Source: Entrophospora sp. SA101 (taxonomy: Eukaryota; Glomeromycota; Glomeromycetes; Entrophosporales; Entrophosporaceae). From it: 64,000 nucleotides of DNA. The notes beneath the pieces were generated by a model that ran no database searches, was not told the DNA's origin, and was given only the letters and a program-made list of their open reading frames with translations. Below are positions 1-64,000 of this stretch, in pieces. Location of the stretch: NCBI GenBank assembly GCA_958430865.1, contig CAUDNR010000080.1, positions 40,229 through 104,228 of the forward strand, read 5' to 3'. The position numbers and the translations under genes were made by a program. Every line of letters begins with the position of its first letter. Position 1 is the stretch's first letter.

Positions 1-80
1 TGTTTATAGGTAAGATTGTTGTTTTTTTTAATTTTTAAATTTTTTTTTTAAAAATTTTATTAAATTTTTTTTTAATTAAA
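1..80. repeat. Diverged low-complexity left edge of block Q
   Basis: T- and A-runs that resemble but do not match the matching part of the other Q copies (about 21529-21608). The other copies share one exact sequence here and this one differs at many positions. From about position 81 onward the identity becomes complete. The first 20 bases (ending GTAAGATTGTTG) have no counterpart at that place in the other copies, so a junction may lie here. Confidence 0.5.
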
Positions 81-279
81 ATACATATATTTGCTTATTA
101 ATAATTGTGTTTATTGTGAATATATATTGGTTTTCCTTTTTTTTAAAAAAAAAAAAAAAAAAGAATAATTGTCTGAAATTTACACTCTTCTTTCGAAAAA
201 GTGTATTATTTCTATATTGTCATTACATCCATATATTGCAGGAGAGTTGGAAGTATTATTTATTATTGGTGGTAATGGT

Positions 280-1320
280 GAATGATGATGATGCCACTAC
301 GACTTCTACGACTTCATCAATTCTGAGCTTTTTTCCTTTTATGAGATGAGTGATGATGATGATGAAACTGCCATCATCTTATCAATTAATACTTTTCCTT
401 TTTGTACTTCTTCTCTATTTTTTCCCCCTTTTCTTTTTTTCCTGCTAATGCTGCAGCTAATTCAGCAACTGGTTTCTGTGGTTGTTGACATATCTTATCA
501 GCTGGTGAAAATTTGAGTCTTTGGCTTTGGTGGCAACTGTTCATTCTCAATCAATTGCCCGTTATATTGTTCAGTTTTGTATTGGAAAAATTCTTGTGAT
601 GGTCCAATTTGAATTTCCATGAATACTTGTTTTCTGGTGAATTACCAACTTTCTTGACTGAATATTTGGTTTTATTGGTTCCATGAAATAATTTCTTTGG
701 AACTGATTGATGATTGTTCCAGTCCGAGCCCCTTCAATTTAAAGAAATTCTCATCCACCATCTCTTCAACAATATCATATACAAGTTACAAATGAATCTT
801 CATTCTCCAATATTATTTCATCGATGATGAAGCGCTATGTAGCAAAATCATTACAACATTCTGGTTTTGCTAGAACATTTAGGAAATATCTTGATAATCA
901 TGATAAAAGAATGATAGTTGAGCATGTTCTTTATGAAAATGGAATAGGATTATTAGATGATATTGACTCTTACCTCGAGATTATTTGAAGGATTTAAGAA
1001 GAAGATTGGATGCTTGCTTTTAATAATCAATCCAAATGGCAGTGATGGCGGTTCCAACAATTCAGAAAAGATTACGGCAAGACTTGTTTCATAATTCATT
1101 TCTAATGGTGGTGTCTCTTTTGGCTATTATTATTATTATTACAAATAACAACGTTGTAACAGCCGAAGAATCACTAGAAATAGAATTGGCAAAGATAGAA
1201 AGTGGGCGCAACAGCAGCAGCAGAATAGCATCTTCAGAAGTGCTTTATTCCCGGTCAGTGTTTTCCACGGGCATTGGACAAAAGTATAATCTGATATTTT
1301 TTTTTTAAAGAAGGGAAGCA
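280..1320. other. Non-coding or decayed coding segment of block Q
   Basis: No convincing gene. Short open stretches occur on both strands. On the minus strand around 440-760 there are Lys/Pro-rich pieces in changing frames. On the plus strand, 788-988 encodes a charged piece ending in DIDSYLEII before a stop, and 1036-1308 can encode a peptide with an early hydrophobic stretch (LLAIIIIIT). Frames change between the pieces, which fits a decayed gene or coincidence. I recognise no family. The same segment recurs at 21808-22848, 39400-40440 and 60085-61125. Confidence 0.35.
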
Positions 1321-1443
1321 ACTCCCACCATTCTAAATAAGTAAAAAAAAATTTTCACAAAGATTTCACATAATGAAAATATTGAACATGACAACCGTTT
1401 CTACGATAATTTACATATACATAATATTTTAATATTTGATAAG

Positions 1444-1541
1444 TACAGTCAAACCTCATTTCAACGAATCTTGCATTATATAAAAACATATAGAATTCAT
1501 CGAAATGTGATTAGATTCAATTTGTGCGAGGTTTAATTGTA
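1444..1541. mobile_element. MITE-like element A, copy 1
   Basis: Begins TACAGTCAAACCTCATTTC and ends with the imperfect complement GCGAGGTTTAATTGTA. The TACAGTCAAACCTC terminus is shared with element B 60 bp downstream and with the element at 50134-51054. The length (about 98 bp) and lack of coding capacity fit a decayed MITE of the Tc1/mariner type (inference). Other copies: 22972-23069, 40564-40661, 61249-61346. Confidence 0.6.
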
Positions 1542-1604
1542 TTGCCTTCACTATGTAAAATCTTTGCGAACCTTTTTTAATCTTTTATTGTTTATTTTAT
1601 CAAA

Positions 1605-1730
1605 TACAGTCAAAACCTCGTTTCAACGAGTGGTTGGACACATAAGAAAGGATCATTCAAAATTCGTTGAAACGTGAATTTAATTACAGTTCGCTGAAAC
1701 GAAGTTCTTCGAAACGAGGGTTTGACTGTA
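1605..1730. mobile_element. MITE-like element B, copy 1
   Basis: Terminal inverted repeats: TACAGTCAAAACCTCGTTTC at the left and CGAAACGAGGGTTTGACTGTA at the right. An inner pair (TTCGTTGAAACG and GCTGAAACGAAG) adds to the fold. It is 126 bp and non-coding. Ends in TA suit a Tc1/mariner-type MITE. Other copies: 23133-23258, 40725-40850, 61410-61535. Confidence 0.75.
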
Positions 1731-3240
1731 CAAACGAAATATGATGATATAACAACGGGAATGAAAGAATTCTTAAATTTTTATCATAATTTTTTTAACA
1801 AGCAAAATTTATATTTTTTCTGAGACATTAAAAGTGACAGGCACAGACAGACGCCAACTTACGTAATTTTTCAATTGGTTGTTGACCTATTAATTTTATA
1901 TATTGAGATTCATATACATCTGTATAAAATCCCTATTGCTGTATTCTTTGAATTAATGCATTATTTAAACAATCTGCTAAACTTACCTAAAATTTTATTT
2001 GCCAAAATGATTCCAGTGTGGTTTTCATGAAGAGGTACAAGATCAAGTAATATTTTCATCATCATCAACCCAATATGCCGTAACACCAAGATATCCCTGA
2101 TTTGTAGTTGTGGAAGACCAGGTATCTGTTGTAAGGGATATCTTGTGTGAAAAATAACTAATCATTTTCTTAATGATAATTTTTCGCTTCTTAAAATTGA
2201 TACAATCCAATTATTTGGCATCAAGGTAACTTATAACGTAAATCAACAAAATATTTATCCTCAAAGGATTTAATTTATTTTTAATTTTGAATCATTGGAA
2301 ATCGAATATTGTTTAATATTATTATTGTTGAGAATATTTTTACGTTTATTTTGAAAATGACGTACTAATGCCTGTAACTTAACTTTGCAAAATGTACATT
2401 CTACAGAACCATATTTCAAATATTGACGATCTGCTTTTGTATTTTTAATGGTAAATTTTGTTAATGTTAAGGTTGAGGTTGACATTGATGTTGAAGATGG
2501 TCTCGAGTATAAAAATTGACAGCCCAATTTTTTTCTTAACACACTGTATATCATATAACTGTTACTTCCAAGTATATTGATGAGCTTCTGGATCGGGAAG
2601 CACGTATCAGCAGGCACCATCCCCGTATATTAGCAATAGGATCTCTTGACCGCTCCATTTTATCAATCTGCGTGTTAAATCTACCTTCAAGCATTCTGAG
2701 AATATTCCTATGGTATGGGCAATCCTGGGTACTCGCTGGCTCTCTAAAGTAATGCTTGTCAAGAAAATGGCCCAAAATTGTACAAACTTGTCCACCGATG
2801 TAGGATTATTTTATGATTAACTCTGTATTAGGGATCGTATTTCTTCTCTTTATGTGGCTACAAAAAAAGGAGTATATTGACATAAGCATTTCATATGATT
2901 AAAAACCTTAATCGACGCTAATATCTTACATTTTACGAAAATCATCCACAGGCATAGAAACTTTTGGATATCAAAGTCACAAGGTTGGTGAATTACTTAC
3001 TATCTACAGAATTCTTGACTTATGCCCAAATCTGCGTTGGATAAAACCATCAAAGAGACAAAAGAAATACGGAGGATTGTTGTAAATCAATACAGGAAGG
3101 AAATCGAATTACGAGAAATATTGTTATGGCTTCTAGATGCCCATTCAAACCTATTTATATTTGAAAACCATTTATTACTAATTTCTGGGCAGTAAACATG
3201 TAAATAATTATCATAAGGATTCTAAAATGACTTGGTATTG
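1731..3240. other. Remaining block Q sequence, no confident gene
   Basis: Several minus-strand open stretches (2270-2620, 2551-2775, 2607-2795) overlap in different frames. One contains a CTFCKVKLQALVRHF segment, a Cys pair followed by His, which might be a decayed zinc-finger piece. No start, intron or family could be established. The stretch recurs at 23259-24768, 40851-42360 and 61536-63045. Confidence 0.3.
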
Positions 3241-3313
3241 TTGATTAATGGATTAGTTGATTAATGGATTTATTAACATTTATTAATATCATTGTTAAAA
3301 AAAATTTTTCAAC

Positions 3314-3905
3314 CTGAATTATAATCAAGACCTGGAATTTGTTGTAATCTTGGCGGGCTTTTTCTTGGAGTAAGTGGTGCTAAATAATTAAAATTTTGAA
3401 ATATTATTACTTTATCATATATTATATACAGATAGACAGATAAATGGATAGATAGATTACTATTTATAGCAGGTTGTCTAGTGTATACAATTAATTGGAC
3501 TTCCGATTTTCTCTTTGAAAATTCATCCCAAAACGATTTATAAGATATTTCATTTTTTAAATCATGATGTAGAGAATCTTTCCAAGTACCTATACGATAA
3601 TACAGAGTAGTAGTGTCTATTGTTCCCCATTTCTTTGGCAGTTTTAGATTAGAAATGTTGTTGGTTAATTGTTGAATGACAAGATTTGGATCATCGTTTT
3701 GATCAATATTTGCAATAGATACACGTAGACTACGTTCAATTTTAGCGATTGGATCATGAGTCACATCGAAACACACTAATGGAATTGTTGGTAAATCTTT
3801 TATGTGGAAAGAGGAAGGAAAAAAAGAATTGGGAAAGATAAGAAGATTGATCGATTATGATTTTCAAAAGAAAGAAAATCATAAACATATATGTATGTAT
3901 GTATG

Positions 3906-3949
<44 letters not shown>

Positions 3950-4661
3950 TATGTATTTAATATGTGTGTATGTGTATATAGAAAAGAAAAAAGAAAAAGA
4001 ATTGTTACACATCTAAAAATTATATATATAACTTTTTTTAAAATCATTCCTTTTTTTTTTTTTTAAGAATAAAAGTATAAAATATAAAATATAAAATATA
4101 AAAATATGATTCGATACCATTTGAAATTGGATTATGATGATTTAAATCATCGATTTCTCCTGATGTAGCAGATGATGTTGATGTTGTTTTTTTATGATGA
4201 TGATGATGATGATGATTAATGTTATTATTACTAATAATATTATTGTTACTACTATTATTACTACCACCAATGCTACCATTGCTACTAGCAGCGGCAGCAG
4301 CAGCAACAGCAGCGCCTGATTTTTCTTCATGTTCAATTAATTCTTCTAAAACCTCTCTCATCATTGGTTCAAATTCTTGTGATTCCCAACCATAATTAAG
4401 AGCCATATTATAACTTTCAATATGTTGAAAGTATTGGTCCAAAGAATTTGCTTTGATGGTACCTTGTTTCTTTTTTGCATCGATATATTCTTGTAGGTAT
4501 TGTTTTGTTACCGGGAAAAAAGAATCAACGGTAGGATGAAGACTTTTAAGAACATTTAAAAAATTTTTTACACCACAACGTGAAGCACGAGTGTTTAAAC
4601 TGACAGACCTTTGACGACGACGTGGCTTCGAAATATGAAGATGTTTACGAGTTGCAGGCAT
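3314..4661 (-). pseudogene. Unrecognised four-exon gene, copy lacking exon 4
   Basis: Inverted copy of the gene described at 19597-21334. Exons 1-3 are at 4661-4118, 3796-3461 and 3379-3314, with the same phases and splice sites. The block boundary at 3241 falls inside intron 3, so the last exon, which supplies about 98 C-terminal residues, is absent and block Q follows instead. No acceptor that restores the frame is evident. If the junction is real this copy encodes a truncated protein. If it is a chimera the gene is not a separate locus. Confidence 0.7.
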
Positions 4662-5494
4662 TTTTTCTATTTGTTGTAATTAAAAAACTTTTGTTTATTT
4701 TATTGGAAAAATTTTTTTATAAAGTCTAAATTATAAATATTTTATATATATATATATATATATAATTTATTATTAATATATATATATGTGTATGTATGTA
4801 TATAAATATGTAAATATTAAAATATTATTAATAACATGTAAAATAATTAATTAATAAAAAAGTTTCGTAAACAAAGTGAAGAAGATAAAGTAAGGTAGGC
4901 GTCAAATATGGGTAAAGTAGTTGGTGGTTAATAGTAACTAATAATTTACTAATAGTAATAATAATAATAATAATAACAATAACAGCAACGTAGTAGTAAA
5001 TCTACCATTAAAATAAATAATAGATTTAGTTTTTTATTGTTTAAATTCTAATTTATAATATTTTACAACTAATTAATGAATATTATTTAATTATATTTAT
5101 AATATAGGAGAAAAAAATTCCTTTGTGAAAAAAAAACGCCACCCATCAACGGATAACAATTGAACAATAGGGTTTAACGGAGACATTATGCTAATTTTTT
5201 CAAATAATAAAAATTAATGATAATAATAATAATTCTGACAATCTGGAAATAAATAAGTATTAATAATAATATAATAATAATAATAAAAATAATCTAAACA
5301 TAGATTAAAAATGAGTTTAAGCTATAGATGACGAAATCAACTTTAAAACTTTAAATTTAGGTAAATCTTTTTTAAAAAAGATCTGCCACATAATTATTTA
5401 ACGTGTTTTATTTTTAATTTTATTTATTTTAATAAATTCTCCTAAATAAAAAAAACAATTTTCGATTTACTATTTATATTTATTATAAAATAAT

Positions 5495-5525
<31 letters not shown>

Positions 5526-5645
5526 ATAAATCATGGGGCATGCTGGACAAATTAAACATGTGGCACGAAAGAATTGCAGGGGTTCAAATTTAGTAGAATT
5601 GGTTATTAACCGTCACAACGATTTTTTTATTGGCCAACAAAAAAA
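4662..5645. other. AT-rich 5' flank of the unrecognised gene
   Basis: No gene seen. It holds TA and TAA microsatellites (for example 4744-4764, 4958-4975, 5506-5527) and A/T runs. It is the upstream region of the minus-strand gene and probably contains its promoter, but no specific element can be named. Copies at 18613-19596 and 56890-57873. Confidence 0.4.
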
Positions 5646-6376
5646 TTAAAATTTCAAATTTGAAGTGATAAAAAGACAACAGGTAATTGGTCGATTGAAA
5701 ATATTTCGGCTATGGCTATAAAGTCCACACATAATAGAATATTGAGCACTTATCTGTGTATCAATGGTTCTTGAATTCCATATTTCTTTGAAATGTTGAG
5801 ATCGATCATAAAGATTATGAAGTTCGTGTCTATCTCTAGACAATTAGAATACACCAAGTTAAAATACGTAATGACAAATTACTTGCATTTAACGTCAAAC
5901 TGGATGTATGTAACAATAATTATTGTAGAAAGACGATTTCAAACAATAGCATCACATACTCCAACAGCCCTTTAAGCCATTGTTAAGCTTCACAAGGTCA
6001 CTCAACCCATTGATGAATGCTTTACAAATTTGAAAGCAAATCCTCCCTTTTTTGATTCGGGGCGTAAACTGAAAAATCAGGTTTCGAAAATCTTTAAAAA
6101 GAATAACACTTTTTCCACAAGTCTAAAACATACTCGAATTCAAGTTCGTTGAAGATAAAAAATACACATCTTTCTCCAAGGAGCAAAACTTCTTTTTACA
6201 ATGTGAGGATGAATCTGTAATTTTTCATTTGCCATAATGGGAAAAGCCTGTTCTTTTCTTCCAAAACGCCATTGACTGTTTGACCGATGCAAGGCAATAA
6301 AAGTATATGGGCAATTATTATTGGTTTCGAAGCCAAGAAACCCATAATAGCTAGGACAGAAACTAAATTTGTTCAT
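5646..6376 (-). pseudogene. Two unrecognised coding-like fragments, copy 1
   Basis: Inverted copy of the fragments described at 17882-18612. The pieces are at 6376-6140 and 5843-5646 on the minus strand. Nothing differs from the forward copies by eye. Confidence 0.3.
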
Positions 6377-8206
6377 TTTATTTTGACACGTAATCTTATC
6401 ATTTTTTGCTCAATCTTCATCCTCATTCTCATTCCACATTTATCTATTCATTTATCTATTCATTTATCTATTCATTTATCTATTGATTATTTATCCAATA
6501 ACTTTTATAGTAGAATTAAATATGCAGGATATTTTTAACCACTAAAAAACAATTTTAATTTATTGTTTATTTATTTTATTTTTAAAAACAATGTCAATAT
6601 TAGGATAACAATAGAGAACCCATCATTATTATCTATATCAAAAAATGTAACCTTAAAAGTTTGTGTATTTTTTGCACTACAAAAAACTAAAAAAACTTGT
6701 AAGTCTTATAATTTGTAATTAAAAATATTTTAAGATATTATTTTTAATGTTTTTGATATTTAAAGTTTATCAATTTATCAATTTATCATACAATTGTAAA
6801 AAATGTATTTATGATCTATTAATTAGTATTGCTAATAATAAAATTTCACACTTTTGCTTATCACATATTTTAATTAGACATTGAATGATTATTATTATTA
6901 TTATTATTTTTAGTAGAGTTTGTCCGTCCGTTCATTTAATTCTGTTAATATTAAAAAATTAAACATGATCTAATTAATTCATCGGCGTTATGCATAATTC
7001 GTCCAATTATTTTCTATGATTATATTTACTTTGTTTTCCATTCTAGTAAATTCATGCCTATCAAAAAATTAAAATTGGGAATAATCGGGATTTTTCATTC
7101 TCATGATTATTTATCGCAGTAAATATTAATAAACGATAACAACTTTTTCAATTAATTGATTGGTTGGATCGATTGGACCGATTAGCAAATCAATCTGTTG
7201 GACAAAATCGAAAGATTTTACTGCAAATTTTTTAACAGTTCTGCGGGGGAGATGCCGTCAATGCTTATCATATTTTTTTAATATTAAATTATTTTGGTCG
7301 TATGTATTAATTTAATTTTGATCTAATTATTTTTACTTTACTACAGTTTTTTATGATTTCGTGTTTTCCATATTAGTTTAAAATATCAACAAATAAAAAG
7401 CCTAACAAAATTTTATTATTAATAATTTTGTTCACGTGCTTATCACCTATCTAAAGCACAAATAATTAATAAGTGCACAAATACATTGTTTGTAAGCCAA
7501 TTTTGTAAATGATTTACTTGCAATTCCTAATTTCGTAATTTACTGTTTTTTTTTAAAAAAAATGTTTTACCAAATTTATATCAATAGATACAAAAAAGAA
7601 ATAAACACGCATTCTCCAGATTTAGATCACAAAATATTATAGTAATTTACAAAGAAGTAGAAAACAACATTATTGGTACAATAGACAAAAATCTTTTTTC
7701 TTTAAAACTTAATCGTTGATTATTATATTAAAAAATGTGACATCTTTATATGGATTTGAAAGTATCAAATATAATAATATGATGAAATTAGTGAAATTAT
7801 AAATAATGTAATTAATTAATAAAATCAAAACAATTTGTTCTGTTCGATCTCTTTATACTGTATTGGATGTATGTATGTAACGTATATTGTATATAAATAC
7901 AATTGAAATATTCATAATCATATAAAGATACACATGTAAATTCTTTGTATAATTTTTTTTAAAAAAATAAATCGTTCTTTAAAATAAAATAAAATTTGAC
8001 AATTTTATTTTTCAACATTTCCATCACCAACCAACATCCCAAATATTTTACGATTTACTCTTAAGAAATAATTTGTTGAATTTAACAAAAAATTTTTTTT
8101 TTAAAGAACGATTGATTAACTAATTCACTTTGCTTATTAGTGGAATAGTTTTTACATTCTTTTAAATCCTCTCTCCTTCAATCCATTAATCATTAATTAT
8201 CGAAAA
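6377..8206. other. Non-coding AT-rich region between P genes
   Basis: No gene seen on either strand. It holds a four-unit tandem repeat of ATTTATCTATTC (about 6437-6484), an ATT run near 6890 and long A/T-rich tracts. It lies between the fragment pair and the surface-protein gene and includes that gene's upstream region. Copies at 16052-17881 and 54329-56158. Confidence 0.4.
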
Positions 8207-9093
8207 ATGGTTTTTGTTAAAATACTTTTTTTCGTTATTTTGTCAATTTTGGTAAATTTTTTTTTAATTTTCAAAGTTTTCAAAAAAGATAATTTAAAAG
8301 AATATAATATATTAATATAGTAATATGATTTTTATGTATAGGGGTCCACCGGCATCAATGGAGACGATATTTTTACAGGCATATCCAAGGCTCCTGGAAA
8401 TCGGGGTGCTTGGTACACGTGTAGTGATATAGACACACGTTACGTCAGTAAGTTATATTATTCCAATAATTCCATCAATAATAATCATTCATTATTACCA
8501 CATCACCATCATAACCATCATTACTTTCAGGTTTTGCAATGAATATCGTTGATTCGAGCACACCGATGACTCCGGGATTTATCGGGACAATTATACCAGG
8601 TGTACCGCCAGAAAAACCAATTCCAAAATATCGACCAGGATTAATAGTTTATCAATTAGCTAATTCCGAAATGCAAAAATACTTGGATCCAACATCCGAT
8701 TTCGAATACGTACCATCATTGTCTTGTTATGATGAACCGAAAGCAACTTGTAAACAAGACGCTGGTAAAATCCCATTACAATTCAGTACTAAACAATGCT
8801 TGTTAATGGAAAATCCAACTGGTCTCGATATTGTTTTTAATGTTTCATTATCATGGACAAAATCAATTTTTAATTCCGATGTTCAAAGTCCTAATGTACC
8901 CGGTGGACTTGATTCAATCACAACCACCACAGATGTTTCTTCTGCGACATCTAGTTCTTCACCAACTACCGTATCTGATCCCAATTATTCTTCTTCGTCG
9001 AGTTCTGCATTCAGTATTAATAGTGATACCAAATTTTTTAATATTTTAAATATTATAATTGCCGCTAGTTTATTGTTAATTTATTATTTTTAA
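8207..9093 (+). CDS. Secreted GPI-anchored-type surface protein, copy 1
   Basis: Three exons: 8207-8251, 8342-8447, 8531-9093; introns GT..AG with consistent phases; 237 residues. Exon 1 is a hydrophobic signal peptide (MVFVKILFFVILSIL). The mature part has four cysteines (about residues 42, 116, 124, 140), suggesting two disulfides, and an NVS glycosylation site near 154. A Ser/Thr-rich stalk of about 50 residues follows, then a terminal hydrophobic segment (FFNILNIIIAASLLLIYYF), the classical layout of a GPI-anchored wall or membrane protein. I recognise no enzyme motif, so the function is unknown; an adhesin, wall or host-interface protein is possible. The start is the first ATG and opens the signal peptide. 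Copies with the same sequence are at 15165-16051 and 53442-54328. Confidence 0.75.
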
Positions 9094-10090
9094 TACCAAA
9101 TTTATTCATAATTTTTTTTTATTTATGTATAATATCATTTATTTATTTATTTATTTATTTATGTATTTTTATTTTTTGTATAAATTTAAATTTTTTTTTT
9201 GTCTGACCTTTTTTTTTTCGAGAAAAAAAAAACAATGATATTTTTATCCGGAATTCTTCTTAATAATTTATAATGGATTTTTGTCGTTGTCGATTTTTTT
9301 TTCTCGCCTTATTATTTAATGTAGGAGAGAATATTGGGGTTCAAAATGATGGAACGACTGTTATTATTATTATTTTAATAATAGCATTATAATGTTTTTT
9401 CTCGTTCCAAACTCATTTAAATACTCGCTCAATACATCCATATAAGATAATCGGAATAATTAATTCCAAAGCAAGTATTCATGCCAAGCTTATTCTTATC
9501 CGGCTTGATCCGATTTACTTTGCTTCTCCGGCTGGTCAGCATTTGTGCCTTTTCTTTTTTTAAAACATTTCAATTCTTTAACTTTAATCTGAAGTTACTG
9601 AATAATATTTTCACTTTTGAAGTTACCCATTTAAATATTTTAGTTGCTCAATCAATACTGTTACGTGATCAGATAAAAATAAAAGTAATGACAAGCATAG
9701 TAGTGCTCGTCCTATTTTATTTAATTTGGTAACATGGTGAAATACAAGATCACGATTAGTTCTGAAAATGACGAACTTTTATATAGGATTGAAGAAATTC
9801 CCACTTTCAAATAATAATCGAAAATCACAACTAAATATCTTTTTAAATGAAGATATCCAAAATATGAAATAACTAAAGATTATCTTTGTAATTGTTTTTG
9901 TATAACAAAATTTTATAACAATCGGAAAAGAATTAAATTTCTATCGAGCAACCAACTAGTCATAAAATGCAACTCATAATCAATATCATGGGCAAAGAAT
10001 GATGAATTAATTGATGAATTTAAATTTAAATCCAATATTTACTTCTTAGATTGAATATTCAATTTGAATTTTACAATGGTTTATAATGGG
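9094..10090. other. Intergenic region downstream of the surface-protein gene
   Basis: No gene supported. It holds an ATTT tandem tract (about 9127-9165), T runs that may serve as the 3' end region, and an 83-codon open stretch (9481-9732) with a hydrophobic, low-complexity translation and no family resemblance. Copies at 14168-15164 and 52445-53441. Confidence 0.4.
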
Positions 10091-10647
10091 TTGGGCTTCT
10101 ATTCAAATAAGGTTTATTTGAATTATTCACTTTATTCGTTATAAATTTGAGTATTCGAATTACATTGAAAGTTTATTCGAATAAGGCGAACAAATTAATT
10201 CGGATAAACAAATAATTAAGGTCCAGTTTAAATCCAAGCCCACCGAAAAGATTGCTATTTATTAAAAGAAACATGAATCTTGATTCATTCTTTCCTTATT
10301 ATTTTCATTTTTAATTTCAATTCTTATAATAATAAAATCAATATTAAACCTTGTTGTATATATAGTTTGAATATTTAAGTAATGAACAACCCATGATTCC
10401 AAATAATCTAATAAAATGAATGAACAAACCCAAGATTCCAATAATGAATGAACAAATAAAACAAATAACATGAATAAAAACGAATAATTCAAATAAAAAA
10501 AACAAATAATCCAAATAAAACAAATAATTCGAATAAAGCGAATTAAATTTTTAATTCAAATAAAACGAATTAAATTTTTTAATTAATTAAAGATCAACTG
10601 TATTACGAATAATTCGAAAAAGAATTTTGGATTGTTAATAGAAGCCC
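10091..10647. mobile_element. Non-autonomous element with 9-bp target duplication, copy 1
   Basis: The sequence TATAATGGG stands directly on both sides (10082-10090 and 10648-10656), as expected for a 9-bp target-site duplication. Just inside are inverted ends: TTGGGCTTCTATTC at the left and the complement of GGGCTTCTATTAAC at the right. The interior is AT-rich with many ATTCGAATAA/AATAATTCG words and has no coding capacity. A 9-bp duplication is typical of Mutator-like elements, although the inverted ends are short here. Copies at 13611-14167 and 51888-52444. Confidence 0.7.
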
Positions 10648-10806
10648 TATAATGGGTAAGTATAAAGTTCCGAACGGTTCGATACCAAATCCAGGCATCC
10701 TAAATTTGTCAACTGTGCAGAAATATATATATAATAACTTTACAATAACTTGTAGCTTAGTTTTGGCACGAAGTATAAATGTTGGAAGGATCCTATTTCT
10801 AAATAC

Positions 10807-11471
10807 GGGTCTGGGACACTTTACCGACACCCACTTTACCGACAAGACACTTTACTGACAGGACACTTTACCGACAGGACACTTTACCGACAATCAAAGT
10901 AAAGTCAAACTTGACGTAGAAATGGTCTTGCGAGAAACACCACGACCCCCACAGAGACCACAAGATCGTAATCGTGAAATACGGATTCAAACAGTATTAA
11001 ACGACCGTAACATTAGATCAACTATAAAGTTTCTTCGGGGCATTGCCCATAATATTTCATTTTAAATTTTTTTTTTGTTATAATAATTAATGTGTCAAAA
11101 TAAAAGTTTTTTGTAAATGATTGATAAATAAATTTAATAAAAAAATAAATTTTTATCAGTTTCATCAGATAAAAAAAAATATATTACACATGTATCTATA
11201 TTGTATTTTTATGGACTTGCTTTTGATGCAAAGTAAGGATAATAAGTGGTGTTATTAGTTATGACGTACGGCTAAGTTTTTCACTGCACAACAAACCAAA
11301 TTTTTAGCTAGTTATCCAGGTCTTCACACAGTCCTTGGCAAATTGTTAACACAATACTTGTCGGTAAAGTGTCTTGTCGGTAGTGTCCTGTCGGTAAAGT
11401 GTCTTGTCGGTAAAGTGGTGTCGATAAAGTGTCCTGTCGGTAAAGTGGGTGTCGGTAAAGTGTCCGGGTCC
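10807..11471. mobile_element. Foldback-like element with tandem CACTTTACCGACA ends, copy 1
   Basis: The left end is an array of about six units of the type GGACACTTTACCGACA. The right end is the same array in inverse orientation (TGTCGGTAAAGTGTCC). The outermost bases are GGGTCTGGGACAC at the left and the complement of GGACCCGGACAC at the right. Long inverted ends built of short tandem units around a unique middle are the hallmark of foldback elements. The middle (about 10900-11360) carries a 47-codon open frame. No transposase is present, so it would depend on a helper. Copies at 12847-13451 and 51064-51728. Confidence 0.75.
10922..11065 (+). CDS. Small 47-residue open frame inside the foldback element, copy 1
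   Basis: ATG to TAA, 47 residues, beginning MVLRETPRPPQRPQDRN, basic and proline-rich in the first third, then IRSTIKFLRG near the end. It looks more protein-like in composition than the AT-rich surroundings, and the local GC content is clearly higher. It may be a remnant of a transposon gene or a chance frame. I recognise no family. It is unchanged in the other two copies (13193-13336 and 51470-51613, minus). Confidence 0.3.
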   Translation: MVLRETPRPPQRPQDRNREIRIQTVLNDRNIRSTIKFLRGIAHNISF

Positions 11472-11480
11472 GCTAAAACA

Positions 11481-11716
11481 TACAGTTGAACCTCGCTATA
11501 ACTAAGGCTCCGAATCGAATCGAATCGAATCGAATCGAATTTGAGAGTGATTCGGTCGATTCGATTCGATCTGTAGCCAATTCTATTCGATTCGTGACTC
11601 GATTCGAATTGATTCGAACCAAACCGGATTCCTAAAAAATTTTTAACGTCATATTAAATTTATATTTTTAATTTGATAATTTAAATTTATATTACACAGT
11701 GAATCTCAATTAGTGT
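11481..11716 (-). mobile_element. Part of nested ATTCGA-rich element, cut by the gap
   Basis: Starts with TACAGTTGAACCTCGCTATA, followed by GGCTCCGAAT and six perfect CGAAT units, then degenerate ATTCGA words. It is the reverse complement of 50819-51054, the right-hand quarter of the element described at 50134-51054. The N gap removes the rest. Confidence 0.7.
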
Positions 11717-11726
11717 NNNNNNNNNN
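11717..11726. other. Assembly gap (10 N)
   Basis: Ten N bases. It separates the inverted P block from the unique spacer, and it interrupts both the ATTCGA-rich element on the left and a kinase gene on the right. The true distance and adjacency are unknown. Confidence 1.
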
Positions 11727-12448
11727 TGGGAATTTAGTTATACCATAACAAGGAACAATCATTTGTGATTTAATTTTACAATAATTCAATGCCTGGAAAT
11801 AAATATAAAATCAATTAATGTTATATAATATAGTATTTATTTTTTGCTACAAATAAAATAAAATCAATTACCTCATCAAAAAATTCTTTTGTTGGATTAC
11901 TTGAATTATTTAAACTTTTTAATACTACATCTTTCTGTTTTATTTTCATTATAATCAATTATATATCCCCTTGTCCATTCAGCAGTATAAATTGAACTAA
12001 ATCCACCTTCAGTTAATTTTTTTATTCCTTTAAATTGCTCAAAAGGTACCCATTCTAAAATATTAGTTGGCAAAGATGTGAGAATTTGACATTGTTGGAT
12101 AAAATTATCAACCAAGTCATTACCAAATGTCCAAGTGCCAAAAAGACTGTAATTGTAAACTAATACAACCTTCACAGAATCTATCAGAATATTTTATTGA
12201 TTTATACTTGCTACATTCTCTTAGTCTGCCCAATTTATAAATTGCATTATCTAATTCAAAATCATAAATAAAATATTCTTTGCAATATTCTTTTTCACTC
12301 TCAGAAAGCTCCTTGCTTTTTTTGACCAATGAAAAAAAATAATCTTTTTGACTTTATGTGAATTTGCTAAAGCATCATTATACATTCTATCATAAATTTC
12401 ATCTACAAATCCAATTCTTTCTAGTGATAATAATTTATAAATTGACAT
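11727..12448 (-). pseudogene. Protein kinase (TKL-like, AM-fungal type), frameshifted and truncated
   Basis: The translation starts MSIYKLLSLERIGFVDEIYD and continues through EKEYCKEYFIYDFELDNAI, a CxxC-like Cys region (FCEGCISL), FGTWTFGNDLVDNFIQQC and WVPFEQFKGIKKLTEGGFSS, the glycine-rich loop start of a kinase domain. After YIIDYNENK the frame shifts to DVVLKSLNNSSNPTKEFFDE, which contains the VxxK ATP-lysine. A GT..AG intron then leads to MIVPCYGITKFP, cut by the N gap. At least three single-base frame breaks are needed, at or near A- or T-runs around 12340, 12150 and 11935. This N-terminal region plus TKL domain is typical of the large kinase family of Rhizophagus and relatives. It is either a pseudogene or damaged by sequencing errors. 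The C-lobe is missing. Confidence 0.75.
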
Positions 12449-12648
12449 TTTTAACTTAATATCTTTTAAAAGTATTTCCTTCGTACCACAATTGGTTTAA
12501 ATTGCGTCATATTTAAAAATAAATAGTAGATCATTCTGGAAAATATTACATACGCGAGTTTTCTAAAAAAAAGATCAATAAATAAAAAATTAAATTTGAA
12601 CAAAAATTTTTATATAAGTAATTTATAAAACCGTTAATATTTTCAACA

Positions 12649-12912
12649 ATGTCTCCTAGAAAAAACCGTACATGTGAAATCTGTAAATATGAATTTTCAA
12701 CTCCGCAAAAACTTACGCAGCATTATAAAAGTAAGAAAACTCCATGCCATCCACGTACAATTCCAGAACCAATACAAAATAATGTTTTACCAGGAATTTT
12801 TTTAGATTTGGATAAAGAAGTACCCTGGCCAGTTCAATTTCCGATCGGACCAGGACACTTTACCGACACCCAATTTACCGACAAGACACTTTACCGACAA
12901 GTATTGTGTTAA
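12649..12912 (+). CDS. Small C2H2-type zinc-finger protein, 3' end running into a foldback element
   Basis: ATG frame of 87 residues, divergent from the kinase remnant 200 bp away. The N-terminus CEICKYEFSTPQKLTQHY is a C2H2 finger of the type CxxC-x12-H, whose second ligand may be the later His or Cys in KTPCHPR. The last 22 residues (from about GPGHFTDTQFTDKTLY) are a translation of the CACTTTACCGACA array, so the natural C-terminus is lost or replaced. Such short fingers are common in glomeromycotan genomes (family knowledge). The function is unknown; DNA binding is inferred. The element join at about 12847 may be real or a chimeric junction. Confidence 0.5.
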   Translation: MSPRKNRTCEICKYEFSTPQKLTQHYKSKKTPCHPRTIPEPIQNNVLPGIFLDLDKEVPWPVQFPIGPGHFTDTQFTDKTLYRQVLC

Positions 12913-13451
12913 CAATTTGCCAAGGACTGTGTGAAGACCTGGATAACTAGCTAAAAATTTGGTTTGTTGTGCAGTGAAAAACTTAGCCGTACGTCATAAC
13001 TAATAACACCACTTATTATCCTTACTTTGCATCAAAAGCAAGTCCATAAAAATACAATATAGATACATGTGTAATATATTTTTTTTTATCTGATGAAACT
13101 GATAAAAATTTATTTTTTTATTAAATTTATTTATCAATCATTTACAAAAAACTTTTATTTTGACACATTAATTATTATAACAAAAAAAAAATTTAAAATG
13201 AAATATTATGGGCAATGCCCCGAAGAAACTTTATAGTTGATCTAATGTTACGGTCGTTTAATACTGTTTGAATCCGTATTTCACGATTACGATCTTGTGG
13301 TCTCTGTGGGGGTCGTGGTGTTTCTCGCAAGACCATTTCTACGTCAAGTTTGACTTTACTTTGATTGTCGGTAAAGTGTCCTGTCGGTAAGGTGTCCTGT
13401 CAGTAAAGTGTCTTGTCGGTAAAGTGGGTGTCGGTAAAGTGTCCCAGACCC
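12847..13451. mobile_element. Foldback-like element, copy 2 with a shortened left array
   Basis: Same middle and right array as the element at 10807-11471, but the left array has only about three units instead of six or seven. The first units (GACACCCAATTTACCGACA) do not match the other copies, and identity with them starts at 12876. This is therefore where the unique spacer joins block P. Contains G at 13391, where copy 1 has the complementary T (10867). Confidence 0.75.
13193..13336 (-). CDS. Small 47-residue open frame, copy 2
   Basis: Same frame and sequence as 10922-11065, inside foldback copy 2. See that entry. No function can be assigned. Confidence 0.3.
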   Translation of the reverse strand: MVLRETPRPPQRPQDRNREIRIQTVLNDRNIRSTIKFLRGIAHNISF

Positions 13452-13610
13452 GTATTTAGAAATAGGATCCTTCCAACATTTATACTTCGTGCCAAAACTA
13501 AGCTACAAGTTATTGTAAAGTTATTATATATATATTTCTGCACAGTTGACAAATTTAGGATGCCTGGATTTGGTATCGAACCGTTCGGAACTTTATACTT
13601 ACCCATTATA

Positions 13611-14167
13611 GGGCTTCTATTAACAATCCAAAATTCTTTTTCGAATTATTCGTAATACAGTTGATCTTTAATTAATTAAAAAATTTAATTCGTTTTATTT
13701 GAATTAAAAATTTAATTCGCTTTATTCGAATTATTTGTTTTATTTGGATTATTTGTTTTTTTTATTTGAATTATTCGTTTTTATTCATGTTATTTGTTTT
13801 ATTTGTTCATTCATTATTGGAATCTTGGGTTTGTTCATTCATTTTATTAGATTATTTGGAATCATGGGTTGTTCATTACTTAAATATTCAAACTATATAT
13901 ACAACAAGGTTTAATATTGATTTTATTATTATAAGAATTGAAATTAAAAATGAAAATAATAAGGAAAGAATGAATCAAGATTCATGTTTCTTTTAATAAA
14001 TAGCAATCTTTTCGGTGGGCTTGGATTTAAACTGGACCTTAATTATTTGTTTATCCGAATTAATTTGTTCGCCTTATTCGAATAAACTTTCAATGTAATT
14101 CGAATACTCAAATTTATAACGAATAAAGTGAATAATTCAAATAAACCTTATTTGAATAGAAGCCCAA
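13611..14167. mobile_element. Non-autonomous element with 9-bp target duplication, copy 2
   Basis: Reverse complement of 10091-10647. Flanked by CCCATTATA at 13602-13610 and 14168-14176, the complement of TATAATGGG. Confidence 0.7.
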
Positions 14168-15164
14168 CCCATTATAAACCATTGTAAAATTCAAATTGAA
14201 TATTCAATCTAAGAAGTAAATATTGGATTTAAATTTAAATTCATCAATTAATTCATCATTCTTTGCCCATGATATTGATTATGAGTTGCATTTTATGACT
14301 AGTTGGTTGCTCGATAGAAATTTAATTCTTTTCCGATTGTTATAAAATTTTGTTATACAAAAACAATTACAAAGATAATCTTTAGTTATTTCATATTTTG
14401 GATATCTTCATTTAAAAAGATATTTAGTTGTGATTTTCGATTATTATTTGAAAGTGGGAATTTCTTCAATCCTATATAAAAGTTCGTCATTTTCAGAACT
14501 AATCGTGATCTTGTATTTCACCATGTTACCAAATTAAATAAAATAGGACGAGCACTACTATGCTTGTCATTACTTTTATTTTTATCTGATCACGTAACAG
14601 TATTGATTGAGCAACTAAAATATTTAAATGGGTAACTTCAAAAGTGAAAATATTATTCAGTAACTTCAGATTAAAGTTAAAGAATTGAAATGTTTTAAAA
14701 AAAGAAAAGGCACAAATGCTGACCAGCCGGAGAAGCAAAGTAAATCGGATCAAGCCGGATAAGAATAAGCTTGGCATGAATACTTGCTTTGGAATTAATT
14801 ATTCCGATTATCTTATATGGATGTATTGAGCGAGTATTTAAATGAGTTTGGAACGAGAAAAAACATTATAATGCTATTATTAAAATAATAATAATAACAG
14901 TCGTTCCATCATTTTGAACCCCAATATTCTCTCCTACATTAAATAATAAGGCGAGAAAAAAAAATCGACAACGACAAAAATCCATTATAAATTATTAAGA
15001 AGAATTCCGGATAAAAATATCATTGTTTTTTTTTTCTCGAAAAAAAAAAGGTCAGACAAAAAAAAAATTTAAATTTATACAAAAAATAAAAATACATAAA
15101 TAAATAAATAAATAAATAAATGATATTATACATAAATAAAAAAAAATTATGAATAAATTTGGTA
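14168..15164. other. Intergenic region, copy 2
   Basis: Reverse complement of 9094-10090. No gene seen. Confidence 0.4.
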
Positions 15165-16051
15165 TTAAAAATAATAAATTAACAATAAACTAGCGGCAAT
15201 TATAATATTTAAAATATTAAAAAATTTGGTATCACTATTAATACTGAATGCAGAACTCGACGAAGAAGAATAATTGGGATCAGATACGGTAGTTGGTGAA
15301 GAACTAGATGTCGCAGAAGAAACATCTGTGGTGGTTGTGATTGAATCAAGTCCACCGGGTACATTAGGACTTTGAACATCGGAATTAAAAATTGATTTTG
15401 TCCATGATAATGAAACATTAAAAACAATATCGAGACCAGTTGGATTTTCCATTAACAAGCATTGTTTAGTACTGAATTGTAATGGGATTTTACCAGCGTC
15501 TTGTTTACAAGTTGCTTTCGGTTCATCATAACAAGACAATGATGGTACGTATTCGAAATCGGATGTTGGATCCAAGTATTTTTGCATTTCGGAATTAGCT
15601 AATTGATAAACTATTAATCCTGGTCGATATTTTGGAATTGGTTTTTCTGGCGGTACACCTGGTATAATTGTCCCGATAAATCCCGGAGTCATCGGTGTGC
15701 TCGAATCAACGATATTCATTGCAAAACCTGAAAGTAATGATGGTTATGATGGTGATGTGGTAATAATGAATGATTATTATTGATGGAATTATTGGAATAA
15801 TATAACTTACTGACGTAACGTGTGTCTATATCACTACACGTGTACCAAGCACCCCGATTTCCAGGAGCCTTGGATATGCCTGTAAAAATATCGTCTCCAT
15901 TGATGCCGGTGGACCCCTATACATAAAAATCATATTACTATATTAATATATTATATTCTTTTAAATTATCTTTTTTGAAAACTTTGAAAATTAAAAAAAA
16001 ATTTACCAAAATTGACAAAATAACGAAAAAAAGTATTTTAACAAAAACCAT
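15165..16051 (-). CDS. Secreted GPI-anchored-type surface protein, copy 2
   Basis: Exons 16051-16007, 15916-15811 and 15727-15165. It encodes the same 237 residues as the copy at 8207-9093 (signal peptide, four cysteines, Ser/Thr-rich stalk, hydrophobic tail). This copy sits in the continuous P-Q-ATPase arrangement and is a good candidate for the original locus. Confidence 0.75.
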
Positions 16052-17881
16052 TTTTCGATAATTAATGATTAATGGATTGAAGGAGAGAGGATTTAAAAGA
16101 ATGTAAAAACTATTCCACTAATAAGCAAAGTGAATTAGTTAATCAATCGTTCTTTAAAAAAAAAATTTTTTGTTAAATTCAACAAATTATTTCTTAAGAG
16201 TAAATCGTAAAATATTTGGGATGTTGGTTGGTGATGGAAATGTTGAAAAATAAAATTGTCAAATTTTATTTTATTTTAAAGAACGATTTATTTTTTTAAA
16301 AAAAATTATACAAAGAATTTACATGTGTATCTTTATATGATTATGAATATTTCAATTGTATTTATATACAATATACGTTACATACATACATCCAATACAG
16401 TATAAAGAGATCGAACAGAACAAATTGTTTTGATTTTATTAATTAATTACATTATTTATAATTTCACTAATTTCATCATATTATTATATTTGATACTTTC
16501 AAATCCATATAAAGATGTCACATTTTTTAATATAATAATCAACGATTAAGTTTTAAAGAAAAAAGATTTTTGTCTATTGTACCAATAATGTTGTTTTCTA
16601 CTTCTTTGTAAATTACTATAATATTTTGTGATCTAAATCTGGAGAATGCGTGTTTATTTCTTTTTTGTATCTATTGATATAAATTTGGTAAAACATTTTT
16701 TTTAAAAAAAAACAGTAAATTACGAAATTAGGAATTGCAAGTAAATCATTTACAAAATTGGCTTACAAACAATGTATTTGTGCACTTATTAATTATTTGT
16801 GCTTTAGATAGGTGATAAGCACGTGAACAAAATTATTAATAATAAAATTTTGTTAGGCTTTTTATTTGTTGATATTTTAAACTAATATGGAAAACACGAA
16901 ATCATAAAAAACTGTAGTAAAGTAAAAATAATTAGATCAAAATTAAATTAATACATACGACCAAAATAATTTAATATTAAAAAAATATGATAAGCATTGA
17001 CGGCATCTCCCCCGCAGAACTGTTAAAAAATTTGCAGTAAAATCTTTCGATTTTGTCCAACAGATTGATTTGCTAATCGGTCCAATCGATCCAACCAATC
17101 AATTAATTGAAAAAGTTGTTATCGTTTATTAATATTTACTGCGATAAATAATCATGAGAATGAAAAATCCCGATTATTCCCAATTTTAATTTTTTGATAG
17201 GCATGAATTTACTAGAATGGAAAACAAAGTAAATATAATCATAGAAAATAATTGGACGAATTATGCATAACGCCGATGAATTAATTAGATCATGTTTAAT
17301 TTTTTAATATTAACAGAATTAAATGAACGGACGGACAAACTCTACTAAAAATAATAATAATAATAATAATCATTCAATGTCTAATTAAAATATGTGATAA
17401 GCAAAAGTGTGAAATTTTATTATTAGCAATACTAATTAATAGATCATAAATACATTTTTTACAATTGTATGATAAATTGATAAATTGATAAACTTTAAAT
17501 ATCAAAAACATTAAAAATAATATCTTAAAATATTTTTAATTACAAATTATAAGACTTACAAGTTTTTTTAGTTTTTTGTAGTGCAAAAAATACACAAACT
17601 TTTAAGGTTACATTTTTTGATATAGATAATAATGATGGGTTCTCTATTGTTATCCTAATATTGACATTGTTTTTAAAAATAAAATAAATAAACAATAAAT
17701 TAAAATTGTTTTTTAGTGGTTAAAAATATCCTGCATATTTAATTCTACTATAAAAGTTATTGGATAAATAATCAATAGATAAATGAATAGATAAATGAAT
17801 AGATAAATGAATAGATAAATGTGGAATGAGAATGAGGATGAAGATTGAGCAAAAAATGATAAGATTACGTGTCAAAATAAA
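16052..17881. other. Non-coding AT-rich region, copy 2
   Basis: Reverse complement of 6377-8206. No gene seen. It lies between two divergent transcription units and should include the surface-protein promoter. Confidence 0.4.
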
Positions 17882-18612
17882 ATGAACAAATTTAGTTTCT
17901 GTCCTAGCTATTATGGGTTTCTTGGCTTCGAAACCAATAATAATTGCCCATATACTTTTATTGCCTTGCATCGGTCAAACAGTCAATGGCGTTTTGGAAG
18001 AAAAGAACAGGCTTTTCCCATTATGGCAAATGAAAAATTACAGATTCATCCTCACATTGTAAAAAGAAGTTTTGCTCCTTGGAGAAAGATGTGTATTTTT
18101 TATCTTCAACGAACTTGAATTCGAGTATGTTTTAGACTTGTGGAAAAAGTGTTATTCTTTTTAAAGATTTTCGAAACCTGATTTTTCAGTTTACGCCCCG
18201 AATCAAAAAAGGGAGGATTTGCTTTCAAATTTGTAAAGCATTCATCAATGGGTTGAGTGACCTTGTGAAGCTTAACAATGGCTTAAAGGGCTGTTGGAGT
18301 ATGTGATGCTATTGTTTGAAATCGTCTTTCTACAATAATTATTGTTACATACATCCAGTTTGACGTTAAATGCAAGTAATTTGTCATTACGTATTTTAAC
18401 TTGGTGTATTCTAATTGTCTAGAGATAGACACGAACTTCATAATCTTTATGATCGATCTCAACATTTCAAAGAAATATGGAATTCAAGAACCATTGATAC
18501 ACAGATAAGTGCTCAATATTCTATTATGTGTGGACTTTATAGCCATAGCCGAAATATTTTCAATCGACCAATTACCTGTTGTCTTTTTATCACTTCAAAT
18601 TTGAAATTTTAA
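17882..18612 (+). pseudogene. Two unrecognised coding-like fragments, copy 2
   Basis: Fragment 1 (17882-18118) starts at an ATG and reads MNKFSFCPSYYGFLGFETNN, then FGRKEQAFPIMANEK and VKRSFAPWRKMC. It has normal amino-acid balance and is richer in Trp, Cys and Arg than random AT-rich sequence. The frame is open upstream of the ATG for a further eight codons (DKITCQNK). Fragment 2 (about 18415-18612) follows a TCTAG acceptor-like site and reads RDRHELHNLYDRSQHFKEIW. The 300 bp between contain stops in all frames I checked. They may be exons of one gene with unseen borders or remains of a dead gene. I do not recognise the family. Confidence 0.35.
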
Positions 18613-18732
18613 TTTTTTTGTTGGCCAATAAAAAAATCGTTGTGACGGTTAATAACCAATTCTACTAAATTTGAACCCCTGCAATTCTTTCGTGCCACAT
18701 GTTTAATTTGTCCAGCATGCCCCATGATTTAT

Positions 18733-18763
<31 letters not shown>

Positions 18764-19596
18764 ATTATTTTATAATAAATATAAATAGTAAATCGAAAAT
18801 TGTTTTTTTTATTTAGGAGAATTTATTAAAATAAATAAAATTAAAAATAAAACACGTTAAATAATTATGTGGCAGATCTTTTTTAAAAAAGATTTACCTA
18901 AATTTAAAGTTTTAAAGTTGATTTCGTCATCTATAGCTTAAACTCATTTTTAATCTATGTTTAGATTATTTTTATTATTATTATTATATTATTATTAATA
19001 CTTATTTATTTCCAGATTGTCAGAATTATTATTATTATCATTAATTTTTATTATTTGAAAAAATTAGCATAATGTCTCCGTTAAACCCTATTGTTCAATT
19101 GTTATCCGTTGATGGGTGGCGTTTTTTTTTCACAAAGGAATTTTTTTCTCCTATATTATAAATATAATTAAATAATATTCATTAATTAGTTGTAAAATAT
19201 TATAAATTAGAATTTAAACAATAAAAAACTAAATCTATTATTTATTTTAATGGTAGATTTACTACTACGTTGCTGTTATTGTTATTATTATTATTATTAT
19301 TACTATTAGTAAATTATTAGTTACTATTAACCACCAACTACTTTACCCATATTTGACGCCTACCTTACTTTATCTTCTTCACTTTGTTTACGAAACTTTT
19401 TTATTAATTAATTATTTTACATGTTATTAATAATATTTTAATATTTACATATTTATATACATACATACACATATATATATATTAATAATAAATTATATAT
19501 ATATATATATATATAAAATATTTATAATTTAGACTTTATAAAAAAATTTTTCCAATAAAATAAACAAAAGTTTTTTAATTACAACAAATAGAAAAA
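18613..19596. other. AT-rich 5' flank of the unrecognised gene, copy 2
   Basis: Reverse complement of 4662-5645. No gene seen. The region before the ATG at 19597 should contain the promoter. TA and ATT microsatellites only. Confidence 0.4.
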
Positions 19597-20308
19597 ATGC
19601 CTGCAACTCGTAAACATCTTCATATTTCGAAGCCACGTCGTCGTCAAAGGTCTGTCAGTTTAAACACTCGTGCTTCACGTTGTGGTGTAAAAAATTTTTT
19701 AAATGTTCTTAAAAGTCTTCATCCTACCGTTGATTCTTTTTTCCCGGTAACAAAACAATACCTACAAGAATATATCGATGCAAAAAAGAAACAAGGTACC
19801 ATCAAAGCAAATTCTTTGGACCAATACTTTCAACATATTGAAAGTTATAATATGGCTCTTAATTATGGTTGGGAATCACAAGAATTTGAACCAATGATGA
19901 GAGAGGTTTTAGAAGAATTAATTGAACATGAAGAAAAATCAGGCGCTGCTGTTGCTGCTGCTGCCGCTGCTAGTAGCAATGGTAGCATTGGTGGTAGTAA
20001 TAATAGTAGTAACAATAATATTATTAGTAATAATAACATTAATCATCATCATCATCATCATCATAAAAAAACAACATCAACATCATCTGCTACATCAGGA
20101 GAAATCGATGATTTAAATCATCATAATCCAATTTCAAATGGTATCGAATCATATTTTTATATTTTATATTTTATATTTTATACTTTTATTCTTAAAAAAA
20201 AAAAAAAGGAATGATTTTAAAAAAAGTTATATATATAATTTTTAGATGTGTAACAATTCTTTTTCTTTTTTCTTTTCTATATACACATACACACATATTA
20301 AATACATA

Positions 20309-20352
<44 letters not shown>

Positions 20353-21334
20353 CATACATACATACATATATGTTTATGATTTTCTTTCTTTTGAAAATCA
20401 TAATCGATCAATCTTCTTATCTTTCCCAATTCTTTTTTTCCTTCCTCTTTCCACATAAAAGATTTACCAACAATTCCATTAGTGTGTTTCGATGTGACTC
20501 ATGATCCAATCGCTAAAATTGAACGTAGTCTACGTGTATCTATTGCAAATATTGATCAAAACGATGATCCAAATCTTGTCATTCAACAATTAACCAACAA
20601 CATTTCTAATCTAAAACTGCCAAAGAAATGGGGAACAATAGACACTACTACTCTGTATTATCGTATAGGTACTTGGAAAGATTCTCTACATCATGATTTA
20701 AAAAATGAAATATCTTATAAATCGTTTTGGGATGAATTTTCAAAGAGAAAATCGGAAGTCCAATTAATTGTATACACTAGACAACCTGCTATAAATAGTA
20801 ATCTATCTATCCATTTATCTGTCTATCTGTATATAATATATGATAAAGTAATAATATTTCAAAATTTTAATTATTTAGCACCACTTACTCCAAGAAAAAG
20901 CCCGCCAAGATTACAACAAATTCCAGGTCTTGATTATAATTCAGGTTGAAAAATTTTTTTTAACAATGATATTAATAAATGTTAATAAATCCATTAATCA
21001 ACTAATCCATTAATCAAACAATCAACCAATGTTATTAGATAGCTCAACGCACTCGCCAACGTTAATACAATTGAAATCAGTAACTATTAGATCACCAAAT
21101 AGAACATACAAACAGAACATAGCAATCACTGATAAAACAACTTTTTCTTCACTTTTAGCCTTTGCAATTAAGAAACCACCTCCACCAGGTAAACAATTTG
21201 TTCTACAAAGTGCTGACGGAGAATTAGAATATATGCCCGAGGATCCGGTTAGGAAAGTAATCCATGGTACACTTCATGCTGATGTTGTGGTAAAAATGGA
21301 AGATATTAACGAAGTAGATTTTACTAAATTTTAA
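19597..21334 (+). CDS. Unrecognised four-exon protein (413 residues), complete
   Basis: Exons 19597-20140, 20462-20797, 20879-20944 and 21039-21334. All introns are GT..AG and all phases agree, giving 413 residues. Residues 1-30 are strongly basic (KPRRRQRS), possibly a nuclear signal. Residues 45-108 are helical and loosely resemble the SAM-like core-binding domain of tyrosine recombinases (VTKQYLQEYIDAKKKQGTIK), but no catalytic domain follows. Residues 116-160 are Ala, Asn and His homopolymers of the fast-evolving kind. Residues 182-290 (DLPTIPLVCFDVTHDPIAKI...) look globular and conserved. The C-terminal 98 residues form a compact, strand-rich segment ending EDINEVDFTKF. I do not recognise the family. 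Other copies: 3314-4661 (no exon 4), 38054-38926 (no exon 1), 57874-59611 (complete). Confidence 0.75.
20311..20373. repeat. TA/CATA microsatellite in intron 1
   Basis: Alternating TA run followed by CATA units. The extra copy at 37920 begins within this microsatellite, so it marks a rearrangement or misassembly point. Also at about 3885-3947 and 58588-58650. Confidence 0.85.
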
Positions 21335-22971
21335 AATTGAACTATTTATATATGTATATATATATTATAATAATACTAATAATATATAAATATATTATTG
21401 ATATATATATATATATACATTGTACAGAAAGATTTATTATCATTGTTATATGATAAAAAATAGTTAATAATTAATAATTAATAATAATAATAATAATTAA
21501 TAATAATAATATAGTTTGATTTTTTGAAGAACAGTTTTTTAAAAAAAAATTTTTTTTAATTTTTAAATTTTTTTGTAATATATTTCATTAAATTTTTTTG
21601 TAATTAAAATACATATATTTGCTTATTAATAATTGTGTTTATTGTGAATATATATTGGTTTTCCTTTTTTTTAAAAAAAAAAAAAAAAAAGAATAATTGT
21701 CTGAAATTTACACTCTTCTTTCGAAAAAGTGTATTATTTCTATATTGTCATTACATCCATATATTGCAGGAGAGTTGGAAGTATTATTTATTATTGGTGG
21801 TAATGGTGAATGATGATGATGCCACTACGACTTCTACGACTTCATCAATTCTGAGCTTTTTTCCTTTTATGAGATGAGTGATGATGATGATGAAACTGCC
21901 ATCATCTTATCAATTAATACTTTTCCTTTTTGTACTTCTTCTCTATTTTTTCCCCCTTTTCTTTTTTTCCTGCTAATGCTGCAGCTAATTCAGCAACTGG
22001 TTTCTGTGGTTGTTGACATATCTTATCAGCTGGTGAAAATTTGAGTCTTTGGCTTTGGTGGCAACTGTTCATTCTCAATCAATTGCCCGTTATATTGTTC
22101 AGTTTTGTATTGGAAAAATTCTTGTGATGGTCCAATTTGAATTTCCATGAATACTTGTTTTCTGGTGAATTACCAACTTTCTTGACTGAATATTTGGTTT
22201 TATTGGTTCCATGAAATAATTTCTTTGGAACTGATTGATGATTGTTCCAGTCCGAGCCCCTTCAATTTAAAGAAATTCTCATCCACCATCTCTTCAACAA
22301 TATCATATACAAGTTACAAATGAATCTTCATTCTCCAATATTATTTCATCGATGATGAAGCGCTATGTAGCAAAATCATTACAACATTCTGGTTTTGCTA
22401 GAACATTTAGGAAATATCTTGATAATCATGATAAAAGAATGATAGTTGAGCATGTTCTTTATGAAAATGGAATAGGATTATTAGATGATATTGACTCTTA
22501 CCTCGAGATTATTTGAAGGATTTAAGAAGAAGATTGGATGCTTGCTTTTAATAATCAATCCAAATGGCAGTGATGGCGGTTCCAACAATTCAGAAAAGAT
22601 TACGGCAAGACTTGTTTCATAATTCATTTCTAATGGTGGTGTCTCTTTTGGCTATTATTATTATTATTACAAATAACAACGTTGTAACAGCCGAAGAATC
22701 ACTAGAAATAGAATTGGCAAAGATAGAAAGTGGGCGCAACAGCAGCAGCAGAATAGCATCTTCAGAAGTGCTTTATTCCCGGTCAGTGTTTTCCACGGGC
22801 ATTGGACAAAAGTATAATCTGATATTTTTTTTTTAAAGAAGGGAAGCAACTCCCACCATTCTAAATAAGTAAAAAAAAATTTTCACAAAGATTTCACATA
22901 ATGAAAATATTGAACATGACAACCGTTTCTACGATAATTTACATATACATAATATTTTAATATTTGATAAG
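21335..22971. other. Block Q non-coding part, copy 2
   Basis: TA and TAA tracts (21345-21520), T/A homopolymers (21536-21690), then the scraps described at 280-1320. No gene can be supported. Confidence 0.35.
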
Positions 22972-23069
22972 TACAGTCAAACCTCATTTCAACGAATCTT
23001 GCATTATATAAAAACATATAGAATTCATCGAAATGTGATTAGATTCAATTTGTGCGAGGTTTAATTGTA
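22972..23069. mobile_element. MITE-like element A, copy 2
   Basis: Same sequence as 1444-1541. Ends TACAGTCAAACCTC and GAGGTTTAATTGTA. Confidence 0.6.
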
Positions 23070-23132
23070 TTGCCTTCACTATGTAAAATCTTTGCGAACC
23101 TTTTTTAATCTTTTATTGTTTATTTTATCAAA

Positions 23133-23258
23133 TACAGTCAAAACCTCGTTTCAACGAGTGGTTGGACACATAAGAAAGGATCATTCAAAATTCGTTGAAA
23201 CGTGAATTTAATTACAGTTCGCTGAAACGAAGTTCTTCGAAACGAGGGTTTGACTGTA
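23133..23258. mobile_element. MITE-like element B, copy 2
   Basis: Same sequence as 1605-1730. Ends TACAGTCAAAACCTCG and the complementary GAGGGTTTGACTGTA. Confidence 0.75.
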
Positions 23259-25083
23259 CAAACGAAATATGATGATATAACAACGGGAATGAAAGAATTC
23301 TTAAATTTTTATCATAATTTTTTTAACAAGCAAAATTTATATTTTTTCTGAGACATTAAAAGTGACAGGCACAGACAGACGCCAACTTACGTAATTTTTC
23401 AATTGGTTGTTGACCTATTAATTTTATATATTGAGATTCATATACATCTGTATAAAATCCCTATTGCTGTATTCTTTGAATTAATGCATTATTTAAACAA
23501 TCTGCTAAACTTACCTAAAATTTTATTTGCCAAAATGATTCCAGTGTGGTTTTCATGAAGAGGTACAAGATCAAGTAATATTTTCATCATCATCAACCCA
23601 ATATGCCGTAACACCAAGATATCCCTGATTTGTAGTTGTGGAAGACCAGGTATCTGTTGTAAGGGATATCTTGTGTGAAAAATAACTAATCATTTTCTTA
23701 ATGATAATTTTTCGCTTCTTAAAATTGATACAATCCAATTATTTGGCATCAAGGTAACTTATAACGTAAATCAACAAAATATTTATCCTCAAAGGATTTA
23801 ATTTATTTTTAATTTTGAATCATTGGAAATCGAATATTGTTTAATATTATTATTGTTGAGAATATTTTTACGTTTATTTTGAAAATGACGTACTAATGCC
23901 TGTAACTTAACTTTGCAAAATGTACATTCTACAGAACCATATTTCAAATATTGACGATCTGCTTTTGTATTTTTAATGGTAAATTTTGTTAATGTTAAGG
24001 TTGAGGTTGACATTGATGTTGAAGATGGTCTCGAGTATAAAAATTGACAGCCCAATTTTTTTCTTAACACACTGTATATCATATAACTGTTACTTCCAAG
24101 TATATTGATGAGCTTCTGGATCGGGAAGCACGTATCAGCAGGCACCATCCCCGTATATTAGCAATAGGATCTCTTGACCGCTCCATTTTATCAATCTGCG
24201 TGTTAAATCTACCTTCAAGCATTCTGAGAATATTCCTATGGTATGGGCAATCCTGGGTACTCGCTGGCTCTCTAAAGTAATGCTTGTCAAGAAAATGGCC
24301 CAAAATTGTACAAACTTGTCCACCGATGTAGGATTATTTTATGATTAACTCTGTATTAGGGATCGTATTTCTTCTCTTTATGTGGCTACAAAAAAAGGAG
24401 TATATTGACATAAGCATTTCATATGATTAAAAACCTTAATCGACGCTAATATCTTACATTTTACGAAAATCATCCACAGGCATAGAAACTTTTGGATATC
24501 AAAGTCACAAGGTTGGTGAATTACTTACTATCTACAGAATTCTTGACTTATGCCCAAATCTGCGTTGGATAAAACCATCAAAGAGACAAAAGAAATACGG
24601 AGGATTGTTGTAAATCAATACAGGAAGGAAATCGAATTACGAGAAATATTGTTATGGCTTCTAGATGCCCATTCAAACCTATTTATATTTGAAAACCATT
24701 TATTACTAATTTCTGGGCAGTAAACATGTAAATAATTATCATAAGGATTCTAAAATGACTTGGTATTGTTGTTTATAGTAAAAATAATTTTGCTATTGTA
24801 ATATGATTAATCAATTTATCAATTATCCTACTTAATATATATATACTGTATATTCATTGTTCAAATAGCCTGAAAATCTTGTAAATTCTTTTGTGACATT
24901 TCTTTCCAATGCCTTTGCAACCATCTCCTGGTTAACCAATAGCGGATTTTTCCCAGTAAATTTTATCCGTATTGCAATCACAATTATTAAATTATAAAAG
25001 ACTAAACACTTAATAAATGAAAAATTGTTGCTAATCCATAATTTTGAATTTTACTAATTGTACCAAATAATAATATGAGGATT
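23259..25083. other. Intergenic, no confident gene, copy 2
   Basis: Contains the minus-strand open stretches described at 1731-3240 and then AT-rich sequence (24772-25083) that is absent from Q copy 1. No gene supported. Confidence 0.35.
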
Positions 25084-25188
25084 GTTGTATGTGAAAATGA
25101 AATTATGTGAATTCGCAATTCACATATGTGAAATTCAAATTAACTCCATAATATTTCAATTTCACATAATTTCAATTTCACATACAAC
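25084..25188. mobile_element. Hairpin/MITE-like inverted repeat upstream of the ATPase, copy 1
   Basis: GTTGTATGTGAAAATGAAAT at the left is mirrored by ATTTCAATTTCACATACAAC at the right. Inside, repeats of TTCACAT/ATGTGAA form a second fold around GAATTCGCAATTCACATATG. It is 105 bp, non-coding, and ends about 185 bp before the ATPase start, so it could affect that promoter. Copies at 42676-42780 and 63361-63465. Confidence 0.65.
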
Positions 25189-25372
25189 AAGGATATTAAA
25201 TTCATTGATCACTAGAAAGCTTTTTATAGATAGGCCAATCAATTCAGAAAGCCATATTTGGGAAATCTAACTGTAACAGTAATAGTAACAGTAATAATTT
25301 AATAATATTAATTTGCCTTTTTTATTTATTTTTATTTTTTATAAAATAAAATTTTTAACTTTCAACCCAGTG

Positions 25373-28318
25373 ATGGCAAAAGTCAACATTGGCTCCGAAA
25401 TAATTCCCCTCAAAACGATTAATAATTCTGTCAATGATGATAACATTAAAGTTATTACGGAAAATATAAAAATATGTCAGATAAAAGTACAGGGAATGAC
25501 TTGTGCATCATGCGTTAGTAGTGTTGAAAAAAGTCTTCAGCTTGTTTCTGGTGTAATATCTGTCAAAGTTTCCTTACTTGCTGAACGAGCGACAGTTGAA
25601 TATGACGCTGATAATTTAGATGAAAGTCAAATTGTAGAAAGGATAAATGACATTGGGTTTGAAGCAGAATCTTTAAAACAAAAAAGTGAAGACACAGTTG
25701 AACTATTGATATTTGGCATGCAAGATCCCTCCAGTGTCGATATGATCGAACAAGTATTACTTAAAAATTCGAATATCATAAGCGTATCAATTAATTTTGC
25801 CACAACAATTGCAACAATTCAGTTCAACAAAGATAAATTAGGAATACGTGATATTGTCGGTATGATTGAAGATATGGGACTTAATGCCTTGCTGTCCGAC
25901 AATAGTCAAAAAACACAACTAGAATCTTTAGCACGTACAAGAGAAATTACTGAATGGCGAAAAGCATTCTATAATTCACTCACTTTTGCCATACCAGTAT
26001 TTATAATTTCAATGATTTTACCCGAGTTTGAATGGGGAATGAGTGTTGTAGATTTCAAATTATTGCCTGGAATTTATAGCGGTCACATTATAGCGCTTTT
26101 ATTAACAATTCCTGTACAATTTGGTGTTGGAAAAAGATTCTATCTTACAAGTTTCAAAGCTCTTAAGCACGGGAATGCTACCATGGATGTATTGATAGTT
26201 ATTGGTACAACATCAGCATTTACATTTTCATGTTTTGCCATGTTATATGCTCTTCTAGAACGAACACATCAGAAACCATCTGTATTTTTCGATACATCAA
26301 CAATGTTAATCACTTTTGTAACTTTGGGTAGATATTTAGAAAATATGGCAAAAGGTAAAACATCGGTAGCCTTATCCAAGCTTATATCTCTTACACCAGC
26401 TTACACTATCATTTACGAAAAGGATTCAGAGACTGGTGAATTTACTGGCGAAAAAAAGATTCCTACCGAATTGATACAAATAGGTGACATTGTTAAAGTA
26501 GTACCTGGTGATAAAATTCCCGCAGATGGTGTTGTTATCTCGGGTAAATCAGCTGTTGATGAATCAATGGTTACCGGTGAAGTCAATCCAGTTAATAAAA
26601 ATAAAGGTGATATGGTGATTGGTGGAACTGTCAATGGTTTGGGAACCATTGATATAGAGGTTAAACGATCTGGGAATGATACAGCTTTATCACAAATTGT
26701 AAAACTTGTTGAAGAAGCACAAACTTCGAAAGCTCCCATACAAGAATTTGCTGATACAGTAGCCGGGTACTTTGTACCAGTGGTGATAGTATTAAGTTTA
26801 GTAACTTTTTTTGGTTGGATGTTCTTATCTCTAATATTAAATCCTTTGCCAGATATTTTCAAACCAGACAGTAGTTATTTCATGGTGTGTCTTAAACTTT
26901 GCATATCTGTAATAGTAGTAGCATGCCCTTGTGCTTTAGGTCTTAGCACACCAACAGCAGTGATGGTTGGAACAGGAGTTGGTGCACAGAATGGAATATT
27001 AATTAAAGGTGGTGGAGCTCTTGAAATTGGACATAAAGTGACAAAAGTTGTATTTGACAAAACAGGGACTTTAACAAAGGGGCAATTAGATGTTGCGCAT
27101 TTTGAGATAGTGTCTGACAATTTAGAAATAACTAAAGAAACATTTTTTGCTATCGTTGGTGCTGCTGAGTCATCAAGTGAACATCCACTTGGACGTGCTA
27201 TTGCTGAGTATGGAAAACTGGTTTTAAATATTGAAAGTTACGATGCTGATGTTGTAGACTTTGAAGCTTTTGCAGGATTAGGAATTAAATGTAGAGTTAC
27301 CCTCAAAACTTCATATTCAGCTGTTTCTCCATTAACAGAAACAACCAGTACAATATTGAAATCATATGATCTTTTAATTGGAAATGCAAGATTTCTTTCG
27401 CATCGCAACCAAATTTCTATACCAAATTCTGTGACCATTCTAAAAGAAACACAAGAACGACTTGGTCGTACGGCGGTTTTAGTTGCTATCAATCAATCCT
27501 TTGCAGGAATTATATCACTTTCAGACATCATTAAACCTGAAGCTAAATTGGCAGTTAAAGCATTAGGTAGTATGGGTATTTCTGTTGCAATGGTCACCGG
27601 TGATCAATTATTGACAGCACAATCCATAGCTAAACAATGTGATATAACTGAAATTCATGCAGGAGTTTCACCAAAAGGCAAAACTAAAATCATCCGACAA
27701 CTTCAACAAAATGAACAAGGAAGAGTACCTATGGTTGGTGAAGACACAAACAATAATAATGAATATCAAGGCCCAAAGTATAAAAGAGCAATAGGAAGAA
27801 ATGTGGTGGCAATGGTGGGTGATGGTATTAATGATTCACCAGCATTGGCAGAAGCAGATTTAGGGATTGCATTATGTTCAGGTACAGATATAGCGATGGA
27901 AGCAGCCGACATAGTCTTAATGAGATCAGATATAATGGATGTAGTAGCAGCTATTGATTTATCCAAAGTGATATTTCGCAGAATAAAAATGAACTTTCTA
28001 TGGGCATGTTTATATAATGTCTTGGGAATACCATTAGCAATGGGATTATTTTTACCATGGGGGCTGCATCTGCATCCTATGATGGCAGGAGCAGCAATGG
28101 CATGCTCAAGTGTTAGTGTTGTGTGTTCAAGTTTATTGTTGAAATGGTGGAATAAGCCTGTTTGGGCTGATAATGGTAGTGGTGAAATTATCAAATTAAA
28201 TCATAGTGATATTGGACTATTTACAATTTTATTGAATAAATTAATACAAGGTCCAAATATTCAAACTAAAAATAATAGAAGTGGCTATAGTCGTTTAGCT
28301 GTTGATGACAATGTATAA
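25373..28318 (+). CDS. CCC2: Copper-transporting P1B-type ATPase, complete
   Basis: Pumps Cu(+) across a membrane at the cost of ATP. Fungal Ccc2/ATP7 homologues sit in the Golgi and load copper oxidases. 981 residues in one exon, starting at the ATG in GTGATGGCA; upstream in-frame codons are T-rich leader. A first heavy-metal domain (about 34-101) carries GMTCASC at 41-47. A second domain-like region (about 106-175) has lost its CxxC (FGMQDPSS). Then come the TGE loop (401-403), the membrane CPC (518-520), DKTGT with the phosphorylated Asp (562), SEHPL (602-606) and GDGIND (816-821). All catalytic motifs are intact. The length is typical for fungal Ccc2. The absence of introns is notable among intron-bearing neighbours. 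Truncated starts of the same gene lie at 42965 and 43164, and a window-end partial copy at 63650. Confidence 0.95.
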
Positions 28319-30070
28319 AATAAAAGTTATCTATATAGTAATGGATTAGATTAAAAAATAGTGTAGTAATGAATTAGATTTTAGATTAATTTTAATGTAA
28401 TTTTTGTAATTTATTTCTCAAAGAAATTATTAATGTTTTATTATTATTTATTTATTTATTTATAAAAGGATTAATAGATACACATAATATACATTTAATC
28501 CATCAGTCTGAATTGTCTTTGAATGATTTTCATCAAGTAACTAGCACATTTTGTGACAACACATAATATATGCAATTATTTGTTCTAACAGCAATATTAA
28601 TATTAAGAACTGCATTGAGGCCACACAGTTGTACATTTTTTCTAAAGAAGTTTCCTACTGTCGTGTTCTTCTATACACTTGACGTATAAGCCCAGGTATC
28701 AGCGCATTATCATTTTTTCAAGGCTCTTATAAAATTTGCAGAATTGATAATTCAAAAGTTCTATACTCTTTAATCAATAAGACACCATAATGGTGTTCTA
28801 ATAAACAAACTTCTTCCTTTTGTGTCTCATGTTTTTTCATGTAACACCAGAAATGGTAGACGCATTTCAATTCTTCCTCCTTGTAAATAATGCATTTTAT
28901 CTTTACTATATTGCATAAAGAAAAACGTTGATTTCTGACTATTAAAACGAAATGTTTCTTTATCAAAATAACACCATTTATTCATTAAATTTTTTGTTCT
29001 AAAAGAATTTGCATTGTACGATTTATTTTGTTTAAAAAAACAAATCAATAAATATTTATTTACTTTAAAAAATGCTTACTACTTTCAACAATGAACTTGT
29101 TTGTTAATTGTTTCACCAACTCTAATATAGATGAAATAATCAATAAAACAGAGCAAAAAAATGCCAATTCAAAGATAAATCAAAAAATCTTATTAGCGAT
29201 TAAAAATATTCACGAGTAGAAAATTTTATGGAAAGAATTATTTGTTAAAAAGACGGGATTTTTCATTTAGTAAAATGGCGCATGAATTAGGAAAGGAGTT
29301 GCTGAAGATAGTGTTCTAAACATAATTCCTACTAAATAAAGTTATATATGGAATAAAAATAAAAACGTAATAGTAAATAAACAAAATAATAATAATAATA
29401 AATGGGGCATGTAATTGGATACAACAATACAGCATATTAAATAAACAACAAGAAAATTGTTTTTAATTCAACTAATACACACATATATAGAAAACTAACA
29501 GAGCAGCCGCATTGGAAGAATTACCTGTTCTTTTGGTCACTCTGGTTGAATTTCTATACTATTTTATTACTGTCACTGTTATTACTATCAATAAAATTAT
29601 TAATATCTTCTATATCATCATACATTTCTTTTTTCTTTATTAATTAATGTATTCTGGATTACTGAAAATCAGTTTTTCGTTGATAAAAACCTTTTAGGAA
29701 TGGAGGCAGCAATTTTTCTCTCTCCAGGTGATTCTTTGATCTCAGTTGCGCAGCATAGTGGAAGTTTGTTGATACACGAAATGTTGTACAGAACTCATTG
29801 CTTCTGAAACTTCGCCGGTGTATAGTTGTTACCTCTCTAAATTGGAGATCAAGTTCGGATCAAATTCAAATCCAGTTTATCACTTACTTTTTATTGCCAG
29901 AATGTTTGCCATGTATTTTAAAGCTACGTTGCACAATATAAAAAATTAGTGTAACATTTCAAATTTCCACTATGCTCAGTTGCGCCCTATCCTTTTTAAT
30001 CAAAAATATTTGATAATTATTGAACCAATCATTTAATTTTAATTGGCCAATCTATAATTGAAAAAAAAAG
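28319..30070. other. Intergenic region without a supported gene
   Basis: AT-rich. Short open stretches on the minus strand (28727-29048) are AT-driven and show no family. The words CTCAGTTGCGC and its neighbourhood occur twice (about 29744 and 29976), with CATAGTGG/CCACTATG in opposite orientation between them, perhaps a small repeat. The first 200 bp probably carry the ATPase 3' end and the last 100 bp the MRPS12 promoter. Confidence 0.4.
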
Positions 30071-30664
30071 ATGAATTCATTATTTTCAAAATTATTGTTC
30101 ACAACAACATCATTATGTAAATTATCATCACTGCCATCACTACCACCACCACAACCAACCATACTCATCTTTGATCAACTAATTGCTAATGGCGGTAGAA
30201 TGACATATGCCACACTGAACCAAGTTATGCGAGGAGTAAGAAAAAGTAAAATTAAAAAATCAAAATCAAAAGATTTAGAAGCCTGTCCACAAAAAAAAGC
30301 CGTATGTAATAAAGTTTACACCACAAAACCTAAAAAGCCTAATTCTGCTGTACGTAAAGTTGCTCGTGTCAAACTTTCAACTGGTAAAATCATTACTGCT
30401 TATATACCAGGTGAAGGACATAATTTGGTGAGTTTATATGTACGTAATTAAGTAATTAATTAATTAATTATTAATAATAATTTATTTAAATTGGCGTAGA
30501 GTGAACACAGTGTAGTTTTGGTTCGTGGTGGGCGTGTCAAAGATTTGCCAGGAGTTAAATATCATTTGGTCAGGGGAGCTTATGATTTTAGTGGAGTCCC
30601 TAACAGAATCAGTTCCAGATCAAAGTATGGGACCAAAAAACCAAAAACTACAGCAACCAAATAA
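30071..30664 (+). CDS. MRPS12: Mitochondrial ribosomal protein uS12m
   Basis: Component of the small mitoribosomal subunit at the decoding centre. Exons 30071-30427 and 30500-30664, one phase-0 intron of 72 bp (GTGAGT..GTAG), 173 residues. The first 40 residues ([20 protein letters not shown]...) are Ser/Leu-rich and nearly free of acid, as in a mitochondrial presequence. The S12 signature is clear: [54 protein letters not shown], then after the intron [20 protein letters not shown] and [18 protein letters not shown] and the GHNL..EH loop are the universally conserved decoding-site segments. The length suits a fungal mitochondrial S12 with presequence. The ATG chosen is the first in frame after a stop-rich leader. 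Confidence 0.95.
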
Positions 30665-31094
30665 AATAAAAACAAAATAACTGTTGTAACATTAATATGA
30701 TATTTAGAAAATAAAAATCTTTTTCTGGCCAATCAATATTATAAATACAGACAGAATATAGAAAAAGTTAGCAAATTAAAGCTGCCCACATATAATTACA
30801 ATTGAAAATCATCTGATTTCCAAAAGTGAATTTACATTTTAATTATTTTTTAAAAAAATATAAACATAATAGTATTACTGAGGATAATCAAGAAGAATGA
30901 GAAAGTGAGTTTGATTCTTTCATAGTTGCATTTTCATTTATTCTATATAGAAGATGGCAAAATCCACAAGAACACTCTCAATATTGAAAAGATCCAACAG
31001 GTCAGGGAGATTTAATAAAATAATTGGTATGTTTTTTCCATATGTTAATTTGGAATTTTACATTTAACCTACCTAGCATTTTTTTTTTATCATT
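30665..31094. other. Intergenic region downstream of MRPS12
   Basis: No gene seen. A short open stretch at 30954-31029 (MAKSTRTLSILKRSNRSGRF) could be a first exon, but nothing downstream continues it because the Tc1/mariner copy begins within 70 bp. Confidence 0.35.
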
Positions 31095-32090
31095 TACAGT
31101 GTTACAAAAATAAAAATGGAAATTTTTAAATGAACAACTACTGTATTAGTTCATGTGAAAAATGGCTCATTTGATGGCTTAAAATAATATTTTTATTGAT
31201 AATATTTTAATAAGAAATCCCTTCGCCATTATTTTCAATGACTAGTTCACATCTCGATCTCATAGAACGAATTAAACTAATTAGAAACGAGTTAGGAATT
31301 GCATCTCACTCCTCTCAACCATAAACTGCACCAATCCCATCAGATTTTTGGAATTCTCTTCTCCACATTCCTCTTAACAATGGCCCGCGAACTTTCTATT
31401 GGGTTTAAATCAGGACTGTTGGATGGCCAATCCATAACTTCGGGAAGTTTTCTTGAAGAAATGTTTGGGATCATTATCCTGTTGAAACCCTAGCATTCTG
31501 GCATTTAAACATAAATTCTGCATCCATGATTCTCGGAAGCAAAAAAGATCGGTCTTTTCATGGATGCAAAGTTACCCCAAGCAATAATTTTTGTATGATC
31601 TTTTGGCATTGGGTGAACAGGTCTTACATTCTTATACCATCTTTCAATCGTGTTTCGGTAAAGTTGGGAAGCTGTATCGTCTGGAAAATAGGGTTTTCTC
31701 CAACCATCATTAAGATGATTTCGTGTCCACTCTCACGACGTTCTTTATGTCTTGTTGTTAGCGTTGAGATGGCTCTTGGCAAAATTTTCCTATATCCGAT
31801 CCTTCCAAATGCCCTAAAACTGTTACATATGAAATCTCTATTCCTTTATTTAATATTTTATTAGCCAAAGACCTCAAAGAAATAGGAGAATCTCTACGAA
31901 TATATTTCCCGATGCTTCCGCAGTAATTTTCTTTTTTCTACTGTTACCCCTTTATGTAATGTTATGCAACTGACGAGCAGAACGTATTCTTTTGCAATTA
32001 CATCGATTTGGTTAAAAGATAAAACTAAGTCTTGTTTTGATGTTTTGGTAGTTAAATTTTTTAATCAAAAACTTTCCATTTTTGTATATA
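31095..32090 (-). pseudogene. Decayed Tc1/mariner transposon
   Basis: About 1 kb, the normal size of a Tc1 element. The ends carry imperfect inverted repeats: TTACAAAAATAAAAATGGAA at 31101 and the complement of ACTTTCCATTTTTGTATA at 32071. On the minus strand a transposase is spread over several frames: LANKILNKGIEISYVTVLGH (N-terminal helix-turn-helix region), KDHTKIIAWGNFASMKRPIF (central DDE region), QQDNDPKH (second catalytic Asp, 31486-31463) and DWPSNSPDLNPIES (third acidic residue, 31420-31390). These are Tc1-family landmarks. Stops and frameshifts separate every segment, so it is dead. Confidence 0.85.
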
Positions 32091-32303
32091 TTAAATTATT
32101 CAATACGTATTAGTATATTTCTTTCATATAATTATAGCATATAATAAACATTATCATAACAAATATTATTTCATCTTTTGCTAAATTTATTTTTTTATTT
32201 TTTTTTATATATGTGCGATATAAAATACAAATAGTATAACAATGACTGACTACTTATTAGATGTGAGATTGCAATATAATAATATAAAATTTTCTTTTCT
32301 TCA
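32091..32303. other. 3' flank of malate synthase
   Basis: AT-rich, no gene. It should contain the 3' untranslated region of the minus-strand gene. Confidence 0.4.
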
Positions 32304-34227
32304 TTAAAGTTTAGCTTTAATATTATTATTTACAGTTGTGATTTCATCATATAACAAAGTAGTGATAAAATCTGAATAATCTTTACCAGCGATCTGACTT
32401 GCCAAATATCGTTTTGCCAAAATATATTTTGTACTACCAAATTTCTGAGGACCAATCTGTCTTTCCAAATTTGTAACTTCTTCATCAAGCAATTTAAGTA
32501 AATATTCACCTGTGATAACTTTACCCTCAATAGTTCTAGCACGATGTTTAGCCCATTGCCATAACTGAGATCTTGAAATTTCAGCAGTTGCAGCATCCTC
32601 CATAAGATTATGAATAGGTACACAACCCAAGCCACGAAGCCATGATTCAATATAGATAAGACCAACTGAGATGTTGTTGCGAATACTTGCTTCAGTGATT
32701 GAACCAGGGAAATTTGTGTTAAGTAAATTCAATGCATTAACATTGACATCTTCACGCCTAATAAAAATTTGATTTGGTGTTTTCAAATGTTCATTAAACA
32801 CATCTAATGCAAGTTTAACAAGGTCAGGATGTGCAACCCAAGTCCCATCATGTCCTGCCTTTACTTCACGAAGTTTATCAGCTCTGACTTTGTTCATGGC
32901 AATCTGATTGGCTGCTGGGTCATTTTTGATGGGGATTTGTGCTGCCATACCACCCATTGCATGTACACCTCTACGGTGACATGTCTTGATCAATAGACGT
33001 ACATATGAATCCATGAATGGAACTGTCATTGTGACATCTGAGCGACTTGGTAAAACAAAGTTGGGATTGTTTCTGAATTTTTTGATCATAGAGAAAATGT
33101 AATCCCATCGACCACAATTAAGTCCGGCAGAATGTTCTTTTAATTCATAAATTATTTCATCCATTTCAAAGGCTGCAAGAATTGTTTCAATCAATACAGT
33201 GGCACGAATTGTTCCTCGAGGAATACCAAGAAGATCTTGTGCAACATTAAATATATCATTCCAAAGTCTTTTGTTATTTTGAGAAAATATAAAAAAATTT
33301 TTAAATAAATAAGGTTTTTTATTTAAAAAAATTGATCAAACGGAAATTAAGTAAAAAATAGAAACCTTGCTTCCAAGTGTGATTCCATTTTAGGCAAATA
33401 GAAATAGGGTCCAATACCTGCTTCAATAGATTTTTTAGCATTATGGAAAAAATATAAACCAAAATCAAAGATTGATGCCGATAGTGGTTCATTGTCAATC
33501 AAGACATGTTTTTCATCTAAATGCCAACCACGAGGACTATTCAATATGTAATATGCATATATGAAATCAATATTAAAATAAAACATTAGAAATATAATTA
33601 ATTTCTTTTAACACATTAAATTGAATTGGGTGGGGTTGAATGTAAATTACCGAACAATTAATGTTGCAATATTTCCATCTTTTCTTAATTCGTATTTCTT
33701 ATTATTACCAGGATTAACATATGTGATTGTTTTTCGAATTGCATCACGTAAATTTACTTGACCATCAATATTATTGGTCCAAGTTGGAGCATTGGAATCT
33801 TAATATAATGATAAAAATTTATAATAACAAAATTTTTTTATTAAATTGATTGTCGATACAAATTAAAAGAAAAATTACCTTCAAAATCTGCCATATAAGT
33901 ATAAGCATTACTATTCAAAGCATTGATAACCATTTTCCTATCAACAGGGCCAGTTATCTCAACACGCCTATCAACCAAACCAGGTGCAGGATAAGCACCA
34001 CGCCAACTATCATTTTCTCTGATGTAAGCAGTTCCAGGTAAAAAATCTGGAAGTATACCACGATCCAATTCTTGTTGTTTAAGAATACGTCGTTGAAGTA
34101 AAGTTTTTCTTGTAGGGTTAAAAGCTCTATGAAGTTTTGCTACAAACTCTAAAGCCTCTGGTGATAATATTTCATTATATTGTTGACTAGTAACTGGTGC
34201 AAGTACTAAAACACCTGGATTAGACAT
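32304..34227 (-). CDS. MLS1: Malate synthase, glyoxylate cycle, peroxisomal
   Basis: Condenses glyoxylate and acetyl-CoA to malate, the second special step of the glyoxylate cycle, needed when carbon comes from lipid or acetate. Exons 34227-33879, 33798-33651, 33536-33366 and 33267-32304; all GT..AG with matching phases; 543 residues, the usual length of fungal malate synthase A. Visible landmarks: [20 protein letters not shown] (glyoxylate/CoA region), TYMADFEDSNAPTW across intron 1, [12 protein letters not shown] (275-282, family signature), [12 protein letters not shown] (from about 362) and [13 protein letters not shown] with the catalytic-base Asp near 447. The protein ends in AKL, a peroxisomal targeting tripeptide. 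The gene looks intact. For a root symbiont that imports host lipids this enzyme allows sugar synthesis from fatty acids (inference). Confidence 0.95.
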
Positions 34228-34590
34228 TTTATTATTATTATTATTTTTGTAGAAAAAAAATTTTTGTTTGCGGATTTGTTTATAAAACAACAACGTATTA
34301 GATTCGAATATGGGGATCTTTTTCAATAGAAACGAGGACAACATCGAGTTAATACCTTATTTATATGTAACTCTTTCAGGTGGGTATAATATTTTGGCTT
34401 AGAATTTTGAACATGACCCCCGAAAACTATATAGATAGATTCCTATCATAGCTGAATCAATCTTTAAAAGCATCATGATTTTTTGCTATAATCAATCGTT
34501 TACTACATCTTATTTATAATCAGCATCTCACTAAAATCTATTTCCAAAAAAGGGAAATACAAGGGTTATATGGAGCACGCTGCAACAAAA
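34228..34590. promoter_or_regulatory. Upstream region of malate synthase
   Basis: About 360 bp between the malate synthase start and a repeat element. It should hold the promoter. No named motif can be claimed. Confidence 0.3.
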
Positions 34591-35530
34591 CTAGGGATGC
34601 CAACGGTCGGTTCGATTCGGTTTCAGTTTTAAAGTCGCGGTTTTCAACCAAAATCGAACCGAACAGCAAAACCGACCGATGCTATATGAAAAATTTTAAT
34701 TTACGATTCTTTTCTTTTTATTCTTTTTATATGATCTTCTCGCACTAGCCAAATATTAAACTCAATTTAAAAATATGGAATAAATAAAAAATTTTTACCA
34801 ATTTTTCTCCATACCATTCACTTTAATAATTTAAACGCATTAAAGATAGTGATCTTTATCACACAAAATACTAAAACCGAACAATTAGTTCATTTTATTT
34901 TTTTATTAATTATTATTATCACACGGAGAAATTTAGTGGATCGATTCAGAAAAAATAATAATTCTTTTTTAAATTTGTTACCCAACAAAAACAGAAAATT
35001 CCTTCCTAAAAATCAAATTTAAAAAACAATGATTATTTGTGAGCTGTTCATATCCATTCCTCTTATCTGTACTTTGCAATTCTTGAGCTCTGCAGAAAAG
35101 AGAAAGATATTATTGTTTATAATCGGTTTGGAATTGTAGAGCCTTAGATTTTCCAAAAAGTGATTGTTTAGCAAATGATTATCGCTTCTAAAACACTCTA
35201 AACAAAAAGAATAATGAAATGCAATACTGATTCCAACTAATTTCTAACTAATTAATAAAAATTATCCTGTCAAAAAGTAATTAATTGACAGAATAATTCA
35301 TGTAACGTTAGAGTACATCACTTTAAATACTAGTAGGAAAAAACCTAAACTCAACAGGTTTGAAATTATACCAAGAAATTCGGCAAAAAAATAGGGGTGA
35401 AAGTAAACTTATATCAAGCAGAACGATTAGTTGATCGGTTTTCTATCGGTTTTTTATCATATAAAACCGACGGTTAACTGGTCGGTTTAAGACCAAAACC
35501 GAAACATAACCGAAACTGGTAAAAACCGCA
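34591..35530. mobile_element. Possible non-autonomous element with CGGTTTT-rich inverted ends
   Basis: The left end (34594-34680) reads GGGATGCCAACGGTCGGTTC, then GGTTTCAGTTTT and mirrored AAAATCGAACCGAAC/AAAACCGACCG. The right end (about 35420-35530) is again rich in CGGTTTT and AAAACCGAC in both orientations. The interior is ordinary AT-rich sequence without coding capacity. Element borders and target duplication could not be fixed, so the call is tentative. Confidence 0.45.
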
Positions 35531-36138
35531 TCAAGCTGTTTAACGACAACACATGAAAAATACAGCCTACGAATGACAAATGGGATTGTACAATGTTTGC
35601 AAGCATTCAACTTTTTGAAATAAGGCTCGTAGACGGCACAAAAAAAAAGCCAAATTTACTAAAAAAAGTGATGCCATGTCCTGGAGGAGAATGGCTAAGC
35701 ATAATTGTTTTCCCAAAAAAATCCGAGTTATTGACAGTCTTAATAATAGTGTATTTTTTGTTTCACAAAAGATTTCTCCCGATTCACGTCAATTATCTAC
35801 CCGTACAACCTAAAAATTGATGCCAACCAACTTGTTTGTTGTACTTGGTCATCACCATCACCTTCGTTCAAAAGATCAACCGNNNNNNNNNNAAAGATTA
35901 ACATCACTTTTGACCAAAGTGAAAGAATAATCAATAAACCGTTTAATTAAAATTTTATATTAAACAAATATTTCGGATCTTGCTTATAAGAGTAGAGTAG
36001 TTTTTATTCGTAATACAAATTCTTCTTGGCAATAATAATAAGAATGGTGATACGAACTTTAGAGCCAATCAAAACAAACATACTAATGCATTTCTCAAAT
36101 ATAGTGTAGTACAAAAATAATTTAAACTTAATTCAACA
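35531..36138. other. Intergenic region with assembly gap
   Basis: No supported gene. An open stretch at 35593-35820 (75 codons) has a piece VMPCPGGEWLSIIVFPK with plausible composition but no family. Ten N bases lie at 35883-35892, so the order across it is uncertain. Confidence 0.4.
35883..35892. other. Assembly gap (10 N)
   Basis: Ten N bases in intergenic sequence upstream of the CDK gene. Confidence 1.
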
Positions 36139-36381
36139 ATGTCAAGATATAAAGCTTCTTCTTTCTGGGAATCTGAAAGAGACAAAGAAAGAGACATAGA
36201 GAGAGAGAGAGAAAAGGAAAGAGTAAGAGAAAAAGACAGAATTGAAGAAAGAGACATAGAAAGAGAAAGGGAAAGAGAAAGGGAAAAAGAAAGATATACA
36301 GAGAGAGCGCGAACTGGAGGAAGAGAGAGAGAAAGATATATGGAAAGAGAAAAAGATATCGAAAGAAATAGAAAGAGATAA
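36139..36381 (+). CDS. Arg/Glu-repeat open frame upstream of the CDK
   Basis: An ATG frame of 80 residues, beginning MSRYKASSFWESERDKERDI and then almost entirely RE, ERE and KER units, a strongly charged single-helix composition. After the TAA the same kind of composition continues (DNERDRNNKREWDRG, 36400-36560) in the same frame. This suggests a longer charged protein interrupted by a stop or an unseen intron. RE/RD tracts occur in splicing factors and in the N-termini of some CDKs. Whether it belongs to the CDK 60 bp downstream is unknown. The purine-rich repeat could equally be a non-coding microsatellite. Confidence 0.35.
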   Translation: MSRYKASSFWESERDKERDIEREREKERVREKDRIEERDIEREREREREKERYTERARTGGRERERYMEREKDIERNRKR

Positions 36382-36620
36382 AAAAATAATAGCGATATTG
36401 ATACTGACAACGAAAGAGATAGAAATAATAAAAGAGAGTGGGATAGAGGGAAAATTCAAGATAATAGAAACTATAACAAAGATTGGGAGAGAAATACAGT
36501 GAAAAATATTGAGAGAGAAACTACTAGTTGGGGAAAATCACAGATAAAAAACGAAGCGTTTTATGAACAGTATGTATAGATACATATATATATATATATA
36601 TATACATACACCATTATAAT

Positions 36621-37913
36621 ATGGGTGATAGATATATAAAGATTGAAGAAGTTGGAGAAGGTTAGTATTTTTTTTAACAAATATAAAATCCACAAACAAT
36701 GAATAATTAATTCCTTACTATTATTATTATTTTTTATAATAATAAAATAAATAAAAAAGGAACATTTGGTGTGGTATATAGAGGTAGAGATAAAAAAACA
36801 GGACCGCCATACCCTATACAGCTGTTAGAGAAATATCAATATTAAAAAGAATTAATAACAAGAACATTGTAAAGTAAGGTGTTCTTTTTTTTGGGGAGGA
36901 ATTTTTATGTTTAGTGGATGATGTTGTTGATTAATTTGATTTGTTAAAATCTTTAAGTTATTGTTATTAGTTATTAATTATATAATTGATAGATTATTGG
37001 ATACAGTTCAATCTGAAAATAATATATATTTAGTATTTGAATATCTTGAAACTGACTTAAAGAAATATATAAAAAATAATAACGGTTTATCGGAAATAAT
37101 TGTCAAAGTAATCAATTAATCAATTCAACTAATTTAGAAATCCTATCAATTAATCAATTAATCAATTAAACACTCTCACTCTCAATTATTATTAAAGAAA
37201 TTTTTGTGGCAATTAATGAATGGCGTTTGTTTTTGTCATTCGCATCGAATTCTCCATCAAGACTTGAAACCGCATAACTTGTTGATTGATTCTAATGGGA
37301 ATTTAAAATTAGCTGATTTTGGATCAGCAAGAGTATGTAGTCTTCCAATAAAAGCTCATACTCATGAGGTAACATTTGATTATCTATATATATCAATCAA
37401 TTGTCTGATTCACGAATAATAAATCCTAATTATTGTAATTATTATTATTATTGTAGGTTGTAACTTTATGGTACAGAGCACCTGAAATACTTCTCGGATG
37501 TCAACAATATTCAACTGGTGTAGATATTTGGAGTGTAGCCTGTATATTTGCTGAAATGTTTTTGAATGATGCTTTATTCAGAGGTATATATATTTTGGTA
37601 ATGATGATGGTGATAGAAAAGAAAAAATTTGCTAATTATAAGAAAATAATTTTCTAGGTGGCAGTGGAATAGACCAACTTTTTAAAATATTTAGGTATTT
37701 TATTTATATAGATTTTTATTATATATTATAAATTGACTAAAATGGTTTTTTCCCACGCCACACAAAACAAGTTTACTTGGTACACCAAATGAAAATACAT
37801 GGCCTGGAGTTTCGAACTTGCAAAATTATAAAGTAAATTTCCCTAACTGGGTAGCAAAATCATTAAAATCACGTATTCCAAACCTGGACTATGAAGCAAT
37901 CGATTTATTAGAG
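36621..37913 (+). pseudogene. Cyclin-dependent kinase (CDK1/2-like), internally deleted and lacking its last exon
   Basis: Exons: 36621-36660, 36760-36873, 36993-37107, 37198-37368, 37457-37583, 37658-37694, 37772-37913, with tight GT..AG introns. Seen in order: MGDRYIKIEEVGEGTFGVVY (glycine loop), a cyclin-binding helix PYTAVRE (like PSTAIRE), [79 protein letters not shown] and YEAIDLLE. Three defects. Exon 2 lacks about 13 codons between KKTG and PYTAVRE, including the ATP-binding VALKK lysine, and its length breaks the frame. The catalytic HRD reads HQD. The C-terminal exon is absent because sequence from another locus begins in the TA tract after the donor at 37914. Splicing to the next acceptor (38053) would give about six foreign residues and a stop. 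Family assignment is firm; function is doubtful. Confidence 0.8.
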
Positions 37914-38053
37914 GTACTTATATATATATATATATATATACATACATACATACATACATATATGTTTATGATTTTCTTTCTTTTGAAAATCATAATCGAT
38001 CAATCTTCTTATCTTTCCCAATTCTTTTTTTCCTTCCTCTTTCCACATAAAAG

Positions 38054-38926
38054 ATTTACCAACAATTCCATTAGTGTGTTTCGATGTGACTCATGATCCA
38101 ATCGCTAAAATTGAACGTAGTCTACGTGTATCTATTGCAAATATTGATCAAAACGATGATCCAAATCTTGTCATTCAACAATTAACCAACAACATTTCTA
38201 ATCTAAAACTGCCAAAGAAATGGGGAACAATAGACACTACTACTCTGTATTATCGTATAGGTACTTGGAAAGATTCTCTACATCATGATTTAAAAAATGA
38301 AATATCTTATAAATCGTTTTGGGATGAATTTTCAAAGAGAAAATCGGAAGTCCAATTAATTGTATACACTAGACAACCTGCTATAAATAGTAATCTATCT
38401 ATCCATTTATCTGTCTATCTGTATATAATATATGATAAAGTAATAATATTTCAAAATTTTAATTATTTAGCACCACTTACTCCAAGAAAAAGCCCGCCAA
38501 GATTACAACAAATTCCAGGTCTTGATTATAATTCAGGTTGAAAAATTTTTTTTAACAATGATATTAATAAATGTTAATAAATCCATTAATCAACTAATCC
38601 ATTAATCAAACAATCAACCAATGTTATTAGATAGCTCAACGCACTCGCCAACGTTAATACAATTGAAATCAGTAACTATTAGATCACCAAATAGAACATA
38701 CAAACAGAACATAGCAATCACTGATAAAACAACTTTTTCTTCACTTTTAGCCTTTGCAATTAAGAAACCACCTCCACCAGGTAAACAATTTGTTCTACAA
38801 AGTGCTGACGGAGAATTAGAATATATGCCCGAGGATCCGGTTAGGAAAGTAATCCATGGTACACTTCATGCTGATGTTGTGGTAAAAATGGAAGATATTA
38901 ACGAAGTAGATTTTACTAAATTTTAA
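38054..38926 (+). pseudogene. Unrecognised four-exon gene, copy lacking exon 1
   Basis: Exons 2-4 of the 413-residue protein at 38054-38389, 38471-38536 and 38631-38926, unchanged. Exon 1 with its start codon and basic N-terminus is replaced by the CDK gene. The CDK intron is phase 0 while exon 2 here needs phase 1, so a CDK fusion read-through is out of frame. No promoter or start is evident. Confidence 0.75.
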
Positions 38927-40563
38927 AATTGAACTATTTATATATGTATATATATATTATAATAATACTAATAATATATAAATATATTATTGATATATAT
39001 ATATATATACATTGTACAGAAAGATTTATTATCATTGTTATATGATAAAAAATAGTTAATAATTAATAATTAATAATAATAATAATAATTAATAATAATA
39101 ATATAGTTTGATTTTTTGAAGAACAGTTTTTTAAAAAAAAATTTTTTTTAATTTTTAAATTTTTTTGTAATATATTTCATTAAATTTTTTTGTAATTAAA
39201 ATACATATATTTGCTTATTAATAATTGTGTTTATTGTGAATATATATTGGTTTTCCTTTTTTTTAAAAAAAAAAAAAAAAAAGAATAATTGTCTGAAATT
39301 TACACTCTTCTTTCGAAAAAGTGTATTATTTCTATATTGTCATTACATCCATATATTGCAGGAGAGTTGGAAGTATTATTTATTATTGGTGGTAATGGTG
39401 AATGATGATGATGCCACTACGACTTCTACGACTTCATCAATTCTGAGCTTTTTTCCTTTTATGAGATGAGTGATGATGATGATGAAACTGCCATCATCTT
39501 ATCAATTAATACTTTTCCTTTTTGTACTTCTTCTCTATTTTTTCCCCCTTTTCTTTTTTTCCTGCTAATGCTGCAGCTAATTCAGCAACTGGTTTCTGTG
39601 GTTGTTGACATATCTTATCAGCTGGTGAAAATTTGAGTCTTTGGCTTTGGTGGCAACTGTTCATTCTCAATCAATTGCCCGTTATATTGTTCAGTTTTGT
39701 ATTGGAAAAATTCTTGTGATGGTCCAATTTGAATTTCCATGAATACTTGTTTTCTGGTGAATTACCAACTTTCTTGACTGAATATTTGGTTTTATTGGTT
39801 CCATGAAATAATTTCTTTGGAACTGATTGATGATTGTTCCAGTCCGAGCCCCTTCAATTTAAAGAAATTCTCATCCACCATCTCTTCAACAATATCATAT
39901 ACAAGTTACAAATGAATCTTCATTCTCCAATATTATTTCATCGATGATGAAGCGCTATGTAGCAAAATCATTACAACATTCTGGTTTTGCTAGAACATTT
40001 AGGAAATATCTTGATAATCATGATAAAAGAATGATAGTTGAGCATGTTCTTTATGAAAATGGAATAGGATTATTAGATGATATTGACTCTTACCTCGAGA
40101 TTATTTGAAGGATTTAAGAAGAAGATTGGATGCTTGCTTTTAATAATCAATCCAAATGGCAGTGATGGCGGTTCCAACAATTCAGAAAAGATTACGGCAA
40201 GACTTGTTTCATAATTCATTTCTAATGGTGGTGTCTCTTTTGGCTATTATTATTATTATTACAAATAACAACGTTGTAACAGCCGAAGAATCACTAGAAA
40301 TAGAATTGGCAAAGATAGAAAGTGGGCGCAACAGCAGCAGCAGAATAGCATCTTCAGAAGTGCTTTATTCCCGGTCAGTGTTTTCCACGGGCATTGGACA
40401 AAAGTATAATCTGATATTTTTTTTTTAAAGAAGGGAAGCAACTCCCACCATTCTAAATAAGTAAAAAAAAATTTTCACAAAGATTTCACATAATGAAAAT
40501 ATTGAACATGACAACCGTTTCTACGATAATTTACATATACATAATATTTTAATATTTGATAAG
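38927..40563. other. Block Q non-coding part, copy 3
   Basis: Same as 21335-22971. No gene supported. Confidence 0.35.
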
Positions 40564-40661
40564 TACAGTCAAACCTCATTTCAACGAATCTTGCATTATA
40601 TAAAAACATATAGAATTCATCGAAATGTGATTAGATTCAATTTGTGCGAGGTTTAATTGTA
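40564..40661. mobile_element. MITE-like element A, copy 3
   Basis: Same sequence as 1444-1541. Confidence 0.6.
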
Positions 40662-40724
40662 TTGCCTTCACTATGTAAAATCTTTGCGAACCTTTTTTAA
40701 TCTTTTATTGTTTATTTTATCAAA

Positions 40725-40850
40725 TACAGTCAAAACCTCGTTTCAACGAGTGGTTGGACACATAAGAAAGGATCATTCAAAATTCGTTGAAACGTGAATT
40801 TAATTACAGTTCGCTGAAACGAAGTTCTTCGAAACGAGGGTTTGACTGTA
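40725..40850. mobile_element. MITE-like element B, copy 3
   Basis: Same sequence as 1605-1730. Confidence 0.75.
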
Positions 40851-42675
40851 CAAACGAAATATGATGATATAACAACGGGAATGAAAGAATTCTTAAATTT
40901 TTATCATAATTTTTTTAACAAGCAAAATTTATATTTTTTCTGAGACATTAAAAGTGACAGGCACAGACAGACGCCAACTTACGTAATTTTTCAATTGGTT
41001 GTTGACCTATTAATTTTATATATTGAGATTCATATACATCTGTATAAAATCCCTATTGCTGTATTCTTTGAATTAATGCATTATTTAAACAATCTGCTAA
41101 ACTTACCTAAAATTTTATTTGCCAAAATGATTCCAGTGTGGTTTTCATGAAGAGGTACAAGATCAAGTAATATTTTCATCATCATCAACCCAATATGCCG
41201 TAACACCAAGATATCCCTGATTTGTAGTTGTGGAAGACCAGGTATCTGTTGTAAGGGATATCTTGTGTGAAAAATAACTAATCATTTTCTTAATGATAAT
41301 TTTTCGCTTCTTAAAATTGATACAATCCAATTATTTGGCATCAAGGTAACTTATAACGTAAATCAACAAAATATTTATCCTCAAAGGATTTAATTTATTT
41401 TTAATTTTGAATCATTGGAAATCGAATATTGTTTAATATTATTATTGTTGAGAATATTTTTACGTTTATTTTGAAAATGACGTACTAATGCCTGTAACTT
41501 AACTTTGCAAAATGTACATTCTACAGAACCATATTTCAAATATTGACGATCTGCTTTTGTATTTTTAATGGTAAATTTTGTTAATGTTAAGGTTGAGGTT
41601 GACATTGATGTTGAAGATGGTCTCGAGTATAAAAATTGACAGCCCAATTTTTTTCTTAACACACTGTATATCATATAACTGTTACTTCCAAGTATATTGA
41701 TGAGCTTCTGGATCGGGAAGCACGTATCAGCAGGCACCATCCCCGTATATTAGCAATAGGATCTCTTGACCGCTCCATTTTATCAATCTGCGTGTTAAAT
41801 CTACCTTCAAGCATTCTGAGAATATTCCTATGGTATGGGCAATCCTGGGTACTCGCTGGCTCTCTAAAGTAATGCTTGTCAAGAAAATGGCCCAAAATTG
41901 TACAAACTTGTCCACCGATGTAGGATTATTTTATGATTAACTCTGTATTAGGGATCGTATTTCTTCTCTTTATGTGGCTACAAAAAAAGGAGTATATTGA
42001 CATAAGCATTTCATATGATTAAAAACCTTAATCGACGCTAATATCTTACATTTTACGAAAATCATCCACAGGCATAGAAACTTTTGGATATCAAAGTCAC
42101 AAGGTTGGTGAATTACTTACTATCTACAGAATTCTTGACTTATGCCCAAATCTGCGTTGGATAAAACCATCAAAGAGACAAAAGAAATACGGAGGATTGT
42201 TGTAAATCAATACAGGAAGGAAATCGAATTACGAGAAATATTGTTATGGCTTCTAGATGCCCATTCAAACCTATTTATATTTGAAAACCATTTATTACTA
42301 ATTTCTGGGCAGTAAACATGTAAATAATTATCATAAGGATTCTAAAATGACTTGGTATTGTTGTTTATAGTAAAAATAATTTTGCTATTGTAATATGATT
42401 AATCAATTTATCAATTATCCTACTTAATATATATATACTGTATATTCATTGTTCAAATAGCCTGAAAATCTTGTAAATTCTTTTGTGACATTTCTTTCCA
42501 ATGCCTTTGCAACCATCTCCTGGTTAACCAATAGCGGATTTTTCCCAGTAAATTTTATCCGTATTGCAATCACAATTATTAAATTATAAAAGACTAAACA
42601 CTTAATAAATGAAAAATTGTTGCTAATCCATAATTTTGAATTTTACTAATTGTACCAAATAATAATATGAGGATT
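40851..42675. other. Intergenic, no confident gene, copy 3
   Basis: Same as 23259-25083. No gene supported. Confidence 0.35.
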
Positions 42676-42780
42676 GTTGTATGTGAAAATGAAATTATGT
42701 GAATTCGCAATTCACATATGTGAAATTCAAATTAACTCCATAATATTTCAATTTCACATAATTTCAATTTCACATACAAC
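42676..42780. mobile_element. Hairpin/MITE-like inverted repeat, copy 2
   Basis: Same sequence as 25084-25188, here upstream of the truncated ATPase starts. Confidence 0.65.
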
Positions 42781-42903
42781 AAGGATATTAAATTCATTGA
42801 TCACTAGAAAGCTTTTTATAGATAGGCCAATCAATTCAGAAAGCCATATTTGGGAAATCTAACTGTAACAGTAATAGTAACAGTAATAATTTAATAATAT
42901 TAA

Positions 42904-43301
42904 TTTGCCTTTTTTATTTATTTTTATTTTTTATAAAATAAAATTTTTAACTTTCAACCCAGTGATGGCAAAAGTCAACATTGGCTCCGAAATAATTCCC
43001 CTCAAAACGATTAATAATTCTGTCAATGATGATAACATTAAAGTTATTACGGAAAATATAAAAATATGTCAGATAAAAGTACAGGGAATGACTTGTGCAT
43101 CATTTGCCTTTTTTATTTATTTTTATTTTTTATAAAATAAAATTTTTAACTTTCAACCCAGTGATGGCAAAAGTCAACATTGGCTCCGAAATAATTCCCC
43201 TCAAAACGATTAATAATTCTGTCAATGATGATAACATTAAAGTTATTACGGAAAATATAAAAATATGTCAGATAAAAGTACAGGGAATGACTTGTGCATC
43301 A
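42904..43301 (+). repeat. 199-bp tandem duplication of the ATPase start
   Basis: 42904-43102 is repeated as 43103-43301. The unit runs from TTTGCCTTTTTTATT just upstream of the ATPase start codon to the CATCA inside the GMTCAS coding sequence. Both units break at the same base relative to the intact gene (25511), once into a second unit and once into the channel gene. Confidence 0.95.
42965..43135 (+). pseudogene. CCC2: Copper ATPase fragment 1 (N-terminus only)
   Basis: Start codon and first 46 codons of the ATPase (to GMTCAS), then ten out-of-context codons ([10 protein letters not shown]) and a stop, read from the duplicated leader. The second Cys of the metal site, the remaining transport domains and all catalytic motifs are absent. 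It cannot be a transporter. Confidence 0.85.
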
Positions 43302-43343
43302 TTAATTGGAACAATTATTGTTAGTATTAATCTTTGTCATTAA
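43164..43343 (+). pseudogene. CCC2: Copper ATPase fragment 2 (N-terminus only)
   Basis: Second unit of the tandem duplication. It encodes the same first 46 residues, then LIGTIIVSINLCH and a stop. The last codons are the antisense of the 3' end of the channel gene, with which it overlaps tail to tail by about 42 bp. Confidence 0.85.
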
Positions 43344-46300
43344 TTCCAATACACTAGAAATTTTTTCTTCAATTAAATTCATTCTGTTATTTATATCTCC
43401 TTTAATATTTTTCATTTCATTTTTTAAGTGTCCAATTTCTTCAAGAAAATTGACATTTGTCAATGCGTTATTGTTTTCATGTGGTGGTGATGGTGGTGAT
43501 GATCTATTAGAAATTTCATTTTGATATTGATGCTGATAATGATTTGGTGTTAAATAACTAGAATTGTCTATTGTAGCTGATCTAAATAATACATCTTTTC
43601 CATAACCCCTTCTATTAACACTGTCACCATTATAATTATTGCTTTGTCGATTGCTCAAATATTTATTATCTTCATCAGCTTTTTTATTATTATTAATTTT
43701 TTGTTCCATAAATTCAACAACATCATCACCTCCACAATCATCATTGTCACCATCATATAGATAAACTCTTTCTTTAGCTGACAATGAATAATTTGTGGTA
43801 GCAGTAGTATCATTTCTTAATCGTCGATACTCTTCACATTTCCTTAACCATTCAGCAAATTTATTGGCATTACCAATATAAAATATATGTCGTGGATTCT
43901 TCTCTGTATACCCGAACGGATTTTCCAATGTTTCATAATCTGCAATTAATTCTGCTCGATATTTCAATACAGCATGTCTACTCTCTGCTTTTGCGTCATC
44001 AAAAACTCCACTAAATCAAAGATATGCATGTATGTATATTTAAATGATTTTAAAAAATTTTTTTTTGAAACAATTTAAAATATTTTAATAACTTACGTCA
44101 TAAAGGCGATTAACATATTTTGCATAACAATAACCAACAAAACACTAGCCAATATAGACAAAACATCAACCGGCCAAAAATCCCATTGTTCAAGTTGATC
44201 CCATCTACCATTTATCCAAAAATATACAGCCTTAGTCGATTGAGCAAAATTTGAGAAAGAATTGTCATTTGTATTACTCAGATTAAATGATTGTTCAATC
44301 AATACATTGTTATAAAGTGAGTTAACATTTGGATCTGTGCTTTTTATATGGTATTGATTACCATCAGGTTCTACACCAATTTCTTGAGGTGATTTTAGTA
44401 GAATGTACCTAAATAAATAAATTCCACTGTGTTAGGCATAAGTAATGTAATGGTTAATGATTAATGATATCAAAAAATTCTTTTTACATTGCATGTCCAA
44501 ATCCTAATACCACAATTAACATGAATGAAATAAATGGCCAGACATTTTTCATTATATTTACAACTATATAAATATAATTTCCAGGCCCTATTATCATTAA
44601 TTTATTATTTAAAATATTAAAAAAAAAAATTTCTGTAAATAATTTTGAAGTTTTATTATTTGAAAAATTTTTAATGTCATTTACCTGAAAAGAATCTTAA
44701 AAGTAAAAACTTTTTATCAAAATTTAAAAAATATAATTAATAAAGATATATCAAGTAAGTATTGTCATTATTATTATCAGAAGCTTATATTTACCAATTC
44801 AATCCACATAACTAAAACAGTGAATGCTATAGCAATTGTTAATCGTTGAGTTAAACTCTGCTCATTTGATTTTATTAATTTAATACAAGTATATGTAACT
44901 AAAGGCATAACAACCGAAGCCAGATCAAAGAAATTATAAACACTGATATATCGACGGAATCCCTCATGAAACAGTTGTATAATTTCTGATGCTAATATAT
45001 AATACCCTAAATAGTAAAACAAAGATGACATTGAAAATGTAATAATTTTTTCGCCTATATTCGCATTGCCATTATATATCAAACTGTCATTTTTAACAGC
45101 CCCAGTTAACAATCCAAACAACAAAGCAAAAATAAAATATAGTGCTGTATGTCTCAAGAAATGATTACGTGCAGATGACCATTTGAAATCAATTACTGCT
45201 TCGATTGATGGATTGTCATAGATTAAACCATGTTTATCATGTTTAACTGCTCGTAAAAATGGTGACAAGTTTGATTCTTTTTTGATGACATAACCACGCG
45301 GCCAGATCAATAATTTCAATAGTTTTAATGGTAATTTTCGGTAGTTTATTATTTGTAGTTTTGTTTCTTTAGGAAAAACTGTGAAATCTGGTAGTGGAAC
45401 TAGTTTTAGAGAGATCAATGATGATGAATTGGTACGATAAAATCCTGGTATAACTTTTTGTAAATTGGCTAATTGATTATTGTGTGTTATGCTTGATATA
45501 TATAAACATCAGATGTAAATATTAGGTATATCTATTTATAATATAATTTAAATATATTTTTTTATACTATTTACCTTGTTGATAAACTAATTATATTTTT
45601 TATTGGACGAAATAATGATAAACCATAAATCGAGGAGTTGTTTTTACATGGCAGTTCCAGGTTTGGACTAAAAGCTCTGATATATTTTGATTTACCTTTT
45701 GGTATATCATCAGGATTTAATGAAGACTCATCAAGATGGATATCTTTTGCACCAAAACATGGTTTACAAAATAAATCTTTCACGTATGTATCTAATCTGT
45801 ATTCAAATAATAATGGAATTGCTTTGCTGACAGTAAACATCCATCCAGTATTATCCATTGCATTATCAGTATAATAATCCAAAAAATAATTAATTATGAT
45901 GACATCAGTGGTCTTCTTATTATTTTCGCCAATTGATTTGATTGCAATTTCTAAATCAGTGTTATTAATTGGCCTAAGTGGCCATTTGTGTAATCTTGGT
46001 ATATGTAAATATTTAATATTATTACAATTATAACTTAATATAAATTTAATGACATTCAATCGTTTACTTTTGATCAGATATTTCATCAGATTGTATCTGA
46101 TATTAATCAATCTCCAATTAATCGGATATTTTTCAATGAATTTGATTATAATTTTCTCAATTTGTAAAATCAAATCTTCATATTCTTGTTGTTTTTTTGG
46201 ACCAGCTGGGTCGTCTTTCAGATGATACAAATAACCCAAAGATTCACAAGCATCTTTAATTAGATTGACATTATTGTAAGGCCAATGAATGTCTACAATA

Positions 46301-48305
46301 TCATCATTAATTTTTTTCCTCAAAGCCAGCGAAGAATAATTTTGATTATGATGATAAGTGGTAGCAGTGGCAATGGTAGGTGTAATTGTTAATGAGAGTT
46401 TGAATTCTTTTTCACCTAGTAAAAAATTTTCTATAAAAAATTTTTTTTTACTTTTGTTTTTACTTGACCAAATATATTTCAGTTTACTCTTATTTGTTGT
46501 TTTGTTTCTATACCAAATTTGGATTGTAGATTCACCAATTATTAGCTGTAAAGATTTTTCTTTGTTAAGGAAAGCAGAAATTCTATTATAATTATTATTA
46601 TGAATCCAAGGTTCTTTATTGTTTACTATTAATTCATCTTTTAATTTCTCGGCGTTATAATATTTTCCATTCTGATAAAATATTAAATGATTATATTCAA
46701 ATTGATTAACTATTGATGATAAATTAATTAATGATGAAGATGATAAATTATATTGTGTAGGTATAGTGAATGAAGAAGATGTTGAAGGAGAAATGATTGA
46801 TTTTATTGTGGGATTTTCCAAGATTGAGTTTATCATACCAGTATTTTCATTAAATAATAATATTGTGCCACATGAACGAATCAACTTGTAATGATTGTCA
46901 TTGTCATTAATAGAGAATATTTTATTAAAATCTTTAATGATACGTATTGAATCATTCATATAATTAAATAAATCCCATATGATAATAATAGGATCTAGAT
47001 TATCTTTTTCTATTGCAATGATTAATAAAGATTCATCCTCGTTAATAAAATCAATTGTTAGAATTCTTTCTATATTCAAAAAATTTTTTGTGACAATGTC
47101 TAAACTATTTTCCATCAGGTATATTGTTATACTATTGATCCCTCGACAATAAGCCAACAATGATTTATATTTTGAGATCGCAATCGAAGGATTTCCATAA
47201 CTAAAATAATTGTTATTTAAATCGAAAGAATTGTATTCTTCTTTCTGATGAAAAACCATTTCCAATTCATTAGTCTTCAGATTATACATTTCCAATACTT
47301 GTACACGATCTTTATAATCTTCCACCAGAAGAAAGTCATTTTCTATATTGCGTGTCAATAGTTCTAGACATGAAGTGTTTTGGTAAAGTTTTTTTATTTC
47401 TGCCTGAATTTTTGATGGGAAATCAAATTCTTGGTATGAGTCAGAATGATTGAAAAGTAAAGTTAAATATTCTGGCCACCAAAAATTTGTTGATTTATTT
47501 ATTGATAAATTGTCTAAACTAAGACAAGTTTTAAAAATCCCACATGCATTAATTATCATCACATTTATCATTTTATTATTCCCATTATCACTACTACCAC
47601 TACTACTATTACCACCGAGGTTCTTCTTTTTCTTTTTATCAGACATTTTATAATTATGACTATTATTATTGTCTTCATCTAAAAATTTTAATATACCTCC
47701 AATATTATCAATTGAAGTAGAAATTCTTGCTTCATGCCAAGTAGAAATAATCCAAGTTGATGATTTTGAAGAACTGACTATTCTATTGATACCCTTCTCT
47801 TCATCAAAAGTATTACCATCTTGATTTTCTTTTAATGGAGACATTGAATTAGTAGAAGATATTGGTGAGAAACTGTTACTAACATTAAGGTCAATGTTTT
47901 TATTGTTATTGCTGTTGTTATTGGAAGAAAGCTCTTGAGTATTTAACATAATTTCATGTTCATGAAAACATGATAATGCCACTAAAATTTCATTCTCAAA
48001 ATCATCATCTTTGTCATTAACTATTGGATTTGATATTGCTAACGACCAGATTAATTTCTTTGTATTATCGATATTTTTTAATGAATCTGTTTTGATTTGC
48101 CTTGGTTCTAATAAATTATTAGCTTCACTAACAAATAATTCAAACGTACCTTTTTTATACGTTGAAAAAAATAAAGTCGATTATTATTTAAAACATATAA
48201 TAGATAAATCTAAAATGAAAAACAATAAATATTACTTGTGTTAAAAATCGCGACTTCTTTGCCATTTGGGCTAATGGCAACATGATAGTTTGAGTATAAA
48301 TTCAT
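43302..48305 (-). CDS. TRP-like cation channel with large N-terminal domain
   Basis: About 1,510 residues. Exons: 48305-48236, 48149 to about 45575, about 45489/45468 to 44795, 44684-44488, 44408-44097, 44010-43302. The start MNLYSNYHVAISPNGKEVAI and the following 850 residues resemble a beta-propeller/WD-type sensor with Asn/Ser-rich inserts. The channel part has S1 (FIFALLFGLLTGAV), S2 (SLFYYLGYYILASEIIQLF), S3 (DLASVVMPLVTYTCIKL), S4 (RLTIAIAFTVLVMWIEL), S5 (FISFMLIVVLGFGHAMYIL), a pore stretch (AVYFWINGRWDQLEQWDFW) and S6 (LASVLLVIVMQNMLIAFMT). A C-terminal coiled coil (HLKNEMKNIKGDINNRMNLI) may drive assembly. Ion transport across a membrane is inferred from the fold. The splice between exons 2 and 3 is unresolved: the canonical donor (45574) and nearest acceptors do not keep frame, while a weak GTTTAT donor near 45586 with the acceptor at 45469 would. 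The stop lies on the duplication junction, so the true C-terminus may differ. Confidence 0.8.
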
Positions 48306-49802
48306 TTATCGATTTTCTGATCCTAATTAATTCTTTTATATCAAAAAAATAAATTTAATAGATTATTAAAGGAAAGTAAATTTTTATAAATTATTTAAAG
48401 GAAAGCGAATTTTTATGTTTTTATAAATTTTATAAATTTTATTTTTTGTATAATAACTAACGAACGACCTTGAGAAAATAATGAAAATATGGTGATCAAA
48501 GTTATATTTTTAAATTTGTTATGTACGTTAAATTAAATAATATGGAAGATCAAATTGCTAAACCCAAAAAAAGAAAGGAGAATAATTGTAATTGGTTCTT
48601 CATTTATCCCCCATCATTGTAAAAAAATCTTGTACTTTGACACAAAAAATTATGTCGTGACTATTTTTATTATTTACATTTTACACGTCCATCACTTGAG
48701 AATCAGCGAAGAATTTGAAAAACCCAAAAAATAAAACGAGTGCTTAAAAAGGAATTTCATTACTATTGCTCTTTCTTGGAACTTTAAATCATAGCTAAAG
48801 TTCCTAACGGTTCAGTTTCGGTTTGACCGGTGCTTTGGACATATCAATCGATCAATTAAATTTAATGTTTTCATTGTTCCGAGTGGAATCTCGATATCAT
48901 TTCTCATTTTTGGTTTAATTTTGGTTTTTCGGTTCGTTTTTTTCGGAACGCTAATCATTAACCATAGGAATATAAATAGAATAAAACCTCCAATTTCAGA
49001 ATCCGCCAAGATCTTTTCGCAATCAGTTCTGATCTCAAAATATATTAGTTTAAATAGACAGAATAAACTTGTAATTTCAGACACGTGAAAACATTCAAAA
49101 TAAAAAGCGCCTTTTGGTTAAATGATGGCTTCACTTAACTCATGAACTTTTTACAATTGATATTAAGACAAGCCTGATCAAATCGAATAGATAGTTTGTA
49201 TGTAAGTATATTTATTATTTATTATATGAATATATCCATTATACAATCAAAACAAATACAATTTCGATCAATTACTGGATAATTCCACTGCTCTAGTGTT
49301 CGGAACAGCACTGCCTACCATCAACGGGTGGTTGCTCCCATTCCCCCGACAACCGTTTCCCCGATAGGACATTTTCCGACAGGATGTTTTCTAATACCAT
49401 GTCATGTCATTATTGAATTGTTCGGGAATCGTACCGAACCCCATGAACATTTTATAATTGAAGATCAAGGCTTCTAATACAAATATGCCAATAATAATAA
49501 ATAATAATCATATAACGGGCGGGAATTACGGTTGTCGCATGAAAGTCACAGATATTAATGAATGGGATCGTGCAGTGGGAATGGAATGGATTTATTTCCG
49601 AGTTCCAAACTTGGGAATGAGGCATATAGTGCACTTATAGAGGGTTTACTATATAACAAATTTTAATACCTAACTAAAGCTCGATCCAAACCAAAATTTT
49701 TGGATCGGTTTCGGAGCTTTAGTTTAGAGACTACTTAGCAGTCTAATTTTGCACTCATTCAAATTTAAATTTATTTGATTTCTAATCTAATAAACTTATT
49801 AT
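48306..49802. other. Intergenic region with transposon debris
   Basis: No gene supported. The first 300 bp are upstream of the channel gene. Around 48808-48960 there are GGTTCAGTTTCGGTTTGACC-type words similar to the element at 34591. At 49345-49392 a short array CCCCGACAACCGTTTCCCCGA with GGACATTTTCCGACAGGA is a diverged relative of the foldback units. Confidence 0.4.
49345..49392. repeat. Diverged foldback-type unit array
   Basis: CCGATAGGACATTTTCCGAC followed by AGGATGTTTTCTAAT resembles the GGACACTTTACCGACA unit with TTTTCC in place of TTTACC. Only one end is visible, so this is probably a remnant of a related element family. Confidence 0.45.
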
Positions 49803-49919
49803 AGCAGCTAATATCCCGGTTGAACAAGATTTTTCTGGAAGCACAGACTTAATTACTCAAAGGTGTTGTAGTTTAGAACCTGGAACAATAAGTTTGCATG
49901 TTGGTGAAGGCGATGAATA
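49803..49919 (+). pseudogene. Remnant of a hAT-type transposase C-terminus
   Basis: An open stretch reading AANIPVEQDFSGSTDLITQR, then CCSLEPGTISLHVGEGDE and a stop. The pattern small-residues-IPVEQ-FS-G-D-IT-R-SLxxxT matches the hAT dimerisation segment (typically SSxPxERxFSxAG..R..L..xT). Only about 39 residues survive. Confidence 0.55.
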
Positions 49920-49933
49920 AATGTTTGTATTTG

Positions 49934-49987
49934 TGCAGTGTTGTGCCATTTATAAACTTTCATTGTTCCCGATTGCACAACACTGCA
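49934..49987. repeat. Perfect 13-bp inverted repeat
   Basis: TGCAGTGTTGTGC at 49934-49946 and its exact complement at 49975-49987, separated by 28 bp. It lies 15 bp after the hAT remnant. CAGTGTTG resembles hAT terminal sequence, so this may be two fused element ends (inference). Confidence 0.5.
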
Positions 49988-50133
49988 TTTATGAATATGT
50001 AAATAAAATAACTAACCAGCCGTATCTAAACATGTTATATACTATTACTATGTATGAAATGGATAAAATCGATCGTGGTTTCCATTATAATTTTGGTAAT
50101 CCACGGACCTTCGCTATCATGGTATTATAGACC

Positions 50134-51054
50134 ATAGTCAAACCTCGTTATAACGGTTTTTAGCAAAAATGTTAAAAGTTCGTTATAGTACGTGCTTAAT
50201 TAGCTGTTAGCTGTTAGGTTATAGCCAAGGCACCGAACGAATCAATGAAATTCAAACCGATTCGAATATATAATTTGATTCTAACGGATTCGAATTCGGA
50301 TTGATTCGATTCGATTCGAACAGATTCGAATATATAATTTGATACAATTCGAACTGATTCGAATATATAATTTGATTTGAACTGATTTGATTTGATTCGA
50401 ATCTATAATAATAACTGATTTGAATCCATGATTTGAATCAAATATACTATATATAATAAATGAAAAATCTTTATTTTAATGTATATTTTATAATTTTATT
50501 TACAAAATATTTTTTATTTATATTTATTTATATAGTATAAATATTGTAAAATTCAAAAAAAAATTTTACCTGGAGCAATAATTGCATCTCTTGTTGAAGA
50601 AATTGAAGAAGTTGAAGAAGCATCAGTAATATTAGTACTTATTATTTAATGGATTGTACAACTGTAAATCGTTACTTTTTTACTCATTATTAATAATATA
50701 GGTCACACGACCATTAATCCGTTATTAAAAATTCGAATAAATATCATATCAAGAAGAATTTTATTTATCATTAAACCATTCTTAGACCTCAATCCATTAG
50801 TATTCATTAAATGGAGGCACATTAATTGAGATTCACTGTGTAATATAAATTTAAATTATCAAATTAAAAATATAAATTTAATATGACGTTAAAAATTTTT
50901 TAGGAATCCGGTTTGGTTCGAATCAATTCGAATCGAGTCACGAATCGAATAGAATTGGCTACAGATCGAATCGAATCGACCGAATCACTCTCAAATTCGA
51001 TTCGATTCGATTCGATTCGATTCGGAGCCTTAGTTATAGCGAGGTTCAACTGTA
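50134..51054. mobile_element. Nested elements: CAGTCAAACCTCG-type MITE with ATTCGA-rich insert
   Basis: Outer ends ATAGTCAAACCTCGTTATAA (50134) and the complement of ACAGTTGAACCTCGCTATAA (51054). Just inside is a second pair, GCCAAGGCACCGAA (about 50222) and the complement of CTAAGGCTCCGAA (about 51031). The inner element consists of ATTCGA words, including repeats of GATTCGAATATATAATTTGA (50270-50420) and six perfect ATTCG units (50995-51024). Its centre (50450-50820) is AT-rich with one short frame (SRCxEExEEVEEA-like). Non-autonomous. The right quarter also occurs inverted at 11481-11716. Confidence 0.6.
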
Positions 51055-51063
51055 TGTTTTAGC

Positions 51064-51728
51064 GGACCCGGACACTTTACCGACACCCACTTTACCGACA
51101 GGACACTTTATCGACACCACTTTACCGACAAGACACTTTACCGACAGGACACTACCGACAAGACACTTTACCGACAAGTATTGTGTTAACAATTTGCCAA
51201 GGACTGTGTGAAGACCTGGATAACTAGCTAAAAATTTGGTTTGTTGTGCAGTGAAAAACTTAGCCGTACGTCATAACTAATAACACCACTTATTATCCTT
51301 ACTTTGCATCAAAAGCAAGTCCATAAAAATACAATATAGATACATGTGTAATATATTTTTTTTTATCTGATGAAACTGATAAAAATTTATTTTTTTATTA
51401 AATTTATTTATCAATCATTTACAAAAAACTTTTATTTTGACACATTAATTATTATAACAAAAAAAAAATTTAAAATGAAATATTATGGGCAATGCCCCGA
51501 AGAAACTTTATAGTTGATCTAATGTTACGGTCGTTTAATACTGTTTGAATCCGTATTTCACGATTACGATCTTGTGGTCTCTGTGGGGGTCGTGGTGTTT
51601 CTCGCAAGACCATTTCTACGTCAAGTTTGACTTTACTTTGATTGTCGGTAAAGTGTCCTGTCGGTAAGGTGTCCTGTCAGTAAAGTGTCTTGTCGGTAAA
51701 GTGGGTGTCGGTAAAGTGTCCCAGACCC
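51064..51728. mobile_element. Foldback-like element, copy 3
   Basis: Reverse complement of 10807-11471 with both terminal arrays full length. It carries G at 51668 as in copy 2. Confidence 0.75.
51470..51613 (-). CDS. Small 47-residue open frame, copy 3
   Basis: Same as 10922-11065. See that entry. Confidence 0.3.
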   Translation of the reverse strand: MVLRETPRPPQRPQDRNREIRIQTVLNDRNIRSTIKFLRGIAHNISF

Positions 51729-51887
51729 GTATTTAGAAATAGGATCCTTCCAACATTTATACTTCGTGCCAAAACTAAGCTACAAGTTATTGTAAAGTTA
51801 TTATATATATATTTCTGCACAGTTGACAAATTTAGGATGCCTGGATTTGGTATCGAACCGTTCGGAACTTTATACTTACCCATTATA

Positions 51888-52444
51888 GGGCTTCTATTAA
51901 CAATCCAAAATTCTTTTTCGAATTATTCGTAATACAGTTGATCTTTAATTAATTAAAAAATTTAATTCGTTTTATTTGAATTAAAAATTTAATTCGCTTT
52001 ATTCGAATTATTTGTTTTATTTGGATTATTTGTTTTTTTTATTTGAATTATTCGTTTTTATTCATGTTATTTGTTTTATTTGTTCATTCATTATTGGAAT
52101 CTTGGGTTTGTTCATTCATTTTATTAGATTATTTGGAATCATGGGTTGTTCATTACTTAAATATTCAAACTATATATACAACAAGGTTTAATATTGATTT
52201 TATTATTATAAGAATTGAAATTAAAAATGAAAATAATAAGGAAAGAATGAATCAAGATTCATGTTTCTTTTAATAAATAGCAATCTTTTCGGTGGGCTTG
52301 GATTTAAACTGGACCTTAATTATTTGTTTATCCGAATTAATTTGTTCGCCTTATTCGAATAAACTTTCAATGTAATTCGAATACTCAAATTTATAACGAA
52401 TAAAGTGAATAATTCAAATAAACCTTATTTGAATAGAAGCCCAA
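51888..52444. mobile_element. Non-autonomous element with 9-bp target duplication, copy 3
   Basis: Same as 13611-14167, flanked on both sides by CCCATTATA. Confidence 0.7.
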
Positions 52445-53441
52445 CCCATTATAAACCATTGTAAAATTCAAATTGAATATTCAATCTAAGAAGTAAATAT
52501 TGGATTTAAATTTAAATTCATCAATTAATTCATCATTCTTTGCCCATGATATTGATTATGAGTTGCATTTTATGACTAGTTGGTTGCTCGATAGAAATTT
52601 AATTCTTTTCCGATTGTTATAAAATTTTGTTATACAAAAACAATTACAAAGATAATCTTTAGTTATTTCATATTTTGGATATCTTCATTTAAAAAGATAT
52701 TTAGTTGTGATTTTCGATTATTATTTGAAAGTGGGAATTTCTTCAATCCTATATAAAAGTTCGTCATTTTCAGAACTAATCGTGATCTTGTATTTCACCA
52801 TGTTACCAAATTAAATAAAATAGGACGAGCACTACTATGCTTGTCATTACTTTTATTTTTATCTGATCACGTAACAGTATTGATTGAGCAACTAAAATAT
52901 TTAAATGGGTAACTTCAAAAGTGAAAATATTATTCAGTAACTTCAGATTAAAGTTAAAGAATTGAAATGTTTTAAAAAAAGAAAAGGCACAAATGCTGAC
53001 CAGCCGGAGAAGCAAAGTAAATCGGATCAAGCCGGATAAGAATAAGCTTGGCATGAATACTTGCTTTGGAATTAATTATTCCGATTATCTTATATGGATG
53101 TATTGAGCGAGTATTTAAATGAGTTTGGAACGAGAAAAAACATTATAATGCTATTATTAAAATAATAATAATAACAGTCGTTCCATCATTTTGAACCCCA
53201 ATATTCTCTCCTACATTAAATAATAAGGCGAGAAAAAAAAATCGACAACGACAAAAATCCATTATAAATTATTAAGAAGAATTCCGGATAAAAATATCAT
53301 TGTTTTTTTTTTCTCGAAAAAAAAAAGGTCAGACAAAAAAAAAATTTAAATTTATACAAAAAATAAAAATACATAAATAAATAAATAAATAAATAAATGA
53401 TATTATACATAAATAAAAAAAAATTATGAATAAATTTGGTA
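52445..53441. other. Intergenic region, copy 3
   Basis: Same as 14168-15164. No gene seen. Confidence 0.4.
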
Positions 53442-54328
53442 TTAAAAATAATAAATTAACAATAAACTAGCGGCAATTATAATATTTAAAATATTAAAAA
53501 ATTTGGTATCACTATTAATACTGAATGCAGAACTCGACGAAGAAGAATAATTGGGATCAGATACGGTAGTTGGTGAAGAACTAGATGTCGCAGAAGAAAC
53601 ATCTGTGGTGGTTGTGATTGAATCAAGTCCACCGGGTACATTAGGACTTTGAACATCGGAATTAAAAATTGATTTTGTCCATGATAATGAAACATTAAAA
53701 ACAATATCGAGACCAGTTGGATTTTCCATTAACAAGCATTGTTTAGTACTGAATTGTAATGGGATTTTACCAGCGTCTTGTTTACAAGTTGCTTTCGGTT
53801 CATCATAACAAGACAATGATGGTACGTATTCGAAATCGGATGTTGGATCCAAGTATTTTTGCATTTCGGAATTAGCTAATTGATAAACTATTAATCCTGG
53901 TCGATATTTTGGAATTGGTTTTTCTGGCGGTACACCTGGTATAATTGTCCCGATAAATCCCGGAGTCATCGGTGTGCTCGAATCAACGATATTCATTGCA
54001 AAACCTGAAAGTAATGATGGTTATGATGGTGATGTGGTAATAATGAATGATTATTATTGATGGAATTATTGGAATAATATAACTTACTGACGTAACGTGT
54101 GTCTATATCACTACACGTGTACCAAGCACCCCGATTTCCAGGAGCCTTGGATATGCCTGTAAAAATATCGTCTCCATTGATGCCGGTGGACCCCTATACA
54201 TAAAAATCATATTACTATATTAATATATTATATTCTTTTAAATTATCTTTTTTGAAAACTTTGAAAATTAAAAAAAAATTTACCAAAATTGACAAAATAA
54301 CGAAAAAAAGTATTTTAACAAAAACCAT
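53442..54328 (-). CDS. Secreted GPI-anchored-type surface protein, copy 3
   Basis: Exons 54328-54284, 54193-54088 and 54004-53442. It encodes the same 237 residues as 8207-9093 (signal peptide, four cysteines, Ser/Thr stalk, hydrophobic tail). Confidence 0.75.
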
Positions 54329-56158
54329 TTTTCGATAATTAATGATTAATGGATTGAAGGAGAGAGGATTTAAAAGAATGTAAAAACTATTCCACTAATA
54401 AGCAAAGTGAATTAGTTAATCAATCGTTCTTTAAAAAAAAAATTTTTTGTTAAATTCAACAAATTATTTCTTAAGAGTAAATCGTAAAATATTTGGGATG
54501 TTGGTTGGTGATGGAAATGTTGAAAAATAAAATTGTCAAATTTTATTTTATTTTAAAGAACGATTTATTTTTTTAAAAAAAATTATACAAAGAATTTACA
54601 TGTGTATCTTTATATGATTATGAATATTTCAATTGTATTTATATACAATATACGTTACATACATACATCCAATACAGTATAAAGAGATCGAACAGAACAA
54701 ATTGTTTTGATTTTATTAATTAATTACATTATTTATAATTTCACTAATTTCATCATATTATTATATTTGATACTTTCAAATCCATATAAAGATGTCACAT
54801 TTTTTAATATAATAATCAACGATTAAGTTTTAAAGAAAAAAGATTTTTGTCTATTGTACCAATAATGTTGTTTTCTACTTCTTTGTAAATTACTATAATA
54901 TTTTGTGATCTAAATCTGGAGAATGCGTGTTTATTTCTTTTTTGTATCTATTGATATAAATTTGGTAAAACATTTTTTTTAAAAAAAAACAGTAAATTAC
55001 GAAATTAGGAATTGCAAGTAAATCATTTACAAAATTGGCTTACAAACAATGTATTTGTGCACTTATTAATTATTTGTGCTTTAGATAGGTGATAAGCACG
55101 TGAACAAAATTATTAATAATAAAATTTTGTTAGGCTTTTTATTTGTTGATATTTTAAACTAATATGGAAAACACGAAATCATAAAAAACTGTAGTAAAGT
55201 AAAAATAATTAGATCAAAATTAAATTAATACATACGACCAAAATAATTTAATATTAAAAAAATATGATAAGCATTGACGGCATCTCCCCCGCAGAACTGT
55301 TAAAAAATTTGCAGTAAAATCTTTCGATTTTGTCCAACAGATTGATTTGCTAATCGGTCCAATCGATCCAACCAATCAATTAATTGAAAAAGTTGTTATC
55401 GTTTATTAATATTTACTGCGATAAATAATCATGAGAATGAAAAATCCCGATTATTCCCAATTTTAATTTTTTGATAGGCATGAATTTACTAGAATGGAAA
55501 ACAAAGTAAATATAATCATAGAAAATAATTGGACGAATTATGCATAACGCCGATGAATTAATTAGATCATGTTTAATTTTTTAATATTAACAGAATTAAA
55601 TGAACGGACGGACAAACTCTACTAAAAATAATAATAATAATAATAATCATTCAATGTCTAATTAAAATATGTGATAAGCAAAAGTGTGAAATTTTATTAT
55701 TAGCAATACTAATTAATAGATCATAAATACATTTTTTACAATTGTATGATAAATTGATAAATTGATAAACTTTAAATATCAAAAACATTAAAAATAATAT
55801 CTTAAAATATTTTTAATTACAAATTATAAGACTTACAAGTTTTTTTAGTTTTTTGTAGTGCAAAAAATACACAAACTTTTAAGGTTACATTTTTTGATAT
55901 AGATAATAATGATGGGTTCTCTATTGTTATCCTAATATTGACATTGTTTTTAAAAATAAAATAAATAAACAATAAATTAAAATTGTTTTTTAGTGGTTAA
56001 AAATATCCTGCATATTTAATTCTACTATAAAAGTTATTGGATAAATAATCAATAGATAAATGAATAGATAAATGAATAGATAAATGAATAGATAAATGTG
56101 GAATGAGAATGAGGATGAAGATTGAGCAAAAAATGATAAGATTACGTGTCAAAATAAA
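54329..56158. other. Non-coding AT-rich region, copy 3
   Basis: Same as 16052-17881. No gene seen. Confidence 0.4.
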
Positions 56159-56889
56159 ATGAACAAATTTAGTTTCTGTCCTAGCTATTATGGGTTTCTT
56201 GGCTTCGAAACCAATAATAATTGCCCATATACTTTTATTGCCTTGCATCGGTCAAACAGTCAATGGCGTTTTGGAAGAAAAGAACAGGCTTTTCCCATTA
56301 TGGCAAATGAAAAATTACAGATTCATCCTCACATTGTAAAAAGAAGTTTTGCTCCTTGGAGAAAGATGTGTATTTTTTATCTTCAACGAACTTGAATTCG
56401 AGTATGTTTTAGACTTGTGGAAAAAGTGTTATTCTTTTTAAAGATTTTCGAAACCTGATTTTTCAGTTTACGCCCCGAATCAAAAAAGGGAGGATTTGCT
56501 TTCAAATTTGTAAAGCATTCATCAATGGGTTGAGTGACCTTGTGAAGCTTAACAATGGCTTAAAGGGCTGTTGGAGTATGTGATGCTATTGTTTGAAATC
56601 GTCTTTCTACAATAATTATTGTTACATACATCCAGTTTGACGTTAAATGCAAGTAATTTGTCATTACGTATTTTAACTTGGTGTATTCTAATTGTCTAGA
56701 GATAGACACGAACTTCATAATCTTTATGATCGATCTCAACATTTCAAAGAAATATGGAATTCAAGAACCATTGATACACAGATAAGTGCTCAATATTCTA
56801 TTATGTGTGGACTTTATAGCCATAGCCGAAATATTTTCAATCGACCAATTACCTGTTGTCTTTTTATCACTTCAAATTTGAAATTTTAA
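56159..56889 (+). pseudogene. Two unrecognised coding-like fragments, copy 3
   Basis: Same as 17882-18612, with fragments at 56159-56395 and 56692-56889. Confidence 0.35.
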
Positions 56890-57009
56890 TTTTTTTGTTG
56901 GCCAATAAAAAAATCGTTGTGACGGTTAATAACCAATTCTACTAAATTTGAACCCCTGCAATTCTTTCGTGCCACATGTTTAATTTGTCCAGCATGCCCC
57001 ATGATTTAT

Positions 57010-57040
<31 letters not shown>

Positions 57041-57873
57041 ATTATTTTATAATAAATATAAATAGTAAATCGAAAATTGTTTTTTTTATTTAGGAGAATT
57101 TATTAAAATAAATAAAATTAAAAATAAAACACGTTAAATAATTATGTGGCAGATCTTTTTTAAAAAAGATTTACCTAAATTTAAAGTTTTAAAGTTGATT
57201 TCGTCATCTATAGCTTAAACTCATTTTTAATCTATGTTTAGATTATTTTTATTATTATTATTATATTATTATTAATACTTATTTATTTCCAGATTGTCAG
57301 AATTATTATTATTATCATTAATTTTTATTATTTGAAAAAATTAGCATAATGTCTCCGTTAAACCCTATTGTTCAATTGTTATCCGTTGATGGGTGGCGTT
57401 TTTTTTTCACAAAGGAATTTTTTTCTCCTATATTATAAATATAATTAAATAATATTCATTAATTAGTTGTAAAATATTATAAATTAGAATTTAAACAATA
57501 AAAAACTAAATCTATTATTTATTTTAATGGTAGATTTACTACTACGTTGCTGTTATTGTTATTATTATTATTATTATTACTATTAGTAAATTATTAGTTA
57601 CTATTAACCACCAACTACTTTACCCATATTTGACGCCTACCTTACTTTATCTTCTTCACTTTGTTTACGAAACTTTTTTATTAATTAATTATTTTACATG
57701 TTATTAATAATATTTTAATATTTACATATTTATATACATACATACACATATATATATATTAATAATAAATTATATATATATATATATATATAAAATATTT
57801 ATAATTTAGACTTTATAAAAAAATTTTTCCAATAAAATAAACAAAAGTTTTTTAATTACAACAAATAGAAAAA
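56890..57873. other. AT-rich 5' flank of the unrecognised gene, copy 3
   Basis: Same as 18613-19596. No gene seen. Confidence 0.4.
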
Positions 57874-58585
57874 ATGCCTGCAACTCGTAAACATCTTCAT
57901 ATTTCGAAGCCACGTCGTCGTCAAAGGTCTGTCAGTTTAAACACTCGTGCTTCACGTTGTGGTGTAAAAAATTTTTTAAATGTTCTTAAAAGTCTTCATC
58001 CTACCGTTGATTCTTTTTTCCCGGTAACAAAACAATACCTACAAGAATATATCGATGCAAAAAAGAAACAAGGTACCATCAAAGCAAATTCTTTGGACCA
58101 ATACTTTCAACATATTGAAAGTTATAATATGGCTCTTAATTATGGTTGGGAATCACAAGAATTTGAACCAATGATGAGAGAGGTTTTAGAAGAATTAATT
58201 GAACATGAAGAAAAATCAGGCGCTGCTGTTGCTGCTGCTGCCGCTGCTAGTAGCAATGGTAGCATTGGTGGTAGTAATAATAGTAGTAACAATAATATTA
58301 TTAGTAATAATAACATTAATCATCATCATCATCATCATCATAAAAAAACAACATCAACATCATCTGCTACATCAGGAGAAATCGATGATTTAAATCATCA
58401 TAATCCAATTTCAAATGGTATCGAATCATATTTTTATATTTTATATTTTATATTTTATACTTTTATTCTTAAAAAAAAAAAAAAGGAATGATTTTAAAAA
58501 AAGTTATATATATAATTTTTAGATGTGTAACAATTCTTTTTCTTTTTTCTTTTCTATATACACATACACACATATTAAATACATA

Positions 58586-58629
<44 letters not shown>

Positions 58630-59611
58630 CATACATACATACATATATGTTTATGATTTTCTTTCTTTTGAAAATCATAATCGATCAATCTTCTTATCTT
58701 TCCCAATTCTTTTTTTCCTTCCTCTTTCCACATAAAAGATTTACCAACAATTCCATTAGTGTGTTTCGATGTGACTCATGATCCAATCGCTAAAATTGAA
58801 CGTAGTCTACGTGTATCTATTGCAAATATTGATCAAAACGATGATCCAAATCTTGTCATTCAACAATTAACCAACAACATTTCTAATCTAAAACTGCCAA
58901 AGAAATGGGGAACAATAGACACTACTACTCTGTATTATCGTATAGGTACTTGGAAAGATTCTCTACATCATGATTTAAAAAATGAAATATCTTATAAATC
59001 GTTTTGGGATGAATTTTCAAAGAGAAAATCGGAAGTCCAATTAATTGTATACACTAGACAACCTGCTATAAATAGTAATCTATCTATCCATTTATCTGTC
59101 TATCTGTATATAATATATGATAAAGTAATAATATTTCAAAATTTTAATTATTTAGCACCACTTACTCCAAGAAAAAGCCCGCCAAGATTACAACAAATTC
59201 CAGGTCTTGATTATAATTCAGGTTGAAAAATTTTTTTTAACAATGATATTAATAAATGTTAATAAATCCATTAATCAACTAATCCATTAATCAAACAATC
59301 AACCAATGTTATTAGATAGCTCAACGCACTCGCCAACGTTAATACAATTGAAATCAGTAACTATTAGATCACCAAATAGAACATACAAACAGAACATAGC
59401 AATCACTGATAAAACAACTTTTTCTTCACTTTTAGCCTTTGCAATTAAGAAACCACCTCCACCAGGTAAACAATTTGTTCTACAAAGTGCTGACGGAGAA
59501 TTAGAATATATGCCCGAGGATCCGGTTAGGAAAGTAATCCATGGTACACTTCATGCTGATGTTGTGGTAAAAATGGAAGATATTAACGAAGTAGATTTTA
59601 CTAAATTTTAA
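57874..59611 (+). CDS. Unrecognised four-exon protein (413 residues), second complete copy
   Basis: Exons 57874-58417, 58739-59074, 59156-59221 and 59316-59611. Protein and introns are the same as at 19597-21334. Confidence 0.75.
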
Positions 59612-61248
59612 AATTGAACTATTTATATATGTATATATATATTATAATAATACTAATAATATATAAATATATTATTGATATATATATATATATACATTGT
59701 ACAGAAAGATTTATTATCATTGTTATATGATAAAAAATAGTTAATAATTAATAATTAATAATAATAATAATAATTAATAATAATAATATAGTTTGATTTT
59801 TTGAAGAACAGTTTTTTAAAAAAAAATTTTTTTTAATTTTTAAATTTTTTTGTAATATATTTCATTAAATTTTTTTGTAATTAAAATACATATATTTGCT
59901 TATTAATAATTGTGTTTATTGTGAATATATATTGGTTTTCCTTTTTTTTAAAAAAAAAAAAAAAAAAGAATAATTGTCTGAAATTTACACTCTTCTTTCG
60001 AAAAAGTGTATTATTTCTATATTGTCATTACATCCATATATTGCAGGAGAGTTGGAAGTATTATTTATTATTGGTGGTAATGGTGAATGATGATGATGCC
60101 ACTACGACTTCTACGACTTCATCAATTCTGAGCTTTTTTCCTTTTATGAGATGAGTGATGATGATGATGAAACTGCCATCATCTTATCAATTAATACTTT
60201 TCCTTTTTGTACTTCTTCTCTATTTTTTCCCCCTTTTCTTTTTTTCCTGCTAATGCTGCAGCTAATTCAGCAACTGGTTTCTGTGGTTGTTGACATATCT
60301 TATCAGCTGGTGAAAATTTGAGTCTTTGGCTTTGGTGGCAACTGTTCATTCTCAATCAATTGCCCGTTATATTGTTCAGTTTTGTATTGGAAAAATTCTT
60401 GTGATGGTCCAATTTGAATTTCCATGAATACTTGTTTTCTGGTGAATTACCAACTTTCTTGACTGAATATTTGGTTTTATTGGTTCCATGAAATAATTTC
60501 TTTGGAACTGATTGATGATTGTTCCAGTCCGAGCCCCTTCAATTTAAAGAAATTCTCATCCACCATCTCTTCAACAATATCATATACAAGTTACAAATGA
60601 ATCTTCATTCTCCAATATTATTTCATCGATGATGAAGCGCTATGTAGCAAAATCATTACAACATTCTGGTTTTGCTAGAACATTTAGGAAATATCTTGAT
60701 AATCATGATAAAAGAATGATAGTTGAGCATGTTCTTTATGAAAATGGAATAGGATTATTAGATGATATTGACTCTTACCTCGAGATTATTTGAAGGATTT
60801 AAGAAGAAGATTGGATGCTTGCTTTTAATAATCAATCCAAATGGCAGTGATGGCGGTTCCAACAATTCAGAAAAGATTACGGCAAGACTTGTTTCATAAT
60901 TCATTTCTAATGGTGGTGTCTCTTTTGGCTATTATTATTATTATTACAAATAACAACGTTGTAACAGCCGAAGAATCACTAGAAATAGAATTGGCAAAGA
61001 TAGAAAGTGGGCGCAACAGCAGCAGCAGAATAGCATCTTCAGAAGTGCTTTATTCCCGGTCAGTGTTTTCCACGGGCATTGGACAAAAGTATAATCTGAT
61101 ATTTTTTTTTTAAAGAAGGGAAGCAACTCCCACCATTCTAAATAAGTAAAAAAAAATTTTCACAAAGATTTCACATAATGAAAATATTGAACATGACAAC
61201 CGTTTCTACGATAATTTACATATACATAATATTTTAATATTTGATAAG
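59612..61248. other. Block Q non-coding part, copy 4
   Basis: Same as 21335-22971. No gene supported. Confidence 0.35.
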
Positions 61249-61346
61249 TACAGTCAAACCTCATTTCAACGAATCTTGCATTATATAAAAACATATAGAA
61301 TTCATCGAAATGTGATTAGATTCAATTTGTGCGAGGTTTAATTGTA
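61249..61346. mobile_element. MITE-like element A, copy 4
   Basis: Same sequence as 1444-1541. Confidence 0.6.
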
Positions 61347-61409
61347 TTGCCTTCACTATGTAAAATCTTTGCGAACCTTTTTTAATCTTTTATTGTTTAT
61401 TTTATCAAA

Positions 61410-61535
61410 TACAGTCAAAACCTCGTTTCAACGAGTGGTTGGACACATAAGAAAGGATCATTCAAAATTCGTTGAAACGTGAATTTAATTACAGTTCGCT
61501 GAAACGAAGTTCTTCGAAACGAGGGTTTGACTGTA
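61410..61535. mobile_element. MITE-like element B, copy 4
   Basis: Same sequence as 1605-1730. Confidence 0.75.
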
Positions 61536-63360
61536 CAAACGAAATATGATGATATAACAACGGGAATGAAAGAATTCTTAAATTTTTATCATAATTTTTT
61601 TAACAAGCAAAATTTATATTTTTTCTGAGACATTAAAAGTGACAGGCACAGACAGACGCCAACTTACGTAATTTTTCAATTGGTTGTTGACCTATTAATT
61701 TTATATATTGAGATTCATATACATCTGTATAAAATCCCTATTGCTGTATTCTTTGAATTAATGCATTATTTAAACAATCTGCTAAACTTACCTAAAATTT
61801 TATTTGCCAAAATGATTCCAGTGTGGTTTTCATGAAGAGGTACAAGATCAAGTAATATTTTCATCATCATCAACCCAATATGCCGTAACACCAAGATATC
61901 CCTGATTTGTAGTTGTGGAAGACCAGGTATCTGTTGTAAGGGATATCTTGTGTGAAAAATAACTAATCATTTTCTTAATGATAATTTTTCGCTTCTTAAA
62001 ATTGATACAATCCAATTATTTGGCATCAAGGTAACTTATAACGTAAATCAACAAAATATTTATCCTCAAAGGATTTAATTTATTTTTAATTTTGAATCAT
62101 TGGAAATCGAATATTGTTTAATATTATTATTGTTGAGAATATTTTTACGTTTATTTTGAAAATGACGTACTAATGCCTGTAACTTAACTTTGCAAAATGT
62201 ACATTCTACAGAACCATATTTCAAATATTGACGATCTGCTTTTGTATTTTTAATGGTAAATTTTGTTAATGTTAAGGTTGAGGTTGACATTGATGTTGAA
62301 GATGGTCTCGAGTATAAAAATTGACAGCCCAATTTTTTTCTTAACACACTGTATATCATATAACTGTTACTTCCAAGTATATTGATGAGCTTCTGGATCG
62401 GGAAGCACGTATCAGCAGGCACCATCCCCGTATATTAGCAATAGGATCTCTTGACCGCTCCATTTTATCAATCTGCGTGTTAAATCTACCTTCAAGCATT
62501 CTGAGAATATTCCTATGGTATGGGCAATCCTGGGTACTCGCTGGCTCTCTAAAGTAATGCTTGTCAAGAAAATGGCCCAAAATTGTACAAACTTGTCCAC
62601 CGATGTAGGATTATTTTATGATTAACTCTGTATTAGGGATCGTATTTCTTCTCTTTATGTGGCTACAAAAAAAGGAGTATATTGACATAAGCATTTCATA
62701 TGATTAAAAACCTTAATCGACGCTAATATCTTACATTTTACGAAAATCATCCACAGGCATAGAAACTTTTGGATATCAAAGTCACAAGGTTGGTGAATTA
62801 CTTACTATCTACAGAATTCTTGACTTATGCCCAAATCTGCGTTGGATAAAACCATCAAAGAGACAAAAGAAATACGGAGGATTGTTGTAAATCAATACAG
62901 GAAGGAAATCGAATTACGAGAAATATTGTTATGGCTTCTAGATGCCCATTCAAACCTATTTATATTTGAAAACCATTTATTACTAATTTCTGGGCAGTAA
63001 ACATGTAAATAATTATCATAAGGATTCTAAAATGACTTGGTATTGTTGTTTATAGTAAAAATAATTTTGCTATTGTAATATGATTAATCAATTTATCAAT
63101 TATCCTACTTAATATATATATACTGTATATTCATTGTTCAAATAGCCTGAAAATCTTGTAAATTCTTTTGTGACATTTCTTTCCAATGCCTTTGCAACCA
63201 TCTCCTGGTTAACCAATAGCGGATTTTTCCCAGTAAATTTTATCCGTATTGCAATCACAATTATTAAATTATAAAAGACTAAACACTTAATAAATGAAAA
63301 ATTGTTGCTAATCCATAATTTTGAATTTTACTAATTGTACCAAATAATAATATGAGGATT
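61536..63360. other. Intergenic, no confident gene, copy 4
   Basis: Same as 23259-25083. No gene supported. Confidence 0.35.
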
Positions 63361-63465
63361 GTTGTATGTGAAAATGAAATTATGTGAATTCGCAATTCAC
63401 ATATGTGAAATTCAAATTAACTCCATAATATTTCAATTTCACATAATTTCAATTTCACATACAAC
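63361..63465. mobile_element. Hairpin/MITE-like inverted repeat, copy 3
   Basis: Same sequence as 25084-25188, again about 185 bp before the ATPase start. Confidence 0.65.
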
Positions 63466-63649
63466 AAGGATATTAAATTCATTGATCACTAGAAAGCTTT
63501 TTATAGATAGGCCAATCAATTCAGAAAGCCATATTTGGGAAATCTAACTGTAACAGTAATAGTAACAGTAATAATTTAATAATATTAATTTGCCTTTTTT
63601 ATTTATTTTTATTTTTTATAAAATAAAATTTTTAACTTTCAACCCAGTG

Positions 63650-64000
63650 ATGGCAAAAGTCAACATTGGCTCCGAAATAATTCCCCTCAAAACGATTAAT
63701 AATTCTGTCAATGATGATAACATTAAAGTTATTACGGAAAATATAAAAATATGTCAGATAAAAGTACAGGGAATGACTTGTGCATCATGCGTTAGTAGTG
63801 TTGAAAAAAGTCTTCAGCTTGTTTCTGGTGTAATATCTGTCAAAGTTTCCTTACTTGCTGAACGAGCGACAGTTGAATATGACGCTGATAATTTAGATGA
63901 AAGTCAAATTGTAGAAAGGATAAATGACATTGGGTTTGAAGCAGAATCTTTAAAACAAAAAAGTGAAGACACAGTTGAACTATTGATATTTGGCATGCAA
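63650..64000 (+). CDS. CCC2: Copper-transporting ATPase, partial at window end
   Basis: First 117 codons of the gene described at 25373-28318, without differences by eye: GMTCASC metal site intact and the start of the degenerate second metal domain (LLIFGMQ). It is cut by the window edge, so it is unknown whether this copy is complete. Confidence 0.9.
   Translation, partial: MAKVNIGSEIIPLKTINNSVNDDNIKVITENIKICQIKVQGMTCASCVSSVEKSLQLVSGVISVKVSLLAERATVEYDADNLDESQIVERINDIGFEAESLKQKSEDTVELLIFGMQ

Follow-up and report, generated by a model that had tools for sequence, protein, structure and literature searches.

The 64,000-nucleotide stretch of Entrophospora sp. SA101 DNA considered here (the window) appears to contain a near-perfect palindrome with arms of more than 8 kb. 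This structure is almost certainly an assembly error, since what it consists of is the same assembled stretch placed twice, head to head, across a scaffold gap. Comparison of the copies with one another and with the rest of the assembly suggests that redundant, partly chimeric contigs were set in a row (probability about 0.93). As biology, the apparent palindrome is very probably of no import; as a warning, it matters.

Two near-identical arms on two contigs

Positions 3241-11382 are the reverse complement of positions 12876-21017. The arms measure 8142 bp each, their paired coordinates sum to 24258, and a sole mismatch, at 10867/13391, separates them (99.99% identity). The arm coordinates with their constant sum and the single base difference thus proved to be exactly as originally predicted. 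The match breaks sharply at both ends, and the inverted identity is far beyond chance.

A scan for N runs found two in the window, ten bases each, at 11717-11726 and 35883-35892. Because of these runs, the window was treated as three contigs, all carried by the 139,562-bp scaffold C75: contig A (up to 11716), contig B (11727-35882) and contig C (from 35893 past the window end). The first gap, between A and B, lies inside the spacer of the palindrome, and the arms are therefore on two contigs, the left arm forming the end of contig A (3241-11716, minus strand) and the right arm lying in contig B (12876-21017, plus strand); the second gap separates B from C. No continuous sequence leads from arm to arm. 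Within the 1.49-kb spacer, contig A accounts for 334 bp (11383-11716) and contig B for 1149 bp (11727-12875), with the ten Ns between them. Position 11717 had been correctly singled out in the original prediction, which nonetheless took the spacer for a single sequence. The same prediction placed a kinase remnant and a zinc-finger gene in the spacer. The zinc finger found some backing, in a weak match of the open reading frame (ORF) at 12622-12909 to the Pfam family zf-C2H2_jaz (24.3 bits, with a cut-off of 22.6), whereas none of three ORFs examined where the kinase should lie matched a Pfam family at E values up to 1.

A third copy in linear order

Contig C carries a third copy of the arm (50819-59294, plus strand), in which arm and right flank follow each other in uninterrupted linear order from 50819 past the window end; this was taken as the parental order. 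The arm of contig A is a reverse-complement copy of that stretch, identical to it at 3241-10866 and 10868-11712. Only two bases differ: 10867, which falls within a 16-bp minisatellite, and 11713, which lies four bases before the 10-N gap. Contig B likewise repeats contig C: its 23,007 bp at 12876-35882 (plus strand) correspond to the sequence that starts at 51153 and continues out of the window, with a single difference, at window position 32723, and a longest exact run of 19,847 bp. The copy in contig B stops at the second gap, while contig C continues past the corresponding point. A 6,065-bp exact copy of contig B's tail is found at the end of scaffold C75, its last base being the one at which B itself breaks off.

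One piece of the repeated region, 20327-25511 (5,185 bp), occurs three times in the window with 0 differences. The extra exact copy lies inside contig C itself (37919-43103, plus strand); positions 37919-38628 constitute a partial copy of the arm. Contig C enters this extra copy at 37919 by way of an AT microsatellite. The last 199 bp of the copy are repeated, a repeat scan revealing a perfect tandem pair at 42903-43303 (plus strand), after which the next stretch begins; the pair is probably an unmerged contig overlap. That next stretch, the left flank of the arm in contig C (43304-50818), recurs at 99% identity on scaffold C1032 between other neighbours; C1032 enters it from another flank, and around the start of the arm in contig C the identity is only 91%. 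With the same stretch present on C1032 beside a different left neighbour, the left side of contig C is open to doubt, and contig C itself is not beyond doubt. Its right side, from the arm onward, is the part repeated by contigs A and B.

The genome was searched with the arm and its inner extension as an 8,495-bp query, 40 of 1,363 first-look candidates being scored. Among these, three long copies and one partial copy were obtained, all on scaffold C75, the long copy in contig B being listed without the first 310 bp of the query. Copy numbers given here are lower bounds, because the genome search scores the best candidates only, at times omitting the query's own place. No full arm was found off C75 among the 40 candidates scored; the matches listed there are repeat pieces at 69-97% identity, the longest 721 bp at 85%. 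These results bear on whether the structure could be a mobile element whose core is flanked by long inverted repeats. Two inverted arms do enclose a core, and the core of the spacer belongs to a dispersed repeat family. A mobile element would sit poorly, however, with the presence off C75, among the candidates scored, of short repeat pieces only, and with the lack of an outer terminus, contigs B and C continuing through 21017 and 59294, respectively, into the same flank. Nor was a transposase or other mobility domain detected in the 20 window ORFs scanned, 7 of them in the arm, a set made up of longer ORFs rather than shorter exons. On these three grounds the mobile element was rejected as barely credible.

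Genes beside the arm

A gene for a copper-transporting P-type ATPase lies beside the arm in both contigs B and C (25298-28318 in B, plus strand; Pfam domains HMA, E1-E2_ATPase and Hydrolase). The best named relatives of its product are proteins of Rhizophagus, Funneliformis and Glomus at 70-72% identity, followed by those of other Glomeromycotina. A tree of 23 proteins leaves it on a branch of its own, in an open fork from which the Glomeraceae and Diversisporales rows also arise. By elimination, this position would suit the family Claroideoglomeraceae, which has been described as sister to those two groups (PMC10512289). Further along contig B, a gene search identified the exons of malate synthase (32307-34356, minus strand), and the single difference between contigs B and C, at 32723, falls in this gene. 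Scaffold C75 has malate synthase at three places, C1684 at two and C1711 at one. The gene had been put forward as a single-copy reference for read depth; its presence in several places of the assembly means that it provides no such yardstick.

Junctions at the contig edges

At the outer edge of the left arm, positions 73-3243 (plus strand) are an exact 3,171-bp copy of contig C 59878-63048, reversed against the left arm, so that contig A folds back at 3241-3243. The two parent sequences overlap there by 3 bp of microhomology, and the points joined lie about 3.75 kb apart in contig C. The junction has the form of the inverted chimeras generated by multiple displacement amplification (MDA), being inverted, spanning less than 10 kb and showing a match within the 2-21 nt range. 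This description applies to the outer edge of contig A only: the centre, from arm to arm, is a 10-N gap and not a join of the MDA type.

The first positions of contig B, 11727-12965 (plus strand), are exactly identical to the minus strand of scaffold C1961, on which the genome search matched the start of contig B to 41116-42264. Since identity to C1961 reaches 12965 and identity to contig C starts at 12876, the two loci share 90 exact bases (12876-12965), which the junction comparison showed to be common to contigs B and C and to C1961. This segment is the probable misjoin point of contig B, an exact repeat of this length being the kind of site where a short-read assembler could join wrong neighbours. 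When the last 9.9 kb of C1961 were used as a query, none of the places scored held a second full copy.

The same pattern elsewhere in the assembly

The assembly comprises 101.35 Mb in 2,123 scaffolds. Pairings of equal matches were listed by eye from four genome searches, two matches being paired when each had at least 200 bits and they agreed in score, in identity and in the range of the query covered; a repeat of about 225 bp (query 4026-4294) was left out, and a trio on C1490, C1490 and C1108 was counted as one within-scaffold and one between-scaffold pairing. Ten of the 19 pairings fell within one scaffold, despite the large number of scaffolds available. Slices were fetched for these ten and for one pair from the repeat left out (C1340). 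All 11 pairs were 100% identical over the main aligned block, a figure that is in part the result of selection, because equal score was the ground of choice; 5 of them were inverted and 6 direct. The within-scaffold share and the mixed orientations, for their part, are no product of that selection. The aligned blocks measured 8,545 bp for C1490 and 715-1,482 bp for the others.

The sequence between the copies was read for two of the five inverted pairs, throughout for C65 and in part for C1490. In both, a 10-N gap lies between exact inverted copies. A C65 stretch whose last base directly precedes the gap is listed at 100% identity on C1390 and C608, and again on C608 at 98%. For a stretch of C1490, the matches listed at 99-100% include three on C1750, two inverted ones on C1860 and one on C159; the C1490/C1860 pair is identical over 2,711 bp. 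Exact duplication also extends to MCM genes, which in fungi are usually single: two of the four MCM loci seen each occur on a pair of scaffolds, and the copies agree at 978/978 and 992/992 bases. Doubling is not general, however, which tells against an artefact: besides the result for the end of C1961, the far-left stretch of C75 matches other scaffolds at 98-99%, except for 213 bp at 100%.

Copies at 98-99% would suit an assembly in which one locus had been retained in several versions, stemming from different nuclei or haplotypes, and these had been placed in the same scaffold; the inversion would then reflect either a true difference among nuclei or a misplacement. Merged assemblies of several nuclei are known to keep duplicated genes (PMC6987183). 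The versions of the present locus have hardly diverged: contigs B and C differ at one base in 23,007 bp, and the three 5,185-bp copies at none. These differences are too few for distinct haplotypes, and the explanation was rejected as highly improbable. At 1 difference in 23,007 bp it is also meaningless to date a duplication by divergence.

A genuine and very recent inverted segmental duplication must be considered as well, with two or three chromosomal copies of the arm that have stayed identical because they are young or through gene conversion. The 99.99% identity of the arms would be expected of it, contig C crosses one arm copy without a gap, and the genome is rich in repeats and minisatellites. 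Yet the arms are never on one contig, assembly gaps terminate the copies in contigs A and B, and the copy of contig B's tail stops at the scaffold end. Moreover, the same head-to-head arrangement recurs on the two scaffolds examined between their copies, and exact copies also affect genes that are usually single. A real duplication therefore seems very improbable to us. We give the same slight weight to a half-resolved young duplication, in which two or three identical 8-kb arms would point in opposite directions on either side of a core that recombination through a minisatellite had brought in from another locus. Were this true, exact duplications like this one would be numerous, and the genome would be undergoing active rearrangement at its minisatellites and dispersed repeats.

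Proposed origin of the apparent palindrome

The assembly artefact accords with three classes of observation. A gap lies between the copies (at 11717-11726, and likewise on C65 and C1490). Copies end at contig edges, contigs A and B at gaps and the copy of B's tail at the scaffold end, while contig C runs on. Divergence is near zero, and the pattern is found again in unrelated scaffolds and in the MCM genes. There would then be a single true locus, in the order seen in contig C from 50819: the arm, the copper ATPase gene and the malate synthase gene. Contigs A and B would be redundant assembled versions of this locus, each chimeric at one end. Contig A may derive from a fold-back amplification product turned back on itself at its outer edge, whereas the start of contig B may have been misjoined to C1961 sequence through the 90-bp exact repeat. 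A later step of scaffolding or merging would have lined up the three contigs, since they all belong to the same place; with A reversed and ten Ns inserted between the versions, a false palindrome would result. MDA is a likely source of the fold-back in contig A, and its use for this DNA would be plausible from the placement of the organism within Glomeromycotina.

The original prediction had offered a choice between a young inverted duplication and an artefact. The second option is the one favoured by our data, although not in the form proposed, in which a fold-back molecule joins the arms; two contigs flank a 10-N gap at that point. Because this assembly contains exact copies, both inside single scaffolds and across different ones, any gene count, copy number, palindrome or "recent duplication" taken from it needs to be checked against reads.

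Comparison with known systems

Among the listed titles and abstract openings on palindromes in assemblies of arbuscular mycorrhizal (AM) fungi, we found no treatment of the present assembly. The closest parallels come from amplified DNA. Of 475 MDA chimeras, 406 (85%) were inverted, matches of at least 2 bp, and up to 21 bp, were present in 76.8%, and proximity was favoured (Lasken and Stockwell 2007, PMC1855051). The join at 3241-3243 resembles these chimeras in being inverted, in linking points less than 10 kb apart and in its short match. It differs from them in its place within the structure as a whole, since the fold-back is confined to the left arm's outer edge and the centre is a scaffold gap. 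A second parallel is offered by palindromic reads and contigs described after whole-genome amplification (PMC13265396, PMC6218980), where, as here, exact inverted copies mislead assembly; those accounts concern long reads, however, whereas in the present case whole draft contigs stand head to head and amplification would be the presumed cause. The third comes from AM fungi. For Claroideoglomus claroideum, sequencing started from amplified nuclei, the GC content was 27.0-28.2%, and one of the workflows used kept duplicated genes (PMC6987183). The relevant passages of that report make no mention of inverted copies like those seen here, but the merged single-nucleus assemblies of AM fungi that it describes share with the present one the retention of redundant copies of one locus.

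Repeats around the contig joins

Arrays of a 16-bp minisatellite are found at window positions 10815-10893, 11357-11464, 12854-12901, 13366-13444 and 51071-51178. They sit inside a dispersed repeat, and it is here that the join of contig B is located (12876-12965, 90 bp common to contigs B and C and to scaffold C1961 of the same assembly). A perfect 36-bp palindrome within an AT microsatellite, present at 3910-3946 and 20312-20348, lies close to the beginning of contig C's extra copy (37919-43103, an exact repeat of 20327-25511).

A copied stretch is closed at 42903-43303 by a perfect tandem pair of 199 bp, which is probably a contig overlap left unmerged. The sequence that follows, 43304-50818, is found again at positions 105498-113048 of scaffold C1032 (99%) but next to different neighbours; its largest ORF (45571-48180, minus strand, 869 aa) gave no match in Pfam.

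Duplicated genes and inverted copies on other scaffolds

Malate synthase, which the original prediction had put forward as a single-copy standard for read depth, is unsuitable for this purpose because the gene (in contig B at window 32307-34356) occupies three places on the present scaffold, C75, and occurs twice more on C1684 and once on C1711. As judged from sequence slices only, two of the four MCM loci seen occur on two scaffolds each with 0 base differences (C25, C542, C1068 and C2070).

Slice comparison also revealed an inverted match on scaffold C1490, where positions 10001-18545 and 50001-58545 are exact copies across 8,545 bp, a length that is the extent of the slices, the match being open at both of their ends. 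The interval between these copies includes a ten-N gap, at 26896-26905. On scaffold C65, the interval 19000-32700 contains a 1,286-bp sequence twice, in opposite orientations and without a base difference, and a ten-N gap lies somewhere between the two.
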